This document shows, piece by piece, positions 1 to 64,000 of a DNA stretch of 64,000 nucleotides (positions within the stretch are counted from its first letter, which is position 1; every line of letters begins with the position of its first letter). Position numbers and translations under genes: made by a program. This stretch comes from Lentisphaerota bacterium. Lineage in GTDB: Bacteria; Verrucomicrobiota; Lentisphaeria; Victivallales; Victivallaceae. The notes under the pieces are model-generated. The model was not told where the DNA came from. It saw only the letters and a program-made list of their open reading frames with translations, and made no database searches. The stretch is taken from contig SUWG01000007.1 in NCBI GenBank assembly GCA_015061625.1, forward strand, positions 62,001 to 126,000, given 5' to 3'.

Positions 1-1
1 T

Positions 2-634
2 ATTCTGTTTTGTACAGTAGCGATAACTGTTATTTCGGTTGTGCTTGGCGGCGATGTACTCGGTATTGCTTCGGCGATCACGGGGACATTATATACGATG
101 CTGGCGGGCAAGGGTAAAATAAGCTGTTATTTTTTCGGTATATTCAATTCGGCTGCTTACGGTTATATTGCTTTCACCCAACGGTTGTATGGGGATGCCA
201 TGCTGAATTGGTGCTGGTATTTACCGATGATGTTCGCCGGGATCGCTTTCTGGCGCAGAAAGATGGATGCGCAGAATTGTGTCATCAAGAACCGTCTTGA
301 TTTCCGGGGGCGTATTTTTACAGCGGTTATTTGTACCGCCGGCGTAATGGTTTACGGTGCAATTCTCTGGAAACTTGGCGATTCCCAGCCGCTGATCGAC
401 TCTTTTACCACTGTTTTATCGGTTGCCGCAATGATCCTGACGGTGAAACGTTGTGTGGAGCAGTGGCTGATGTGGATATTGGTAAATGCCGTTTCGGTGA
501 TCATGTGGATAAATGTTTATCTGCAGGGCGACGGCAATATTGCCACATTGCTCTGGTGGATAATTATGCTTATGACCGGGGTGATATTTTTCATCCAGTG
601 GATAATGGATATGAAACATCAGAAAAGCGTTTAA
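2..634 (+). CDS. pnuC: PnuC-like nicotinamide riboside/NMN transporter (5' partial)
   Basis: The reading frame is open to the left edge, so the N-terminus lies outside the window; an internal GTG at 41 is not the true start. The product is an inner-membrane protein with about six hydrophobic segments. The first part, with the motif GIASAITGTLYTMLAGKGK followed by a region rich in aromatic residues (YGDAMLNWCWYLPM), matches the PnuC family, which takes up nicotinamide riboside or related pyridine precursors (or thiamine/riboflavin in PnuT/PnuX relatives). A short polar tail ends in HQKSV. The stop overlaps the stop of the convergent M24 peptidase by 4 bp. Which vitamin is carried cannot be decided from the sequence. 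The gene does not sit near thiamine or riboflavin genes. Confidence 0.8.
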   Translation: MLFCTVAITVISVVLGGDVLGIASAITGTLYTMLAGKGKISCYFFGIFNSAAYGYIAFTQRLYGDAMLNWCWYLPMMFAGIAFWRRKMDAQNCVIKNRLDFRGRIFTAVICTAGVMVYGAILWKLGDSQPLIDSFTTVLSVAAMILTVKRCVEQWLMWILVNAVSVIMWINVYLQGDGNIATLLWWIIMLMTGVIFFIQWIMDMKHQKSV

Positions 635-1740
635 TCGATTTCCAGGAAATCTGGAGCGGCAGTCAGACAGACGCTCTCGCCGTCAGCTGTCAGATAGATG
701 AGATCTTCCAATCTTATTCCGCCCCATTCCGGATAGTACAATCCGGGTTCAACGGTGACGACTTCTCCGCCTTTCAGTGCACTCCTGGAGCGGGGGGAGA
801 GACGCGGAAATTCATGGATATCCAATCCGACTCCGTGGCCGAGACCATGGAAAAATCCGAATTGACCTTGTTCATTGGCTCCGGTGAAAAAGTGATGCTT
901 TTCTAAAATCCCTTCCACTGCGCAGTGGATCAATGCGCCGTATGTGCCGATTTTTATCAGAGATTTTGCATATTCTCTGGCTTCAAATACGGCATCGTAA
1001 GCCCGGCGGACGATATCAGATGCTTTGCCTTTGACCACAGTGCGGGTCAAATCTCCCCAATACCCGGTTGCCGGAGAACGGGGGAAGATATCCATAACGA
1101 TCGGAGCGTTGGCTTTTAATGGACCGCTTCCGGCGTTGTGCGGTTGAGAGCCTTGAATACCTCCGGCGCAGATGGTTCCGGTGGGGAGCATATTGTGATG
1201 CAATATTTCTGAATCGATTTCCGCCCGGAGCATTTCGCTGGTCAGGATTTGGCCGTTGTAAATGATCTGGTCTTTGTATATATCGCCGGCGCGCAGAACT
1301 TCGATCGCTTTAGCCAAACCGGCTTCGGCGGCCCGCAGGGCGGCGGTGATGGCTTTGACTTCATCTGTGGTTTTGAATTCTCTTTCCGGGTAGAAGGAAT
1401 TTGCTTCCGGAGTGACGGTCAGACCGGAAGCGCGCATCTGATCGGCCAGACCCAAAGGAAAGTTATCCGGCACGGTAAAATCATTGCAACGGCATTTTCC
1501 GGCGATAGTGTTGATGATATTGATCCGGCTGATTCCGCCGAAATCTGCTTCGGAAGCCACATTCACACCATTTTTAGCACAGGAGCGGCCCCGGTCTATT
1601 TCCAAAGCTGAAAGGATGGCGTATTTTTCGTTATTATATTCAAAATATATGAAGTCATCCGGAGTGGAAATGCCGGAAGCATAGCGGATGTCGGAACAAT
1701 TTTCACCGGAACCGATAAGTAAACGTATAAAATTTTTCAT
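631..1740 (-). CDS. M24 family metallopeptidase (Xaa-Pro aminopeptidase/prolidase-like)
   Basis: The 369-aa protein has the two-part layout of creatinase/aminopeptidase P enzymes: an N-terminal domain of about 130 residues and a C-terminal pita-bread catalytic domain. The five expected metal ligands are visible as D217 and D230 (MDIFPRSPATGYWGD), H302 in GHGVGLDIHE, E331 in VEPGLYY and E345 in RLED. It should be a cytosolic dimetal enzyme releasing N-terminal residues before proline or cleaving X-Pro dipeptides. It lacks a signal peptide. It is transcribed alone, divergently from plsY, and converges on pnuC with a 4-bp overlap. Aminopeptidase P and prolidase cannot be separated from sequence alone. 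Confidence 0.85.
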   Translation of the reverse strand: MKNFIRLLIGSGENCSDIRYASGISTPDDFIYFEYNNEKYAILSALEIDRGRSCAKNGVNVASEADFGGISRINIINTIAGKCRCNDFTVPDNFPLGLADQMRASGLTVTPEANSFYPEREFKTTDEVKAITAALRAAEAGLAKAIEVLRAGDIYKDQIIYNGQILTSEMLRAEIDSEILHHNMLPTGTICAGGIQGSQPHNAGSGPLKANAPIVMDIFPRSPATGYWGDLTRTVVKGKASDIVRRAYDAVFEAREYAKSLIKIGTYGALIHCAVEGILEKHHFFTGANEQGQFGFFHGLGHGVGLDIHEFPRLSPRSRSALKGGEVVTVEPGLYYPEWGGIRLEDLIYLTADGESVCLTAAPDFLEID

Positions 1741-1747
1741 TTTGATA

Positions 1748-1776
1748 TTGACTTTTCAGCAAATGTGGTTCATATT
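1748..1776 (+). promoter_or_regulatory. Predicted sigma-70 type promoter of plsY
   Basis: A -35 TTGACT (1748-1753) is followed after 17 bp by a -10 CATATT (1771-1776). It lies in the 96-bp divergent spacer, 60 bp upstream of the plsY ATG, and fits the pattern seen before many genes in this window. Confidence 0.5.
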
Positions 1777-1836
1777 ATCTTATTGTAAGTGTAATATAGC
1801 CTTTTTTACGGGGTTTTTCAAGACAGAGGTGTTAAA

Positions 1837-2505
1837 ATGACAGATATTCTTATTGCAGTTGCGTTTGTGGTCGGAGCTTACCTGCTGGGCAGTATTCCGT
1901 GGGGATTTATTATCGGCAAGGTCCACGGTATAGACGTCCGGGAAGAGGGGTCGAAAAATATCGGAGCGACCAATGTGACCCGCTGTGTCGGCAAGTTTTC
2001 CGGCAAACTCTGTTTTCTGCTGGACTTTCTCAAAGGAGCGTTGCCGGTGCTTGGCGCGCAGTATTTTTTGAAAAATCTGCCGCCGCATCAGATGGTATAT
2101 TGGGTGATCGGCACTTTGTTTGCCGCCGTGCTGGGGCATATGTTCCCGGTTTTTCTGAAATTCCGTGGCGGTAAAGGTGTCAGCACTGCTGCCGGAGCGG
2201 TTTTGGCACTGGTGCCTTATGCGTTGTGTATTGCGTTGCTGGTCTGGGTGGTGGTTTTTCTGGTGTCCCGTTACGTTTCACTGGCGAGTATTGCTGCCGC
2301 GGCGGTGTTGCCGATTGTGGCATGGGTGATGTATCTGGTCGGTATCGGTTCCGAATTGTCCCGCAGTAGAGAGGTTCTGATTTTCATCACGATCGTTGCT
2401 CTGGTGACGATTTTGCGCCATCACGGCAATATTCAGCGTCTGCTCAATGGCACTGAAAACCGTTTCGGGAAAAAAGAACCGGTTGAGAATCCTAAAAAAA
2501 ACTGA
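1837..2505 (+). CDS. plsY: Glycerol-3-phosphate acyltransferase PlsY
   Basis: The 222-aa integral membrane protein acylates glycerol-3-phosphate with acyl-phosphate, the first committed step of phospholipid synthesis. Family motifs are visible: GSIPWGFIIGK near the N-terminus, EGSKNIGATNVTR, the glycine-rich KFRGGKGVSTAAG loop, and a polar segment ILRHHGNIQRLLNGTENRFG near the end. About six membrane segments are expected, and the length is normal to slightly long because of a lysine-rich tail. The start is the ATG preceded by GAGG at 7 bp. The gene has its own promoter upstream and stands alone. Assignment is secure. Confidence 0.95.
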   Translation: MTDILIAVAFVVGAYLLGSIPWGFIIGKVHGIDVREEGSKNIGATNVTRCVGKFSGKLCFLLDFLKGALPVLGAQYFLKNLPPHQMVYWVIGTLFAAVLGHMFPVFLKFRGGKGVSTAAGAVLALVPYALCIALLVWVVVFLVSRYVSLASIAAAAVLPIVAWVMYLVGIGSELSRSREVLIFITIVALVTILRHHGNIQRLLNGTENRFGKKEPVENPKKN

Positions 2506-2524
2506 ATTATTTTCAGTAAAAGAC

Positions 2525-2553
2525 TTGAAAATTCACGCTATTAAAACTATATT
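2525..2553 (+). promoter_or_regulatory. Predicted promoter of the TIGR04073-type gene
   Basis: The sequence reads TTGAAA (2525-2530), 17 bp, TATATT (2548-2553), a near-consensus vegetative promoter about 70 bp upstream of the start codon of the gene at 2621. Confidence 0.6.
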
Positions 2554-2620
2554 TCTATGCGTGTATATGATACAGTAATAAAAAGTTTTGCAAAGAACTA
2601 AAATAAATGTGGAGTAAAAA

Positions 2621-3052
2621 ATGAAAATCAGCAAATCTTTTCTGGTGACTTTCTGTGTTGCATTTGTTATGATCGGCATGAGTTCAACCGCCAAAGCCGA
2701 TGATGCCTGGATCATGCGTCCGATGGAAAAATTGGGTCGCGGTATAACCAATGTGGCATTCAGTGTGCTTGAGATCCCGATGAAATGGTCGGAAGTCAGT
2801 TCAGAGAAGGGGGCCTTGGCCGGACTTACTTACGGTACGCTCAAAGGTGTTTGCTACACTGTTGCCCGTATCGGTGTCGGTGTGGTTGACATTATCACAT
2901 TCCCTTTCCCGTTGCCCAACTGCCCGGATGATCTTGAGGATGTGGGTTGGGGGTATGGCCCGATCATGAGACCGGCGTGGGTCGTTCCGGTCGGTGAAGA
3001 TTGGAATAATTTTATCTACGATGACGATGCGATCGTAAATCCGGCATTATAA
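2621..3052 (+). CDS. Small exported protein, exosortase system-associated TIGR04073 type
   Basis: The 143-aa product begins with a clear Sec signal peptide (MKISKSF, hydrophobic core, SSTAKA before DDAW). The mature part carries the pattern of TIGR04073 proteins, namely a KLGRGITN...EIPMKW segment, a glycine-rich TYGTLKG...RIGVGVVDIITFPFPLP segment and a proline/aromatic tail. That family is known mainly from bacteria with exosortase/PEP-CTERM-type sorting and from PVC genomes; its function is unknown. No exosortase or PEP-CTERM target lies in this window. A strong promoter upstream and a good hairpin terminator downstream make it a single-gene transcription unit, so it may be abundant. GGAG precedes the ATG by 9 bp. 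Confidence 0.7.
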   Translation: MKISKSFLVTFCVAFVMIGMSSTAKADDAWIMRPMEKLGRGITNVAFSVLEIPMKWSEVSSEKGALAGLTYGTLKGVCYTVARIGVGVVDIITFPFPLPNCPDDLEDVGWGYGPIMRPAWVVPVGEDWNNFIYDDDAIVNPAL

Positions 3053-3073
3053 AACGGATACCGGAATATTTCT

Positions 3074-3104
3074 GCCGGAGCGTGTGAAACGTTCCGGCTT
3101 TTTT
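3074..3104 (+). terminator. Rho-independent terminator
   Basis: A 9-bp stem (GCCGGAGCG pairing with CGTTCCGGC, one G-U pair) with a 7-nt loop is followed by six T residues. It closes the gene at 2621. Confidence 0.85.
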
Positions 3105-3129
3105 GTAATAGTTTTTTGAGGGTTGATAA

Positions 3130-4230
3130 ATGAGTTTTTCCTGTGGTTTTGTCGGATTGCCCAATGTGGGTAAATCAACGTTGTTCAATGCTTTGAGTCA
3201 TGGTGGCGCCGAGGCGGCCAATTTTCCGTTTTGCACGATCGAACCGAATACCGGTATCGTTCAGGTGCCGGATAAACGTTTGGCTGTGCTGGCGGATTTG
3301 GAAAAATCCGGACGCATTGTACCGTCAACGTTGAAATTTATTGATATTGCCGGATTGGTTCGCGGAGCCAGTCAGGGTCAGGGACTGGGCAATCAGTTTC
3401 TCGGTCATGTGCGTAATGTGGATGCGATTGCCCATGTGGTGCGTCTTTTTGAAGATTCTGATGTGGTTCATGTTTCCGGCAAGGTCGATCCGGTCAGCGA
3501 TTTGGAAACCATCAGTACTGAATTGATGCTGGCTGATCTGGAAATGCTGGAAAAACGTCGGGATAAAGCCTATAAGATCGCCCGTTCCAATGATCCGGAT
3601 GCCAAAGCGGAATATGAGTTGATCGTTTCCATGATCGCGGATCTTTCCGAGGGCAGAATTCCCAGTTACGACCGCAATGATCCCAAAATGAAAGCGTTGG
3701 CCGAGAATTTCGGTTTGCTTACGGTCAAACCGGCATTTGTTTGTGCCAATGTCGGTGAGGATCAGGCGGCAGATTTTACCAATTGCGAGGCGGGAAAGCG
3801 TCTGGCGGCTTATGCAGCTGAACATGGTTTGGAAGTTGTGCCGGTATGTGCCAAGTTTGAAGATGAATTAAGCGCATTGTCTCCGGAAGAAGCCGAAATT
3901 TTTATGGCTGATCTGGGGATCAGCGGTTCCGGTCTTGACCGGGTGGTGGAAACCGGATACCGTTTGCTGGATTATATAACTTTCTTTACTGCAGGTCCAA
4001 TGGAATCAAGAGCATGGACGGTTACCAAAGGGGCATTGGCTCCGGAAGCGGCGGGCAAGATCCACACTGATTTGCAGCGTGGATTTATCCGTATGGAAAC
4101 GGTTTCATACGAAGATCTGGTCGCCTGCGGCTCATGGGCAAAAGCGCAGTTGGCTGGAAAACTCCGGATCGAAGGAAAAGATTATGAAATGCAGGATGGT
4201 GATGTGATTCATGTTCGTTTTTCAGTATAA
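3130..4230 (+). CDS. ychF: Redox-responsive ATPase/GTPase YchF (OLA1 family)
   Basis: The 366-aa cytosolic TRAFAC P-loop protein has the Walker A motif GLPNVGKST near residue 9, the YchF signature FPFCTIEPN, the switch II motif DIAGLVRGAS, and a FVCANVGE segment in place of the canonical NKxD specificity loop, which explains the ATP preference known in this family. A coiled-coil arm around residues 130-200 and a C-terminal TGS-like domain (FFTAGPMESRAWTV) complete the standard architecture and length. YchF binds ribosomes and takes part in stress and redox responses. No separate promoter is obvious within the 25 bp after the preceding terminator, so its promoter may lie just inside or before that terminator. 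Confidence 0.96.
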   Translation: MSFSCGFVGLPNVGKSTLFNALSHGGAEAANFPFCTIEPNTGIVQVPDKRLAVLADLEKSGRIVPSTLKFIDIAGLVRGASQGQGLGNQFLGHVRNVDAIAHVVRLFEDSDVVHVSGKVDPVSDLETISTELMLADLEMLEKRRDKAYKIARSNDPDAKAEYELIVSMIADLSEGRIPSYDRNDPKMKALAENFGLLTVKPAFVCANVGEDQAADFTNCEAGKRLAAYAAEHGLEVVPVCAKFEDELSALSPEEAEIFMADLGISGSGLDRVVETGYRLLDYITFFTAGPMESRAWTVTKGALAPEAAGKIHTDLQRGFIRMETVSYEDLVACGSWAKAQLAGKLRIEGKDYEMQDGDVIHVRFSV

Positions 4231-4234
4231 TAAT

Positions 4235-4263
4235 TTGAAAAATGGTTGGCCGGGTGTTATATT
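4235..4263 (+). promoter_or_regulatory. Predicted promoter of the DksA-lspA-nnr operon
   Basis: TTGAAA (4235-4240), 17 bp, TATATT (4258-4263) lies immediately after the ychF stop codon and 56 bp before the ATG at 4319. Confidence 0.65.
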
Positions 4264-4318
4264 ATTATTAACGAGTTGAGTGATTTGAATCAATTAAAAC
4301 AGGGAATTGTCTTATAAA

Positions 4319-4708
4319 ATGGCAAAGCAGAAACAGACAGTTGAATTTACCGGGCAGGATCTGGTTTATTACAATGCTCTGATGAAAGTCCGCAATGATC
4401 TTTCCGAGCAGATCCGGGTGTGTTCCGACGAATTGTTGGATTGCACCAACAGTGAAAAACGCGGTGTGACTACTCACATGGCCGACAGCGATTCATCCCG
4501 CAATGAAATGGGGTTGCAGATGCTTACCGAAAATGGCAACATCATCACCCTTATCGATGATGCCATCGAGCGGCTGGCCAATGGCGAATATGGTATTTGT
4601 ATGGATTGCGGCGAGCCGATCCCGGAACCCCGGCTTATGGCCCGGCCTTACGCACTTTTTTGCATCAAATGCAAAAGCCGTCATGAAGAGATGATGAAAA
4701 ACCGATGA
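4319..4708 (+). CDS. DksA/TraR-family zinc-finger transcription factor
   Basis: The product (129 aa from ATG 4319) has an N-terminal helical coiled-coil region and a C-terminal C4 zinc finger with two CxxC pairs, CMDC and CIKC, separated by a PIPEPRLMARPYALF linker, the hallmark of DksA/TraR proteins that bind the RNA polymerase secondary channel with ppGpp. The segment ETGNIITLIDDAIERL-like (here NGNIITLIDDAIERL) is typical. An in-frame TTG at 4307 would also be open, but AGGG at 4301-4304 is too close to it, so ATG 4319 is preferred. It overlaps lspA by 4 bp (ATGA), implying translational coupling. The acidic tip residues that separate true DksA from homologues cannot be assigned confidently. 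Confidence 0.85.
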   Translation: MAKQKQTVEFTGQDLVYYNALMKVRNDLSEQIRVCSDELLDCTNSEKRGVTTHMADSDSSRNEMGLQMLTENGNIITLIDDAIERLANGEYGICMDCGEPIPEPRLMARPYALFCIKCKSRHEEMMKNR

Positions 4709-5223
4709 GTTGGTTTGAAAGGTTGGAAAAAAATTCTGCCAGAGAGCGGAAAATATTGATAATTTCCCTTGTTGCGGCATTGTTGCTGTTGATTGCCGAC
4801 CAGTGGACGAAGTGGTATTTTGTCCGGAATTTCAGTTATGGGCAGAGTGTGGCTATCATTCCCGGCTGGTTGAATTTTACTTCCGTGCGCAATCTTGGTG
4901 CGGCATGGAGTATTTTGAGCGGTTATGTCTGGTTTTTATTGATTCTCGGAGTTCTTGCCGGAACGGCGATCGTCTGTTTTTTCCGGAAACTTACTGAAGC
5001 ATTTCCGGAGCGTTATATCGCTTTGCTTTTGTGTCTTTCCGGCATAATCGGCAACTCATTTGACCGTGCATTTCATGGTTCGGTTGTCGATTTTATCCAT
5101 GTTCACTATCAGAATGTATGGCATTTCCCGGTTTTCAATATTGCCGATATGGCGATTTGCACCGGAGTCGGTGTCTATATGCTTTCCTGTCTTTTTCGCA
5201 AAACTCCTGAAGGAGAAAAATAA
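4705..5223 (+). CDS. lspA: Lipoprotein signal peptidase (signal peptidase II)
   Basis: The 172-aa membrane aspartyl protease removes signal peptides from prolipoproteins after lipidation. It shows the family blocks ADQWTKWYF in the first helix, TSVRNLGAAWSIL, the catalytic aspartate region GNSFDRAFHGSVVDFI and the second catalytic aspartate block FNIADMAI, with four hydrophobic helices. The N-terminus is about 25 residues longer than in short homologues and is charged. It overlaps the upstream DksA-type gene by 4 bp and is followed 2 bp later by nnr, so the three genes form an operon. Its presence agrees with the lipobox-bearing protein at 23063-23650. Confidence 0.95.
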   Translation: MSWFERLEKNSARERKILIISLVAALLLLIADQWTKWYFVRNFSYGQSVAIIPGWLNFTSVRNLGAAWSILSGYVWFLLILGVLAGTAIVCFFRKLTEAFPERYIALLLCLSGIIGNSFDRAFHGSVVDFIHVHYQNVWHFPVFNIADMAICTGVGVYMLSCLFRKTPEGEK

Positions 5224-5225
5224 TC

Positions 5226-6683
5226 ATGTTGACCGCCCCGGTTGCTTTGATCCGCCGGATGGAAAATCAGGCGGTGATTTCCGGAATCGCAGAATATGAT
5301 TTGATGCTCCGGGCCGGGATCCGGGCGGCTGATTATATCCGGGAGTTTTTTCCTTACGCCCGGCGTTTTGTCATACTTTGCGGCGGCGGTAACAATGGTG
5401 GCGATGCATTGGTGGCCGCCAGATATCTTCTGCCGCACAAGGTGGTTATTTTCAGCACCAAAGATAAAGCTTCTTTTACCGGTTGTGCCGCCAATGCGGT
5501 GCGTGATTTGCCGGAAACAATACCGTTTTTTGTCCGTAGCACCTTAAGTGATGCTGATTTTTTTCCGGGAGATGTGATCGTTGACGGGTTGCTGGGAATC
5601 GGATTTTCCGGGGGAGTCCTCAAGGCAAATGTACAGAACTTTATTTCAGCAGTCAACCGGAGCAATCTGCCGGTAGTTGCGCTTGATTTGCCCAGCGGAA
5701 TAGATGCTGACAGCGGCAATGCTGCAGATAACGGAGCGGTAAAGGCAGATGTGACATTAACTTTCGGCCGTCCCAAAAGCGGATTGTTTCAAAGTGATGG
5801 AAGTTTATTGCGCGGCGCAGTGCGGTTGCTGGATATCGGTTTGAGTGGAGATTCCCCGGATGGTATAGCGGTATATACCAATATTGAAGCGGTGGCAGCG
5901 GTTCCCCGTTTTGCGGTGGATTGCCATAAAAATTCCCGTGGCCGGATATTGATATGGGGATCATCCCCGGAATATCCGGGAGCGGCGGCATTGAGTGCGG
6001 TTGCGGCATTGAAAGCCGGGGCAGGGATCGTCAGATGTGTTTCTGAAGCAGATTTGAGTAACCGGCTGTGCAATGCGGTGATATTTGAAAAGTTGATTCC
6101 CGGAAATTATCCGGATAAGTTTATGAAATCATCCGATGTGCTGGTTTGCGGTTGCGGTTGGGGCAGTTGTGCCAATGTGGAATCATTGCATCGGGCATTG
6201 GAGTTTCCCGGCAAGGTGGTGTTGGATGCTGATGCGTTGAATATTGCTGCCGGAGAGCCGTCAAGTTGGATTTGCCGGGAAAATCTGATCATTACTCCGC
6301 ATCCGGGAGAAGCGGCAAGGTTGATGCAAGCATTTGGCATTCCATCAAGCGGCAACCGTCAGAGTGATGCATTGAATCTGGCGGAGCGTCTCAATGCCAC
6401 GGTAGTTTTGAAAGGCCATGACAGCGTGGTTGCATTTCCCGGTGGTAAGCCGTTACTCGTTGCGGCCGGTTCTCCGATGCTGGCGACCGCCGGAAGCGGT
6501 GATGTGCTTGCCGGGGTTATCGGGGCGTTGGCTGGAAAGATGGAAGCCGTTGAAGCGGCGGCATTGGGTGCATATATCCACGGTGTTGCCGGAGAAAATT
6601 TACGCAGCATACCGATTGCCGATGAGTTGCCGCAGTTGATTTCAGAAGTGATCATCAAATTGCAGAGAAATCAACTTATTTGA
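5226..6683 (+). CDS. nnr: Bifunctional NAD(P)H-hydrate epimerase / ADP-dependent dehydratase
   Basis: The 485-aa protein repairs hydrated NAD(P)H. The N-terminal YjeF_N epimerase domain (about residues 1-210) shows GGGNNGGDALVAAR and LDLPSGIDADSG. The C-terminal ribokinase-like dehydratase domain (about 220-485) shows KNSRGRILIWGSS, LIITPHPGEAARLM, VVLKGHDSV and the nucleotide-binding TAGSGDVLAGVIGAL. This is the usual fused arrangement and length. It is the third gene of the DksA-lspA operon (2-bp gap after lspA) and its 3' end overlaps the convergent comEC by 8 bp. Confidence 0.95.
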   Translation: MLTAPVALIRRMENQAVISGIAEYDLMLRAGIRAADYIREFFPYARRFVILCGGGNNGGDALVAARYLLPHKVVIFSTKDKASFTGCAANAVRDLPETIPFFVRSTLSDADFFPGDVIVDGLLGIGFSGGVLKANVQNFISAVNRSNLPVVALDLPSGIDADSGNAADNGAVKADVTLTFGRPKSGLFQSDGSLLRGAVRLLDIGLSGDSPDGIAVYTNIEAVAAVPRFAVDCHKNSRGRILIWGSSPEYPGAAALSAVAALKAGAGIVRCVSEADLSNRLCNAVIFEKLIPGNYPDKFMKSSDVLVCGCGWGSCANVESLHRALEFPGKVVLDADALNIAAGEPSSWICRENLIITPHPGEAARLMQAFGIPSSGNRQSDALNLAERLNATVVLKGHDSVVAFPGGKPLLVAAGSPMLATAGSGDVLAGVIGALAGKMEAVEAAALGAYIHGVAGENLRSIPIADELPQLISEVIIKLQRNQLI

Positions 6684-8775
6684 GATCACATTGCCATACC
6701 ACCGGCAGTGAACACCATGGTAAAATCTCCCGGAAAACTTTTCCTTCCGGAGTTTTGATTTCGATAAGTCTGCCGTTATCAGTTATCCGTGAAGATATTT
6801 CAAAGCCGCTGGCGGTGCGGCAGATCACTTCATTATTTTTCGCATGATAGAAATTCAGATTTCCCGGCATCCGGAAAAACCTGATGCCGCTGTCGCGGAT
6901 ATTGGTCAAAAAGGCATTGGTCGGCTTACGGGAAGAGCCCGGTTCATAAACTGCTGCATCCAAAAGATAATAAGGTAATGTTGCGACACCGTAACTGGTT
7001 CGGGAAGTTCCACCGGAAAAGTAGATCGAGGCGTAGAGCGTGCCGTGTTCTTTCATCAACATTCCGGCGACGGCGGCGGAATCCCGGTCGGGAACGTCGA
7101 TAACGGTGCTGCGGCCATCCGGAGCGATCAGAACCAGCATCGCCGGAGAATTACTGCCGTAACTTACGGCGATGAAACGGTGGTGGGCCGGGGCGGAAAA
7201 TTGCCAGAAAAATAATACGATCACCATGCCGCAAAGGGCAATCATCCGGTGGGGTATGGATTTCAGGCCGAGTGCGCCGAAAAAGAAAAGATAGTAGAGA
7301 AAAACGCTCCACAAAGGCGGCTTTATGACTGAAAGCGGAGCAAAAATTTTTGCGGCTTCAGCAGTCAGATCGGATAGCAGAAAGAAACTTGATTCCAATG
7401 CAAATGCTCCGAATTGATCCAGAAGAGGAATAAATGCTCCGAAGATCATTTTGAAAAACATTGCACCGAATAAGATCGGGGTGAAGATCACCAGAACGAG
7501 ATTGGTCAGAATACTGCCCGGCGCAAACAGGTTCTGACGGTAAAGAGACATTCCGCATCCGGCGGCAAATGCAGTAACGGGAATGATCAGATACATAACT
7601 GTATTCATTTTCAGATGGAATTTTCGCCGGAAACGTCTGGTCAAAGCGGCTTTTGGCGGCATCAACACCAGAATTTCCCGGTAATTTTCCCGGAATATCC
7701 CGGTTGTTTCCACTGCCATTATCAGGGCGGCGGTGATCCCGAAAGAGTATTGAGCGGATAGTGAACCGGTCGATTCCGGCATCAATAAAGCGAATGCCGC
7801 CCATGTCCACATCATCGTATCCCATGAAAGCGATTGGACGAGTATACTGCGTAACAAACACCAGACGATGACCATGGTTCCGGCTCTGACCGCCGGAAGC
7901 GGCGCACCGGAACAAAGGACATAAAACAAGGTTAAAAGAGCCGTGATCCGGTAACGCCAGGCAAAAGGCACCGGACGCAGGAGCAATAAGATTATTCCGG
8001 CGACCAGAGTGACGTGCAGTCCGGAAATGGAGAAAAGGTGGATCGTACCGGTATTGACGAAGTTCTTTTTGTCTTCTCTGGACATCCCCTGGGATGCTCC
8101 GAGGAAAAGTTGAGCGGCCATTTCAGCGGCTTCCGGCGTGTCGAAGTTGCTTACCAACCGCCTCAAAAGGAAGTCCCTTGCAATAAAAAACGGCCGGAAA
8201 AAGGTAAAGACGACACCGTCACTGGAATATTCTCTGACGATGAGCAGCGGTCGGTCGCCGTATCGCGGCGGTAATTCGCCGGAAATTTCTCCGTCTGAAC
8301 AAATCAAGCCTGCCGGGCGGGCCGGAATGATCACTCCGGAAAAGGTGAATTTTTCTCCATAAGAAAGAGGTGTTTCATCCGTAAATATCACAGAAGCGGT
8401 AAATTTTGCATCTTGAGTTTCCACTTCGCAAAGGTAAGTCGATAATGGCGGCAATAAATTTAGATCACAGGCTCTGCGGTCAATGCAAATAATTGTACCG
8501 GAAAGAGTTTGATTCTGGTGGGGAATCTTTTCTGCGGCCGCAGAATCAAGATTTTTGTGGATTATGCCGGAGGTCAGACATAAGGCAAAAACACCCGTTG
8601 TGAGCATAAGTTGCTTTTTATCGAGAAAGATCAATCCGGCAAGCGGCAGGAGCAGATAGATGTAATCAAGCAAACCGTAACCGCAAGCCGCTCCCAACCC
8701 GGCGGCGATGGCGATCAGGGTGGATGGGCGGAATTTACACTTCCATTCGGTCGGGATCTTCAGCGATTTCCACAT
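6676..8775 (-). CDS. comEC: ComEC/Rec2-type DNA uptake channel with degenerate C-terminal domain
   Basis: The 699-aa membrane protein has an N-terminal DUF4131-like segment (about residues 20-180) and the competence domain (about 205-500), with the signature GASQGMSREDKKNFVNTGTIHLFSISGLHVTLVAG and SGAPLPAVRAG, followed by many membrane helices. ComEC transports single-stranded DNA across the inner membrane. The last 150 residues occupy the place of the usual metallo-beta-lactamase-like nuclease domain, but no HxHxDH metal motif or other histidine cluster is visible, so the nuclease is probably inactive. The start overlaps the upstream GT39-like gene by 41 bp, so the two may be coupled. Other competence genes are absent from the window. 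Confidence 0.85.
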   Translation of the reverse strand: MWKSLKIPTEWKCKFRPSTLIAIAAGLGAACGYGLLDYIYLLLPLAGLIFLDKKQLMLTTGVFALCLTSGIIHKNLDSAAAEKIPHQNQTLSGTIICIDRRACDLNLLPPLSTYLCEVETQDAKFTASVIFTDETPLSYGEKFTFSGVIIPARPAGLICSDGEISGELPPRYGDRPLLIVREYSSDGVVFTFFRPFFIARDFLLRRLVSNFDTPEAAEMAAQLFLGASQGMSREDKKNFVNTGTIHLFSISGLHVTLVAGIILLLLRPVPFAWRYRITALLTLFYVLCSGAPLPAVRAGTMVIVWCLLRSILVQSLSWDTMMWTWAAFALLMPESTGSLSAQYSFGITAALIMAVETTGIFRENYREILVLMPPKAALTRRFRRKFHLKMNTVMYLIIPVTAFAAGCGMSLYRQNLFAPGSILTNLVLVIFTPILFGAMFFKMIFGAFIPLLDQFGAFALESSFFLLSDLTAEAAKIFAPLSVIKPPLWSVFLYYLFFFGALGLKSIPHRMIALCGMVIVLFFWQFSAPAHHRFIAVSYGSNSPAMLVLIAPDGRSTVIDVPDRDSAAVAGMLMKEHGTLYASIYFSGGTSRTSYGVATLPYYLLDAAVYEPGSSRKPTNAFLTNIRDSGIRFFRMPGNLNFYHAKNNEVICRTASGFEISSRITDNGRLIEIKTPEGKVFREILPWCSLPVVWQCDLK

Positions 8776-10084
8776 TTTTCTTTTGCATCAACTTCCAAAG
8801 CGCACAGGCGGCCAGAGTACATAATACCGGTAATGCCGGTAATTGATACCGCGGAGCGGTGATCGCTCCGGGCAAAAAGAGATAATATTCCGCAAAGGCG
8901 AGGAAAATGAGCAACTCCGGATAAGATTTTTTCCAGTTGATCAAATCATGTCCGAGTCGGCAGAATGATGCAAGATACAGGATACCGACCGGAACCAGTA
9001 ACGGTATAAGACAAAGTAAAAACCAAATATAATTTTCGCCGAAATAGTGTTTGACAGCGGCAAAAATCCCATCTTTTTTCAAAACGCCCATCGTACCCCG
9101 GTCGGAGACGGTTGCCCCCATACTTTCGCAGAAACTCGGAGCATCCGGCAGAAGGATTAACAGGGTGAAGTGCTGGGAGAAATAGATAAAAGGGTGATCG
9201 TAAACCATTTGCCGGAATTCGGCTTTGCGCCAGTTTTCCCTGCTTCTTTCATCCGGGAAACGTGTAGTATCGGCAAAGGCTTCTCTTTCAATGGCCAACA
9301 GCCGTTGTTTTTCGCTCTCAAAATCGGTGCCGTTGACTTCGGCCATAAGCATTGCGCCATTCTGGTGACGCATGGCCCCGGTATTGGTATCGATATCAAA
9401 GGTTGCTCCGATGCGATAGTTGCGGAGCATCCATGGAGTTATTACCGCGGCAAAGATCAGCAGAGCGGTAACTGAATGGATTAACCGTTGTTTCCACGGT
9501 ACGCCGGAAATGGTCAGGATCAGGGTGAGCAGAACGAGTATAAAAAGTTGATTGATCGGCCGGATAAGCACCGCCAAAGCGGCGATAAAGGTGCAAAGAA
9601 AGAGATCGGAACACTTTTTCTGCTGATAATAACGGATGAAAAACAGAAATTCTCCGGCGGCGAATAAGGCAAAAAGAGTGTCGCTTAACAGTATCGGAGC
9701 ATTGGCGATGGCAGTCAAATTGCCGGCCATGAGGGCGGCCGCGATATTACCAATGGATTTCTTTCCGGAATAAGCGGTTGCCGCCCAGGCCGTAACGGCG
9801 CAGGTGGCAACCGAAATGATTACCTGGATCACGGCCAGAGTTTTATTGCCCAGACCGGAAAAATAAACGGCGGACGCCAGCAGGGGATATCCCGGCGGCC
9901 GCCGGGTGGTGGGGAAGGTCGCAGATTCGGCGATCGACCGGGCAGGGGCGAGATAGCCGATGCTGTCCGGGCGCAGTAACCGTGTTTCATCAGATATTGC
10001 GCCCAGAGTCGGTATCAGCCGCAGGATCAATGCCGCCAGCAAAATTGCCCAAAGGGTGTATTTATGTTCTAAAAACTTATTCAT
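8735..10084 (-). CDS. GT39/ArnT-like membrane glycosyltransferase
   Basis: The protein (449 aa from the ATG at 10084) is polytopic. After the first helix a periplasmic loop carries LLRPDSIGYL, the acidic DSxxY-type motif typical of dolichyl-phosphate-mannose mannosyltransferase-like (PMT_2) and ArnT enzymes that use polyprenyl-phosphate sugars. About ten further hydrophobic segments follow, with a soluble lumenal part near residues 240-330. Substrate and acceptor are unknown; lipid A, a glycan or a protein are all possible. An in-frame GTG-type upstream extension of six codons (MVYFII) is less convincing than the internal MNKFLEHKY start. It is cotranscribed with, and overlaps, comEC. Confidence 0.7.
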   Translation of the reverse strand: MNKFLEHKYTLWAILLAALILRLIPTLGAISDETRLLRPDSIGYLAPARSIAESATFPTTRRPPGYPLLASAVYFSGLGNKTLAVIQVIISVATCAVTAWAATAYSGKKSIGNIAAALMAGNLTAIANAPILLSDTLFALFAAGEFLFFIRYYQQKKCSDLFLCTFIAALAVLIRPINQLFILVLLTLILTISGVPWKQRLIHSVTALLIFAAVITPWMLRNYRIGATFDIDTNTGAMRHQNGAMLMAEVNGTDFESEKQRLLAIEREAFADTTRFPDERSRENWRKAEFRQMVYDHPFIYFSQHFTLLILLPDAPSFCESMGATVSDRGTMGVLKKDGIFAAVKHYFGENYIWFLLCLIPLLVPVGILYLASFCRLGHDLINWKKSYPELLIFLAFAEYYLFLPGAITAPRYQLPALPVLCTLAACALWKLMQKKNVEIAEDPDRMEV

Positions 10085-10141
10085 AATAATAAAATATACC
10101 ATTATTTTGTGCTTTGCAAGGAAAGATTATCTGTTTTTTAC

Positions 10142-10169
10142 TTGCAATCTGGAAAAAATGCTGTATATT
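10142..10169 (+). promoter_or_regulatory. Predicted tRNA-Thr promoter
   Basis: TTGCAA (10142-10147), 16 bp, TATATT (10164-10169) lies 19 bp upstream of the tRNA 5' end. The rpsU promoter has the same two hexamers. Confidence 0.7.
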
Positions 10170-10188
10170 GTAGATATTTCAATGGAGT

Positions 10189-10264
10189 GCCGGCTTGGCT
10201 CAGTTGGTAGCGCAGTTGATTTGTAATCATCAGGTCGCCGGTTCGAGTCCGGCAGCCGGCTCCA
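10189..10264 (+). tRNA. tRNA-Thr (anticodon TGT)
   Basis: The 76-nt sequence folds as a cloverleaf with acceptor GCCGGCT/AGCCGGC, TGT anticodon in a TTTGTAA loop, T arm around GGTTCGAGTCC and a genomically encoded CCA. Two internal stem positions are non-canonical: position 12 against 23 (T-C) in the D stem and position 28 against 42 (T-T) in the anticodon stem. The identity rests on the anticodon and on overall resemblance to bacterial tRNA-Thr(UGU). A run of eight T follows the CCA but no hairpin, and an ORF begins 22 nt further on. Confidence 0.95.
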
Positions 10265-10286
10265 TTTTTTTTATTTTCTTTACACT

Positions 10287-10979
10287 ATGAAATATCCGGT
10301 GATCCGCAAATCTTACATCCGCAGTTGGCAATATATCCGTGAAGATTTTATTCCGGTGGTGAATAAATTTCTGAAATCCGGTCTGCCGGAGTGTAAGGTC
10401 ATCTATCACACCCGCAATAAAGAATGCCGCCTGCTTTCCGAAGGAACCCCGGTTCCGTTGGTATTCAAGTTATACCGTGAAAAACGCTTTTTCCGGTATT
10501 TATTCCGTCCATCGCAGGCGTACCGGGAATTTCTGGGATTCAAATTGACCGCTGAAGCCGGAATTCCGGTGGCAAAAGTTATCGCTTTGGGCGAAAGACG
10601 CTCGTTTTTGCGTTTGAAAGAGGCATTTTTCGTCACTGAATATCTGACTGGTTTTAATGATGGCGATGAGTTTACCCATCCGGGATGCAATGAGAAATTG
10701 CAGGATGAATTCATCCGTATAAATCTGGAGTATCTGGCCCGGTTTCACAATGCCGGATTGGTGCATGGCGGTTTCCACCCGCGCAATGAACTTTACAAGT
10801 TGGATGATGCGGGAAATATGATCGTGGTCTGGATCGATTTGGCCACGGTCGCTCCGGAGGGCAAACGCAAACGTTTTTCACAGCAGGATGATTTATCCCG
10901 TTTCTTGAAAGAGTATAAATTTTCCCCTGAAAAAGAGCAGGAATACCGTTCTTTTTATGCCTCATTGCGCAACAGATAA
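10287..10979 (+). CDS. Lipopolysaccharide (Kdo/InaA-like) kinase-fold protein lacking the catalytic Asp
   Basis: The 230-aa protein resembles the Kdo-kinase/InaA/WaaP group of eukaryote-type kinases that phosphorylate LPS core sugars. Visible parts are an N-lobe with VPLVFKLYREKRFFRYLF, a hinge FFVTEYLTGFND, a catalytic-loop equivalent LVHGGFHPRNEL near residue 160 and a DFG-equivalent VVWIDLATV. In active relatives the loop reads HGD-x-H-x-x-N; here the Asp is Gly, while the following His and Asn and the later Asp are kept. The start codon follows the tRNA by 22 nt and has no purine-rich ribosome site. Function, if any catalysis remains, is unknown; LPS-related work is plausible because KdsB is also encoded. 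Confidence 0.6.
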   Translation: MKYPVIRKSYIRSWQYIREDFIPVVNKFLKSGLPECKVIYHTRNKECRLLSEGTPVPLVFKLYREKRFFRYLFRPSQAYREFLGFKLTAEAGIPVAKVIALGERRSFLRLKEAFFVTEYLTGFNDGDEFTHPGCNEKLQDEFIRINLEYLARFHNAGLVHGGFHPRNELYKLDDAGNMIVVWIDLATVAPEGKRKRFSQQDDLSRFLKEYKFSPEKEQEYRSFYASLRNR

Positions 10980-11019
10980 AAAAAATCTCTTTTTTTTTGC
11001 ACTTTGGGGGCTTTTTCTG

Positions 11020-11048
11020 TTGAAAAAAACCGTTTTGCAGTTTATAGT
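11020..11048 (+). promoter_or_regulatory. Predicted promoter of the pseudopilin cluster
   Basis: TTGAAA (11020-11025), 17 bp, TATAGT (11043-11048), 38 bp before the first pseudopilin start. Confidence 0.6.
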
Positions 11049-11086
11049 ATCAGCGACAGTGTGGAAAACCCCATAGGGATAATGCA

Positions 11087-11896
11087 ATGAAAAAATACAG
11101 AATACACTCTTTTACGCTGATCGAGTTGCTGGCGGTTATCGGATTGCTGGCTTTGCTTATCGGTATATTCACTCCGGCTTTTTCCCGCATGATGCAGGGA
11201 AATCAGGTCGATCAGATGTCGTCCAAGTTCAAAACCGGCATGGAGGTCGCCCAGGCTAAAGCCGTTGCTTCCCGCAAATATGTGGCGATGATCATTCCCA
11301 CTGTTGCTTCTGAAGCCGATCCCCGGTTGCGTCCTTATTGCAATGGCGGCTACCGTCTGGCCTATGTGAAACGTGACGGTAACGAATATGTTTTTGATTC
11401 ATGGGTCCCCGGCCAGCAGTGGTCGAATATGGTCGATGGTGCGATGCTGGTGCGTATACTCCGGCGCAAGGATTGGTATAACAAGGCCGGAGATGATGAG
11501 AGTGGTGTTAAAGGTTTGGTAACTGATCCGGCGGATGATGCCACCGGAGCCGTTTCTCTTGCCGGAAATACCGGTGATGCTTTAACCGGGTACGAGTGTT
11601 TGACGACGATCATGATCCCGGAGGAAATACATGATGCCGGCACGGATGATATCGTGCTTCTGGGGATTGACGGCAGTAAAACAAATGAAAGATATAAATC
11701 GCAGGCCAGGGCAATCGTGTTTACTCCGTTTGGCGGTTGTGCCGGCAGTGATGAGCCGCTGTTGTTCTTCTTCACCGAGGCAAGCGTGAGCAACGATGAA
11801 TATTCTTACAGCAACAGTGATAACTTTCTGGTGTTGAAACTTAATCCGATTACCGGCAAGGTGGTCTATCTGTCGATGGAGGATGGTGATGAATAA
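11087..11896 (+). CDS. Prepilin-type protein, GspH-like position (Verru_Chthon cassette D-like)
   Basis: The 269-aa protein starts with a class III (prepilin) signal: a short basic leader, then FTLIELLAVIGLLALLIGIFTPAF, which forms the N-terminal hydrophobic helix of pseudopilins, followed by a soluble domain. The residue before the F is Ser rather than the classical Gly. It is the first of four overlapping or adjacent genes ordered like minor pseudopilins H-I-J-K. In Verrucomicrobia such four-gene sets are described as the Verru_Chthon cassette; assignment to subfamily D is tentative. AGGGA precedes the ATG, and a clear promoter lies upstream. It is likely inserted in the inner membrane and processed by a prepilin peptidase encoded elsewhere. 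Confidence 0.75.
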   Translation: MKKYRIHSFTLIELLAVIGLLALLIGIFTPAFSRMMQGNQVDQMSSKFKTGMEVAQAKAVASRKYVAMIIPTVASEADPRLRPYCNGGYRLAYVKRDGNEYVFDSWVPGQQWSNMVDGAMLVRILRRKDWYNKAGDDESGVKGLVTDPADDATGAVSLAGNTGDALTGYECLTTIMIPEEIHDAGTDDIVLLGIDGSKTNERYKSQARAIVFTPFGGCAGSDEPLLFFFTEASVSNDEYSYSNSDNFLVLKLNPITGKVVYLSMEDGDE

Positions 11897-12551
11897 GTTG
11901 ATGAAATACCGCTTCAATCTGGTTGAAGTCATGCTGGCGATCGTGGTTCTGTCGCTGGGTATGGCGAGTATTTTTGTATTGTTTCCGGCGGGTTTGAGCA
12001 ATCACCGTTCTGCTATGGCGGAGAACAGCATTGCCGATATGGCCGAGTTGGTGATTTCCCGCATCCGGGCTCAAGCGGCATTGAAAGGTACGACCGATGG
12101 TTTCGGTAGCATCGCTTCGGAATTTTCCGGCGACCCGGCGACCGATGTGGGGGATGATTGGCGCAGTGTTTCCTCTTCCGACCCGTGGACGGTCAAAAAG
12201 ATAAACAATGGTCTTTATGTTGTCCGTCAACTTTCCGGCCCGGCGGATGATCCGTATGTGGATTTTGCCGCAGTGGTGCGGGTTTATACCGATGATAATT
12301 ATCTGGACGAATTATTTGCCCCGGTTTCTGCCTCCGGTGGTGCGCTTTATGCTGAAGCGAAACACTCCGGCAGTTGGTCACTTGGTGCTGATGACGATGC
12401 AAAATTGAAAGCGTTGTCGGTCGGCAGTGCCGTTCTGCCGCTGATCGTGGAAATAAGTTATCCGGCTGATGTGCCGTATGCGGATCGGACCAAGGCATAT
12501 TTCCGTTTTGAGATATTTAATGAACTTTACGAGTTGAAACAGGAAGATTGA
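11883..12551 (+). CDS. Prepilin-type protein, GspI/PilV-like (Verru_Chthon cassette B-like)
   Basis: The 222-aa product has the leader MVMNKLMKYR and the helix FNLVEVMLAIVVLSLGMASIFVLFP, matching the I/V type of minor pseudopilin, in which E5 and the following helix are conserved. The residue before the processing site is Arg. The soluble part is acidic, with a segment DPYVDFAAVVRVYTDD predicted as beta strand. The start overlaps the end of the previous gene by 14 bp (a second ATG at 11889 is also possible), so the genes are coupled. It should act with the neighbouring proteins as a tip complex for a pilus or secretion pseudopilus. Confidence 0.75.
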   Translation: MVMNKLMKYRFNLVEVMLAIVVLSLGMASIFVLFPAGLSNHRSAMAENSIADMAELVISRIRAQAALKGTTDGFGSIASEFSGDPATDVGDDWRSVSSSDPWTVKKINNGLYVVRQLSGPADDPYVDFAAVVRVYTDDNYLDELFAPVSASGGALYAEAKHSGSWSLGADDDAKLKALSVGSAVLPLIVEISYPADVPYADRTKAYFRFEIFNELYELKQED

Positions 12552-12561
12552 GGAGGTTGCT

Positions 12562-13464
12562 GTGAAAAAATACCGTAGAACTTCCTTTACGTTGATCGAA
12601 TTGCTGGCGGCAATGGCGGTTTTCAGCATATTGCTGGTTGTTGCTCTGCGGCTTTTTTCCGGAGCGCAGCAGATTTGGTTGCGCAGTGAGCAGAAAACTG
12701 ATACCTTTGCTTCGGCGCGCACGGCAATGGAATTTCTGGCATCCCGTTTGCAAACGATCAGTTATATTGATGATGAGCCGTTTGAAATCGTTGACAATGA
12801 TCACAATACGACCGATGAAAATGGCGATAAAATGCCCGGATTCACCGGATATGAGTGTGATGAGATCTGGTTCATCAGCAATCTGGCTCTGGGGGATGGC
12901 GGACATAATCAGCATTTTGTGAAGTTCCGTCTGGTCAACCCCATGGGAGATCAGGATAATGCCGGTACATTCCAGATGATCAAGTATACCGGGCAGAGAA
13001 CGAAAGGGAAAAACCACTTTTATTGTGAACTTTTCCCCGGTTACAGTGATGACAGCCGGAAAATCCGGAGTTACGCCGAGGCGATGACCCATTTGCGCAA
13101 GGTATTCACTGCGGTGCAGGAAGATGGTGATGATCCGAATGTGGATGGGGTGGAAGCGGCCGCAACTGCAGTGGATATTATTGAAAACGTGGTAAGTTTC
13201 AGGATATTGAGATTTGTTGCAAAAGCGAATCTTGATGGCGATGGCAATGTCGAAAGTTACGATTATGATGAAGATACTCCGGCAACCGGTGATACGACCG
13301 CCGCACCTTATCTGGTGGAAATAGAGTTGCGTATGCTTGACAGCCGGGAAAGTTTCCGCAGATGGCGTGAGGCGGAAACTCAAAGTGAAAAAGATGCCAT
13401 TTTTGCTGAATTCGGTTATACATTCCGCCGGGCGATTTTGCTGGGCAAGAAAGGAAGTGAATGA
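12562..13464 (+). CDS. Prepilin-type protein, GspJ/PilW-like (Verru_Chthon cassette C-like)
   Basis: The 300-aa product starts at GTG, 5 bp after a perfect AGGAGG at 12551-12556. The N-terminus MKKYRRTS precedes FTLIELLAAMAVFSILLVVALRLF, a J/W-type prepilin helix, and the next stretch (QIWLRSEQKTDTFASARTAMEFLASRL) is typical of the J family. It ends four bases into the next gene. The residue before the cleavage point is Ser. It presumably assembles with its three neighbours. Confidence 0.75.
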   Translation: MKKYRRTSFTLIELLAAMAVFSILLVVALRLFSGAQQIWLRSEQKTDTFASARTAMEFLASRLQTISYIDDEPFEIVDNDHNTTDENGDKMPGFTGYECDEIWFISNLALGDGGHNQHFVKFRLVNPMGDQDNAGTFQMIKYTGQRTKGKNHFYCELFPGYSDDSRKIRSYAEAMTHLRKVFTAVQEDGDDPNVDGVEAAATAVDIIENVVSFRILRFVAKANLDGDGNVESYDYDEDTPATGDTTAAPYLVEIELRMLDSRESFRRWREAETQSEKDAIFAEFGYTFRRAILLGKKGSE

Positions 13465-16400
13465 TGAGATATATGAAAAATAATTCAGAAAGCGGTGTCG
13501 CTCTGATTTTTGCCATCGGACTTCTGGCATTGTTGCTGTTGGTCGGTTTGGCTTTTGTCGGCAATTCGATCAATTACCGCAAGGTGGCGGAAAACAACAG
13601 TTCCCGTTCACAGGCGAGGATGCTGGCTTTGTCGGCGGCCAGCCGGGCGGCAAGTTCATTGCAGATCTATTCCCACCAGTTTATTAAAAATGATTCATCA
13701 CATGAACCGCCGAAAAGTTTCGATCATATTTTCAGTTTTGCCAGATATGATGCTGACGGAGCGGTTTCATCCGGTGGGGCGCATGAATACAATGATGGTC
13801 TGGTGGGGGATTATTCATTGATGCTGCTGCCGACCGGCAGTTCGGTTTTGAGTTCCCAGCGGGCTTTGGCATTCAACAATCAGTTTTTGAATAACTGGCC
13901 GGGGCGGTGGGTCTTTTTTACCAATGGTTTGACCGGCGATGACCGCCGGATCATCGGGCGTGCCGCCTGGCAGGTGGTTGGTTCACCGGCTGAAATTCTG
14001 GCTCCGGTATTTATGCGTGGAGCGGTTACGGTCGATCCGTATTACAGTGGAAGCGGTTCGGAAATATTTTATCCCAATGAACACCGCTGGGGCAGGGAGA
14101 TCGACGAAGTGGTATTGCCGGATGGTGTGTTTTCAACAGCCGGGATAACTGCCGACGGCCGGATGAGTGATATGAGTACGGTTTATCCGACCGTTATCGG
14201 AGCAAGTGGCACCGGTGAGGCCGCTATGCGTATCCAACGCTGGATCGAGAGTTGGTTTGTGCCGGATTATGCCGGCGGCACGGTCGCAGACCCCTCGGAA
14301 ACCACCTTTACTGAAACTTATGCAGTCGGCCGTTATCACCGGTTGCGCTTCAATATTTCTGAATTGAATGACGGCGGCCATGAGTGGCAGGAAAATCGTG
14401 ATGGAGATCCTGTTTATGAAGGTTTGGATCAATGGTATGCCCGGTTGGGGATCACCAGCACCAATAAAGCCTATGCCAATAGTGAAACGGCGATCATCCG
14501 TCTGACTGCGGATGCTCCGTATTTCATGGATCACTCCGATAAATTTTTTGACTATGAGATTTTCGGCAGTGATGTCAGTGATGGTGACCGGGAATTTGGC
14601 GGCTTGCCGTTCCTGCGCCGCATCGGTCATAACAAAGGCACATTTACTTCATTGACTGATTTGCGCAAACAAATTGCCGCCAATTTCAATGATTATTGCG
14701 ACACCGATGGGATTCCGACTTCAGACGTGGCGGCAACTGATTGGCTGGGTTTGCTGGGGAAGGATAAAGCCAATCCCACCTACACCGGCAATGAACAAAC
14801 GCCGTATATTTATGAGATCGGGGTAAGTTTCGGTATTGCTTCCAGTGATGCTGATACTGCAGTTATTTCTGCATCCAGAGATGCCACGACCGGTGAATAT
14901 ACTTTTGGTGCGCAGATACTGGCCGCTCCCGTGGTCAAACTGTGCAACATATATCCTTTTAATCCGGCCGGTGGAATGTACAGCGACTTTGGTTCTGATA
15001 CCGATTTTCTGCGGGCTTATGTTGATTTAGGGCAGTTGAATATTGAATTTAAGTTTAAGCAAATTACTCTGAAAAATGTTACACTTTCTTATACGTTTGA
15101 AGAGTATGATGGAAAAGATGCAAATGGAAATGATATTTATAAACCTCCTGTGACAAAGACGATTACGTTAGACATTGTTATAACCGATGAATCCCCCCTG
15201 ATATATGGTTTGGATCCGTTCCAAATATCCGGTTCCAATTGGGAGCGTACTGCGGAAACTGCGGTAAATCCTGATACTCCGATCAATCCGGTTGTATTTT
15301 CCGCATCTGATGTGGATAATTCAAGCGGCAGTAAACCTTATCCGTGGAAGCGTGGAGCATCCGGGGATCAAGCCTTACCTGCAACCTCGTTGATCTTTAC
15401 TTTATCAGTTTCGGAAGATAATTTTGCCAGTAATCAAACGGGATTTTTTGTGCCAACATCTGTGCCAACACTTGTGGCAGATGATTTTAAAAAATTCCAA
15501 CTTGCGATTAACGATGACAAGGATAGTGGTAATAATAGATACAGTCTTGCATCCGTGCAAACGCAACCGGCTACTATCACGATAGATCAGATCGCAGTTA
15601 CCAACATCGATTTCGCCGGTATCCGCCGGGCGATCCTGACGGCGAATATCGGCGGAGAAGAAGTCGGTATCGACTTTGTCGGCAAATTGATGTCACCGGA
15701 TTTTACGGTCGATTCCGAAGAGGAAATCAATTGCCCGACTGCAGTAGATTCCACTGCTTTGGCCGGTATTGTGTTGGGCAGTTACCGCAACTATGATCCG
15801 CGTCAGAATCTGAATAATGGAGATTGGTTGGCTCTCAACGAATACGCATTTGTGTCTGACATTTTCACATATTCGGATGATATTCAGTCTGCCAGCAGTA
15901 TTCCGTTACTTTGTTTGTCAGGCATCAATACCACGATTGATTCGGCGGTTAATACCGATTTTGTTCCGTTCCCGGCCACCAATCCAGATGACCGGGATGA
16001 GGAAACTGCTGACGGACCGGCTTACACATCAGACAGTGACCGGATTTCTACGGCGGTTATCCGCAATGCGCCGATGATGAGTCCGTGGGAGATCGGTTTT
16101 ATCCATCGTGGTATCAGATGGCAGACAATCAATATCAAACTCGCAAAATTTACCAATTTTGCCGATAATGAAGAAAATTGGGGAAATCCCGGCAGCACTT
16201 ATCAGCAGGGCGACGGTGCGATTCTGGAACAGATCAAAATGTCAGACCGCATCCGTTCCTACGGTAAGATCAATATCAATCGTCTGCGTTCCGGAGATAC
16301 TCACTTTGCCGATAATATCACCCAGAATCTGGGCGTTGCCCAATCGCTTTTTACCGGTTTGGTCTATGGTGAAGATCCGTTGAAATTTATCATTGATTCC

Positions 16401-16991
16401 ACCCGTGATGCCTCTACCGGCCGCTTCCCTGACACCGCCATTGCCGGAGACACTGATAAAATTAATACAGCGCAGGGAATCACTTGTGCAAGTAACTTTG
16501 CCCAAGATACCGCGCGTGAGGAATATTCCAGAAGGATTGCATTCCTCAACTATGAAACTTCTGCCGGATTATGTTTGGAAAATGCTTTTTCTTCAACTGT
16601 TTCCACCTCGCAAACGACAGATGCGGCGCAAGAGGAGATCATCGGTAAAACGATCAACCTGCTTTCGGCGCACCGTTCATCGCCTAATCTGGTTTATGTG
16701 GTCGTTGTTGCCCAGAGCATCCGTGACCGGGCCGGGGAGCAGGTGCAGTTGACTACGGAAACTGTTCCGGGCAACTTTAACCATCCTTACAGCGGCAGTG
16801 TGGATATTGACGATGGAGTAGTGACGATGCAGTGTCAGTATGGCCGCTTTGATTATCTGCACCATACTTCGGAAGATCCGGGGCAGCACATTTACTTTGA
16901 TGAAATCACCGGAGAGGTAAAAATGTTTGTCCAGTTGTATCACGACACGACTACCGGCCGTCTGACGATCCTGAAAATCGATTATCTCTGA
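13461..16991 (+). CDS. Giant GspK/PilX-like pseudopilin (Verru_Chthon cassette A-like)
   Basis: The 1176-aa product has an N-terminal SGVALIFAIGLLALLLLVGLAFVGNSINY segment, which fits the K/X-type minor pseudopilins (the E5 residue is absent in GspK), followed by a very large exported part rich in Asp, Thr and Tyr. Ordinary GspK is about 330 aa, so about 800 residues are extra; large A proteins are known from the Verru_Chthon cassette. Codons around 15010-15190 and 15390-15590 are much richer in A/T than the flanks, suggesting inserted or fast-evolving segments. It overlaps the previous gene by 4 bp. The extra mass would sit outside the inner membrane at the pilus tip; its ligand is unknown. 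Confidence 0.7.
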   Translation: MMRYMKNNSESGVALIFAIGLLALLLLVGLAFVGNSINYRKVAENNSSRSQARMLALSAASRAASSLQIYSHQFIKNDSSHEPPKSFDHIFSFARYDADGAVSSGGAHEYNDGLVGDYSLMLLPTGSSVLSSQRALAFNNQFLNNWPGRWVFFTNGLTGDDRRIIGRAAWQVVGSPAEILAPVFMRGAVTVDPYYSGSGSEIFYPNEHRWGREIDEVVLPDGVFSTAGITADGRMSDMSTVYPTVIGASGTGEAAMRIQRWIESWFVPDYAGGTVADPSETTFTETYAVGRYHRLRFNISELNDGGHEWQENRDGDPVYEGLDQWYARLGITSTNKAYANSETAIIRLTADAPYFMDHSDKFFDYEIFGSDVSDGDREFGGLPFLRRIGHNKGTFTSLTDLRKQIAANFNDYCDTDGIPTSDVAATDWLGLLGKDKANPTYTGNEQTPYIYEIGVSFGIASSDADTAVISASRDATTGEYTFGAQILAAPVVKLCNIYPFNPAGGMYSDFGSDTDFLRAYVDLGQLNIEFKFKQITLKNVTLSYTFEEYDGKDANGNDIYKPPVTKTITLDIVITDESPLIYGLDPFQISGSNWERTAETAVNPDTPINPVVFSASDVDNSSGSKPYPWKRGASGDQALPATSLIFTLSVSEDNFASNQTGFFVPTSVPTLVADDFKKFQLAINDDKDSGNNRYSLASVQTQPATITIDQIAVTNIDFAGIRRAILTANIGGEEVGIDFVGKLMSPDFTVDSEEEINCPTAVDSTALAGIVLGSYRNYDPRQNLNNGDWLALNEYAFVSDIFTYSDDIQSASSIPLLCLSGINTTIDSAVNTDFVPFPATNPDDRDEETADGPAYTSDSDRISTAVIRNAPMMSPWEIGFIHRGIRWQTINIKLAKFTNFADNEENWGNPGSTYQQGDGAILEQIKMSDRIRSYGKININRLRSGDTHFADNITQNLGVAQSLFTGLVYGEDPLKFIIDSTRDASTGRFPDTAIAGDTDKINTAQGITCASNFAQDTAREEYSRRIAFLNYETSAGLCLENAFSSTVSTSQTTDAAQEEIIGKTINLLSAHRSSPNLVYVVVVAQSIRDRAGEQVQLTTETVPGNFNHPYSGSVDIDDGVVTMQCQYGRFDYLHHTSEDPGQHIYFDEITGEVKMFVQLYHDTTTGRLTILKIDYL

Positions 16992-16993
16992 TT

Positions 16994-17614
16994 ATGAAAC
17001 ACGTTGTAATTCTGGCCGATGGCGAGTTCCCCCGCCATCGGATATCGCTTGATATTCTGAAAAATGCCCAATGTGTGGTTTGCTGTGACGGGGCGGCGGA
17101 TAAACTGCTCCGGTTTGGTCGTGAACCGGATTGGATCGTCGGTGATCTGGATAGTGTTTCGCCGGAAACAAGAGAGCGTTTTTCCGATCGGGCAGTCAAA
17201 TTTTTTGAGCAGGAAACCAATGATCTGGCTAAAAGTTTCCGTTTCTGTCTGGAGCGCAAACTGGCGGTAAGTGCCATTATCGGAGCCGCCGGAGCCAGAG
17301 AGGATCATTTTCTGGGTAATCTCGGCCAATTCGCCGAAGCCGCTGTAAATTTCCCCGGTTGCTGTTTTTATACTGATACCGGGTATTTTACCTGTTTCTG
17401 CGGGCAGGGGAGTTTCGATGCTCCGGTCGGCAGTCAAGTGTCGATATTCAGTTTTGATCCGGCGGCGAAATTGAACTCATCCGGATTGAAATATCCGTTG
17501 TGTGATTTGCCGTTGAAATGGTGGTACTCCGGCACTTTGAATGAAGTGGAAAAAACTCCGTTTACCCTTGAAGTGGATCGCAATACACCGATTTTACTGT
17601 TTTTTAAGTATTGA
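16994..17614 (+). CDS. thiN: Thiamine diphosphokinase
   Basis: The 206-aa cytosolic enzyme converts thiamine to thiamine diphosphate with ATP. Family motifs are CCDGAADKLLRFG, WIVGDLDSVSPE, QETNDLAKSF and IGAAGAREDHFLGNL in the N-terminal catalytic domain, with a beta-rich C-terminal thiamine-binding domain (residues 140-206). Length is normal. It starts 2 bp after the giant pseudopilin gene and may be read from the same transcript, although function is unrelated. The first gene of the window could be a vitamin transporter, but no thi box or TPP riboswitch is seen near this gene. Confidence 0.9.
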   Translation: MKHVVILADGEFPRHRISLDILKNAQCVVCCDGAADKLLRFGREPDWIVGDLDSVSPETRERFSDRAVKFFEQETNDLAKSFRFCLERKLAVSAIIGAAGAREDHFLGNLGQFAEAAVNFPGCCFYTDTGYFTCFCGQGSFDAPVGSQVSIFSFDPAAKLNSSGLKYPLCDLPLKWWYSGTLNEVEKTPFTLEVDRNTPILLFFKY

Positions 17615-17617
17615 CAC

Positions 17618-17646
17618 TTGCAATATAGGTCGTTTTGTGTTATATT
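17618..17646 (+). promoter_or_regulatory. Predicted rpsU promoter
   Basis: TTGCAA (17618-17623), 17 bp, TATATT (17641-17646), placed just after the thiN stop codon. The hexamers are identical to those of the tRNA-Thr promoter, in line with growth-linked expression. Confidence 0.7.
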
Positions 17647-17690
17647 AAGAGAATGTTGTGTAATAAAAATATTGAAAGGGGGTGAATTCC

Positions 17691-17858
17691 ATGCATACCG
17701 AAGTCCGCGTCAAAAAAGGTGAGGTCATCGACCGCGCACTGCGTCGGCTCAAAAAGAAGCTCGACAAGGAGGGAACCCTCAAAGAACTGCGTAACCGCCG
17801 GCACTATGAAAAGCCGAGCGAAATCAAACGCCGCGAAGCCAAACAGCGTCGCCACTGA
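17691..17858 (+). CDS. rpsU: 30S ribosomal protein bS21
   Basis: This 55-codon gene encodes a strongly basic protein beginning [20 protein letters not shown] and containing the bS21 signature blocks [13 protein letters not shown] and [11 protein letters not shown]. bS21 binds the platform of the small subunit near the anti-Shine-Dalgarno sequence and helps initiation. The ribosome site is exceptionally strong (AAGGGGGTG ending 6 bp before ATG). The gene has its own promoter and a terminator 14 bp after the stop, so it is a monocistronic unit. Codon use is G/C-richer at third positions than in neighbours, as expected for a highly expressed gene. Confidence 0.95.
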
Positions 17859-17871
17859 TTTACGCAAGTGC

Positions 17872-17909
17872 AAAAAAAGAGATCCGTTTTCACGGGTCTC
17901 TTTTTTTTT
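17872..17909. terminator. Bidirectional rho-independent terminator between rpsU and mtaD
   Basis: A 9-bp stem (AGAGATCCG with CGGGTCTCT) and 6-nt loop is flanked by seven A on the left and nine T on the right, so it can stop transcription from both sides (rpsU and the convergent mtaD operon). Confidence 0.9.
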
Positions 17910-17927
17910 GTATAATTGCCGAAAGGT

Positions 17928-19172
17928 TTATTTCCATGAAGCGATTTTGCGGCATACATCCTTTGCCGCGGCAATGATCTCTTTTTCTCCGGGAATAACT
18001 TTGTTGCGCATCAGAAATTTACCGTTGCAAATCACCGAATCGATCACTGTCGGGTCTGCGGCATACACCATGTCGGCGATCAAATCATAATTGCCGCTCA
18101 TCACCGGGGAATCCAGATCGACCAAAATCATATCGGCGGCTTTGCCGACTGCGATTTCTCCGGCATCAACTCCGGCAAATGACGCTCCCGCAGCAGTGGC
18201 GGCATGGAAAATATCTGCCGTTTTTCCGGCGGTGGGGAGTTCGGTTACACTTTTGGCAGTCAAGGCGGCAACTTTCATTTCATCGATCATCGACAGGTTA
18301 TTGTTGCTGGAAGTACCGTCAGTACCGATGGCGATTTTGCATCCGGCTTTTCTGGCCGCTTCAAAATCAAACATCCCACTGCATAATTTCATATTTGAAA
18401 CCGGATTGTGGGCGATATACGCACCTCTGGCGGCGATGATCTCCCGGTCATGACCGGTCAGATGGACACAATGGGCAAGCATGGCACGCTCATTGATCAG
18501 GCCGAGAGAATCAAGATACTCAACCGGAGTCATATTGTGTTCTTTAAGGCAATCTGCCACCTCTTTGGCAGTTTCAGAAACGTGGATATGCACTTTGCGC
18601 CCGTCAGATTCCATCATGCCGGAAATTTTTTGCAACGTTGCCCGGTCAACGGTATAGATCGCATGAGGAGTATGAGATACTTCGATGGTGTCTATATCCT
18701 GTGCCGCTTCGATCAATGCGGCATTGGCAGATTTGGCATCGTCGGAAACATTGCCGAGGTAAAGCAATCCCAAAGTGGCCCGCATTCCGGATTCCTTCAC
18801 CGCTTTAAGGGCGGCTTCCGGATGCCAGTAGGAGTCGTTGAAGTAAACCGTGCCGGAGCGGATCATTTCCACCGTGGCCAGACGGGTACCGATATAGATA
18901 TCTTCTGCAGTAAGTTTGGCTTCCACCGGCCAGATGTGATTGCTCAACCAGTCAAAAAGTTCCATATCCTCGGCATAGCCGCGTAAAAGTGTCATAGCCG
19001 CATGATTGTGGGCATTGTAAAACGGCGGTAAAACGGCCATTTTATCCAAACCGTCGAATATATCGGCATCCGGAGCGGAAATTTCCGGAGCGATGGCAGA
19101 AATTTTCCCATTCTCAAGCAGAATATCCGATGATTTCCGGTCAAGGATCACATTTTTCAGCAGAATTTTCAT
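17928..19172 (-). CDS. mtaD: 5-methylthioadenosine/S-adenosylhomocysteine deaminase-type amidohydrolase
   Basis: The 414-aa TIM-barrel amidohydrolase shows the metal-binding HxH in FYNAHNHAAM (H55, H57), the substrate-binding HVSE, the metal ligand region AHCVHL, HNPVSNMKLCSG, and the catalytic IGTDGTSSNN block typical of MtaD/SsnA/guanine deaminase relatives. In the MtaD family the reaction is deamination of SAH or MTA to S-inosylhomocysteine or methylthioinosine. Its start overlaps by 4 bp (ATGA) the end of the murE-SAHH-like fusion gene, so the two are translationally coupled, which supports a role in SAH handling. The exact nucleoside substrate is not proven by the sequence. Confidence 0.85.
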   Translation of the reverse strand: MKILLKNVILDRKSSDILLENGKISAIAPEISAPDADIFDGLDKMAVLPPFYNAHNHAAMTLLRGYAEDMELFDWLSNHIWPVEAKLTAEDIYIGTRLATVEMIRSGTVYFNDSYWHPEAALKAVKESGMRATLGLLYLGNVSDDAKSANAALIEAAQDIDTIEVSHTPHAIYTVDRATLQKISGMMESDGRKVHIHVSETAKEVADCLKEHNMTPVEYLDSLGLINERAMLAHCVHLTGHDREIIAARGAYIAHNPVSNMKLCSGMFDFEAARKAGCKIAIGTDGTSSNNNLSMIDEMKVAALTAKSVTELPTAGKTADIFHAATAAGASFAGVDAGEIAVGKAADMILVDLDSPVMSGNYDLIADMVYAADPTVIDSVICNGKFLMRNKVIPGEKEIIAAAKDVCRKIASWK

Positions 19173-21697
19173 AATATTTTCCCTTTTAAGATAAAATCGA
19201 TTTCTTTATCCATGGTGCCGGATTTCCGCATATCATTGATGATCATTTGTTCTACATCAGCGGGGGGCAGATTGATACCGGCGGGCAAAGTTTCTGCGGC
19301 CAATATCCGCAATGCTTCATTGCTTAATGCCATACTCGGATCGATATAGCGGATTTCAGTAGGCTCCTCAAGCATGAAGTTTAGCGGACGTTTCCGGTTC
19401 AATACCAGATCATCCGGCAGATCTTTGCCGAACTCATCTTCCACGCCCATATTGGCGATCAAAGGACGGTATTCAAGCAATAACGGCACATATTCCGCTA
19501 AAACGCCGGGAAGTCCGGTGGCGGAAACGACACACCGGCAGTTTTGCAAAAGTGCGGTAACGGCATCATGATTTGCGGCATCAACAAAGGCAACATTTTC
19601 CGGCGGGACAATCTGATTTTTATCCACGATCACCACTTTTGCTCCGGCGGCGGCGGCATAATATGCCGTCCCTTTACCGACTTTGCCGCCACCGAAAATT
19701 ACGATGGATTTATCTTGAAGATCGTTGAATCCGAGTTTTTTCATTGCCCGGACAAAACTTTCTCCGGTGCCGCAAGTCGTTTCAAAATGTTTCAGCACTC
19801 CGGAATCCACCGAGAAAACCGGCCGGGAACAATCCCGGTAATATTCCAGACCGGAGCGGGTCAATTCCGCATAACCGTACCGGCTTTTTACCTGAATGTG
19901 CCGTCCGGCGCAATCAGCGACAAGGTCAAATGTTTCCTGTAAAATTTTTTCGTCAGCCACCCGGATACCGAATGAATCAAGTAACTTTACGATATCCGGA
20001 TCACAGGGAATATCTCTGCCGACGGCGATGGTCAAATCGGCTCCGCCAGCCAGTAAAACCGCATATTTGAGCATCGTATTGCGGAAAACCGGGGTGGCAT
20101 CAAGCACTTTCAGGCCGGAAAACGGTTTGAGGGAATTGAATTTCTGAAATTGGGCATGAAGAGCCGGATATTCCGACGGGGAATAGAAATCTTTGAGATA
20201 TGCCAGCAACTTTGCCGCCCGGATTTGAGCGAACAAATCTTTTATTGTTTCCCGGTCGTCAAAATGGTGTTTTACTCCATTGATTTCCTGATAATTTTCG
20301 TGTCCTTTTCCGGCAACCAGAACCAGATCATTTTCTCCGGCGATATCCACCGCTTGGGCCAGAGCATCTTTGCGGGAAACGATAACTTCAAAATCAGTAT
20401 GTTGCGGAATTCCGGCAACGATATCGGCAATGATGTTTTCCGGGGCTTCATTCCGGGGGTTGTCGCTGGTTACGATCAACTTGTCTGCCCATCTGGCGGC
20501 CGCCGCCCCCATGCGCGGGCGTTTGCTCTTATCCCGGTTGCCGCCGCAACCGAAAACCGCAATCATTTTGCCGGAACAAAGCGGCTTGAGTGTACGCAGA
20601 ACATTTTCCAGTGCATCGTCTGTGTGGGCGAAATCCACGAATACTGTTGCTCCCTTGGGCGAAACCAGTTTTTCCAATCTGCCGGGGATATCCAAATGTT
20701 CATTCAAGGCTTGATTTATGGCATCCGGAGCGACTCCGTCGCAGAGAAGCAAGGTCAGAACTCCGGCTAAATTGCTGATATTATAAGTTCCCGGCAATTC
20801 AAAAGAGACTTGAAACGCTTGCAGGGCATTGCTCAATACAAAACGGCAGCCGGTCAAATCGCTGGATTCTTCCGATATCCGCCACCCGGCATTTTTACTT
20901 CTGCCGAAAGTAGGTATTTTCAAATCCGCCCTTTCAACGGCCAATTCTCCGGCCAGACGGCATCCCGCCGGATCATCGATATTGATCGCCGCAATACCGC
21001 CTTGGATAAGCAGATCGGTGAAGAGAGTTTTTTTTGCCTGATAATAATTTTCCATATCCAGATGAAAATCCAGATGATCTCCGGTCAGATTGGTGAAAAT
21101 TGCACCATTGATCGCAAAATCCCCCAATCGTTTCTGGGCGAGGGCATGGCTGGAAAACTCCATAGCGCAACACGTCGCTCCATTTTGCCGCATTTTTCTC
21201 AACAGCGGATAAAAGGTTTGCGGATCCGGAGTGGTATGAGTTGCCGGTATGGTATTTTGACCGTCATCAAATTCGACTGTGGAAAACATACCGCAGTTGA
21301 GTCCGGCAAATTCAAGTAAATGGCGCAGTAAATAAACCGAAGTGGTTTTGCCGTTGGTTCCGGTAACGGCATAAATTTTCAACTCCTGATCCGGTTGTCC
21401 GTTTTGGCGGCGGCAGAGCAGAGCGTATGCCTGGCGGATATCACGCACCTGACAGAAAAGAATATCCGGTGGATAAGTGACCAGATCGGAGGTGTGAATG
21501 ATTGCAGATACTCCGGCGGCAATGGCATCCGGAATGAATTTTTCCCCGTCGATCGCAGTACCTTTCACCGCCACAAATAGTGAACCGGGCTGAAGTTGCC
21601 GTGAATCACAGAAAACCGGAGCATCCGGGAAGTTCCCGTAATTGCCATGAGTGGAAATCAGAAGTTCTCCAAAAAGTTTTTCCGGAGTGATCTTCAT
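19169..21697 (-). CDS. murE: MurE (UDP-MurNAc-tripeptide synthetase) fused to an adenosylhomocysteinase-like domain
   Basis: The first ~490 residues of this 842-aa protein are MurE, the cytosolic ligase adding the third peptide residue to UDP-MurNAc-L-Ala-D-Glu. It has the ATP loop TGTNGKTTS (112-120), TNLTGDHLDFH and DNPR (412-415), the motif linked with meso-diaminopimelate. The last ~345 residues align along their length with S-adenosylhomocysteine hydrolase: a KPFSGLKVL start, the NAD loop GGGKVGKG near 669 and a C-terminal YIDPSMALSNEAL block. Against human SAHH, the counterparts of E156 and K186 seem kept while H55, D131, D190, H301 and H353 are replaced, so classical hydrolase activity is doubtful. 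ATG 21697 lies 1 bp after the murF stop with GGAGG upstream; a start 20 codons earlier would run far into murF. Confidence 0.88.
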   Translation of the reverse strand: MKITPEKLFGELLISTHGNYGNFPDAPVFCDSRQLQPGSLFVAVKGTAIDGEKFIPDAIAAGVSAIIHTSDLVTYPPDILFCQVRDIRQAYALLCRRQNGQPDQELKIYAVTGTNGKTTSVYLLRHLLEFAGLNCGMFSTVEFDDGQNTIPATHTTPDPQTFYPLLRKMRQNGATCCAMEFSSHALAQKRLGDFAINGAIFTNLTGDHLDFHLDMENYYQAKKTLFTDLLIQGGIAAINIDDPAGCRLAGELAVERADLKIPTFGRSKNAGWRISEESSDLTGCRFVLSNALQAFQVSFELPGTYNISNLAGVLTLLLCDGVAPDAINQALNEHLDIPGRLEKLVSPKGATVFVDFAHTDDALENVLRTLKPLCSGKMIAVFGCGGNRDKSKRPRMGAAAARWADKLIVTSDNPRNEAPENIIADIVAGIPQHTDFEVIVSRKDALAQAVDIAGENDLVLVAGKGHENYQEINGVKHHFDDRETIKDLFAQIRAAKLLAYLKDFYSPSEYPALHAQFQKFNSLKPFSGLKVLDATPVFRNTMLKYAVLLAGGADLTIAVGRDIPCDPDIVKLLDSFGIRVADEKILQETFDLVADCAGRHIQVKSRYGYAELTRSGLEYYRDCSRPVFSVDSGVLKHFETTCGTGESFVRAMKKLGFNDLQDKSIVIFGGGKVGKGTAYYAAAAGAKVVIVDKNQIVPPENVAFVDAANHDAVTALLQNCRCVVSATGLPGVLAEYVPLLLEYRPLIANMGVEDEFGKDLPDDLVLNRKRPLNFMLEEPTEIRYIDPSMALSNEALRILAAETLPAGINLPPADVEQMIINDMRKSGTMDKEIDFILKGKIL

Positions 21698-21698
21698 C

Positions 21699-23066
21699 TT
21701 ATCTGGCCTCCGGCGGCAGGGCTTTTTCCACGGCATTTCCCCGTGACCCTTTGGCAAATACGGTATCTGACGGCCGGACGATGGAGTTCAGGAAAATTCC
21801 GGCATCATCCGGAGAGTTGAAGTGATCGGTTGACATACCGGCAAATTCATTGCCGATGGTGATAACTGCGGCATCCGGCAGTTTTTTCCGGATCAATGCC
21901 AGCAAATCGGCGTGTTCCCGGCTGGATGAATCGCCCAATTCTCTCATGCCGCCGAGCAGTAAGATCAGGCGGCCGGGCAGGGCGGCATTGGCAAGCAGAT
22001 CTATTGAAGCGCGCATACTTGCCGGATTGGCGTTGTAGGCATCGTTGTAATAAGTGACCTGATTGACGATACTTTTTTTCATCCGCATACCGGGGAGCAT
22101 GGTTTGCGGCAGACCTTTGGCAATAACGGATGCCGGAATACCGGCAGAATAGGCAAGCGCGGCTGCTCCGGCGGCATTCAGGGCATTGTGCGGACCGGTC
22201 AGTTGCCAAAAGATCAAAAATTTTCCGCCGTCGGGGAAGGTCAATTCAAAAGAACTTCCCGCCAGATCGCCGGAAATGAATCTGGCCGATACGTCGCCCC
22301 TGCCATCCAGACCGAATGTACATATCTTATGTTTTTTTGCTGCTTGCTGCAAGATATTATACCCCGCACATTCTGCCGGAAAAACCGCGGTGCCGAGGCT
22401 GTTCATCGCCAGAAAAATATCTCCTTTTTCTGCGGCAACGCCGTCAAGATCGATGAGTTTTTCCAGATGACACGGAGCAATAGAGTTGACAATGGCACCG
22501 TCGGGCATCATCATTTTGCTCAATGGGGCTATTTCTCCCGGGGAACTGGTTCCGGCTTCGATCACAGCAAAACGGTGACCGGAATTCAACCGGAGCAGAT
22601 TCTGGGCAACGCCGATTTGATTGTTGGTATTGCCGATGGTGCAAAGAGTCTGTTCGGCTCCGGCGGCCTGGGAACAAATGGCATATAGCATCTCTTTGAC
22701 ACTGGTTTTGCCGACACTGCCGGTTACGCCGAAAAGGGTGAGCTCTGTGAATTTTTTACGGTGTCCGGCGGCGCAGTTTTGCATTGCTTTGAGCGTATCA
22801 TCGACCAGCAGCACGGGGATATCTGCCGGGATACCGACACACTTGTTACGCTCAATACATAACGCTTCACAGCCGGAGTTTACCGCTTGGGTCAAAAAGT
22901 TGTGAGCATCAAATTTTTCGCCGCTCAAAGCAAAGAATATTTTGCCGTGATTGTCGCATCTGGTATCCGTTGAAATGGCAAGGGTATTTTCCGGAAATAC
23001 GGAATCAAACCATGTGCCGCCGGTAAAAGCGGACAATTCGGCGGCTGAAAAAAGTGCCTGACTCAC
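21699..23066 (-). CDS. murF: UDP-N-acetylmuramoyl-tripeptide--D-alanyl-D-alanine ligase
   Basis: The 455-aa cytosolic ligase adds D-Ala-D-Ala to the UDP-MurNAc tripeptide. It shows the N-terminal domain with DTRCDNHGKIFFALSGEKFDAHNF, the ATP loop GVTGSVGKTSVKEML, GNTNNQIGVAQNLL, EAGTSSPGEI and the C-terminal NDAYNANPASMRASIDLL block. Length is standard. It lies between a lipoprotein gene (4-bp overlap) and murE (1-bp gap), so these form one operon. The usual neighbours mraY, murD and ftsW are not here, and murF precedes murE, the reverse of the common dcw order. Confidence 0.95.
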   Translation of the reverse strand: MSQALFSAAELSAFTGGTWFDSVFPENTLAISTDTRCDNHGKIFFALSGEKFDAHNFLTQAVNSGCEALCIERNKCVGIPADIPVLLVDDTLKAMQNCAAGHRKKFTELTLFGVTGSVGKTSVKEMLYAICSQAAGAEQTLCTIGNTNNQIGVAQNLLRLNSGHRFAVIEAGTSSPGEIAPLSKMMMPDGAIVNSIAPCHLEKLIDLDGVAAEKGDIFLAMNSLGTAVFPAECAGYNILQQAAKKHKICTFGLDGRGDVSARFISGDLAGSSFELTFPDGGKFLIFWQLTGPHNALNAAGAAALAYSAGIPASVIAKGLPQTMLPGMRMKKSIVNQVTYYNDAYNANPASMRASIDLLANAALPGRLILLLGGMRELGDSSSREHADLLALIRKKLPDAAVITIGNEFAGMSTDHFNSPDDAGIFLNSIVRPSDTVFAKGSRGNAVEKALPPEAR

Positions 23067-23650
23067 TGATGCTGTCCTGCGTTGATGATTGTTCTGACCC
23101 GGTCGGCGCGGAATACCAGACGGATGATGTCATTTTTTGTGCGCCAGTATATCCATGTGCCGTTGCGCCGATCCGGAGTACGGCAGGCCGGGGGCGGGCC
23201 GTAAGCCAGGAGTACTGCTTTTTCATTCATGCCGGGAACGACTTCTCCCCGGAGGATACGGGTTTGCATGGCTTCCGGCAGACCGGCAAGCAGTTCTTCC
23301 CGTGTTTGAGTGGTGAATGTGTATGAGATAAATTCCCGCATCGTGCAAAGACGGTGTGCGGAAGAATATTTGATGCAGAATTCTTCCCCGGTGGAAACCA
23401 CTTTGAAGCGGATCTCATCGCTCCAGCGGCCGGTGGATAAAGGTTCGATTTCAGTGCCGAGCGGGATGAATGATCCCTGCTGGATATTGAGAGCATCCAT
23501 ATTCAATGGATCGGTGTACCACAAATTGTAACCGGTATAGATTTTCTGATCCTTGCCCTGCTGGAATACTTCGGAAAAAAGCACCGGATCGGCGCATCCG
23601 GCGAAGAGCAGGCCGATGATAAAAGCCGTTAAAAATCTGAAATGACGCAT
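23063..23650 (-). CDS. Putative lipoprotein of unknown function
   Basis: The 195-aa product carries a lipoprotein signal peptide ending in the lipobox LLFAGC, with C18 or so as the acylated residue. The mature domain has no family I recognise; it is mixed alpha/beta with a GYNLWYTDPLNM segment, a REFISYTFTTQTREELLAGLPEAMQTRI helix and a C-terminal GMNEKAVLLAYGPPPACRTPD stretch that resembles the repeated 'G-M-T-x-x-x-V-x-x-x-x-G-x-P' motif of small outer-membrane assembly lipoproteins (BamE/SmpA-type). That resemblance is suggestive only. It overlaps murF by 4 bp and heads the murF-murE-mtaD operon. Confidence 0.6.
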   Translation of the reverse strand: MRHFRFLTAFIIGLLFAGCADPVLFSEVFQQGKDQKIYTGYNLWYTDPLNMDALNIQQGSFIPLGTEIEPLSTGRWSDEIRFKVVSTGEEFCIKYSSAHRLCTMREFISYTFTTQTREELLAGLPEAMQTRILRGEVVPGMNEKAVLLAYGPPPACRTPDRRNGTWIYWRTKNDIIRLVFRADRVRTIINAGQHQ

Positions 23651-23676
23651 GAAAGTTTCCCCGATATAAATGTATT

Positions 23677-23701
23677 CCGGGAATCCGCAGCGGATTCCCG
23701 G
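23677..23701. other. Perfect 11-bp hairpin between the Lrp-like gene and the lipoprotein gene
   Basis: CCGGGAATCCG and its exact complement are separated by three bases. Neither side has a clear T-run, so it may be an attenuator, an mRNA-stabilising 3' end for the Lrp-like gene, or a weak terminator. Confidence 0.5.
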
Positions 23702-23725
23702 AGTTTGTAAAGCATCCGTTGCCGG

Positions 23726-23995
23726 TCAGCCGAAAATCTTATCCAGATCGACTTTGCTGTAGGCATTGAGAGTGACGAGAGTTTTGGTATGCAGAATGCC
23801 ATCGATATCTCTGGTCATACGGGTGGCGATGATTTCTGCAAGTTCAGCGTTGTCCGCGACCCGGATCATGGCGACCAGATCATATTCTCCGGCGACAGAA
23901 TAAACTTCGGTAACACCTTTAAGTTTCATCAGACCGTCAATCACATCGTTGATCATGGAACGCTCAACGCTAACCAAAACAATGCCAGTAACCAT
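23726..23995 (-). CDS. Stand-alone Lrp/AsnC ligand-binding (RAM) domain protein
   Basis: The ~89-aa product matches the C-terminal RAM (regulation of amino-acid metabolism) domain of Lrp/AsnC regulators, starting MVTGIVLVSVE and containing GVTEVYSVAGEYDLVAMIRV and GILHTKTLVTLN. It has no DNA-binding helix-turn-helix. Such single-domain proteins form oligomers that bind amino acids or other ligands and may modulate full-length regulators. ATG 23995 is preferred; an ATG at 24004 lies only 2 bp from the GGAG ribosome site. It has its own promoter (24068-24096) and a hairpin in the leader. Its link with the murF operon downstream is unknown. Confidence 0.8.
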   Translation of the reverse strand: MVTGIVLVSVERSMINDVIDGLMKLKGVTEVYSVAGEYDLVAMIRVADNAELAEIIATRMTRDIDGILHTKTLVTLNAYSKVDLDKIFG

Positions 23996-24034
23996 GGGAA
24001 TCATTTCTCCTTATTTGTAAATTTCCCTGAAAAC

Positions 24035-24055
24035 CCCGGAATTCCCCATTCCGGG
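24035..24055 (-). other. Leader hairpin of the Lrp/RAM-domain gene
   Basis: CCCGGAAT and ATTCCGGG form an 8-bp stem with a 5-nt loop, between the predicted -10 (24068-24073) and the start codon, so it would be near the 5' end of the mRNA. It may affect stability or act as an operator. Confidence 0.4.
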
Positions 24056-24067
24056 TGACTGCTATAA

Positions 24068-24096
24068 ACTATAAATGGTGTTTGAGTGTAAGTCAA
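24068..24096 (-). promoter_or_regulatory. Predicted promoter of the Lrp/RAM-domain gene
   Basis: On the minus strand TTGACT (24096-24091), 17 bp, TATAGT (24073-24068). Confidence 0.6.
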
Positions 24097-24134
24097 ATGA
24101 TTTTTTGAAAAAAATTGAATTTTCTTTTTTTGAC

Positions 24135-24163
24135 TTGAATATTTGACGAATGTGGATTATCTT
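24135..24163 (+). promoter_or_regulatory. Predicted purD promoter
   Basis: TTGAAT (24135-24140), 17 bp, TATCTT (24158-24163), about 58 bp before the purD ATG. It is divergent from the Lrp-like gene promoter. Confidence 0.6.
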
Positions 24164-24220
24164 TTAAGATTGCACAAAAATATGTACAAAACCAAATGTA
24201 TAAAGTATGGAGTATTGGAA

Positions 24221-25879
24221 ATGAAAAAAGTTTTGGTCGTCGGTTCCGGCGGACGTGAACACGCTCTGGTATGGCAGCTTAAACGCAGTCCTCAAGTCAA
24301 AAAAGTTTTTTGCGCTCCGGGTAATGCCGGTATCGCCGCTGATGCAGAATGTGTGAATATCAAAGTCAACCAGCTGGATAAACTGGCTGATTTTGCGGAA
24401 AAAGAGAAGATCGATCTGACTGTGGTCGGGCCGGAAGCACCGCTTTGTGACGGTATCGTCGATGTATTCAAGGCCAGAGGATTGAAAGTTTTCGGCCCGG
24501 ATAAAATCGCCGCCCAGTTGGAAGGCAGTAAGGACTTCGCCAAAAAATTCATGGTGAAATACGGGATCCCCACGGCGGCATCTGAAACATTTGAAGCTCC
24601 GGAAGCCGCCTGTGAGTATATTGATGACCAGTTTGACAAAGGGGCCAAAGGTATTGTGGTCAAGGCCGACGGTCTTGCCGCCGGTAAGGGAGTGCTGGTC
24701 GCCGAAAACCGTGACGGGGCAAAAGATTTTGTCAAGGAGTGTTTTGACGGCGCATTCGGTGCCGCCGGAACCAAAGTGGTCATTGAGGAGATGCTTCTCG
24801 GTGAGGAGGCCAGTGTGCTGGCTTTGACTGACGGGAAAACGATCGTTCAGATGGTTTCTTCGCAGGATCATAAACGGATTTTTGATAATGACCGCGGGCC
24901 GAATACCGGCGGCATGGGGGCTTACTCTCCGGCTCCGGTGGTGACGAAAAAGGTGGAGCAGCTTATCGAAACGACGATCCTCAAACCTTTCCTCAAAGGT
25001 ATCAATGAAGAAAAACTCAACTTCCGCGGGGTGATTTTCTGCGGGATCATGATTTACGAAGGTGTGCCGAAAGTTCTGGAATTCAATGTCCGTTTCGGAG
25101 ATCCGGAAATCCAGCCGGTAATGCGCCGTTTCGAGGGTGACTGGTACGATGTGCTGGAAAAGACGGTAGACGGCAAATTGGATGAAGCCAAATTGTCATG
25201 GAGCAAAGATGCCGCTGTTTCAGTGGTTATTGCCTCCGGCGGTTATCCCGGAGAATATGAAAAAGGTAAAGAGATCACCGGTTTGGATCGGGCCGGGGAA
25301 TGCGGCGCAGTGGTTTTCCATTGCGGTACGGCTAAAAAAGGCGACAAGATCGTTACCGATGGCGGCCGGGTGCTGGGAGTCAGTGCGGTCGGTTCCAGTA
25401 TTTACAATGCCAAAGGCGGAGCGTATCATGCGGTGCGCCAGATCGAATTTGAAAATATGTTTTACCGCAATGACATCAGTAACAAGGCGTTGCTTCGCCA
25501 CTATATGCCGATGAAAACGGAAAAGGCGTGGATGTGTTTGCTGGTCATGGCATTGTTGTGTGCGGCATGGATCCAGCCGTTTTTCAATCAGGCGTGTTCT
25601 GTAAAGTGGATGATCGGCAAGATTTTTGTGGCGGCATTTATGCTGATCCGTTGTGCGTTGCTGATCCGGCAGAAGAGATTCAGCGTGCGTATTTGTGTCG
25701 GCAGTTTTGTGATCATTGCGATCATGGCGATGATGGTCTCAATGTTTGTCAAAAAAGAGAGCGAGCAGAAAGCGGCGGCGGCACAGGCTGCTGTTGAAGC
25801 TCCGGCAGAAACCCCGGCAGAAACCCCGGCAGAAACTCCGGCAGAAACCCCGGCTCCTGCCGCAGATGGACAACAGTAA
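24221..25879 (+). CDS. purD: Phosphoribosylamine-glycine ligase PurD with C-terminal membrane and PAET-repeat extension
   Basis: Residues 1-424 are a complete PurD (GARS), an ATP-grasp enzyme of purine synthesis: VGSGGREHALVW at the N-terminus, GPEAPLCDGIVD, VVKADGLAAGKGV, DNDRGPNTGGMGAYSP, EFNVRFGDPEIQPVM and the C-terminal VRQIEFENMFYRNDI block. The reading frame then runs on for another ~128 residues containing three hydrophobic helices (about 436-452, 463-481, 489-508), a basic stretch and a low-complexity tail of four AETP units. Typical PurD stops near 425. Start ATG 24221 has GGAG 8 bp upstream; an in-frame TTG at 24143 overlaps the promoter and is rejected. The fusion would tether the enzyme to the membrane, unless the junction is an artefact. 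Confidence 0.88.
   Translation: MKKVLVVGSGGREHALVWQLKRSPQVKKVFCAPGNAGIAADAECVNIKVNQLDKLADFAEKEKIDLTVVGPEAPLCDGIVDVFKARGLKVFGPDKIAAQLEGSKDFAKKFMVKYGIPTAASETFEAPEAACEYIDDQFDKGAKGIVVKADGLAAGKGVLVAENRDGAKDFVKECFDGAFGAAGTKVVIEEMLLGEEASVLALTDGKTIVQMVSSQDHKRIFDNDRGPNTGGMGAYSPAPVVTKKVEQLIETTILKPFLKGINEEKLNFRGVIFCGIMIYEGVPKVLEFNVRFGDPEIQPVMRRFEGDWYDVLEKTVDGKLDEAKLSWSKDAAVSVVIASGGYPGEYEKGKEITGLDRAGECGAVVFHCGTAKKGDKIVTDGGRVLGVSAVGSSIYNAKGGAYHAVRQIEFENMFYRNDISNKALLRHYMPMKTEKAWMCLLVMALLCAAWIQPFFNQACSVKWMIGKIFVAAFMLIRCALLIRQKRFSVRICVGSFVIIAIMAMMVSMFVKKESEQKAAAAQAAVEAPAETPAETPAETPAETPAPAADGQQ
25802..25849 (+). repeat. Four 12-bp tandem repeats coding AETP units
   Basis: The unit CCGGCAGAAACC occurs four times in register (third copy has ACT), coding the Pro-Ala-Glu-Thr tail of the PurD extension. 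The near-identity suggests recent slippage expansion. Confidence 0.9.
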
Positions 25880-25893
25880 TAATTGGTCGTTGG

Positions 25894-25936
25894 CAAAAAA
25901 ATCTCCGGCAACTGGATGTTACCGGAGATTTTTTTT
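25894..25936. terminator. Bidirectional terminator between purD and the RND pump
   Basis: ATCTCCGG (25901-25908) pairs with CCGGAGAT (25922-25929), with further partial pairing inside, and is flanked by an A-run and a T-run. It serves purD and the convergent RND operon. Confidence 0.85.
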
Positions 25937-25939
25937 ATA

Positions 25940-28900
25940 TCAACATTTTTTCTTTTTTGCCGCTTCCCGCATTTTCTGGAAAATGGCGAACAGTGGCGGA
26001 ATGAATGTTACACCCAGAATGGTTGCTGATAACATTCCCCAGAATGTGACTGTACCGATCACCCGGCGGCTTTCTGCTCCGGCTCCGGAAGCAAAGAGCA
26101 TCGGCAAGACACCGAAAATAAAACTCCATGCGGTCATCAATACTGCCCGGTAACGGTAATTGGCTCCATTGATCGCAGCTCTGGCGATCGAACGGCCTGC
26201 GGCACGTTCCTGCATGGAAAACTCCACCATAAGGATCGTACTTTTGGCACACAGACCGATCAGCATGATCAAACCGAGTTGTGCATAGATATCCAGCACC
26301 ATGCCGCTGAAATAAATCGCCAGTACCCCGCCTGAAAATGCGAATACCACCGAAAGGATCACCGGCATAGGGATCGTCCACGACTCATATTGGGCGACCA
26401 GAAAGAGATAGCCGAAGACAACAGCCATGATCATCAGCAGGATGATTTGTCCGTCGTTGTTGCGTTCCTGATAACTCATGTCGGTCCAGTTGACAGAATA
26501 TTCTCTGGAAAAATTTTCTTCCAGAATTCTTTCGATATCGTTCATGATTTGAGCGGTCGATGCTACGGGAACCGGAATGACTGTAATGCTGGCAGACATA
26601 TTCTGATTGAAGCGTTCGATTTTTCTGGCACCGAGCATCGGTTGTAAAGAACAGAATGCACTTAAAGGCACTGCTTCACCGTGGATATTCATTACTTCCA
26701 GATTTTCAATGGCGAGCAGATCACTGCGCAAATTGCCGTCAAGCTGCATTTTGACTTTGAATGAATAACCGTTGATATTGAAGTCATTGATATACAAACT
26801 GCCCAGATTGCTTTGCAGTGCGGTGAAAAGAGAACCGGTATCAATACCGAGAAATTCGGCTTTCTGACGATCGATATTCAGATGATACTGGGGGGTGCGG
26901 GCATCGAATCCGGAAAAGGCAAAAGCAACGTGCGGCATGACTTCCTTATTATTCAGCAATGCCAGCAAACGGCCGGTTTGTTCACCGAATTGTTGCGGGG
27001 TGTCGCCACCGGCAGTCCGGAAGGCGAAGGTCACACCGCCGGTAACCCCCAAGCCCATGATGGCGGGCGGCTGGAATACCCGGACGATACCGGCCGGATT
27101 CCGTTCTCCGATTTCAGTAAGTTTCTGATTTATGGTATTGATATCAAGTCCCGGAGCGTTGCGTTGGCTCCACGGATCCAGCGTGACGATGAAAAATCCG
27201 AGGTTTTCGCTGGCACCGCTGAAAATAGAGAACCCGGAAACGGTCAGAACATCACTCACTCCGGAAACATTTTTGGCTTCATCGGCAAAAATATGTGCGG
27301 CTTGAGTGGTCGAAGCGAGCGAGGCTCCCGGACGCATTTCGATTTCACACATCAATACACCTTTATCCTCTGCCGGTAAAAATCCTCCGGGCAGACGCAT
27401 TCCGAAGTACCAGCAGCAGCCGATGGCAAGGATCATCAGGATGATGGTCAGATAAAAACGGCGGATGAGGATCCGGGATAATCCCATGAAACCTTTTTTA
27501 GAGGAGTTCAATGAATATTCAAACCAGCGGAAGAAAAAGATTTTTTTCTCCGGGGCAGGCTTGAGGATCAGCGCACACAGAGCCGGGCTCAAGGTCAGGG
27601 CGTTGAATGCCGAAATACACAGTGAAATACACATGGTAACGGCAAACTGCATATAGATCGTGCCGACGATACCGCCGTAGAAACCGACCGGAGCGTAAAT
27701 TGCCACGGAAACCAGCGTGGCGGCAATGATCGGCCCGGAGATCTGTTTCATGCTTTTGATCGTTGCTTCTCTGGCGGGCAGTTTTTCTTCATCGATGATA
27801 CGCATGGTATTTTCCACGACCACGATGGCGTTATCCACCAGTGAACCGATGACCAGGATCAAGCCGAACATGGTCAACACGTTAATCGAATAACCGAGAA
27901 CACTCATACAGGCAAAGGTGCCGAGCAGAGACACCGGGATCGCCAGAGCCGGCACCAGTGTTGCCCGCCAATCCTGCAAAAATAGCCAGGTGATGCCGAT
28001 CACCAGTAAGAGAGTGATGATCAGTGTCGTGGCGATTTCCCGCACGTTTTCAAGAATATAAGCGGTTGGGTCGTAGGATATATCTGCTTCAACGCCATTG
28101 GGAAAACGTTTCTGCAGATCTTCCAGCAATTCATTGGCATCCCGGACAAGTTGTACCGCGTTGGCACCATCCTGCCGGTAGATCGCCAGAGCGATACACT
28201 CTTCTCCATTATAGAATCCCTCATCGGTGTAGCGTTCTGCGCCGAGTTCGATGCGGGCGATATCTCCGAGACAGATATCATCACCGTTTTCGGTCGTGGC
28301 GATAATGATCGAGGAGAATTCCTCTTCAGTTTTCAACCGGCCGTCAGCATCGATTTTGAATTGGATATATTCGTTGGCACCTTCGCTGCCGACTGTGCCG
28401 GGAGCGACCGGAATATTCTGTGAATTGAGTTTGGCAATGATCACTTCCGGAGTAAGTTTCAAAGCGGACATTTTGACCGGATCCAGCCAGATGCGCATAG
28501 AGTAGTTTCTTTCACCGAGGATCTCCACATAACCCATGCCGGGAATACGGGCGAAGGCATCTTTGATATTCATACGCACATAGTTGGCCAACTCCAGCAG
28601 TGACAATTCACTGCCGTCAGTGCGGAATACATATACTCCGACCATATCAGTAGATTGTTTTTTTGTGGTGACTCCGATCGCCGTCACGGTCGGTGGTAAT
28701 TGGGCTTCCGCTCTGGAAACGGCATTCTGCACATTGACCTGGGCGATGTCGGAATCGACTCCCGGCCGGAAGGTCAAGGTCAGAGTATAGTTGCCGTTGT
28801 TGTCGCTTTCGCTTTTGAAATAGAGCAGATCTTCGATGCCGTTGACCTGTTCTTCGATCACTCCGGCAACGGTTTCAGCGATGACCTGGCTGGTCGCACC

Positions 28901-29053
28901 GGGATACATGGCGGTAACTTTGACCGTCGGCGGGGCGATTTCCGGATATTCGGCAATCGGCAGCCGGGTCAGACAGATCGTGCCGACGATCGCAGTGATG
29001 ATGGAGAGTACAAAAGCGAATTTCGGGCGTCTGATAAAAATTTCAGCAAACAT
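25940..29053 (-). CDS. RND-family multidrug efflux permease (HAE1/AcrB type)
   Basis: The 1037-aa inner-membrane pump has the full HAE1 layout: 12 membrane helices and two large periplasmic loops. Visible blocks are [19 protein letters not shown] at the N-terminus, [12 protein letters not shown], the TM4 segment [19 protein letters not shown] with the proton-relay Asp residues, PAALPVS-like [13 protein letters not shown], and the C-terminal [19 protein letters not shown]. It exports hydrophobic compounds by proton exchange, with the adaptor encoded just upstream (12-bp gap). No outer-membrane TolC-type factor is in this operon, so it must be supplied elsewhere. The operon ends at a strong bidirectional terminator. 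Confidence 0.95.
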
Positions 29054-29065
29054 TTTCGATCACCT

Positions 29066-30145
29066 TTACTGTGCCGGGACACATTCTACGGTCATGCCGG
29101 GTTGGATTTTGTGAGAACCTTCCACGACCACGATCTCTCCGCGCCGGAGACCGGAACGGATGATCTGGTATTCGCCGGATGTGCCGCCGGTGGTCACCAC
29201 CCGCCGGGAGATCTGATTGTTTCCGTCAACCACAAATACACAGCACTCTCCATTTTCGCTGATGACTACGGCTGATGGCAAAACGGCAGTGAAGCCGGTT
29301 TCCGATGCAGTGTGAAGTTCGACGGTGACATAACCTCCGGGAATCAACTGATGGTCGTTATTCCGGAATTCCGCCCACAGGGCAATGGTATTGGTGCGTT
29401 GATTGATGTGGTTGTCAACCAGGGTGATGCGGGCAGTTTCGCCGTAAATATTGTCATCAGCGAGTTTGATTTTGATCGACCCTCTGGCCAGAATGCCATC
29501 CCTGCCGCCGAACTCCCGGCGCATGACCGTTTCACTGATGGCGAAGCGGACATAGATGGGAGAGACCATTTCGATCGAGGCGAGCGGCTGACCTCCGGGA
29601 GTGATGAGGTTGCCGACCGTGAAGGTGCTTTTGCCGATGCGTCCGGTGATCGGGGCATGGATCCGGGTGTAGGAAAGATTGTTGCGGGCATCGATCAAAG
29701 CGGCTTCGACTTCTTTCAACTGCGCCCGTGCTGAATTCAGATCGAAAAGTGAACGGTCGTAAACCGACTGGGCCACGGCTTTATTGGTGAGCAAATCCCG
29801 GTTGCGGTTGAATTCTTTGGTCATGAAATCGACCTGTGCGATCAACTGTTCCCGGCGGGCTTCGAGGGCTTCGACGGCGGCTTTGTAGGTGGTGTCTTCC
29901 AATTCGAAAAGCAGATCGCCCTGTTGAACGATCTCACCTTCTTTGAAGTGGATCTTGAGCAATACTCCGGTCACTCGCGGCATGATATCGACTTTTTGCA
30001 CAGCTTCGACCACTCCGGCATAACGCCGGGCAGAAGCAGTGGTGACTTCTATGACCGGGGCAGTGGTTACTACCGGATCACCTGCTGCCAACGGTATTGC
30101 GGCGGCCAGCATGGCGGCCAGAACATAAAAACGGTGTACTTTCAT
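29066..30145 (-). CDS. RND efflux periplasmic adaptor (membrane fusion protein)
   Basis: The 359-aa protein has a signal peptide (MKVHRFYVLAAMLAAAIPLAAG) and the MFP layout: a barrel-sandwich part (EAVQKVDIMPRVTGVLLKIHFKEGEIVQQGDLLFELED), an alpha-hairpin (about 90-150), the second lipoyl half (LSYTRIHAPITGRIGKSTFTVGNLI), then beta-barrel and membrane-proximal domains. There is no lipobox Cys, so it is periplasmic rather than lipid-anchored. It is the first gene of the RND operon, preceded by AGGAG. Transcription starts opposite marR, and a palindrome in the leader suggests control by that regulator. Confidence 0.93.
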   Translation of the reverse strand: MKVHRFYVLAAMLAAAIPLAAGDPVVTTAPVIEVTTASARRYAGVVEAVQKVDIMPRVTGVLLKIHFKEGEIVQQGDLLFELEDTTYKAAVEALEARREQLIAQVDFMTKEFNRNRDLLTNKAVAQSVYDRSLFDLNSARAQLKEVEAALIDARNNLSYTRIHAPITGRIGKSTFTVGNLITPGGQPLASIEMVSPIYVRFAISETVMRREFGGRDGILARGSIKIKLADDNIYGETARITLVDNHINQRTNTIALWAEFRNNDHQLIPGGYVTVELHTASETGFTAVLPSAVVISENGECCVFVVDGNNQISRRVVTTGGTSGEYQIIRSGLRRGEIVVVEGSHKIQPGMTVECVPAQ

Positions 30146-30177
30146 TTTTTCTCCTGAATGAATGTGGTTTACTATAT

Positions 30178-30195
30178 TAGTTCTGTGGCGAACTA
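30178..30195. promoter_or_regulatory. Candidate MarR operator in the RND operon leader
   Basis: TAGTTC and GAACTA form a perfect inverted repeat separated by 6 bp. It begins just downstream of the RND -10 element, where repressor binding would block initiation. The 11-mer TATATTAGTTC occurs here (30173-30183) and again over the marR -10 (30309-30319). Confidence 0.55.
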
Positions 30196-30202
30196 TTTTT
30201 TT

Positions 30203-30231
30203 AATATAGCCCGTTTCCGATCTTTTTTCAA
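30203..30231 (-). promoter_or_regulatory. Predicted promoter of the RND operon
   Basis: On the minus strand TTGAAA (30231-30226), 17 bp, TATATT (30208-30203). Confidence 0.7.
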
Positions 30232-30286
30232 GAAAAAATGTTTTGCTTAAACAAAGTAAAATTGCGTTTTTGTCATTTTACCTGAC

Positions 30287-30314
30287 TTGTAAAATGCGTT
30301 TGGCAGGTTATATT
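30287..30314 (+). promoter_or_regulatory. Predicted marR promoter
   Basis: TTGTAA (30287-30292), 16 bp, TATATT (30309-30314). The -10 is part of the 11-mer shared with the RND leader, consistent with autoregulation. Confidence 0.6.
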
Positions 30315-30343
30315 AGTTCATAAATTATCAGTTGGAGAAACCC

Positions 30344-30778
30344 ATGGATGACGTGACATTGAATATATACATCATCAGTCGTTTGACTCACGGATTTTAT
30401 GCCCGTGAGTTATCCCGTCTCGGTATTTCAATGGCGCAATTTCCTTATGTGATGGCGGTCATCGAAAGGGATGGTATATCGCAGGAGAAACTTTCCAGAC
30501 TTTTGCGGATGGGTAAAAGTACGACGGCCACGGTGATCAAAGAATTGGTCAATAAAGGTTTGATCACCAGAGAGGTCGATGAAAAAGACCGGCGCAACTT
30601 CAAATTGCACGCTTCTCCGGAAGCCGTGGCATTGAAACCGGAGATCGAAGCCGTGGTGGCACATTGCAACCGCCTGATCACGGAAAATATCAGCGATCCG
30701 GAAAAGTTTTGCGGATTGCTTGCCGAAGTGCGCAACAATGCAGAACGTGAATTGGGCGGAAAATGCATTGAGATTTGA
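30344..30778 (+). CDS. MarR-family transcriptional regulator
   Basis: The product (144 aa from ATG 30344, GGAG 6 bp upstream) is a winged helix-turn-helix dimer of MarR type. The core ISMAQFPYVMAVIERDGISQEKLSRLLRMGKSTTATVIKELVNKGLITREVDEKDRRNFKLHAS shows the recognition helix and the wing with the conserved D-x-R-D/R pattern; terminal helices form the dimer interface. It is divergent from an RND efflux pair, a classical arrangement in which MarR represses the pump and itself until a ligand binds. Shared sites in both promoters support this. An upstream in-frame TTG (30332) lies before the ribosome site and is not used. The promoter of the next gene overlaps its stop codon. Confidence 0.9.
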   Translation: MDDVTLNIYIISRLTHGFYARELSRLGISMAQFPYVMAVIERDGISQEKLSRLLRMGKSTTATVIKELVNKGLITREVDEKDRRNFKLHASPEAVALKPEIEAVVAHCNRLITENISDPEKFCGLLAEVRNNAERELGGKCIEI

Positions 30779-30803
30779 CATTTCTGACAATGCGGGATAT
30801 ATT
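30775..30803 (+). promoter_or_regulatory. Predicted promoter of the TM1266-rnf operon
   Basis: TTGACA (30775-30780, perfect -35), 17 bp, TATATT (30798-30803), the best promoter in the window. Its -35 overlaps the marR stop codon. Confidence 0.75.
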
Positions 30804-30843
30804 ACAACCGACATTGATTCAGCATACAAAAGAGGAAGTTGTC

Positions 30844-31113
30844 ATGAACCGGATCGCTTTGATCGGAATAATTGTGGAAGATACAGCAAGATCGGCAGAG
30901 ATCAATTCTCTGCTTCACGAATACGGTGAATTTATTATCGGCCGCATGGGGGTTCCCTACCGGGAACGCAAAGTGAGCGTGATAAGCGTGATGCTCGATG
31001 CTCCGGGCGATGTGATAAATTCGCTTTCCGGCAAGTTGGGGATGCTGGAGGGAGTAAGTGTCAAAACGGTCTACTCCAAAGGGGAGTTCCCGACAGAAAA
31101 AAAGGATGAATAA
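30844..31113 (+). CDS. TM1266-type putative iron-only hydrogenase system regulator
   Basis: The 89-aa product (MNRIALIGIIVEDT...) fits the small ferredoxin-like/ACT-like family typified by TM1266, which is annotated as a putative regulator of [FeFe]-hydrogenase systems. Characteristic are the early IVEDTARSAEINSLLHEYGEFIIGRMGVPYRERKVSVISVMLDAP and LSGKLGMLEGVSVKTVYSK. GAGG lies 8 bp before ATG 30844. The gene is the first of the rnf operon, three bases from rnfA. The binding partner is unknown. No hydrogenase gene is in the window. Confidence 0.8.
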   Translation: MNRIALIGIIVEDTARSAEINSLLHEYGEFIIGRMGVPYRERKVSVISVMLDAPGDVINSLSGKLGMLEGVSVKTVYSKGEFPTEKKDE

Positions 31114-31116
31114 AAA

Positions 31117-31707
31117 ATGAAATATCTGGAATTGACCATCGGAGCGGTGTTGGTCAACAATTTTGTACTGACCCGTTTTCTGGGGATATGTCCGTTTCTG
31201 GGCGTTTCCAAAAGGTTGGATACCGCATTGGGCATGGGGGGAGCCGTGACTGTGGTTATGGCATTGGCTTCGTGCATTACGTCGGTGATTTCCAACTATC
31301 TTTTGAGTTTTACGCTCAATGGCCGGGTGATCGATTTGAGTTTTCTGCGGGTTCTGACCTTTATTCTGGTGATCGCGGCATTGGTTCAGCTGCTGGAGAT
31401 CATGTTGCAGAAAGTCAGTCCGGTGTTGTACCGGGCATTGGGGATATATCTGCCGTTGATAACCACCAACTGTGCAGTTTTGGGGGCGGCTACGATCAAT
31501 GCTGAAAGTGGCAGAAGTGTTTTGGATGCAACGATTTTCGGTGCATTTTCCGGCGTTGGCTTCGCATTGGCTCTGATTTTGTTTTCCAGTATCCGGGAGA
31601 AACTGGAACTTGCCGAACCGCCCAAAGCCTTTGAAGGAACTCCGATCGCCCTGATCACTGCCGGAATTCTGGCAATGGCCTTTGTCGGATTTTCCGGTTT
31701 GTGTTGA
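31117..31707 (+). CDS. rnfA: Rnf electron transport complex subunit A
   Basis: The 196-aa six-helix membrane protein shows the RnfA/NqrE block NNFVLTRFLGICPFLGVSKR in its first helix, a second symmetric half with LPLITTNCAVLGAA (Cys expected to help hold the intramembrane Fe-S cluster), and the end block SSIREKLELAEPPKAFEGTPIALI. The pair of inverted-topology halves is paralogous to RnfE at 35680. The Rnf complex couples ferredoxin oxidation and NAD reduction to ion (Na+ or H+) export. rnfA is followed by rnfB after 13 bp, and the full order is A-B-C-D-G-E. Confidence 0.95.
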   Translation: MKYLELTIGAVLVNNFVLTRFLGICPFLGVSKRLDTALGMGGAVTVVMALASCITSVISNYLLSFTLNGRVIDLSFLRVLTFILVIAALVQLLEIMLQKVSPVLYRALGIYLPLITTNCAVLGAATINAESGRSVLDATIFGAFSGVGFALALILFSSIREKLELAEPPKAFEGTPIALITAGILAMAFVGFSGLC

Positions 31708-31720
31708 GGAGAAGTGGCTT

Positions 31721-32566
31721 ATGGATTACTCAATATTGCTTTATGCCGCATTGCTGATGGGGATCGCCGGAGTGGTTCTCGGTGGGGTTATTGCGGTTTT
31801 TGTGAAACTTTTCCGGGTGGAATCTGACCCCCGGATCGATCTGGCACTGGAGTTGCTGCCCGGAGCAAACTGCGGCGGATGCGGCAAGGCCGGGTGTGCG
31901 GATTTTGCCAAGGCTCTGGCCGCCGGAGAGGTTACTCCGGCGAATTGCCCGGTGTCCAGTTCCGAACAGGTTTCTGCGATATCTCTGGCACTGGGCATCG
32001 ATGCCGGAGAAGTTACCCGGATGCAGGCCGTGGTTTGCTGCCGCAGTTATATCGGTGAAGTTCACCGGATGTATTACAACGGAGTGCAGGATTGTGTGGC
32101 GGCAAATATGGTCGCAGGTGGCCCGGATGCGTGCCGTTACGGTTGTCTGGGGTTGGGAACTTGTGCGCGCAAGTGTCCATTCGGGGCCATAGAGATCATT
32201 GGTCAGGTGGCGGTAGTCCACCGTGAATTGTGTGTCGGTTGCGGCAAATGTGCGGCAGTTTGTCCCCGCGGCGTGATAAAAATGGTTCCAGCTGATGCTG
32301 AATATCACATTTTCTGCAATTCGCCGGAAAAAGGTGCAGTAAAGAGGAGTTTTTGCAAAGCCGGTTGTATCGGTTGCCGCAAATGTGAAAAACTTTTCGG
32401 AGAAGATTTCAAGGTTTCCGGCTTTTTGTCGCAGGTGAATTATCAGAGCGGCAATAAGTTGGATGAAGAGATTGCCGAAAAGATAAATTGTCCGGTCGGT
32501 TGTCTGTTGTCGATCGATGAGCGTCTGGAAGCGGCGTACGATAAAGTGAAGGGAGCGAAAAAATGA
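31721..32566 (+). CDS. rnfB: Rnf electron transport complex subunit B (Fe-S protein)
   Basis: The product (281 aa from ATG 31721, GAGGAG upstream) has one N-terminal membrane helix, then the 4-Cys cluster motif ANCGGCGKAGCADF...NCPV, a ferredoxin domain with two CxxCxxxC-type motifs (CLGLGTCARKCP and CVGCGKCAAVCP) and a third cysteine-rich region CKAGCIGCRKCEK near the C-terminus, as in longer RnfB proteins of anaerobes. It should take electrons from reduced ferredoxin. An upstream in-frame TTG (31682) lies inside rnfA and is not the start. It overlaps rnfC by 4 bp. Confidence 0.95.
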   Translation: MDYSILLYAALLMGIAGVVLGGVIAVFVKLFRVESDPRIDLALELLPGANCGGCGKAGCADFAKALAAGEVTPANCPVSSSEQVSAISLALGIDAGEVTRMQAVVCCRSYIGEVHRMYYNGVQDCVAANMVAGGPDACRYGCLGLGTCARKCPFGAIEIIGQVAVVHRELCVGCGKCAAVCPRGVIKMVPADAEYHIFCNSPEKGAVKRSFCKAGCIGCRKCEKLFGEDFKVSGFLSQVNYQSGNKLDEEIAEKINCPVGCLLSIDERLEAAYDKVKGAKK

Positions 32567-33906
32567 ATAAAAGTTCCCGTAATGTGATGACTTTTTCCGG
32601 CGGTATCCATCCGGCCGGAGATGGCAAGAATCTGACCTGCAATTTTGCGGTGCGCACTGCTCCTTTGCTGGAAAGATATTTTGTTTTGCTGATGGAAAAT
32701 GCCGGTAAGCCGCCGATCCCGGTGGTCAAAAAAGGTGATACAGTAAAGAAGTATCAGCTGATCGCCCAAGCGGATGGATTTGTTTCGGCCAATTTACATT
32801 CTCCGACCAGCGGTGTGGTCAATGGCGTTGTGGAAGTGCCCGGCCCGATGGGAGTTCCGGCCGCCGCGATCGAGATCATTGCCGATGGTGAAGATCTGGG
32901 GGAACCGCCTTTGGAACCGATAAACAACTGGGAAAGTGTTGATCCGGAAATTTTGAAACAGCGGGTCATTGATGCCGGTCTGGTCGGTATGGGCGGAGCA
33001 TCGTTCCCGACTCATGTGAAGTTGACTCCGCCGCCGGATAAAAAAATCGATCATCTGATCCTCAATGGTGCCGAGTGTGAACCTTATTTGACGGCGGATC
33101 ACCGTCTGATGTTTGAAAAACCGGAAAAGGTCATGCGCGGAGCGGCGATTTTCGGTAAGATCATGGGTGTCCGCCGGCCGCAGATCGGGGTGGAGATCAA
33201 CAAAGGTGATGCGATCGAAGCATTGGAACGTTTTGAAGACCGTTACGGTGTGTCGGTCGTGCCGCTGATGGTGCGTTATCCGCAAGGATCGGAAAAGCAG
33301 TTGATCAATGCCATTACCGGCCGGGAAGTCCGTTCCGGAGGTTTGCCGATGGATGCCGGGTGTGTGGTTCAGAATGTGGGAACTGCGGCGGCCTTATCCG
33401 ATGCGGTGATCAAAGGTATTCCGTTGGTGGAAAGAATCGTGACGATCACCGGCGATGTGGTGGTTTCTCCGGGAAACTGGAAGTTGAAACTGGGTACTCC
33501 GGCGATCGAAGCGGTGAAGTTGGCCGGAGGAGTCACTGAAGAACCGGGCAAATTGATTTTCGGCGGACCGATGATGGGTTTTGCTCAAAAGTCATTTCAG
33601 GTGCCGGTGGCCAAGAATACTTCCGGAATATTGTTGCTGCCGACCCGTCTGGCAGTTAATTATGAGGCCAGCGGTTGTATCCGTTGCGGCCGCTGTGTGC
33701 AGGGGTGTCCGATGCATTTGATGCCGTGTCTGCTTTCGACAGCGATCGAAGCTGACCGGTTCGATCTGGCGTTTCAAAATCATGTGATGGATTGCATGGA
33801 GTGCGGATCATGTGCTTATGTTTGTCCGGATCACCGTCCGCTGGTGCAGAATATCCGCCGGGCTAAAGCCGAGTTGCGCAAGCAACTTGCCAATAAAGGG
33901 AAATAA
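32563..33906 (+). CDS. rnfC: Rnf electron transport complex subunit C (NADH-binding)
   Basis: The 447-aa peripheral subunit has the N-terminal barrel-sandwich block GGIHPAGDGKNLTCNF, the flavin and NADH-binding Rossmann-like part (GMGGASFPTHVKL, LNGAECEPYLTADHRLM), an SLBB part (VSPGNWKLKLGTP), and two ferredoxin-type 4Fe-4S motifs at the end (CIRCGRCVQGCP and CMECGSCAYVCP). This is the dehydrogenase module passing electrons to NAD+. Length is typical. It overlaps rnfB by 4 bp and is 2 bp from rnfD. Confidence 0.96.
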   Translation: MNKSSRNVMTFSGGIHPAGDGKNLTCNFAVRTAPLLERYFVLLMENAGKPPIPVVKKGDTVKKYQLIAQADGFVSANLHSPTSGVVNGVVEVPGPMGVPAAAIEIIADGEDLGEPPLEPINNWESVDPEILKQRVIDAGLVGMGGASFPTHVKLTPPPDKKIDHLILNGAECEPYLTADHRLMFEKPEKVMRGAAIFGKIMGVRRPQIGVEINKGDAIEALERFEDRYGVSVVPLMVRYPQGSEKQLINAITGREVRSGGLPMDAGCVVQNVGTAAALSDAVIKGIPLVERIVTITGDVVVSPGNWKLKLGTPAIEAVKLAGGVTEEPGKLIFGGPMMGFAQKSFQVPVAKNTSGILLLPTRLAVNYEASGCIRCGRCVQGCPMHLMPCLLSTAIEADRFDLAFQNHVMDCMECGSCAYVCPDHRPLVQNIRRAKAELRKQLANKGK

Positions 33907-33908
33907 TT

Positions 33909-35042
33909 GTGGAAAGTATCAATGAATCGATCAAACTGCCGACCGGTAAAAATCTTGTGTTGAGTTCATCACCGCATCTTTCTACCGGGGCGAATTTACG
34001 GAAGATAATGGGGGGCGTATTGCTGGCTTTACTGCCGGTGGTGGCAACTGCGGTGTGGTTTTTCGGCTGGCAGGCTTTGCTGGTGATTTTTTATACGGTA
34101 TTTTGCTGTGTTGCCGCCGAAGCGGTATGGTGTGCATTGGCCGGGAAACCGGTCTGGCGCACGATCGGCGATCTCTCTGCGGCATTGACCGGCGTGTTGC
34201 TGGCTTTGTGTCTGCCGGTGAGTATTCCGTTGTATGTGCCGCCGATCGGGGCGGTGCTGGCGATTTGGCTGGGCAAGCAGGTTTATGGTGGTCTGGGCAA
34301 CAATCCATTCAACCCGGCTTTGGTGGCGAGGGTCGGTCTGTTGATCGCTCTGCCGGCGGCAATGACCTGCTGGACACCTTCCAGAGGGATGTTGGCAAGT
34401 GATTATCCGTCGCAGAATGAATTTTTCCGGGCCGGAGACATCGAGGCGATAAATTCCGGTGATATCCCGGATGCGGTCACCTGTGCAACTCCGTTGGGGG
34501 TGGTCGGAGTTACTCCCAAAGTCACCGGAAAAAGTGATGAAGCGTGCAGCAATTTTTTGTCTCTGGAAAACAAGGATTTGCTGAAACGCTGTTTCTGGGG
34601 TGACCGGGCCGGATGCCTGGGGGAAACCAGTGTGTTTGCCTTGATCATCGGTTATTTTATTCTGGTATTGTTGAATCTGATCAACTGGCGGGTGCCGCTG
34701 TTGTTTATCGGCACGGTGGCGTTGATTACTGCAATAACCCACTTTTTTGCTCCGGGGGTCACCCCGACCCCGCTGTTTCATATTCTCAATGGCGGGTTGT
34801 TTCTGGGGGCGATATTCATGGCAACGGATATGGTGACCAGTCCGATCACCGGAGCCGGATGTGTGGCTTTTGCCATCGGTTGCGGGATCGTGACATCGGT
34901 CATCCGCATTTGGGGGAATTATCCGGAAGGGGTGAGTTTTGCGATCCTGTTGATGAATGCGCTGGTGCCATTGATCGACCGTTGGTTCGGGCAACGGCCA
35001 TTCGGCTATGTGCCGATACGGAGCAAGGAGGCTGAAAAATGA
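33909..35042 (+). CDS. rnfD: Rnf electron transport complex subunit D (FMN-carrying)
   Basis: The 377-aa membrane protein, start GTG, has about nine helices. Motifs are SSPHLSTGANLRKIM near the N-terminus, GGLGNNPFNPALVAR, the flavinylation-type TCATPL with the likely FMN-bearing Thr near residue 194, and FMATDMVTSPIT in the C-terminal half. It carries electrons within the membrane and takes part in ion translocation. A loop of about 45 residues after the FMN site (SDEACSNFLSLENKDLLKRCF...) is longer than in proteobacterial RnfD. It overlaps rnfG by 4 bp. Confidence 0.94.
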   Translation: MESINESIKLPTGKNLVLSSSPHLSTGANLRKIMGGVLLALLPVVATAVWFFGWQALLVIFYTVFCCVAAEAVWCALAGKPVWRTIGDLSAALTGVLLALCLPVSIPLYVPPIGAVLAIWLGKQVYGGLGNNPFNPALVARVGLLIALPAAMTCWTPSRGMLASDYPSQNEFFRAGDIEAINSGDIPDAVTCATPLGVVGVTPKVTGKSDEACSNFLSLENKDLLKRCFWGDRAGCLGETSVFALIIGYFILVLLNLINWRVPLLFIGTVALITAITHFFAPGVTPTPLFHILNGGLFLGAIFMATDMVTSPITGAGCVAFAIGCGIVTSVIRIWGNYPEGVSFAILLMNALVPLIDRWFGQRPFGYVPIRSKEAEK

Positions 35043-35683
35043 AATTGCGTGATCAGGAAAATATGATCGTGCTTGGAATTTTTCTGGGTGCGACAGCTTT
35101 GGTGGCGGCATTGGTTTTGGCGGTGGTTTCGCAGTTGACTGCCGAACCGATCAGAGAGGCTGCTGAACGTAACCGGGAACAGGCTTTTCACCGTCTGTTG
35201 CTGCCGGAATTTGACCGGATCGGTGAGAGTGCGGAGCATGATGGTTTTATTTTTTACACGGTGTATAATGGTGAGCAAGCAGTCGGCTTTGTCGGGCAGG
35301 GGGTTACCCGTGCCGGTTACGGCGGCGAGATCGAAGTGCTGGTCGGATTTGACCGCAGCGGCAAAATCACCGGAGTTCAAATATTGCGGCACAAGGAAAC
35401 GCCCGGATTGGGAGCAAATGTCTGTGAACGCAAATTTCAGCGGACGATTTTCAATATCGGCGGGGAAGTTCCGGCTGTGCCGGAGAATCGTCTGCTTGAT
35501 CAATTCAACGGATTGGCGGCATTTTCGGCAGGAGATTGGCGCATTTCCAAAGATGGCGGAGAATTTGAGTATCTGACCGGGGCCACGGTCACCAGCCGGG
35601 CGGTCACGGCTCTGATTAATGATATTGCGGTCGCATTTGCCGGATTGGATTCCGGAATCGGTGACGGGGAGGATATACGATGA
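35039..35683 (+). CDS. rnfG: Rnf electron transport complex subunit G (FMN-carrying)
   Basis: The 214-aa protein has one N-terminal membrane helix and a periplasmic FMN-binding domain. The covalent flavin motif YLTGATVTS is visible near the C-terminus, with Thr near 185 as expected FMN attachment, together with GYGGEIEVLVGFDRSGKITGVQILRHKETPGLG, the standard family block. Flavinylation needs an ApbE transferase, which is not in the window. It overlaps rnfD and rnfE by 4 bp each. Confidence 0.95.
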   Translation: MKLRDQENMIVLGIFLGATALVAALVLAVVSQLTAEPIREAAERNREQAFHRLLLPEFDRIGESAEHDGFIFYTVYNGEQAVGFVGQGVTRAGYGGEIEVLVGFDRSGKITGVQILRHKETPGLGANVCERKFQRTIFNIGGEVPAVPENRLLDQFNGLAAFSAGDWRISKDGGEFEYLTGATVTSRAVTALINDIAVAFAGLDSGIGDGEDIR

Positions 35684-36363
35684 AAAATTCGATGTTCAAA
35701 GATTTTTCCAAAGGTATCTGGAAAGAGAATCCGGTTTTGGTATTGTTGCTCGGCACTTGTCCGACTCTGGCGTTGACCAGCAGTGCTACCAATGGTTTCG
35801 GCATGGGTATTGCTACAACGTGTGTATTGACCGGCAGTAATTTTGTGATCAGTCTGATTGCTTCGATCACGCCGAAAAAGATTCGTATACCGGTTTATAT
35901 CGTAGTGATTGCCGCCTTTGTAACGGTTGTGGATCTGTTGTTGCAAGCCTATGCTCCGGCGGCACTTTACGAAGCATTGGGTATATTTATCCCGCTGATC
36001 GTGGTCAACTGCATCGTGCTGGGCAGAGCGGAAGCATTTGCCTCAAAAAATTCTCCATTCCGTTCGGTGCTGGATGGTTTGGGGATGGGATTGGGGTTCA
36101 CTTTGACTTTGACGATGCTGGGTATGATCCGGGAATTTCTCACTTGCGGGGCGGTTTTTGAAATAAAACTTATTCCGGCGTGGACGACGGATTTTCTGTT
36201 GCCCGGCGCGGCTCCCGGAGCATTCATCATTGTCGGGTGTATTCTGGCGGTGAAAAATTACTTCAACCGGCGGGCGGCGATCCGCAACCACACGCTTTAT
36301 GTGCCGCCGCAGGGGTTGAATTGCCGGAATTGCGGAATTTGCCGAATTTCGGATGATAAATGA
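35680..36363 (+). CDS. rnfE: Rnf electron transport complex subunit E
   Basis: The 227-aa six-helix membrane protein has KDFSKGIWKENPVLVLLLGTCPTLALTSSATNGFGMG at its start, LGIFIPLIVVNCIVLGRAEAFASKN and PGAAPGAFIIVGCILA, all typical of RnfE/NqrD. Compared with the family it has a C-terminal cytosolic tail with a cysteine cluster, CRNCGIC, that may bind a metal or Fe-S centre; whether that is functional is inference. It is the last rnf gene, and no hairpin terminator is seen after it, but a new promoter follows. Confidence 0.95.
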   Translation: MKNSMFKDFSKGIWKENPVLVLLLGTCPTLALTSSATNGFGMGIATTCVLTGSNFVISLIASITPKKIRIPVYIVVIAAFVTVVDLLLQAYAPAALYEALGIFIPLIVVNCIVLGRAEAFASKNSPFRSVLDGLGMGLGFTLTLTMLGMIREFLTCGAVFEIKLIPAWTTDFLLPGAAPGAFIIVGCILAVKNYFNRRAAIRNHTLYVPPQGLNCRNCGICRISDDK

Positions 36364-36403
36364 TAAAAAATCTGTTTTTTTTGCTGATTTATTATAAAAT
36401 CAC

Positions 36404-36432
36404 TTGTAAAAATTGCATTTGAAGTGTAGTTT
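36404..36432 (+). promoter_or_regulatory. Predicted promoter of the TPR-protein gene
   Basis: TTGTAA (36404-36409), 17 bp, TAGTTT (36427-36432), in the 124-bp gap after rnfE. Confidence 0.5.
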
Positions 36433-36487
36433 ACATATATGTAAGTTTGTACAGTTATGCTTTCAGCAGTTTTCAGGGTGATTTTTT

Positions 36488-37888
36488 ATGATTCGAAAAA
36501 GTGTCAGTCAAGCTCCGATCTATGTTCGTGATACCTTGACCAGAGCCGCAAAAATGGCGGCGGCGCAGGATTTTGAAGCGGCGGTCGATACTTTGTATCC
36601 GGTGATTTGCAAACATCCGGAAGTTCCGGCGCTTTATGAGAAACTTCGTGAGTATGAGTTGGGAAAATTGAAAACTCAAGGCGGCGGAGTTAAATTTCTG
36701 GCGAAACTGGGTGCTTTTTTCAAAATGATGCGTATCGGTGCCGTTATGGGAAAAGATCCGGTCAAGGCGATGGAGCTGTGTGAAGTCAGTCTGGCATTTT
36801 GTGTGGATAATCCGGCTATTCTCAATGCTTTAGCCAAAGCCAGCAATGCGGCGGATGCTCCGTGGGGGGCGGTCTCTGCTCTGGATACCTTGTGCAAACT
36901 TCATCCCAATCCGATGCGCATGAAGCAGTTGGCCGAGGCCATGCAGCGCAACGGTCAGGGTATCGATGCGCTCAAAGTCCATCAGAATATCATTTCCCAG
37001 ACGGTTGATAAGAAAAACGTGGATAAAGCCGGATTGCAGGCCGCTATGGTTCTGGCCAGTATTGAGCGGGGCAACTTCAATGATCAGAAATCCAAAAAGA
37101 CTGCCAATGCGGCGGATGCTGAAGATGCGATCATCCAGCAGTTGCTCAATGGTACTATCCACGATGCCGATCAGGCGCAGTTGCTGATCGACCGTTTTTC
37201 TGCTGAATTGCGTAAGAAAGATTCTGTGGATATGCGGCGTAAGATGGCAGATGCCTATATGATCGCCGGGAAATATGAGGATGCGTTGCGGGAATACCGC
37301 ACTGTTTCTGATTCATTGGGGGTTTTGGACCCGGTGTTGGATAAGCATATTGAAAAAGCATACATTGCCAATTTGCGTTCCATGGTGGAAAAATTACAGG
37401 CCTCTCCGGAAGAGTATGATGATCCGGAAGGTCAGATCGCCGCTTTGGAAAAAGACATTTATGATTATCATTGGAAACATACCCGTTTACGGGCGGAGCG
37501 TTTCCCGAACGATATGCAGTTGCAGTTCGATCTTGCCGAGTTGCAGTTTGAGTGTGATATGATCGACGAAGCATTTGCCTCATTTTCTGCGATCGCTGAA
37601 AATCCGCAGAAACGGCGTGGCAGTCTGGTTTATATGGGGCGGTGTTCTTTGTTGCGTAATGAGGTTGAGCAGGCCGTGGGATTTCTGCGTGAAGCAGTAA
37701 ATGAGATGCCCCGTATGGATAAGTACAAGCGTGAAGCGATGTACTATCTCGGCAATGCGCTGGAATTGGCCGGTGATCCGGAAGGAGCCAAAGAAAATTA
37801 CCGTCAGATATTGGTCAGTATGGCAGGATACCGGGATGTGCCGGAGCGGTTGAGCGCGTTGGATGCCGCCGGTCAGCAAGTTGGTTGA
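36488..37888 (+). CDS. TPR-repeat protein of unknown function
   Basis: The 466-aa protein lacks a signal peptide or membrane helix and is built from helical repeats of tetratricopeptide type, for example AAAQDFEAAVDTLYPVICKHP, MADAYMIAGKYEDALREYRTV, FDLAELQFECDMIDEAFASF and YYLGNALELAGDPEGAKENY. The middle has a long helical, coiled-coil-prone segment. It is probably a cytosolic scaffold; no catalytic motif is seen. It lies 48 bp before the repeat-bearing membrane protein and may work with it. AGGGTGA precedes the ATG. Confidence 0.75.
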   Translation: MIRKSVSQAPIYVRDTLTRAAKMAAAQDFEAAVDTLYPVICKHPEVPALYEKLREYELGKLKTQGGGVKFLAKLGAFFKMMRIGAVMGKDPVKAMELCEVSLAFCVDNPAILNALAKASNAADAPWGAVSALDTLCKLHPNPMRMKQLAEAMQRNGQGIDALKVHQNIISQTVDKKNVDKAGLQAAMVLASIERGNFNDQKSKKTANAADAEDAIIQQLLNGTIHDADQAQLLIDRFSAELRKKDSVDMRRKMADAYMIAGKYEDALREYRTVSDSLGVLDPVLDKHIEKAYIANLRSMVEKLQASPEEYDDPEGQIAALEKDIYDYHWKHTRLRAERFPNDMQLQFDLAELQFECDMIDEAFASFSAIAENPQKRRGSLVYMGRCSLLRNEVEQAVGFLREAVNEMPRMDKYKREAMYYLGNALELAGDPEGAKENYRQILVSMAGYRDVPERLSALDAAGQQVG

Positions 37889-37936
37889 TAAATAAAAAAT
37901 TCAGTATATACAGTTATGATGGAAAGGAAATGAAAA

Positions 37937-38860
37937 ATGGCAGATGTGGAAAATACTCCCGGCGCTTCCGTTTCATTGGAAGAGGATACCAGAACCCGTA
38001 AAACGGTGCGTTTGCGTACTTTGACTCCCAAAGTGACCGGGCCGGTTTTGGATGATGTTCCGGCGGAAGCCGCGGGCGATGATGTCGAGGATACCCGCAC
38101 GCGCATGACGGTGAAATTGAAGCCTTCTGCCGCCAAACCGCCATTGACTTTGAAAAAGCCTGCGGTCGCTGAAGATAGTGCCGTTGAAGCGGAAGAGGGT
38201 GCCGAAGATACCCGCACGCGCATGACGGTGAAATTGAAACCCTCTGCCGCCAAACCGCCGTTGACTTTGAAAAAGCCTGCGGTCGCTGAAGATAGTTCCG
38301 CCGAAGCGGAAGACGGTGCTGAAGATACCCGCACCCGCATGACGGTGAAATTGAAGCCTTCTGCCGCCAAACCGCCTTTGACCTTGAAAAAGCCTGCGGT
38401 TGCTGAAGATAGTGCCGCTGAAGCGGAAGAAGGTGCCGAAGATACCCGTACCCGCATGACGGTAAAATTGAAACCCTCTGCCGCCAAACCGCCGTTGACT
38501 TTGAAAAAGCCTGCGGCAGATGGTGCAGTTGCCGCAGAAGCCGGGGCTGAAGGTGAGGGACACACTGTGCGTCTGCCGCGCCCGGCGTTGAAAAAAGGGC
38601 CTGGTGCCGCTGCACCGGGAATGCCGCAGCAGGGCGGTCCCCGTCCGGTCAGATGTCCGGAGATGAATGGCGCGCCGGTAAAGGAAAATTATCCGGCCGA
38701 TGTTCCGCTGGATGTTCCCCGTGCTTCCGGATTTTATATGGTCATGACTTTGATTTCGTTGCTGTTTCTGATTGGTACTGCGGCGTTGACGACGGTTCAT
38801 TATCTTAATTTTGAACATTTGATCGAGTTTGAGATTCCGGGGATCCCTTTCGGAAAATGA
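37937..38860 (+). CDS. Repeat-bearing single-pass membrane protein of unknown function
   Basis: The 307-aa product has a charged N-terminal region containing a degenerate first copy (EEDTRTRKTVRLR) and then four copies of a 39-aa unit beginning EDTRTRMTVKLKPSAAKPP and ending in an acidic Ala/Glu spacer, the last copy shortened. Near the C-terminus a membrane helix (FYMVMTLISLLFLIGTAALT) is followed by a 25-residue tail. The basic, Thr-rich TRTRMTVKLKP blocks could be phosphorylation or protein-binding sites on a flexible cytosolic stalk; this is inference. No known domain is recognised. The gene follows the TPR gene and ends at a terminator. Confidence 0.7.
   Translation: MADVENTPGASVSLEEDTRTRKTVRLRTLTPKVTGPVLDDVPAEAAGDDVEDTRTRMTVKLKPSAAKPPLTLKKPAVAEDSAVEAEEGAEDTRTRMTVKLKPSAAKPPLTLKKPAVAEDSSAEAEDGAEDTRTRMTVKLKPSAAKPPLTLKKPAVAEDSAAEAEEGAEDTRTRMTVKLKPSAAKPPLTLKKPAADGAVAAEAGAEGEGHTVRLPRPALKKGPGAAAPGMPQQGGPRPVRCPEMNGAPVKENYPADVPLDVPRASGFYMVMTLISLLFLIGTAALTTVHYLNFEHLIEFEIPGIPFGK
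38087..38515 (+). repeat. Four 117-bp in-frame tandem repeats (last partial)
   Basis: Unit boundaries fall at 38087, 38204, 38321 and 38438, the last copy being 78 bp. Copies differ by a few mostly silent changes, so the array is recent or homogenised. High repeat identity keeps all six frames largely open. Confidence 0.93.
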
Positions 38861-38882
38861 TTATATAAAAATTAACCTGATA

Positions 38883-38915
38883 TGAGGAACGCTCTTGATG
38901 CCGTTCCTCATTTTT
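38883..38915 (+). terminator. Rho-independent terminator before kdsB
   Basis: TGAGGAACG pairs perfectly with CGTTCCTCA around a 10-nt loop, followed by five T. It ends the TPR/repeat-protein unit. Confidence 0.85.
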
Positions 38916-38933
38916 GTGTAAGGATAAGTTGTG

Positions 38934-39776
38934 ATGAAAAGTTTGATCGTGATCCCGGCCCGTTTCGGTTCAAAACGTTTTCCCGGTAAACCTTTGGCAG
39001 AACTTGCCGGTAAGGCGATTATTCAGCGGGTGTGGGATATCGCCGATGCGGTATGCCGCAGTCGCAAAGATTGTGAAGCGGTCGTTGCCACCGAGGAACC
39101 GGAAATGCCCGGTGAAGGCAGTGCAAAGATCATTGAATATTGTGAAAAACATAATATTCCGGTGGAAATCACTCCGTCAAGTTGCCGTTCCGGTTCTGAC
39201 CGGGTGTGGGCAGTGGCGGTAAACCGCATGGAACGGCCGGATGTGTTGTTGAATTTGCAAGGAGACAATCCGCTTTGTCCGCCGCAGTTTATCAGTGCAT
39301 TGCTTGATGCGTTTGAGGCCCATCCGGAAACCCAGGTCGCAACTCCATTTACCAGATTGGATTGGGCGGCATTGGCCGCTTTGCGTGAGTCAAAGAAAGA
39401 TTCACCGTTTTCCGGTACCACGGCGATCGTGGGTGCCGACGGCAATGCAAAATGGTTTTCCAAAAATATCATTCCGGCTATCCGGGGGGAAGAAAAATTG
39501 GCCGCCAATGGCGGTTTTTCACCGGTTTGCCGTCATGTCGGACTTTATGCGTATAAATTTGCGGCATTGGCATATTTTTCCCAGGCTCCGCTGGGTGAGT
39601 ATGAAAAGTTTGAACAACTTGAGCAGTTGCGTTTTATTGAAAACGGCATTCCGGTTCGCATGGTGGAAGTGACTTATCCGGCCGGATATGATGCGGCGAC
39701 CAGCGGAGTGGATTCTCCGGAAGATCTGGTGCGTGCTGAAAAATTGATCGCTCAAGCAGGGGAGTTGTTGAAATGA
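38934..39776 (+). CDS. kdsB: 3-deoxy-manno-octulosonate cytidylyltransferase
   Basis: The 280-aa enzyme activates Kdo as CMP-Kdo for the LPS inner core. It shows the nucleotidyltransferase N-terminus VIPARFGSKRFPGKPL, SCRSGSDRVWAVA, LLNLQGDNPLCPP, HVGLYAYK and the end block LEQLRFIENGIPVRM. It is about 25 residues longer than E. coli KdsB because of a longer loop after residue 60. A GTG directly upstream (38931) could also initiate. It overlaps the next gene by 4 bp. Its presence implies an LPS-bearing outer membrane. Confidence 0.93.
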   Translation: MKSLIVIPARFGSKRFPGKPLAELAGKAIIQRVWDIADAVCRSRKDCEAVVATEEPEMPGEGSAKIIEYCEKHNIPVEITPSSCRSGSDRVWAVAVNRMERPDVLLNLQGDNPLCPPQFISALLDAFEAHPETQVATPFTRLDWAALAALRESKKDSPFSGTTAIVGADGNAKWFSKNIIPAIRGEEKLAANGGFSPVCRHVGLYAYKFAALAYFSQAPLGEYEKFEQLEQLRFIENGIPVRMVEVTYPAGYDAATSGVDSPEDLVRAEKLIAQAGELLK

Positions 39777-40474
39777 GTGAAGTTACCCGTTTGATCGTTG
39801 TCCGTCACGGCAATACATTTAATTCCGGAGATGTCATTTGCCGGGTGGGCAGTGCCACGGATATCCCGTTGACTGAAACCGGTATGAAACAGGCTTATGC
39901 CGCCGGAGAAATGCTGGCGGAAAAGGGGTTGGTGCCGGAAATAATTTTTCATGCTCCTTTACAGCGCACCTGTCAGAGTGCGGTGGGGATCGCCGTTTCA
40001 TTCCCGGATGTGCCGTTGGCAGAAGCGGAATTCCTCACTGAATTGGATTATGGCAATGATGACGGCAAACCGGAAGACGATGTTGTTCTCCGGCTCGGCA
40101 TCGTGGAAAGCGCCGGAAATATTACTCCGGATACATCGCTTGAAGATTTGCGTGCGGCCGGTAAGGCGGCTTTGAAACGGTGGGATGCGGAAGCGGTTCT
40201 GCCGCAAGCGTGGTACTTCCTCGCCGACCGGGCAGGGGAATTGGAAAAACAGTGGCAGGAATTTGCCGGTAAAGTGTTGGCGGAGTACGCCGGAAAGACA
40301 GTGGTTGCAGTTACCAGCAATGGCATTGCCCGCTTTTCCAAAGCGATTTTGCCTGAAGGAAACCTTCCGGAAGGTTCATTGAAACTGGCAACCGGTGCAT
40401 TCGGCGTTTATGAATACCGTGACGGTCAGTGGCAAAGTACTCTGTGGAATATCCGTCCGCAGGTGGATAAATAA
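39773..40474 (+). CDS. Histidine-phosphatase-fold protein with an altered second catalytic His
   Basis: The 233-aa protein has the phosphoglycerate-mutase-like N-terminal RLIVVRHGNTF with the phospho-accepting His, then PLTETGMKQAYAAGEML and FHAPLQRTCQSA. In active members a second His-Gly pair occurs near the C-terminus; here the corresponding segment is VVAVTSNGIARFSKA, with Asn where His is expected. Hydrolase activity may therefore be low or differ from the family. It is coupled to kdsB (4-bp overlap), so a role with a Kdo- or sugar-phosphate is possible. Phosphatase of sugar phosphate and alpha-ribazole phosphatase are alternative names; none is established. Confidence 0.75.
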   Translation: MSEVTRLIVVRHGNTFNSGDVICRVGSATDIPLTETGMKQAYAAGEMLAEKGLVPEIIFHAPLQRTCQSAVGIAVSFPDVPLAEAEFLTELDYGNDDGKPEDDVVLRLGIVESAGNITPDTSLEDLRAAGKAALKRWDAEAVLPQAWYFLADRAGELEKQWQEFAGKVLAEYAGKTVVAVTSNGIARFSKAILPEGNLPEGSLKLATGAFGVYEYRDGQWQSTLWNIRPQVDK

Positions 40475-40506
40475 AAGTCAATTTAATATAAGGAAATCGA
40501 CAGATC

Positions 40507-41841
40507 ATGACAACAGAAGAATTGAAACAGCTTGCCTTGGATTATCATGCTGGAAAATGTGCCGGAAAAATAGCCATCGAAACAACGAAACCCTGTTCAA
40601 CCGGTGATGATTTGAGTTTGGCTTACACTCCCGGGGTGGCTCAACCCTGTTTGGCGATAAATGAGAATATTGACGATGTTTGGAAATATACTGCCCGTGG
40701 CAACATGGTGGCCGTGGTCAGCAATGGAACTGCGGTGTTGGGGCTGGGCAATATAGGTCCGGAAGCCGGTTTGCCGGTGATGGAAGGAAAAGCGGTTCTT
40801 TTTAAACATTTTGCAGATATCGATGCTGTGCCGCTTTGTCTTGGTAAAGTTTTTGATGAAAAAAAACGTACTGATGCGGCTAAAATGATCGATGCTGTTG
40901 AACATCTGGAACCTACTTTCGGCGGAATCAATCTGGAAGATATCGCAGCTCCTGCGTGTTTTGAAATTGAGCGGGTATTAAAAGAGCGGATGAATATTCC
41001 GGTTTTTCATGATGATCAGCACGGTACAGCGATCATTTCCATGGCGGCGATCATCAATGCTTTGAAGTTGCTCGGCAAAGATATTGCCAAATGCCGTTTT
41101 GTAGTTAACGGTGCCGGAGCGGCGGGGATTGCCTGCAGTCGTTTCTATTTGACTGCCGGTGCGAAAAAAGAGAATTTCATTATGTGTGACTCCAAAGGAG
41201 TCATTCATACCGGGCGGAGTGATTTGAATGCGGAAAAATCCTTTTTTGCCGTTGATACTGAATGCCGTACTCTGGCCGATGCCCTTGAAGGAGCTGATAT
41301 TTTTCTCGGATTTTCCGCTCCGAATTGTGTTACCGGAGAGATGGTCAAGACGATGGCACCCAATCCGGTGATTTTTGCAATGGCAAATCCTACTCCGGAA
41401 ATTTTTCCGGATGTGGCGATCGCCGCCGGAGCGGCAGTGGTCGGTACCGGCCGCAGTGACTTCCCCAACCAGATCAACAACGTACTCGGCTTTCCCGGTA
41501 TTTTCCGCGGTGCATTGGATGTGCGGGCCAAAGATATCAATGAGGCAATGAAACTTGCCGCCAGTGAAGCATTGGCGGAGTTGGCTGCTATGGAAATACC
41601 TGCCGATGTTAAAGAGAAGTTGAAAAAGGCTTATCCGGCGGATGCCGCCAGAGGTACTTTTGACGGACCGGCCGGAATCCGTTTGGATATGGTCATTCCC
41701 AAGCCTTTCGACCCGCGGGTCGTGCCGCACGTCGCACGCAAAGTTGCGGAAGCGGCGATCCGTACCGGTGTTGCCCGGTTGAATATTGATGATTTCGATG
41801 CTTACGAGGCGGAAGTCGCACTCCGGCTCAAAAATCGTTGA
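40507..41841 (+). CDS. NAD(P)-dependent malic enzyme
   Basis: The 444-aa oxidoreductase decarboxylates malate to pyruvate. It has the malic N-terminal domain with [35 protein letters not shown], and [20 protein letters not shown], with metal-binding acidic residues in INLEDI and FEIE, and a Rossmann domain starting [12 protein letters not shown]. The length is that of the short bacterial form, without the phosphotransacetylase domain of MaeB. Cofactor preference (NAD or NADP) is not certain. It sits between the phosphatase-fold gene and hflX with short gaps, possibly in the same transcript. Confidence 0.92.
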
Positions 41842-41856
41842 CGTGGAGAGGTTCTC

Positions 41857-43149
41857 TTGATCGAATTGGAAAGAGAGATTACCGCAATAAAAGAGCAGCG
41901 GGCGTTCCTGATCGGTTTTCTGGAAGCGGATCAGGATCGTGCCGTTGTGGAATCTCAACTTGATGAATTGGCTGATTTGGTGCGCAATCTGGAAATCGTG
42001 CCATTGGAGCCGGAGATCATAAAAATCCGTACTCCGCAAGTCCGCTACCGGGTCGGAAGCGGTAAAGCAGAAGAAGTCGCCAGATTGGTTCAGGAGTGCG
42101 AAGCCGATCTGTTGGTTTTTGATACAGAATTAACGCCCTCGCAGCAACGTAACTGGGAAAAATTGACCGGTTGTCCGGTGGTGGGGCGTGAAGAGATAAT
42201 TTTGGAAATATTCGCCTCGCGGGCGATGACCAAAGAGGCCGTTTTGCAAGTGGAACTGGCCAAATTGGAATATTCCCTGCCGCGTTTGCATAAGGCGTGG
42301 ACTCACTTGTCACGTCAGCGCGGCGGTGGAGCAACCAATCGCGGACAGGGAGAGGCCCAGTTGGAAACCGACCGCCGTTTGATCAAACGGCGGATCCAGC
42401 AGTTGAAAGACGAGTTGGCGATCGTCCGCAAACAGCGTGCCGCCCAACGCAAATCACGCATACGCCGTCCGGTGGTGCAAGGTGCGCTGGTCGGTTATAC
42501 CAATGTGGGTAAGTCTTCTTTGCTCAATGCGTTGTGTGATTCTGACGTGTTGGTTAAAGATCAACTTTTTGCCACGCTTGATCCCACGGCGAGAAAAATC
42601 ATATTGCCGGGTAATGTGGAAATGGTTCTTAATGATACGGTGGGTTTTGTCCGTAAACTGCCGCATCAGTTGGTGGAGGCATTCAAATCGACACTGGAAG
42701 AAGCCGTATTGGCGGATATTTTGCTTCTGGTTTTGGATGTATCTTCAGATGATATTGATAATGAATGGGAAACGACGATTGGAGTTTTGAAAGAACTCGG
42801 TGCTGATGAAAAGCGCATGGTCGTTGTTTTCAATAAAATGGATCGGATCGATCCGGAAAGTCAGGGCTTGAAACTTGCCCGGTTGCGCGGATTATTCCCG
42901 CAAGCAGTTTATGTATCGGCTCATTCCGGAGCCGGATTGGATGTTTTGCGTCAGCATTTAGCCGATTTTGCCGCCCGTTCCCGTTGTCTTTTGCGGGCGG
43001 AAATACCCCCGTCGCGTTATGATTTGATCACGTTGGCACACAGTGCGGGGAATATTTATGAAGAAAATTATGCGCCGGATGGAACGGCGGAACTTATATT
43101 TGCCATCGAAGAAAAATTTCAACACCGGTTTAAGGAGTTTTTGCGATGA
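41857..43149 (+). CDS. hflX: Ribosome-associated GTPase HflX
   Basis: The 430-aa GTPase starts at TTG 41857 after a GGAGAGG ribosome site. It has the HflX N-terminal domain (TPSQQRNWEKLTGCPVVGREEIILEIFA), the glycine-rich RQRGGGATNRGQGEAQLE linker, a coiled-coil stretch and the G domain with G1 GYTNVGKSSLLNAL, G3 NDTVGFVR and G4 FNKMD. HflX splits stalled 70S ribosomes. Length is typical. It overlaps the next large gene by 4 bp, an unexpected partner. Confidence 0.95.
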   Translation: MIELEREITAIKEQRAFLIGFLEADQDRAVVESQLDELADLVRNLEIVPLEPEIIKIRTPQVRYRVGSGKAEEVARLVQECEADLLVFDTELTPSQQRNWEKLTGCPVVGREEIILEIFASRAMTKEAVLQVELAKLEYSLPRLHKAWTHLSRQRGGGATNRGQGEAQLETDRRLIKRRIQQLKDELAIVRKQRAAQRKSRIRRPVVQGALVGYTNVGKSSLLNALCDSDVLVKDQLFATLDPTARKIILPGNVEMVLNDTVGFVRKLPHQLVEAFKSTLEEAVLADILLLVLDVSSDDIDNEWETTIGVLKELGADEKRMVVVFNKMDRIDPESQGLKLARLRGLFPQAVYVSAHSGAGLDVLRQHLADFAARSRCLLRAEIPPSRYDLITLAHSAGNIYEENYAPDGTAELIFAIEEKFQHRFKEFLR

Positions 43150-46100
43150 ATTCGGTAAAAATCTTGGCGGTGGCAGTCATCGGGTTATTGGTATCGTTGA
43201 CTGCATTGGCCGCACCGTCGCCATGGGATTCCTGGCGATCCGGATACACCAATTTTGAGCAGGGTGTATCTTTGCGTGAAAGAGGAAATTATACGGAGGC
43301 TCTGAATTATTTTACCAGAGCCAGAGAAAATTATCTTGCAGTTCGTGCGGCAAGACCGGATTGGAACCAGAGAGTTATCGCCGACCGCTTGCGTGATTGT
43401 GACCGGCAGATCGCCGAATTGCGCCGTTTGCTCGGTGAAGCAGGGGGCAGTGAAAGCAGTGCCGGTGGTCAACGCCCGGTACAACGTCCGGCGGCAGGTC
43501 AACCGGCACAACGTCCAACGCAACGTCCGGTGCAGCGTCCGGCGGCGAATCAACCGGCTCAACGTCCGGCGGCGGATTCCGGTTCAGATGCTTTGAGCCG
43601 GGCTGAAAGAGCGGAATTGGAGCGTTTGCGTGCCGAAGTTGCCCAGTTGCGTGCCAGCAATCAGCAGTTGGAGCGCACCGTGCAGAGACAGCGTGATTTT
43701 GAAGCTGAAATGGCCGCACTTTTGCGTGACCGCAAAGCCGTTGAAGACCGTTACGCACTTCTTGAACAGCGTTACCGGGCATTGGAAGCCGAGTTGCAGC
43801 GGCCGCAGGATCGTATTGCCGATTTGGAACAGCGATTGGTCGATGAACGCATGAGTGTCGAGCGGCTTACCAATCAGGTGGCAAGTTTGGAACAACAGTT
43901 GCGTATCGAAAGAGAAAATGCCCGTTTGGGGCAGGTGGCCAAAAACGCCCTTGAGGAGATGTTGCGCAAGCGTGAGGAAGATTTGCGCCGTATCACTCAG
44001 GAATTGGAAGCCGCCAATGAAAGATTGCGGGCAATGGCGGCGGTAAGTGAAAATAATGCTGATTTGAACCGTCAGATCGCCGCATTGAATCGTCAAATCG
44101 CTGATTTGCGCCGTCAGGTCGCAGAAAAAGGTGAAGAGGTTGCTGCCCGTGATCGTCAAATCACCGAAAAGGATCGTCAAATCGCTGAAAAAGACCGTCA
44201 AATCGCTGAAAGGGATCGTCAAATCACTGAAAAGGATCGTCAAATCGCTGAAAAAGACCGGCAGATCACGGCAAAAGATGAAGAGATTTCAGAGTTGAAT
44301 CGCCGGAATAATGAATCTGCCGCCGCCAGTGCTGATGTTTCTGCCAGAGCATCCGACAGCGAAAGAACCGTGGCTGATTTGCGCCGTCAGGCGGCGGCTT
44401 GGGAGCGTCAGGTGGCAGACTTGCAGAACCGGTTGCGCATTGCCAATGAAAACAACAGCCGCAAAGATCAGCAGATTTCTGACTTGCAGAACCGGATTTC
44501 TGATTTGCAGAATCAGTTGCGTATTGCCAATGAGCAGAATACTGCCCGTGGTCAGCAGATCACCGACTTGCAGAATCAGTTGCGTGCCGCAGAGGAGCAG
44601 CGCAGTGCTTTTGAACAACGCATAGCAGAGTTGCAGCAGGAGCGTGAAAGAGCCGGAACTGCTTTGCGTGAGGCGCAAAATCAGAATAGCGGATTACAGG
44701 CCAGGATCCGGACTTTACAGCAGAATTTGGAGCAAGCCGGTAATTCCGCCAGAATCAGTGCCGCTGAAGTTGCCAGTTTGCGTGAACGCAACCGCACTTT
44801 GGAAGAAGATGTGCAAAGGTTGCATGAAAGAACTGAAGACCTTGAACGCCGCCTGGCCATACGCAACAGCGAAGATTACCGGGCCGCCACCGAGGCCCGT
44901 ACATCTGTCCGGCGTCTGGAGGCCGATCTGCAGGCGGCACAAAGTGAATTGGTTCGTTTGCGTGAAGAGATCGATGCCGGAAAGGCCGCATTGGCAGAGA
45001 GTGAAAGACGGCTGAAAGCGGCTAATGAAGAAACTTTGCGGGCGAGAGCAGAGGTGGTTGCCGCTTCTGAAAGAGAAAGAGCATTGCAGGAGCAGTTGCG
45101 TAATTTCCAGCAGTTGCGTACGCAATACGATGAGTTGAACCGTAACTTTCAGGCTTTGGCGGCGGAAAACCGGCAGAATCGTTCTCTTTTGGAGGCCGCC
45201 AGACCGCAACAGGCCGAATTGGAGCGGGCAAGGATCAGGCTGCTGGAAATCGATCAGTTGCGCAATGCGCTGGCCAGAGAACAGCAGTTGAATGCTGAAT
45301 TGCAAGCTGCTTACAACCGGGATCAGGCTGAATTGCAAGCCTTGCGTCGCCGGGCGCAGGAATTTGAAAATGCCCGTCGCCGACTGGCGGAGTTGGAAGC
45401 GATCGCCAGAGAGGCTGAAAGATTGCAGGGATTGGAAAGTGAATTGACCGCATTGAGAAGCCGGGAAGTGGAATTGGCTTCGCTGAAAGTGCAATTCAAC
45501 GAATTGCAAACTGCTCATCGTGCATTGCAATCTGCCCATACCGCACTGACTGCCGAGCAGCAACGCTTGCGGGCTGAAATTGAAAGATTGCGCCGTGACA
45601 GTGAGGAACTGGTCAACTTGCGCAGAGTCAACCGGGAATTGGAAGCCATGATCGCGGCAAACACTGCCGAACTTGAGCGTTTGAACCGTCTGTTGGCTGA
45701 TTCACAGGCCCAGGCACAGGCCGATCTTCATGCCTCATGCCGTATCGAGGCCCAGCGGTTGCGGGTGGCGGCCGAGGCGGTCGGTCCGCTTAACGATCAG
45801 ATCCAGCAGTTACAAAATGAGTTGCAGCAGTTGCGCCGGACGTTGACCGAACAACGCAACCGTGAGCGTGAACTCAACCGGGAACTTGAATTGAAAGTTG
45901 CCGAAATCGAGCAGTTGCGTCGGCTCAGTGCCGAGTTGGCTGATTTGCGGCAGAAATCCGCAGATGAGTTGCTCGGCCGGGTGGATGCTTCCCGATTGTC
46001 CCGTCTGGAAGATGAAATTGCCGCATTGAATAAACTCAATGCGGAACTTGCCGCTGAAAGAGACCGCCTGACGGCGATCCTCAATAATCGTGAGCAGGAT

Positions 46101-47135
46101 GAAAATACGCCTGCCGCACCTCAAGTAAGTAACCGTTCCGCAGAGGAATTGACCGGTTCCGGTATCGTGGCAGAAAGGGATGGAAAAAACGAATTGGCGA
46201 TCTGGCACTACCGTCAGGCGATTGCCGCCAAGCCGGATTTTGTGCTTGCCCATTACCGTTTGGGGATGCTTCTTTTCCGTCGCGGCAGTTATCAGGAAGC
46301 TGCCAATCATCTGGATAGTGCCAGAAGTGCGGATCCGGAAAACTTGCAGTTGGCATTGGATACTGCCCGGTGCTTCATTCAGATCTCCCGGTTCGGCAAT
46401 GCCAAATCGATCGTTGACCCGTTGCTGGTCAAATATCCGGAAAATGCTTATGTGCAGATGTGTGCCGGATTGATCGAAGCCGGTTGCGGGGCTCCCGCCC
46501 GGGCCGAGGAAAGATTGCTTACCGCGGCCCGGCTTGCGCCGGAATCATCGGAAATCCAGATCGAATTGGCCCGGTTGCTGGCCAATTCGGTTTCAGACCG
46601 TCTGGGCGAAGCGGTCATCGCTTATGAGCGGGCCAGAGAGTTGGGAGCCGCACCTCATCCGGAATTGGAGCGTTTGCTGGGTGCAAGACTGGATCACCGC
46701 CGGGAACTGGTGCGTTTTATGAGCGGTGCCGCCAGAGAAGCGGAAATCAATAATGACTGGCTTTCGGCGGCATGGTATTATCGCAAGATAATGGAAGAAA
46801 ACAATCCGGCATTTGCCCCGTTGCTGGCTTTTGCCCATTGGAAATCCGGCAATGCTTCGGCGGCTAAAGAGGCGTTGGAATTCAATGTTCCCAGCCGTAA
46901 TGGCATGGTCGTGCTTGCATTGATCGCTCTGGCGGAAAATGATAATGAAACTGCAATGCGTGCCGCACAGCAAAGTGTCGGAGCAACCATCCCTGCCGAA
47001 TGGATCGGAATAAATCTGGAATTGGAAAGATTGAGAAATCTGACCAATCCATCTGCCGCAGTACGGCTTTTGCTGCAGGGAATCCGGCGGCCGGGAAGTG
47101 CCGATTCTCCGGCGGGGGCGGCTCAACAGAATTGA
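43146..47135 (+). CDS. Giant exported coiled-coil protein with C-terminal TPR domain
   Basis: The 1329-aa protein begins with a signal peptide (MNSVKILAVAVIGLLVSLTALAAP) and a short TPR-like unit (FEQGVSLRERGNYTEALNYFTRARENY). Next is a Pro/Gln/Arg-rich linker with repeated QRPAA/QRPVQRP motifs (about 110-150). A very long left-handed coiled coil covers about residues 155-980, including a run of identical heptads DRQI(T/A)E(K/R). The last ~330 residues have TPR motifs (NELAIWHYRQAIAAKPDFVLAHYRLGMLLFRRGSYQEA). It is probably periplasmic, bridging or scaffolding the envelope. No enzymatic motif is present. It overlaps hflX and its 3' end overlaps the convergent gene by 13 bp. Confidence 0.8.
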   Translation: MNSVKILAVAVIGLLVSLTALAAPSPWDSWRSGYTNFEQGVSLRERGNYTEALNYFTRARENYLAVRAARPDWNQRVIADRLRDCDRQIAELRRLLGEAGGSESSAGGQRPVQRPAAGQPAQRPTQRPVQRPAANQPAQRPAADSGSDALSRAERAELERLRAEVAQLRASNQQLERTVQRQRDFEAEMAALLRDRKAVEDRYALLEQRYRALEAELQRPQDRIADLEQRLVDERMSVERLTNQVASLEQQLRIERENARLGQVAKNALEEMLRKREEDLRRITQELEAANERLRAMAAVSENNADLNRQIAALNRQIADLRRQVAEKGEEVAARDRQITEKDRQIAEKDRQIAERDRQITEKDRQIAEKDRQITAKDEEISELNRRNNESAAASADVSARASDSERTVADLRRQAAAWERQVADLQNRLRIANENNSRKDQQISDLQNRISDLQNQLRIANEQNTARGQQITDLQNQLRAAEEQRSAFEQRIAELQQERERAGTALREAQNQNSGLQARIRTLQQNLEQAGNSARISAAEVASLRERNRTLEEDVQRLHERTEDLERRLAIRNSEDYRAATEARTSVRRLEADLQAAQSELVRLREEIDAGKAALAESERRLKAANEETLRARAEVVAASERERALQEQLRNFQQLRTQYDELNRNFQALAAENRQNRSLLEAARPQQAELERARIRLLEIDQLRNALAREQQLNAELQAAYNRDQAELQALRRRAQEFENARRRLAELEAIAREAERLQGLESELTALRSREVELASLKVQFNELQTAHRALQSAHTALTAEQQRLRAEIERLRRDSEELVNLRRVNRELEAMIAANTAELERLNRLLADSQAQAQADLHASCRIEAQRLRVAAEAVGPLNDQIQQLQNELQQLRRTLTEQRNRERELNRELELKVAEIEQLRRLSAELADLRQKSADELLGRVDASRLSRLEDEIAALNKLNAELAAERDRLTAILNNREQDENTPAAPQVSNRSAEELTGSGIVAERDGKNELAIWHYRQAIAAKPDFVLAHYRLGMLLFRRGSYQEAANHLDSARSADPENLQLALDTARCFIQISRFGNAKSIVDPLLVKYPENAYVQMCAGLIEAGCGAPARAEERLLTAARLAPESSEIQIELARLLANSVSDRLGEAVIAYERARELGAAPHPELERLLGARLDHRRELVRFMSGAAREAEINNDWLSAAWYYRKIMEENNPAFAPLLAFAHWKSGNASAAKEALEFNVPSRNGMVVLALIALAENDNETAMRAAQQSVGATIPAEWIGINLELERLRNLTNPSAAVRLLLQGIRRPGSADSPAGAAQQN
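44151..44276 (+). repeat. Six 21-bp tandem repeats in the coiled-coil gene
   Basis: Unit GATCGTCAAATCNCTGAAAAN, six copies in register, each coding one heptad of the coiled coil. It is a coding array, not a CRISPR. Confidence 0.9.
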
Positions 47136-48628
47136 ATATTGCCGTCGAGCATCGTCAGAATAATACCGTCTGCCGGGCGGAAAGGTTCTGAAAAACTGGC
47201 TTTGGAGTCGATATCATCGGGAGAAAACACGGTGATATCGGCTTTTTTATTTTCCGCAATGATACCGATTGCCGGAAGATTGAAAAATTCTGCCGGTTTG
47301 CCGGTCGCTGCGGCGACACATTGGCCGACTGATTGACCGCAATCAAGTTTCAAGCGCATAAATCTGGCGATGGCTCCGGCACTGCGGGGATGGTTCGAGA
47401 CAGCGGAATGGGCCGGATGATCGACGGCGTATCCGTCACTGCCGGGCATACAGAGGTCACTGGTAATGATTTTCAGCATATTATCTTCCGACATACCGGC
47501 ACTTCCGATCGTTGCAGTGGTGGCATCAAAAGATAATTGATCGATCACGGCATCGATCATATTTCCCGGCAGATCGGGATATTTCTGACCGGTAAATTTT
47601 TTCCATTCCGGGTGAGTTGTACCGGTCAAACGCCAGCGGTTCCAATCGGAAATATCTTTTTGCTGCAAACTCTGCCTGATATCCTGCCGGATTTTGTCAT
47701 CCTGTAATGCCAGAGTGATATCCCGGTCAGGCATCGTGTCGAATGGCGGTGGCAGAATGACGCTGAGCATGGTTTGGCTTTCGGTATACGGATAACGGTC
47801 AAAACGGAAATCCATGCCGGTATTACGGTAATGGTCGATCAGTTTCAGTGCGGCATCCAATTTATGCCAGTTGGTTTTACCGGCGGTTTTAAGGTGACTG
47901 ATCACCACTTTTTTCAAACCGGCCTGTTGAGCGCAATCAAATGTTTCCTGCAAACTTTCCAATAAATTATTACCTTCACTGCGTAAATGAGTGGTGAAAA
48001 TTTTATTGTGCAATGCCAGTTCACGCATCAATTCGATGATCTCATTCCGGTCGGCGAAGCATCCGGGAGTGTAGAGCAATCCGGCAGACATTCCCAAAGC
48101 CCCCTGATCCAGACAGTTGCTTAAAAGTTGACGCATGGCCTTGATCTGTTTTCCGGATAAATTTTTTTCTTCATATCCGGCAATAGCGGCACGCAGAGTA
48201 TTGTGACCGCAGAGTTGAAATGTTTTCAGGGCAACATTCCGCCCGGCGAGCATTTTGCGGTAACCGGTCAGATCCTGCCAGTTGATCGGAATTCCGTAAT
48301 TGGCATAGAGAGTGTCGAGGTGATCGTGATTTTTCTCACTTACCGGAAAGGGAGATAATCCGCAGTTGCCGGTGATTTCACACGTTACTCCCTGTCTGCG
48401 CTTGCTTGCCGCTTGAGGGTTGGCTGCCAGCGAGAGGTCGCTGTGACCGTGAACATCGATAAACCCCGGAGCGATGATCTCATTTTTGAATGAATACTCT
48501 TTATCTGCGGCGCAACTGCCGTAAATATCTTTTTCTACGGCAATGATCCGTTCATTTTCTGTGAGTACGCATTTGCGTACCGGTTCATTGATACCGTCTG
48601 CGACAAAGCCTTTGAGTAAAATTCTCAT
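47123..48628 (-). CDS. N-acyl-D-amino-acid deacylase (D-aminoacylase) family amidohydrolase
   Basis: The product (501 aa from ATG 48628) has a TIM-barrel amidohydrolase core with GFIDVHGHSDLSL (metal HxH), GVTCEITGNCGLSPFPV, GMSAGLLYTPGCFA, TTHLRSEGNN, VISHLKTAGKTNWHKL and the block GSDGYAVDHPAHSAVSNHPRSAGA, typical of the D-aminoacylase family. It would hydrolyse N-acyl-D-amino acids or cyclic amides, perhaps from peptidoglycan or diet. A longer reading frame to 48769 lies inside the debranching-enzyme gene. Its start overlaps that gene's stop by 4 bp (ATGA), so they are coupled. The 3' end overlaps the convergent coiled-coil gene. The metabolic link with polysaccharide breakdown is unclear. 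Confidence 0.85.
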   Translation of the reverse strand: MRILLKGFVADGINEPVRKCVLTENERIIAVEKDIYGSCAADKEYSFKNEIIAPGFIDVHGHSDLSLAANPQAASKRRQGVTCEITGNCGLSPFPVSEKNHDHLDTLYANYGIPINWQDLTGYRKMLAGRNVALKTFQLCGHNTLRAAIAGYEEKNLSGKQIKAMRQLLSNCLDQGALGMSAGLLYTPGCFADRNEIIELMRELALHNKIFTTHLRSEGNNLLESLQETFDCAQQAGLKKVVISHLKTAGKTNWHKLDAALKLIDHYRNTGMDFRFDRYPYTESQTMLSVILPPPFDTMPDRDITLALQDDKIRQDIRQSLQQKDISDWNRWRLTGTTHPEWKKFTGQKYPDLPGNMIDAVIDQLSFDATTATIGSAGMSEDNMLKIITSDLCMPGSDGYAVDHPAHSAVSNHPRSAGAIARFMRLKLDCGQSVGQCVAAATGKPAEFFNLPAIGIIAENKKADITVFSPDDIDSKASFSEPFRPADGIILTMLDGNIQFC

Positions 48629-51600
48629 ATTCCGGCCTGTGAGAGTATTTTGAATACCCGGTAAAACTCTGAAATGCTCCATGCCTGCGCCAGACATCCG
48701 CCGTTGAGGTGCGGTGCATGGCCGTCGAGAACTTCCGGCATTTCGCCGATCACGCCGTTCTCCATCCATTGAATTGCGGACATAAGCAACGCCAATGCCC
48801 GTTTGTTGCTGTGTGAGTCGCCAACTGCAGCGAGGGCTTCACAGTAAGCCGGGAATGGCCACCCCCACGCCGTGCCGTTATGGTATGCGACTTTTCTGGA
48901 AGTATCTTCCGGCCCCCGGTAATAACCTTGATACGGGTAATTGGGGGTATTGAGCAACCGGCCATCACGGCTGACCGGCAGAGGATAGGAGACTTCAGAA
49001 TCATCCAGAGTACGGATCGCTCCGGGAATCAGCAGTTTTGACGTATGATTGAGTATCCGGCGTTGTTTTTCCGGATCGCTTACCGCACCGAGGGTGATGG
49101 CTGTAAGGATATTGCACCGCAGGTGATCATCCGCAATGGCTTGAGATGCCGGAGTGCCGGAAGCGCAATGCAGACAATCAGCGGGAACTGTGCCGGTGAA
49201 GAAATATTTTTCGATGCTTTGTCTGACCTTGGCGGCAAGTTGTCTTTCGCCGAGAAATTCCAAAGCGGCATACCAGAGCGATTGGATTTCGATGGGATAT
49301 CCTTCCCGCGGAGTTCCTGCCGGATAATTGGTATCCATCCAGGTAAAGTGTGAGGGGCTGAATATCAGGCCGCTCTCCTGATCCATAATGATCCGGTTGG
49401 GCGTGCCGATCTGGTAATGATGGATGATCGACAGCAGTATCTCTTTGATGGTTCTGCCGTTGCATTTTTCAGTGAGAAATTTTTTGTTGCCGGTTTCGGC
49501 TATGTAATCTCTTACTGCGATGATCAGATAAAGCGGCGCATCGGTCGTATCCCGGTTGGAATCATTGCCGCCGCAAATCATGTTGGGAATGGTTCCGGAT
49601 TTTTCAAATGCGGCAAAACGGCGGATTATCTGGGCGGCTTTTTCCTGAAATTCCGGAAATTTCACCAGTCCGCGCAAGACGATCAGAGTGTCACGGCCCC
49701 AGTCGAGGAACCACGGATATCCGGCGATTACGGTATTCAGTCCATCCCTTTTGACGATGAACCGGTTGAGTGAATCGATAGCCAGTGCTTCCGGGGGCAG
49801 GGCCGCCGGGAAATCGTAATCCGGAAAATCGGCAGTGGCAGTCAAATCCTTTCCGACACCGGCGGATAAAGTAACTGAACCGCCGAGGGCGAGGGGGATT
49901 TCGAAGTAACCGGGACTGAAAAGGTCGGTTTTATCATTCATCCCGTAGTAACGCTCCTGCGGCAGATCGACCATGTAGTTCCACTCCGGAGAAATATGGA
50001 ATTTTCCGGCGGATATCCGCATTTGCAGTTTTCTGCCGGCGGGTTGGAAGTCAAAACCGTTTTCTTTTGCGGTCACCGAAGCGGGGAAGTGTTTTTCAGC
50101 TCCGTCACACGCTCTGGTGGTGGTATGGTTGACCCGGTCTTCCAGATCGGGACGCAGAATAAGTTTGGCTTCCGGGGATATGCCATCGGTGCGCATTTTG
50201 CGTTGAAACTCCAATTCAATGGCATTGCGGTCAAAAGCCATGCGGAATTTGACACTTAAAGTGCATCTGCCGCCATGTCCATCGGGAACAAGGAACTCCC
50301 ACTTTGCCCGGTTGCCGGGATGGGCACTGTAATTTTCCAGACTTTTGACGGTCAACTCCTGGGAGTATTCATCGACGACCAGCCACGCCCGGCACCGGGT
50401 GAACATGATATGACGGTCTACCGGATATTCCGGATTGTCATTGACCGCCAGAATGGCATCATATTTACTGTTTAACTTGCCCCACTGCGCACTGAACATC
50501 GCATAGGAACTGCTGACATTGGAACCGAAAACATAATGGTTTCCGGCATCCTGCCAGCGGCCGGAAAGGTGAACCAGACGTTTTTCCGGATCGGCCAGCA
50601 GCAGAATGTTGCCGGAAATTTTCCGTACGCCATCCGGCTCAAAAGCGGTCATATTCAAGGTGATATTTTCCGGAGAAGTGCGTTTCCGGCGGGAATTTAT
50701 TTTCAACAGGGCAAAATGTTCTCCGGAATTCTGCTGTAAACTTTCCACCCGGCAAAGAGTGGTATTGCTGTTGGTCAATTCGGCGATGAAAGGTACCGGA
50801 CTGTGGATCAGCAGAATATCCTGCGGGGCTGCCATTACGATACGGCAGGCATCCTGGGGATAGTGCCAGCGGCAGACCGGGGCAGGGGAAATGCCGGAAA
50901 CGGATTCGACAAATTTTTCCGGATCGGCGCACAATGATTTACCATCGGCACGGGCGGCATTGGCGAGCGTGGTATAGTTCAATGCGGCACTCTGGGCCAT
51001 ACGGGCGGCTTTCAGAGCATTTTTCAACTCCGGCACTTTGGGCATGGTTTCCGGGATGCTGAAATCGTCAAAAGCGATGCAAAGTGCTTCGGCGGGGGCA
51101 AGTTGGATTTTCTTTACTCCGTTGTCACCGGTAAAGTTACAGAATTTTCCGCTTAAAAGATCCCGGCCGCCGTCGAACTCCACCTGACTGAAGTGGATGA
51201 ATGAAGCATTTTCACAATCCAAATTAAGCAGAATAAGCAAGGGGGTGTGGCCCGGAGATTTTCTCAATGCGGCGATCACATTGCCCGGTCCCTGCTGGAT
51301 AAGGGAGATTTCCGCATCTGTGCCGAATGCCGGATGAGTGGCTAACAGAATATTTATTTTGCCGGTCAGGGCACAAAGATTATCCACTGCACCGAAATTC
51401 AATGCACCGCATTGGTGGACATCGATCTTTTCAGTGGCATAAAATTCTGCGCCGTTGGCAAATCCGAATGTACCATTGACCGCGAGCAGGGCGTTGACCA
51501 TAAGGCGCAGTTTGGCGTATGCTTTACCATTGGCCGCCAGCCGGAGATTGTCATGTGTTTCGGAAAAGTTGACCAGAGTGCCGCCCCGCCGGGCAGACGC

Positions 51601-52782
51601 GGTCATATACGGATAGTAGCCATTGATCGCATCTCTGGTGTAGTTCTGGAAAAGTTCAGAATATCCCCAATCCAGACCGCATTGTTCCAGCAGTTTTTCC
51701 TGAACCGGTACCGGGCCGCCCAGACCTTCCAGCAGAAAGGTGGTATCCGGAAATTCATTGCGTACTTTGGCAATGATATATTCCCATGCATCCTGCGGAA
51801 CCATGTAACCGGCATCACAGCGGAAACCATCCACTCCGCGTTTGCACCAGAAAAGGAAAACTTTGGCCATCAGGTCGTGAACTTTGCTCTGGCGGTAGTC
51901 AAGCTGACACAGATCGGCCCAGACGATACCCCATGCTCCGGGACTGACGAAGTGTTTGTTTTCATTGCGGATGAAGTAATCGGGGTGTTCGCTTTGCAGT
52001 TTTGAGGCCCATCCGGTATGATTGACCGGCAGATCCATGAAGATCCTGCCGCCTCTGGCGTGGACGGCATCGATCAATTCGGTAAATTGCTCCATCGGAG
52101 TTGCTGAAGTGTCAAATTCTGCCAGAGCCGGATCGACGGCAAAATAGTCGGTGGCCGCAAACGGGCTGCCGTAACGCCCCATCCTTCCGTAAGCCATCGG
52201 GGTAGGGTGAATGGGGAGCAACTGCAGAATCCGGCAGTTGAGCGTATCGAAAATATGATCCAGTTTCCGTATCACACTGCGGAAAGTGCCTGATGGCGGC
52301 ACGATGGTGAAGCCTTCCTGATCGAGCGTTTCAAAGTCCGGTTGTTCCGGGGAGTGCGGCAGATACATCCATTTGCCCCATTGCCGTACAAAGCAACAGT
52401 ATATTCCGTTGCCGGAAACGTTGGCATTGGAAGATACTTTCAAATGGAAGTTGTTGCCGCTTGACCATATTGCCGGAGATTTATCTGCGGGCAGAAAGCA
52501 GCATTTCGCTTCAAACACGCCGACTTCAGTCAGGGGCAGGGTCAATTTGAATGAACCGTCACTTTGCCGGTGCATTTCCAGATCGTGCCAATCACTGCCT
52601 TTCGGAGTGCGGTTGGCTTCGGTTTTTTCGATTTGTTCAGCGATTTTTGCCGCTCCGCCGCCGATATTGGTGCGCAATACCGCCCGGCCTTTTTTATCTG
52701 CCGGAATGCCGTAAAAAGAGAAAGTTGCTGTTTCGCCGGTGAAAAAGAGAGATTTTTCCGGTATCAGAGATTGGGTGGTCAT
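48625..52782 (-). CDS. Amylo-alpha-1,6-glucosidase/alpha-amylase fusion (GH13 + GH133 glycogen-debranching type)
   Basis: The 1385-aa protein has no signal peptide. After an N-terminal beta domain (residues 1-130), a GH13 TIM-barrel runs about 160-520 with VDGFRCDAGYM (nucleophile D323), TTFLLEGLGG (acid/base E352) and ETHDN (D411). A beta domain follows, then a C-terminal (alpha/alpha) barrel (about 1030-1380) of the GDE_C type with LDWGRDTLIVLRGL and NMICGGNDSNRDTTDAPL. This layout combines transferase and alpha-1,6-glucosidase activities for glycogen or alpha-glucan debranching in the cytosol. It is coupled (4-bp overlaps) to the esterase upstream and the deacylase downstream. Confidence 0.9.
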   Translation of the reverse strand: MTTQSLIPEKSLFFTGETATFSFYGIPADKKGRAVLRTNIGGGAAKIAEQIEKTEANRTPKGSDWHDLEMHRQSDGSFKLTLPLTEVGVFEAKCCFLPADKSPAIWSSGNNFHLKVSSNANVSGNGIYCCFVRQWGKWMYLPHSPEQPDFETLDQEGFTIVPPSGTFRSVIRKLDHIFDTLNCRILQLLPIHPTPMAYGRMGRYGSPFAATDYFAVDPALAEFDTSATPMEQFTELIDAVHARGGRIFMDLPVNHTGWASKLQSEHPDYFIRNENKHFVSPGAWGIVWADLCQLDYRQSKVHDLMAKVFLFWCKRGVDGFRCDAGYMVPQDAWEYIIAKVRNEFPDTTFLLEGLGGPVPVQEKLLEQCGLDWGYSELFQNYTRDAINGYYPYMTASARRGGTLVNFSETHDNLRLAANGKAYAKLRLMVNALLAVNGTFGFANGAEFYATEKIDVHQCGALNFGAVDNLCALTGKINILLATHPAFGTDAEISLIQQGPGNVIAALRKSPGHTPLLILLNLDCENASFIHFSQVEFDGGRDLLSGKFCNFTGDNGVKKIQLAPAEALCIAFDDFSIPETMPKVPELKNALKAARMAQSAALNYTTLANAARADGKSLCADPEKFVESVSGISPAPVCRWHYPQDACRIVMAAPQDILLIHSPVPFIAELTNSNTTLCRVESLQQNSGEHFALLKINSRRKRTSPENITLNMTAFEPDGVRKISGNILLLADPEKRLVHLSGRWQDAGNHYVFGSNVSSSYAMFSAQWGKLNSKYDAILAVNDNPEYPVDRHIMFTRCRAWLVVDEYSQELTVKSLENYSAHPGNRAKWEFLVPDGHGGRCTLSVKFRMAFDRNAIELEFQRKMRTDGISPEAKLILRPDLEDRVNHTTTRACDGAEKHFPASVTAKENGFDFQPAGRKLQMRISAGKFHISPEWNYMVDLPQERYYGMNDKTDLFSPGYFEIPLALGGSVTLSAGVGKDLTATADFPDYDFPAALPPEALAIDSLNRFIVKRDGLNTVIAGYPWFLDWGRDTLIVLRGLVKFPEFQEKAAQIIRRFAAFEKSGTIPNMICGGNDSNRDTTDAPLYLIIAVRDYIAETGNKKFLTEKCNGRTIKEILLSIIHHYQIGTPNRIIMDQESGLIFSPSHFTWMDTNYPAGTPREGYPIEIQSLWYAALEFLGERQLAAKVRQSIEKYFFTGTVPADCLHCASGTPASQAIADDHLRCNILTAITLGAVSDPEKQRRILNHTSKLLIPGAIRTLDDSEVSYPLPVSRDGRLLNTPNYPYQGYYRGPEDTSRKVAYHNGTAWGWPFPAYCEALAAVGDSHSNKRALALLMSAIQWMENGVIGEMPEVLDGHAPHLNGGCLAQAWSISEFYRVFKILSQAGI

Positions 52783-53558
52783 ATTTGTTGCTCCGGAAGT
52801 TCGCCGGTGACGAAAAATTTCATCACATCCTGAATATAGAGATCCCAGAATTCCCAGGTGTGACTGCCGGGGCGTTCAAAGGCATAAAATCCGGGATACT
52901 CCAGTTTTCGCATGAATTTATTGAATTTGCGGTTGTCTCCGATCATGAAGTCTTCTGAACCGCAAAATGAGATGATTTCCGGCAGTTCTTTACCGGAATC
53001 GACTGCTTTTTGTGCGAGATCAAAAAGATCATTGCCCCGCGGCACAACTTGAGAAACAGTGCCGAATATCCGGCGGAATTCCGGGTGCCATCCGGCTGAA
53101 GATTTATCCCGGAAGCGGTATTTTATATCGGTAACGCTGGATAATCCGGCGACTGCGGCAAATTTTTCCGGACAGCGCAAACCCAGTTTCAATGCGCCGT
53201 AACCGCCCATGGATAATCCGGCGGCAAAGGTATGTTCCTTATCCGGAGACAGGTTGAAAATGGATTTGACGGTCTGCGGCAGTTCTTCCGAAATAAAAGT
53301 CCAGTAATTTTCGCCGGATACGGCATCGGTGTAGAAACTGCGTCCGCCGTCAGGCATGATCACGACCATATTGTACCGGTCGGCGTAGCGTTCTATGGAA
53401 CTGCGGCGGAACCACATCGAACTGTCATCTGATAAGCCGTGCAAAAGGTACATCACTTTGCGCGGTTCATCCGTGTTGCCGGTCAGCGGCACGATCACAT
53501 TCATACTTACCGCTTTAAGCAATACTGCCGAATTGAAACGGCATTCCATAAAAGCCAT
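52779..53558 (-). CDS. Esterase-family alpha/beta hydrolase (PF00756 type)
   Basis: The 259-aa protein shows a serine-hydrolase fold with YLLHGLSDDSSMWFRRS near the N-terminus, the nucleophile elbow GLSMGGYG, an acid region SFCGSEDFM and a His block RPGSHTWEFWD. This family includes feruloyl and acetylxylan esterases and S-formylglutathione hydrolase. No signal peptide is present, so it works in the cytosol, perhaps removing acyl groups from imported oligosaccharides. It heads an operon with the debranching enzyme and the D-aminoacylase and is preceded by an operator-like palindrome. Confidence 0.85.
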   Translation of the reverse strand: MAFMECRFNSAVLLKAVSMNVIVPLTGNTDEPRKVMYLLHGLSDDSSMWFRRSSIERYADRYNMVVIMPDGGRSFYTDAVSGENYWTFISEELPQTVKSIFNLSPDKEHTFAAGLSMGGYGALKLGLRCPEKFAAVAGLSSVTDIKYRFRDKSSAGWHPEFRRIFGTVSQVVPRGNDLFDLAQKAVDSGKELPEIISFCGSEDFMIGDNRKFNKFMRKLEYPGFYAFERPGSHTWEFWDLYIQDVMKFFVTGELPEQQI

Positions 53559-53574
53559 AAATTTTTCCTCGCCG

Positions 53575-53607
53575 GTTATGTTATGCTATACTGTTATGTA
53601 ACATAAC
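53575..53607. promoter_or_regulatory. Candidate operator of the esterase-debranching operon
   Basis: GTTATGT-A-ACATAAC is a perfect palindrome at 53593-53607 overlapping the predicted -10. Another GTTATGT occurs at 53575-53581, exactly 18 bp away in direct orientation, so two protein subunits could bind on one DNA face. Confidence 0.55.
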
Positions 53608-53628
53608 CCGGTTTTGTGGTAAATTCAA
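53600..53628 (-). promoter_or_regulatory. Predicted promoter of the esterase-debranching operon
   Basis: On the minus strand TTGAAT (53628-53623), 17 bp, TATGTT (53605-53600). The -10 is embedded in the palindrome. Confidence 0.6.
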
Positions 53629-53649
53629 GTTTTTTGGTGTGAAAAATGG

Positions 53650-54891
53650 TCAGATAAAAGGCTGGGTCCACGCTTTGATATGCCGGGGATAAAACATGAC
53701 CTCAAGTTGAGTCGGTGTGTCACTTACCACTTCGGCGCGCACATAAAGATCATCCGGAGTCATGGTGTAGTGAGCCTCAATACCGTCAACGGCTTTGACG
53801 CACGCACCGATATCTTCGCCGATCATTGGAATATCCCGCTGCCAGTAGGCTTTTTCATGGTGGAAATGTTTTTTTGGCGTGTGCCGGTTGAAATCTTTTT
53901 TGGTGGTGATGAAACGTATTTGATATTTTTCTCCGGGGCGGGCGGCAACTTTTACTTTCAACGTGCGTGACGCGGAATCAAAATCGATATTTTCAAGATA
54001 AACTCCGCATGATGAATAAAAATTTCCGGCATTGAGAGCATTGATCAAATTGTCAGTGGTCATCTCACCGGGGCAGTTGACCATCACCCAGCCGTGGTCA
54101 CAGCCGCAAAATCCGGAAATGGTTTCCGGAGTGTAATGATGGGCATCATCGGTCGCTGTGCCGTAAATGATGCCGTAACCTTTGACCAGCCGGTGCGCCA
54201 GAACGTAATCCCAGTATTTTTCCGGAGAAGTGACCGGATCATCGGCTTGGATCTCTGCGCCGATACCGTTGTTGCAAATTTCCATAAATTTGAGTTCCGG
54301 GGTGTCGATGATTAACTGCGGATCGATATCCCAATACCGCCAGAACGGGTGATTGACCATAAAGATGGAATTGCATTTTTCTTCAGCAACGGTCTGCCGG
54401 TAAAGTTCGTAAATCGCCCGGAATGATTCTTGCTGATCTTTGCCCATGACCGGATAGATGGTGCGCGGGCAGTTGATGGCGTTGCAGTGAAATTCTATTC
54501 TTTCGGTTGCGCTGTAATGTCCGCCGGTGATTTCAGATCCGCCGATAAGGATGAATTTACCGGGTATCTCCCACTCCTGCTGCAATTCGGCAAAGGTTTT
54601 CAATTTGATCATCTGCCGGATGCCGAGTTTTCTGACTTCGATTTTTTCACCCAGAAGTTCTCTGCTCCATCTGGCTTCGGCGGCATCGAATAACGGCGGC
54701 CACATCGGCGGTGGATTTTCCACGATCGGGAAACTGACATTTTCCTCATCCGGGTAAATGTTGTGATCGGTAATGCAGACGAAATCGTAGTGCAGTTTGT
54801 CACGGTATATGTATGCGGCGATCTCCGGCAAGCCGGCGGCATCTGACCATGCGGTATGCGTATGGAGCGCACCTTTTTTCCAATTACCCAT
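53650..54891 (-). CDS. PHP-domain (CehA/McbA-like) metallohydrolase
   Basis: The 413-aa protein begins with GALHTHTAWSD and ITDHNIYPDEENV, the HxH and DH metal motifs of PHP-type phosphoesterases. Further His-containing segments (GGSEITGGHYSATERIEFHCNA, MVNHPFW, GTATDDAHHY, HGWVMV) supply the remaining ligands. The C-terminal 100 residues form a beta domain (LKVKVAARPGEKYQIRFI). CehA/McbA-type proteins are annotated as metallohydrolases, some acting on carbamate esters; the physiological substrate here is unknown. It is 5 bp downstream of a rhamnosidase gene and the last gene of that operon, so it may act on a modified sugar or phospho-sugar. Confidence 0.8.
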   Translation of the reverse strand: MGNWKKGALHTHTAWSDAAGLPEIAAYIYRDKLHYDFVCITDHNIYPDEENVSFPIVENPPPMWPPLFDAAEARWSRELLGEKIEVRKLGIRQMIKLKTFAELQQEWEIPGKFILIGGSEITGGHYSATERIEFHCNAINCPRTIYPVMGKDQQESFRAIYELYRQTVAEEKCNSIFMVNHPFWRYWDIDPQLIIDTPELKFMEICNNGIGAEIQADDPVTSPEKYWDYVLAHRLVKGYGIIYGTATDDAHHYTPETISGFCGCDHGWVMVNCPGEMTTDNLINALNAGNFYSSCGVYLENIDFDSASRTLKVKVAARPGEKYQIRFITTKKDFNRHTPKKHFHHEKAYWQRDIPMIGEDIGACVKAVDGIEAHYTMTPDDLYVRAEVVSDTPTQLEVMFYPRHIKAWTQPFI

Positions 54892-54896
54892 GATTA

Positions 54897-57029
54897 TTAC
54901 ATTTCCTCTGCATTTAATGAATCCGGAATCACCAACGTATATTCAATGCCTTCCGGGATATGATAACGATAAGTATTACCAACTTTCTCTGCCTTGATTT
55001 CTCCGAAGGCAGTACGGTAACTGAATTTGAAATCTCCGGCCTCCGGGATGTCTTGCGGAGCGATGATCATTTTTTTGAATCCGGGAGCGGTAATCTTGAA
55101 TCCGGCCAAATAGCGGAAGTACCATGCAACCATATCGCCGAACATGATGTGGGTCTGTGAATCTCTCCCATCCCATGCTTCCCAAAGGGTGGTTGCCCCC
55201 TGTTTTATCCAGTAACCGAAACCGGGATAATCTGTTTGAGTCAGCACTTTGAATGCTTCTGCGGCACAACCGTTTTCGGCCATGATCCTTGGAATCAGTT
55301 TGGCAGCCTGTACTCCGTAATATGATTTATACTCCATTTTACGGACTTGTCCGATCAATCTGACGACCAGATCCGGCGATTCATCAAGTTTGTAATAGAT
55401 CGCACAGGCATTGGCGGTAGGTCCGCCGGTGGAATAGGAGCCGTCAGCATTGCGGTATTTTTTGATAAAAGCCGTTTTGGTTTTATTTATGGCTTCATCC
55501 AGCCACACAGTATCCCGGAGGGCAAACATGGCGGCGAATTGCCGGAGAATCCTCATGTTATTGTAGAATATTGCCGTCGAATTGACCTCTGCCGGGCAAG
55601 CCGTTTCCGGACTGGCGGTATACCAGTCACTTGGCAGGCCATATTCGATAATGCCGTCTACACTGCGGGAGAGATTGTATAGTACATTTTTTTTCATATG
55701 CTCATAGAATTTTTCCGCAACATCAGTTTTGCCGGTAAATTGCCAGAGCTGGTACGGGATTTCAAAAAATCCCATATCTTCGATCGGACCGCAATAGTGA
55801 TTGTAACCCCAACCTGCAGCAGGGGCGATACCGGATATCTGACCGGTGAGCCGCTGGGCATCGGCGATTATCTGTAAAAAGTGTTCATAATTTTTTGCCC
55901 CGTCATACATCCATAAACCCGGTTCACAACCGATGGTGGCATCGCCGAGCCAGCCATTTTTTTCCCGGTGGGGGCAGTCAGTGGGGATTCCGGTGAAATT
56001 GCCGACATAACTGTTGCGGGTGCAATCAATAAGTTTGGCGGCAATGGGATGGGATATCTGCATTTGGCCATTGGGGGCAAAATCATTGTACACATAACAG
56101 GCTTGGACATCCAGTTTGCTCACTTCGCCATCGATTTGCAGTTTCACATAGCGGAATCCGTGATAGGTAAAACGCGGTTGCCAGACAAAATCATTTTTAT
56201 CACCATGGATATACATATCAGTTTGGGCAATATCGCCGCCGACGATGTAACAGGCAATATTGCTCCGGTCAAGTTCACCGTCGCCGGAGATCAATTCGCT
56301 GTAAATAATGGTGATTTTAGTTCCTTTTTTTCCGGAAACGGTGAGCCGGACAAAGCCGGTGGTGTTTTTGCCGAAGTCGTAAATGGTTGAACCATCTTTG
56401 CCTGACCAACTTTTTACCGGAGCGTAAACCTCCTGTATCCGGCATTTGGGAGTTTCATCTTTGATGAGCAACCCCGGTGGTAAAGCGACCAGACGGGCCG
56501 GCTGCCATTGGGAATCATCAAATCCGGGCAGATCCCAACCGGGAATATCTTTGGCTGCATCAAAATATTCACCGGAACGCAGTTGATTGAAAAATATTCC
56601 GCTGTTTTCGCCTTTCCAACTCCGGTCACTTACGGCGATCAACTTTTCATCTGCGAAAAGTTCCAGATAGAGCCGGTTGTAATTGCGCCACGGGGCCTTG
56701 TCGAAGTGCCACAACTCATGGGTGGCACAATTGAACCAACCGTTGCCGAGGATCGCACCGATGACATTTTCTCCGGTTTTCAACAGACTCGTCACGTCAT
56801 ATTCACAAAATCCGGTATGTTTATCCAACTGGGTCACTGTCGGAACCATGATATCCTTACTGACGGGGGTGCCATTGATGGTTATGTCAGCCCAGCCGGG
56901 AGAGGCAAAACGCAGTTTTGCATGGTGTGGCAGAATATCAAGACAGAAGGTTTTCCGCAGTAACGGTGCCGGATGTTCCTTGGCCCGGAAATCGATCGCT
57001 TCTCCGTGGAAGTTGATCCAGTAGGTCAT
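54897..57029 (-). CDS. Alpha-L-rhamnosidase, GH78 (copy 2)
   Basis: The 710-aa protein has the GH78 order: N-terminal beta domains with galactose-binding-like folds (residues 1-310), and an (alpha/alpha)6 barrel. The motif GIPTDCPHREKNGWLGDA holds D351, E356 and D363, the residues equivalent to those binding and activating rhamnose, and GATTLWEAWDG holds E617, the likely general acid/base partner. A C-terminal beta domain follows. There is no signal peptide, so it works on imported oligosaccharides. It is a paralogue of the gene just upstream; about two thirds of aligned N-terminal residues are identical by eye. The gap to the paralogue is 11 bp, so it is in the same operon. Confidence 0.92.
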   Translation of the reverse strand: MTYWINFHGEAIDFRAKEHPAPLLRKTFCLDILPHHAKLRFASPGWADITINGTPVSKDIMVPTVTQLDKHTGFCEYDVTSLLKTGENVIGAILGNGWFNCATHELWHFDKAPWRNYNRLYLELFADEKLIAVSDRSWKGENSGIFFNQLRSGEYFDAAKDIPGWDLPGFDDSQWQPARLVALPPGLLIKDETPKCRIQEVYAPVKSWSGKDGSTIYDFGKNTTGFVRLTVSGKKGTKITIIYSELISGDGELDRSNIACYIVGGDIAQTDMYIHGDKNDFVWQPRFTYHGFRYVKLQIDGEVSKLDVQACYVYNDFAPNGQMQISHPIAAKLIDCTRNSYVGNFTGIPTDCPHREKNGWLGDATIGCEPGLWMYDGAKNYEHFLQIIADAQRLTGQISGIAPAAGWGYNHYCGPIEDMGFFEIPYQLWQFTGKTDVAEKFYEHMKKNVLYNLSRSVDGIIEYGLPSDWYTASPETACPAEVNSTAIFYNNMRILRQFAAMFALRDTVWLDEAINKTKTAFIKKYRNADGSYSTGGPTANACAIYYKLDESPDLVVRLIGQVRKMEYKSYYGVQAAKLIPRIMAENGCAAEAFKVLTQTDYPGFGYWIKQGATTLWEAWDGRDSQTHIMFGDMVAWYFRYLAGFKITAPGFKKMIIAPQDIPEAGDFKFSYRTAFGEIKAEKVGNTYRYHIPEGIEYTLVIPDSLNAEEM

Positions 57030-57040
57030 GATTCAAATCC

Positions 57041-59179
57041 TTAAAATACTGTTGTTTGCAAAGATTCCGGAATTTTGGTTACACAATCGATATCCTGCGG
57101 CACATGATAACTGAAGTTATTGCCGTTTTTCCGGATTTCGATTTTGCCGTATGGCGTTTGATAGGAACAACTGAAATCTCCGGCTTCGGGGATATCTGCC
57201 GGAGCCAGAAGGATCTTTTTGAAGCCCGGTTCGAGGATCTTGATACCGGCCAGATTGCGGAAACACCAGGCGGTAAAGTCGCCGAACATGATGTGGGTCT
57301 GGGAATAACCGCCGTGCCAATGCTCCCAGAGAGTCGTGGCACCTTGAGTTATCCAGTAGCCCCAGCCGGGGTATTCGGTCTGGGTGTAAAGTTTGAATGC
57401 ATCTTCACCGTAACCGTAATCAGCCAGCACCCGCGGAATGAGTTTGGCTCCGACGATGCCGAAGTCGGCTTTGTGATCGTTGGCACGCACCTGTTCGGCA
57501 AGATGTGCGGCAAGGGCAGGGGAATCATCCAGTTTGAAGTAGAGCGCGCAGGCGTTGGCGGTCAATTCATCTTTGGCATAAGTGCCGTCGGCATTGCGGA
57601 AGTGTTTCAGGAAAACGGCCTTGATTTCTTCTTTCAATGCGGCATATTCCGCCGCATCGCCCGGAGCGACGATACCGGCAAATTTTTCCATCAAAGAGAG
57701 AATGTAATAGAAAAATGCGGTGGATGTCAACGCCACGGTGACGATCCGGTGCCGGTCGTGATGACACCAGTCGCCCAGACCGAAATTCAGCAGACCGTCA
57801 GCATTTCTCATTGCCAGAGCGTAGTTGATGTAACTGCGCATATTCGGGTATGACTTCTCAATGGCAGAGGTCGCCCCGGTATATTGCCATATCTGATAGG
57901 GAATTTCAAAGAGAGCCACATCCCACACCGGGCCGTTGCCCCAGTTGTAACCCCAACCGGCGGCGGGGGCGATACCGGAAAGTTGTCCGCTGGGCCGCTG
58001 GGCATCGGCGATTATCTGAACGAAATGCTCATAGTTTTTTGCTCCGTCATACATCCACAAGCCGGTTTCACAGGCCAACTGGGCATCACCGGTCCAACCG
58101 TTTTTCTCCCGGTGGGGGCAGTCGGTGGGAATACCGGTAAAGTTGGCAATGTAACTGTTGCGGGTGCAATCGAGCAGTTTGGAAGCAATCCCGTTGCCGA
58201 TGGTGAATCGACCGTTTTCGGCGAAGTTGCTGTGGATATAACACGCCGTGATCTCATCGACAGAAATATTGCCGGAAGCCACCAGTTTGACATAGCGGAA
58301 GCCGTGATAGGCAAAATGGGGCTGCCAGACTGCTCCGGATGAACCGTCATGGGTGTATACATCGATCTGGGCATCATCTCCGTCAACGATGTAACAGGCG
58401 ATATTATCTCTGGCCACATCTTTATTCTGGGCGATCAATTCGCTGTAAATGATGGTGTATTTGCTCCCGGCATCACCGGAAACTTTCAAGCGCACAAAGC
58501 CGGTCATATTTTTGCCGAAGTCATAGACGACAGAATCACTGTTGGCGATCCAGTTTGCCACCGGTTTGATCTCCTGCCGGATGGCGCATTGCGGGGCATC
58601 ATCTTTGAGCAGAGTTCCGGCCGGGGGCGTTACCTGAATGGCATTGGGCCATTGGGAGTCATCGAATCCGGGCAAATCCCAGCCGGGGATGACTTTTCTT
58701 GCATCGAAGTGTTCCCCGGAACGGAACTGGTTGTAGATTATTCCGCTGTTTTCGCCTTTCCATGTCGCATCGGAAGCGAGCAATTTTTCATTATCTGCCC
58801 ACAATTCCAGATAGAGGCGGTTGTAATTTCTCCACGGGGCTTTGTCGAAGTGCCACAACTCATGCGTGCCGCAGTTGTACCAGCCGTTGCCGAGAATCAC
58901 ACCGATAACATTTTCGCCGGTTTTCAGCAAATCGGTTACATCATATTCCACCCAACCGGTGTGTTTATCCAACTGGGTCACTGCCGGAACCATGATATCG
59001 TTACTTACCGGCTGACCGTTGACCGTGATCACCGCCCAGCCGGGGGCGGCGAAACGGAGCATGACATTGCCGGGAATGGCGGTCAGTTCAAATTTTTTAC
59101 GGAGCATCGGAGCGGGCAATTCCGGGCAACGCCAGTCGATCGCTTCACCATGCAAGTTTATCCAGAGTGTGTTTTTCAT
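57041..59179 (-). CDS. Alpha-L-rhamnosidase, GH78 (copy 1)
   Basis: The 712-aa cytosolic enzyme shares the complete GH78 layout with its neighbour: beta domains at the front, then TGIPTDCPHREKNGWTGDA with D353, E358 and D365, then TTLWEHWHGG carrying the late catalytic Glu near 619, and a C-terminal beta domain. It is the first gene of a three-gene operon (rhamnosidase 1, rhamnosidase 2, PHP hydrolase). The insert GDWCHHDRH at about residue 480 differs from the sister copy, so substrate preferences may differ. The upstream promoter has a palindrome in its spacer. No rhamnose-catabolism genes (rhaA, rhaB, rhaD) appear in the window. Confidence 0.93.
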   Translation of the reverse strand: MKNTLWINLHGEAIDWRCPELPAPMLRKKFELTAIPGNVMLRFAAPGWAVITVNGQPVSNDIMVPAVTQLDKHTGWVEYDVTDLLKTGENVIGVILGNGWYNCGTHELWHFDKAPWRNYNRLYLELWADNEKLLASDATWKGENSGIIYNQFRSGEHFDARKVIPGWDLPGFDDSQWPNAIQVTPPAGTLLKDDAPQCAIRQEIKPVANWIANSDSVVYDFGKNMTGFVRLKVSGDAGSKYTIIYSELIAQNKDVARDNIACYIVDGDDAQIDVYTHDGSSGAVWQPHFAYHGFRYVKLVASGNISVDEITACYIHSNFAENGRFTIGNGIASKLLDCTRNSYIANFTGIPTDCPHREKNGWTGDAQLACETGLWMYDGAKNYEHFVQIIADAQRPSGQLSGIAPAAGWGYNWGNGPVWDVALFEIPYQIWQYTGATSAIEKSYPNMRSYINYALAMRNADGLLNFGLGDWCHHDRHRIVTVALTSTAFFYYILSLMEKFAGIVAPGDAAEYAALKEEIKAVFLKHFRNADGTYAKDELTANACALYFKLDDSPALAAHLAEQVRANDHKADFGIVGAKLIPRVLADYGYGEDAFKLYTQTEYPGWGYWITQGATTLWEHWHGGYSQTHIMFGDFTAWCFRNLAGIKILEPGFKKILLAPADIPEAGDFSCSYQTPYGKIEIRKNGNNFSYHVPQDIDCVTKIPESLQTTVF

Positions 59180-59225
59180 AAAAAATATCCTTCAGGTTGA
59201 GTATAGAAAATCATGTCACGGTTAA

Positions 59226-59254
59226 AAGATATTGCCGGAGTGCGGCAAATTCAA
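59226..59254 (-). promoter_or_regulatory. Predicted promoter of the rhamnosidase operon
   Basis: On the minus strand TTGAAT (59254-59249), 17 bp, TATCTT (59231-59226), identical hexamers to those before purD. Confidence 0.55.
59232..59248. promoter_or_regulatory. Palindrome filling the rhamnosidase promoter spacer
   Basis: TTGCCG and CGGCAA are separated by 5 bp and fill the entire 17-bp spacer. A regulator binding there would compete with RNA polymerase. Confidence 0.45.
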
Positions 59255-59285
59255 TCATAAATTAAAAAAATTACCGATTTTATGG

Positions 59286-59315
59286 TAAAAAAATCCCCTG
59301 CGTGAAACAGGGGAT
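59286..59315 (-). terminator. Rho-independent terminator of the 1317-aa glycosidase gene
   Basis: Read on the minus strand, an 8-bp stem (ATCCCCTG with CAGGGGAT) and 7-nt loop is followed by seven T. Confidence 0.85.
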
Positions 59316-59326
59316 CGGGAACTGTC

Positions 59327-62300
59327 TTAAAGCCGTTCAAATTTGTAGAGCCGGGTTTCGTATTTTCTCACATTCACGGTGAATTGAGTACCGTTGTTTT
59401 GAGTCGGTATTTCCTCACCGGTGATCAGGTCGGTCACTTTGGCCCGGAATGGCAGGTAAATGGTCTTTGCTCCGGCATTGTCCGCATGGATGAAACACGT
59501 TGCGCCATTGGTGCCGACAGCATCGTTGCTCTTTATCCAGATGTGGATCCCCGCCGCCGTGAAAAGTTCCCGGTAGAGATCGGCGGTCAATTCCGTGGAA
59601 GCCAGATATACCCGGCGGTGATCCGGATAATTTCTGACCACATAAGGTTGATTGCCCATGCCGACCGGGCGGAAAGGCATTTTGCCGGAAACCGATTCAA
59701 AGGTGAATCCGGTGACGCTTTGCATATTTTCCATGGAAAGCTGCCGGTTGTGGATGATACCTGCGCCCGGAGTGAAGATCACTGTCGCGCCATTTTTGCA
59801 AAGTTTGTTTTCGATCGCCTGCCGTATTTCATCAGTCAGATAGAAGCCGTTGACGATAACGAAACATTTGTACTGGCTGACCGGGAAATTATCCATCAGG
59901 ATATCTTCGAGCAAATAGGCATCGGTCTGCGCTCCGGAGCGGCCGGTATTCACCCGCAACAGGAAACTGCTGGCGTGGGTGATCTCGTGATTGTTTTCCA
60001 CCAGATAGGGGAGCGAATCAATGGAATAGAGCAATGCGACCTGCGGTTTGACCGGTTGGGCGGGGTTGAAATTGCCCTGGAAACAGCGGTTCAGGAATGC
60101 TCCGGCTTCGATCAAACCCTGATTACGGTAGGAGTTGCCGGTCAGGTCACAGGTGTAGATCGGGGTGCTGGTGACCAGACCGATCGCTGAATCCCGGAGC
60201 AGAACAGATACGCTCTGATAGAGGTTGTCAACGTGCCGGTGACTGGGGGTGGCATTGAGGAAGGTGCGGGTGTCATTTTCCTGAAAATAGGTCGCGCCGT
60301 GAAGTTTCAAACTGCTGATCGCCGCCATATTGCCGCCGGGCAGACCCAGTTTACGCAAATGGTAGTCGATCGGCCCGCTGAAGAAGTCGGCGGCTCCGGA
60401 AAGGTAGATCTTACGGAATGCCAGATGTCCGATAGTCTGCACCGGGAAACCGGCGTAAAAGAGCAGATATCCGCCGTAAATACCGACGATTTTGTTTCCG
60501 GCTTCGGCTTGGGCGGCCTGCAGAAATTCGATAGCGGCAGTTGCCACGGCATCGCTTTGACATTCGATATAATCGATGACTCTGGCTTCAGTTTCCGGAT
60601 TGCGGAACCAGGTATCGCTGGGCAGACGGCGTTCTGCGCCGCGCGGCACATTGATATTGGAAACATCCAGTGAATCACCGTATTTCTGACGGAGAAACTC
60701 CCGGAAGTAATCCCGCATTGCCACGCTGAAGTCGGCGTGCAGTTGCGGATTGGCCCACACGCCGGGATATTGCCATTCGCCGCCGTCGCAGAGTGATGAG
60801 AGGCGGTAACCGATCACGTTGGCCCGCAAAGGAGTGCTTTCGATATGACGGATAAAGGCCCGGATAAAGGCTTTGCCGTCTTCTCTCCATTGACGGGAAG
60901 CGGGACTGGCCAGATATTCATGATTCGTTTTGCCATCCAGATAGATGCTCTGGTCGGGATAGCGGCTGTGCCACCAGTAAGGTGCATCGATGCCGAATCC
61001 GAGAACTATTTTGATTTCGGGGAATGCCGCAGTAATCTGATTGATCCGGCGGGTGATAAAGGTGAAGTCATAACCATCTTCATTCCAGCCGGGAGTGGTC
61101 AATCCTTTGCCGACATTGGTGCCGACTCCGAACATGAAAATACGGTATCCGGCATCGTAATGTTCTCTGATGCGGTCGGGTATCTTGCTGAAAAAGATCA
61201 TATCATCGAATGCTTCACCATTGATGAAGATCACCGGACCATTGACGGTCTGGCGCACTTCGGAAGTCGGGTTGGGGCGCATATCGGGATTTTGTGAAAC
61301 TGTGAACGTCAATTCTTCTGCCGTAAGCGTATGGGTATCATCTCCGGAAAATTGGAGGATATAGGTGTCGCAGAGCAGTTTACCGGCAAAAATATCTTTG
61401 GAAATATGGATTTTGTCACCGTTATTCAAAGTGGTGTCAAAGTTGACATCTTCTTCGGCGATGACGATATTTCCGGCAACTGCCCGGAGGGTGATCCGGC
61501 TTTGCGGGGCGAGCAATCTGACTGCAGTAATGTCACACTCCAGATGGACACCGCCTTTGATGGGCGTGAGGGTCACATTTTCAGCGGAGAATTGGTTGCG
61601 CAGAGTAAAATTTTCGTAAGGCATCAGACACCAGCTGCCCCACGGCAGGATGGTGTAAGGGCCGATAACTTTGGGTGCGAAACTTTCACTTTGGGAGTAG
61701 AGGCGGGTTTTCCAGTCATCGGCCGGATCGCGGAGGGTGCGGAAAGTGCCGTCGGTATCGATTTTTATGACCGTACCGGAAGCGGTGACCAACTGGAAAT
61801 TGGCGAGCAGACCGCTGGCTTCACCGTTGTTTTCCAGATGGATGGCGATCAGGTTGCTGCCTTTCCGGAAGAATGAGGTGACATCTGCCACTCTGGGATT
61901 CTGCCAGGTCATTTCCTGCAGAGTAACTTTGCGGCCGTTGATGTAGAGGTCGAAACGGTCATCGGCAGTACCCTGAAAACGGCAATCCACGGGGATATCA
62001 TCGAGGATCACTTCCCGCTGGAAATATTGATGGCCTTTATTTCTGAAATTCACCTCATCGGCGATCCATGAAGCGGTCCAGTCATCGCCCTTTTCTTCGG
62101 GGATCTGGAGCAGTAAAAGGTCATTTAACTGTGTTTCAGACGAAAAAAAAAGGCAGGCCCCGTTTCCGGGGAGGGTGAATGTATATTTGTTCTCTCCGGG
62201 GGTGACAGTTACCGGGAGCGTGGCGACGGTCTGCCCCATGGCATTTTCGATGCGCAATTCCCCTTTGCCGGGGGAATTGCTGGAAAAGGTCATTTCATAA

Positions 62301-63280
62301 TCACGGTCAGGGGTGAGGTTATAGAAAGGACCGAAGTTTTTGCCGAAATTGATCAAGCCGGCCAGATTGTCTTTATCGGCAAATACGATGTCGCTGATTT
62401 CGACGGTACAGGGAACTGCCGGGGCGGAAATATCCATCCGGAATCCGGTGACGACACCTTTCCATGCGGAATAACGGCTCAAAGGTATGCGGATATCCTG
62501 ATATTCGCCGGTGAGGTTCACCCGGAAAGTGATCTTCTGTCTTTCGCTCAACTGGTTGTCGTTCTCGGTTTTGAAGTAGATGACAAAGCCGTAATTGCCC
62601 GGTTTGGAGGCTTTCAAACGGATGATGAGCGTGCCGAAGCGGGTACAATCCATATAAGTTGCCACCAGCGGTGAGGTGGAGTATTGGCTTTTGAAGTCAA
62701 GTTTCATTGCGCCGTCAACGACCGTTGCCGGGGCGGTCAGGGCACTGCGCCAATTCCATGCCGGAGTGCCGGCCGCTCCGAAGTGCCACTGGGTCGGCAG
62801 ATCGGCTTTGCCGGAAAATCTGACCTCTTTGCACCATGCTTTGGCTCCGGCGGGAATGGAGAAATCCATCCGGAATCCGGTGATCGTGCCTTTCCAGTTG
62901 GCATTGCGTGAACACTCAAAGGTCACGGTCTGCCATTCGCCGGTGGAGCGGAAGTAGAGGGAAAGTTTTTTACTTTCCGAATATTTCGGGTCGCTGTCGG
63001 TCGTGAAGTAACAGTGGATCGCCCGCTGACCGGCGGGGGCTTTGATCTGGATGGACAACTGGTTGTTATCCGCAGAGAAATTCACATTTTTGCGGACGAA
63101 GATCACCGTGCCGTTTCTGCTGGTGAAACAGGCCGCATTATCTTCGACCACCGGGGCGGAAACCACACCGGAAACATTATACATGGCCAATGCCGCCGGC
63201 AGATCATTCTGCCACACTTCGGCGGCGGTCAATGCGATCGCCGCCATACATGATGAGATCAAAAGAAGCAGTTTAGACAT
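59327..63280 (-). CDS. Large secreted glycoside-hydrolase-like protein (GH42/beta-galactosidase-like core)
   Basis: The 1317-aa protein has a signal peptide (MSKLLLLISSCMAAIALTAAE). Two similar beta-sandwich domains follow (WQTVTFECSRNANWKGTITGFRMDFS and YQDIRIPLSRYSAWKGVVTGFRMDIS mark the duplicated part), then a rhamnosidase-type jelly roll (ASWIADEVNFRN...FRKGSNLIAIHL). Residues about 700-1010 look like a TIM barrel (HYDAGYRIFMFGVG, YDFTFITRRINQIT, GGEWQYPGVW), and about 1080-1240 like the glutamine-amidotransferase-fold trimerisation domain of GH42. The catalytic acid pair cannot be assigned with certainty. It probably acts outside the cytosol on plant or mucin glycans, feeding the GH78 enzymes. 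The upstream pilin-like gene ends 21 bp before it. Confidence 0.65.
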   Translation of the reverse strand: MSKLLLLISSCMAAIALTAAEVWQNDLPAALAMYNVSGVVSAPVVEDNAACFTSRNGTVIFVRKNVNFSADNNQLSIQIKAPAGQRAIHCYFTTDSDPKYSESKKLSLYFRSTGEWQTVTFECSRNANWKGTITGFRMDFSIPAGAKAWCKEVRFSGKADLPTQWHFGAAGTPAWNWRSALTAPATVVDGAMKLDFKSQYSTSPLVATYMDCTRFGTLIIRLKASKPGNYGFVIYFKTENDNQLSERQKITFRVNLTGEYQDIRIPLSRYSAWKGVVTGFRMDISAPAVPCTVEISDIVFADKDNLAGLINFGKNFGPFYNLTPDRDYEMTFSSNSPGKGELRIENAMGQTVATLPVTVTPGENKYTFTLPGNGACLFFSSETQLNDLLLLQIPEEKGDDWTASWIADEVNFRNKGHQYFQREVILDDIPVDCRFQGTADDRFDLYINGRKVTLQEMTWQNPRVADVTSFFRKGSNLIAIHLENNGEASGLLANFQLVTASGTVIKIDTDGTFRTLRDPADDWKTRLYSQSESFAPKVIGPYTILPWGSWCLMPYENFTLRNQFSAENVTLTPIKGGVHLECDITAVRLLAPQSRITLRAVAGNIVIAEEDVNFDTTLNNGDKIHISKDIFAGKLLCDTYILQFSGDDTHTLTAEELTFTVSQNPDMRPNPTSEVRQTVNGPVIFINGEAFDDMIFFSKIPDRIREHYDAGYRIFMFGVGTNVGKGLTTPGWNEDGYDFTFITRRINQITAAFPEIKIVLGFGIDAPYWWHSRYPDQSIYLDGKTNHEYLASPASRQWREDGKAFIRAFIRHIESTPLRANVIGYRLSSLCDGGEWQYPGVWANPQLHADFSVAMRDYFREFLRQKYGDSLDVSNINVPRGAERRLPSDTWFRNPETEARVIDYIECQSDAVATAAIEFLQAAQAEAGNKIVGIYGGYLLFYAGFPVQTIGHLAFRKIYLSGAADFFSGPIDYHLRKLGLPGGNMAAISSLKLHGATYFQENDTRTFLNATPSHRHVDNLYQSVSVLLRDSAIGLVTSTPIYTCDLTGNSYRNQGLIEAGAFLNRCFQGNFNPAQPVKPQVALLYSIDSLPYLVENNHEITHASSFLLRVNTGRSGAQTDAYLLEDILMDNFPVSQYKCFVIVNGFYLTDEIRQAIENKLCKNGATVIFTPGAGIIHNRQLSMENMQSVTGFTFESVSGKMPFRPVGMGNQPYVVRNYPDHRRVYLASTELTADLYRELFTAAGIHIWIKSNDAVGTNGATCFIHADNAGAKTIYLPFRAKVTDLITGEEIPTQNNGTQFTVNVRKYETRLYKFERL

Positions 63281-63301
63281 TTTTTTCCCAATATATTTTA
63301 A

Positions 63302-64000
63302 TTATTTCTTGATCAGAGTGGAACCTTCACCGGTATAGTAGGCGGAAAGCGGACAAACGCTGCTGCCGTTGTAAACCGAATATTCGGATTTTGTATTGCC
63401 GCCCCACGGACGGATTATGTCTGTAGGTCTGAATGTGAGTACATGACCGGCAATGAAGAGGAAATTACCGGATTCGCCGTGTTTGAAGTTCGGATTGGCG
63501 TAACCGGATGAATCATAGGCATACAAGCAAGTCCGTGCGGCACTGGCGGCATTGCCGTTGGAAGCATCTGCCGCCAGAACGGTGATACTGGGTGAGCCTG
63601 GAGTATTGGGAATATGCACATAAGGCGTGTAACTTTGCAATTTGTAAAGCGGCATTGCGCCATTGACCGAAGCATTTGAGTTATAACTGAAAGCGTAATA
63701 ATTGAAATCACCATCATTTTCCAGATCACAATAAAATACACCGGGAGTCATTTGGATTCTGGCGTTGTTATCAGCGGCGGCTGCCAATTCTGTTTTTGAC
63801 GGGCCGCCGACATATTCTGACAGCAAACCGAGGGCACTGTAATTATATTCTGTGATGGTACCTTGCCGGTGGGTGAAAAATCCGTCATAGTTGTCAGCAT
63901 ACATTTGGGCGGCATTGCCGATTTGTTTCAAATTGTTGATACAACTGGCACTGCGGCCGCGTTCACGGGCGGAGTTGAGGGCGGGGAGCAGGATCGCCGC
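63302..64000 (-). CDS. Prepilin-type (DUF1559-like) protein, 5' partial
   Basis: The frame is open to the right edge, so the N-terminus is missing. The visible part (232 residues) begins AAILLPALNSARERGRSASC followed by INNLKQIGNAAQMYADNYDGFF, the standard sequence just after the FTLIELLVVIAIIAIL-type helix in PVC pilin-like proteins with DUF1559/SBP-like domains. The rest is a beta-rich domain with DASNGNAASAARTCLYAYDSSG, a HGESGNFLFIAGHV motif (the typical H-x-G-x-x-N-xx-F-x-D-G-H-V pattern with the Asp replaced by Ala) and a C-terminal YNGSSVCPLSAYYTGEG. Such proteins are massively expanded in Victivallales next to secreted hydrolases; function is unknown. Confidence 0.8.
   Translation of the reverse strand, partial: AAILLPALNSARERGRSASCINNLKQIGNAAQMYADNYDGFFTHRQGTITEYNYSALGLLSEYVGGPSKTELAAAADNNARIQMTPGVFYCDLENDGDFNYYAFSYNSNASVNGAMPLYKLQSYTPYVHIPNTPGSPSITVLAADASNGNAASAARTCLYAYDSSGYANPNFKHGESGNFLFIAGHVLTFRPTDIIRPWGGNTKSEYSVYNGSSVCPLSAYYTGEGSTLIKK

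Follow-up and report, generated by a model that had tools for sequence, protein, structure and literature searches.

The sequence analysed was a 64,000-nt window of contig SUWG01000007.1 (GCA_015061625.1, Lentisphaerota bacterium; positions 62,001 to 126,000, forward strand), and coordinates below are those of the window. On its minus strand one open frame joins a MurE to a second part resembling S-adenosylhomocysteine hydrolase (SAHH, AhcY), hereafter SAHL. The features are:

17928..19172, minus strand: deaminase of the MTA/SAH/5'-deoxyadenosine type, a TRZ/ATZ amidohydrolase (PF01979, E 1.9e-59)
19169..21697, minus strand: fused MurE-SAHL open reading frame, 842 aa
19169..20206, minus strand: SAHL part, an SAHH-fold domain, residues 498-842 (345 aa) plus stop
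20189..20248, minus strand: junction of the MurE C-terminal end and the SAHL N-terminal end, residues 484-503
20207..21697, minus strand: MurE part, UDP-MurNAc-tripeptide synthetase, residues 1-497 (NF001126, PF08245/PF02875; P-loop TGTNGKTTS and DNPR both present)
21699..23066, minus strand: MurF, directly upstream of murE (TIGR01143 333.3 bits, cut-off 288.6)

A MurE joined to an SAHH fold had been proposed in an earlier sequence-only reading, and the presence of MurE and a full SAHH fold in one open frame is confirmed in the sequence. The junction contains no in-frame stop and no ATG in any frame of the minus strand. The MurE part is as normal-looking as had been claimed, with both motifs and scores above the curated cut-offs (TIGR01085 463.2 bits, cut-off 257.3; NF001126 485.8, cut-off 373).

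Could the fusion be an artefact, two normal adjoining genes joined by a single wrong base in sequencing or assembly? The source assembly is a draft of 44 contigs and the fusion is known from this single assembly of one genome. Each of the 13 congeners examined carries SAHL as its own gene of ~350 aa after murE, in most cases overlapping it, and seven of 290 single-base changes tried in a junction simulation yield two frames. However, all seven variants need a TTG start, and six leave a MurE tail of 1-3 residues versus 5-14 in the 13 congeners, while the IKDLF that follows DRE in the window's frame resembles, by eye, the congeners' MurE tails. We consider such an error unlikely and infer from the sequence that MurE-SAHL is expressed as one protein. 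Separate genes in related genomes had been named as evidence against the architecture: the frame stands as fused here, whereas the congeners do show the separation. A junction spacing of 59 nt applies to only two of them (L002, L005), and an MTA/SAH-type deaminase is the next gene after SAHL in 11 of the 13.

Among 80 SAHL loci kept from a genome scan, some of them incomplete upstream, murE was found directly upstream by tblastn in 16 and not found there in 64; tblastn counts are given, clustering of longest open frames having lost genes in GC-rich loci. These counts bear on the suggestion of a regulatory role, in which SAHL, as a pseudo-enzyme sensing SAH, adenosine or NAD, would tune MurE and thereby peptidoglycan synthesis. 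The fusion itself and the 16 loci are in its favour, but SAHL is separate in the congeners and mostly not found beside murE, and a cell-wall sensor is therefore unlikely; in addition, a new residue set is maintained in 79 sequences and the presence of SAHL tracks the deaminase (see below). We regard this regulatory role as highly improbable. The fusion is better read as local, arising from the order murF-murE-SAHL-deaminase that these genes have in the genus, and this forms part of the overall explanation to which we give even odds below.

The predicted structure of SAHL has the two-domain SAHH fold with an NAD-binding Rossmann domain, in agreement with the earlier assignment of the C-terminal part. 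Its scores are far under the ahcY cut-offs (TIGR00936 36.8 bits, cut-off 497.6; NF004005 51.3, cut-off 275) and it is shorter, at ~345 residues versus 463-467 in four canonical SAHHs of Victivallales. A 7r3a chain, titled S-inosyl-L-homocysteine hydrolase, is among its profile and fold matches. In SAHH a C-terminal Lys/Tyr tail completes the NAD site of the partner subunit; no K...YRY end is seen in the SAHL sequence, but structural alignments extend to the end of several SAHH chains, and the last ten-residue block of the model has a pLDDT of 63. No named family was found for SAHL, the best NCBIfam/Pfam matches of 79 members being low-scoring SAHH or general NAD-binding models. These members form one group that spans several phyla, has its own invariant residues, and is also found in Fibrobacterota, Bacteroidota, Sutterellaceae and Akkermansia glycaniphila. 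A description of SAHL was not found among the open-licence papers listed on SAHH-like proteins, MurE fusions, NAD-dependent nucleosidases, deaminases or methylthioinosine, and no paper was listed that links SAHH to nucleoside hydrolase. Judged by its sequence, SAHL is a divergent and undescribed member of the SAHH superfamily.

Catalytic columns were mapped by sequence alignment to SAHH, using 79 SAHL homologues and the SAHH numbering of the catalytic residues. At H55, D131, E156, K186, D190 and H301, SAHL has Pro, Cys, Leu, Lys, Glu and Val, so that Lys alone is unchanged. The NAD loop and the counterparts of K186 (K139) and D130 are retained. The sequence-only reading was right on the NAD loop; it had let the E156 counterpart survive, where SAHL has Leu. 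Its term "degenerate" has to be dropped: Pro at H55 occurs in 79/79 homologues, Cys at D131 in 78/79 and Val at H301 in 77/79, which speaks for a protein that is not degenerate. At the base-reading motif, HxExK in S-inosylhomocysteine hydrolase, SAHL has PxFxN, with P39 and N43 each in 79/79 and F41 in 74/79 (Y in five). The positions of E156, D131 and H301 matter in SAHH, and Leu, Cys and Val there could indicate a non-catalytic or a differently acting protein. Ordinary SAH hydrolysis is unlikely, as had been suspected.

The start of the deaminase and the stop of SAHL overlap by 4 bases. Its best PDB relative is 4f0r, an MTA/SAH deaminase (E 1.7e-71), and H55, H57, H197, E200, H234 and D285 are invariant in 21 rows; its sequence points to a TRZ/ATZ amidohydrolase whose metal-binding residues are intact. 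The best curated scores lie under their cut-offs (PRK06038 365.1, cut-off 609; 5'-deoxyadenosine deaminase 272.3, cut-off 522).

Gene content was surveyed in 137 genomes of Victivallales, 60 of them with SAHL. All 60 encode the deaminase, and 6-oxopurine nucleoside phosphorylase (PNP) and mtnA are both absent from all 60. Twelve genomes have the deaminase without SAHL, and of these 11 have PNP and nine mtnA. When ancestry is considered only four independent, well-supported pairs differ in SAHL; PF01048 is opposite to SAHL in 3.8 of the four on average (median p 0.125). The lasting partner of SAHL is the deaminase. Substitution of SAHL for ordinary SAHH was rejected, PF05221 being present in 128/137 genomes and 57/60 of those with SAHL. 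The futalosine (menaquinone) pathway was rejected as context within the order, TIGR03700 giving weak matches in 134/137 and passing its cut-off in a single genome, G097, where SAHL is lacking.

A second set comprised 26 SAHL genomes, mostly outside the order. In 13 of these (12 of them Bacteroidota) a PF01048 protein scores >100 bits; PNP and SAHL can therefore coexist, and their exclusion is weaker outside the order. The deaminase query had no match in four of the 26; with a deaminase profile, the three Rikenella-type genomes gave no more than a distant amidohydrolase (one aminofutalosine-deaminase-like) and the one Fibrobacteraceae genome gave nothing.

Our main reading, at a probability of roughly 0.5, is that SAHL serves small-molecule salvage and not cell-wall control: in the step that follows the deaminase it would replace PNP, removing 5'-deoxyinosine or methylthioinosine by means of bound NAD. 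It probably helps gut bacteria degrade deaminated leftovers of S-adenosylmethionine chemistry, radical-SAM enzymes being a source of 5'-deoxyadenosine. The deaminase would convert 5'-deoxyadenosine and/or methylthioadenosine to 5'-deoxyinosine or methylthioinosine, and SAHL would dispose of the product, standing in for the PNP of close relatives. The 3'-OH would be oxidised by SAHL-bound NAD+ with K139 as base; SAHL lacking the residues for C5' elimination, the 3'-keto nucleoside would release hypoxanthine from C1', and reduction of the sugar would make the net reaction a hydrolysis. This fits the earlier suggestion that the protein might be a new enzyme with a nucleoside-linked substrate. The absence of mtnA from the SAHL genomes, which bears on the fate of a released sugar, counts against the salvage proposal.

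A base-losing side reaction of SAHH on 2'-deoxyadenosine is known. More tentatively, and at less than even odds, SAHL may represent a new class of NAD-dependent nucleosidase in which that reaction has become the main one, splitting 5'-deoxyinosine and methylthioinosine, and which has displaced PNP and mtnA in Victivallales. SAHL might instead be simply an NAD-dependent nucleoside 3'-dehydrogenase, or an epimerase-like enzyme, working on the deaminated nucleoside without enzyme-driven base release. That the NAD loop and the counterpart of K186 are retained and the elimination residues lost would suit it. We nevertheless find it quite unlikely: complementarity with PNP suggests base release, and a released ketone needs a separate NADH sink, while no redox partner gene was seen among the partly annotated neighbours.

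It is similarly doubtful that SAHL hydrolyses S-inosylhomocysteine (deaminated SAH), the 5' thiol leaving rather than the base. In the archaeal route of M. jannaschii, such a hydrolase, an SAHH homologue, is paired with DadD, a 5'-deoxyadenosine/MTA/SAH-type deaminase, according to PMC10978960, so that the two gene pairs are alike in outline, and 7r3a recurs among the SAHL matches. The inosine-preferring archaeal enzymes, however, read hypoxanthine with HxExK (same paper), whereas SAHL has PxFxN with its invariant Asn43. PMC8599513 describes AgmF, an NAD-dependent dehydratase of angustmycin biosynthesis, which resembles the proposed SAHL in being related to SAHH, catalysing an altered reaction and recycling its own NAD; it retains the SAHH catalytic residues and lost activity in each of H56A, D129A and H299A. 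Of its set H56, D129, K184, D188 and H299 (columns mapped through SAHH) only the Lys is kept in SAHL, with H55, D131 and H301 near-uniformly replaced. Ordinary SAHH, moreover, accompanies SAHL in most genomes, and it is PNP and mtnA that SAHL is exchanged with, rather than SAHH.

Returning to salvage, deamination followed by splitting of a 6-oxopurine nucleoside also occurs in Pseudomonas aeruginosa, by MTA deaminase and methylthioinosine phosphorylase (PMC6302742); there the second step is a phosphorylase, here it would be an SAHH fold. If the proposal holds, SAHL supplies a missing step by which many anaerobes of gut and rumen clear radical-SAM and polyamine-synthesis by-products, nucleosides can also be cleaved by a redox route, and such proteins should not be annotated as adenosylhomocysteinase. 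The striking fusion mostly reflects operon order, and the news lies in the partner protein SAHL. A Mur ligase is likewise fused to another enzyme in the MurB-MurC of Verrucomicrobium spinosum (PVC superphylum), but there (PMC4803751) both halves serve cell-wall synthesis, unlike in MurE-SAHL.

S-adenosylhomocysteine hydrolase-like sequence (SAHL, as we call it and its homologues) lies in the window within the following pair of genes, which abut behind murF, the SAHL stop being overlapped by 4 bases by the deaminase start:

19169..21697 (-): MurE (residues 1-497) continuing in frame into SAHL (498-842)
17928..19172 (-): TRZ/ATZ amidohydrolase of the MTA/SAH/5'-deoxyadenosine deaminase type, hereafter deaminase

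That MurE is joined in frame to a domain resembling S-adenosylhomocysteine hydrolase (SAHH) had been noted from the sequence alone, and this observation of a single frame stands. In all 13 genomes of the same genus (congeners) murE stops 5-14 residues past a DRE (or DAV) motif, and the spacing from this motif region to the SAHL 'FY' region ranges from 43 to 120 nt, with 60 in the window, where both other frames are free of stops for more than 115 bases past the MurE-like residues DLF. Seven of 290 single-base changes tried at the junction yielded two frames; in six the MurE tail is then 1-3 residues long, in one it is relative-like. SAHL started at TTG in all seven, and no ATG is present in the junction. 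Judged by this sequence pattern the fusion, seen in one draft genome only, is probably real; a separate SAHL could start at an internal TTG.

The fusion is a local feature. When 40 related genomes were searched, 14 apart from that of the window had a strong match (E < 1e-70): the 13 congeners and a single genome from outside their family, in which a different gene precedes SAHL and deaminase. In 13/13 congeners SAHL is an open frame of its own of about 350 residues behind a separate murE, with overlapping ends in most, and the deaminase gene follows in 11 of the 13 within the stretch read. Among the 60 strong matches from 137 genomes of the order Victivallales, only the frame of the window is long enough to include MurE (872 aa; next longest 485). 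Across 84,980 species genomes scanned, 144 SAHL loci were confirmed; among the best 80, some shortened by contig ends, murE is directly upstream in 16, and the deaminase lies within 300 bases downstream in 28 and anywhere in the locus in 31. In one congener (L022, 2380-4638) a 752-aa frame, lipoprotein-like by eye, stands between SAHL and deaminase, and in a Bacteroidales locus (L044, 3031-3546) a frame that by eye resembles a small cytidine/guanine deaminase adjoins both.

SAHL positions were mapped onto SAHH by sequence and profile alignment of 79 members, the window plus the best 80 of 144 loci without L071 and L072 (stop or ambiguous letter in the frame picked). They comprise 29 Lentisphaerota, 24 Fibrobacterota, 17 Bacteroidota, two Pseudomonadota, two Verrucomicrobiota, one sequence labelled Actinomycetota, three without label and the window. 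Twelve positions are identical in 79/79: P39 (H55), N43 (Q59), D98 (D130), E114 (E155), L115 (E156), D134 (N181), K139 (K186), E142 (D190), T143 (N191), N252, E258 and N276, where brackets give SAHH residues in what we take to be human numbering; C99 (D131) is kept in 78/79 and V255 (H301) in 77/79. The pairings N276/N346 and D289/H353 are less certain in the alignment. Replacement of H55, D131 and H301 and retention of the K186 counterpart, as first read, are borne out across the family. The supposed survival of E156, in turn, was off by one column, the surviving glutamate being the counterpart of E155, and neither D190 nor H353 is a simple loss. Nor is the domain degenerate: with invariant positions of its own, SAHL makes up a family rather than a decayed enzyme. 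The SAHL rows group together to the exclusion of four canonical SAHHs (SH-aLRT 100), and no curated family covering SAHL was found among Pfam and NCBIfam models.

The closest solved relative of the deaminase is MTA/SAH deaminase 4f0r (E 1.7e-71); across 21 rows the metal-binding positions of the deaminase do not vary. With SAHL counted at E < 1e-80, which sets aside 27 further genomes (raw tally 87) with weak matches only, mostly regions and frames fitting ordinary SAHH or other Rossmann proteins, SAHL is present in 60/137 genomes of the order and the deaminase in 72/137 (raw 78, six dropped as weak matches only). All 60 SAHL genomes are among the 72 (Fisher p 4e-27, ancestry ignored).

PF01048 is the superfamily of nucleoside phosphorylases and nucleosidases. 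It occurs in 68/137 genomes of the order, in 3/60 with SAHL (G126, AMP-nucleosidase-like; G049, nucleosidase-like; G057, a 30-bit fragment) and 65/77 without. Neither is present in twelve genomes, all below high quality; the 61 high-quality genomes divide into 26 with SAHL alone, 34 with PF01048 alone, one with both and none with neither. In three deaminase-positive SAHL-negative genomes examined (G011, G014, G100) the PF01048 protein is a 6-oxopurine nucleoside phosphorylase (PNP), and PNP exceeds its cut-off in 11/12 such genomes vs 0/60 with SAHL (Fisher p 4e-12); the twelfth, G058, carries a PF01048 protein of no assigned type. PNP also passes in G030, G037 and G040, which lack SAHL and have distant deaminase matches only, and of two deaminase-negative genomes read, G086 has an MTA phosphorylase and G111 a nucleosidase-like protein. 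The step after phosphorolysis belongs to mtnA, which is found in 0/60 SAHL genomes, 9/12 deaminase-positive SAHL-negative genomes and 45/65 others; it adjoins PNP in G011, G014, G100, G115, G120 and, as fragments, G013. MTA/SAH nucleosidase exceeds its cut-off in 5/137 genomes, none with SAHL. From these distributions it follows that genomes of the order use one of two things after the deaminase: SAHL, or an enzyme of PF01048, which is nearly always PNP and often comes with mtnA.

As stand-in for a species tree we used canonical SAHH sequences from 73/137 genomes, hand-chosen as high-quality genomes with a full-length SAHH gene plus others adding contrast. The minimum number of changes was 10 for SAHL and 12 for PF01048, and only four independent pairs differed in SAHL on well-supported branches, where six are needed for 0.05. 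On average PF01048 changed opposite to SAHL in 3.8/4 pairs, with no pair changing in parallel (median p 0.125), mtnA changed opposite to SAHL in 3.2/4, and the deaminase changed along with SAHL in 2.8/4; the pattern is consistent, though short of significance by this strict test.

A wider sample of 26 SAHL genomes was hand-picked from the best 80 of 144 loci; two of them (G137, G143) have deaminase places identical to those of genomes of the order. Of the 26, 22 matched the deaminase query, G150 weakly; the four without a match are three genomes of Rikenella type and one of the Fibrobacteraceae. With the deaminase profile, the former showed a distant amidohydrolase only (aminofutalosine-deaminase-like in the one scanned) and nothing was found in the latter. 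PF01048 exceeded 100 bits in 13/26, 12 of them Bacteroidota, stayed below 50 bits in six and was absent from seven; the exclusion therefore fails for most Bacteroidota, and holds, weak matches set aside, in the sampled Lentisphaerota, Fibrobacterota, Sutterellaceae and Akkermansia glycaniphila.

SAHL is an undescribed family in the SAHH superfamily, and probably a salvage enzyme acting after a nucleoside deaminase. The earlier idea that a degenerate sensor is attached to a cell-wall enzyme is not upheld, since the fusion is local and SAHL is a family with invariant residues and a deaminase partner; its joining to MurE here would be happenstance. In SAHH, K186 aids oxidation of the 3'-OH, and the 5' thiol is removed with the help of H55, D131 and H301. 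A SAHL that keeps the K186 counterpart without H55, D131 and H301 would suit a substrate lacking a 5' leaving group. The deaminase product may be 5'-deoxyinosine or methylthioinosine, which PNP would split in relatives and SAHL with bound NAD. Invariant Asn43 aligns with the base-reading position of SAHH, at which archaeal inosine-preferring enzymes carry Lys (PMC10978960, in part), and could plausibly read hypoxanthine. SAHase is described, in part of PMC6063907, as converting 2'-deoxyadenosine by oxidation into a 3'-keto form, in which the N-glycosidic bond subsequently breaks, the enzyme stalling with NADH; SAHL might be a hydrolase leaning on this path with the cycle completed. Passages of PMC8599513 report activity of AgmF lost in H56A, D129A, K184A, D188A and H299A. 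P. aeruginosa is described as deaminating ahead of cleavage, and M. jannaschii is proposed to do so (PMC6302742, in part); E. coli must clear 5'-deoxyadenosine and MTA (PMC10986504, in part).

Other frames in the window were as follows:

24143-25879 (+): PurD (GARS) continuing in frame for about 125 residues that contain several membrane-like hydrophobic stretches and have a tail of low complexity (ETPAETPA); possibly a second in-frame fusion
59327-63280 (-): 1317-aa frame without Pfam match at 1e-5
47123-48769 (-): 548-aa frame with its best amidohydrolase-model match in the last 100 residues; start or frame may be wrong
48625-52782 (-): upstream glycogen-debranching-enzyme-like frame, overlapped by the preceding one by 145 bases
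23063-23650 (-): 195-aa protein before murF, lipoprotein-like by eye, without Pfam or NCBIfam match

Frames similar to this 195-aa protein cluster in 13 scanned loci, and in the one inspected (L025) the frame stands directly before murF.
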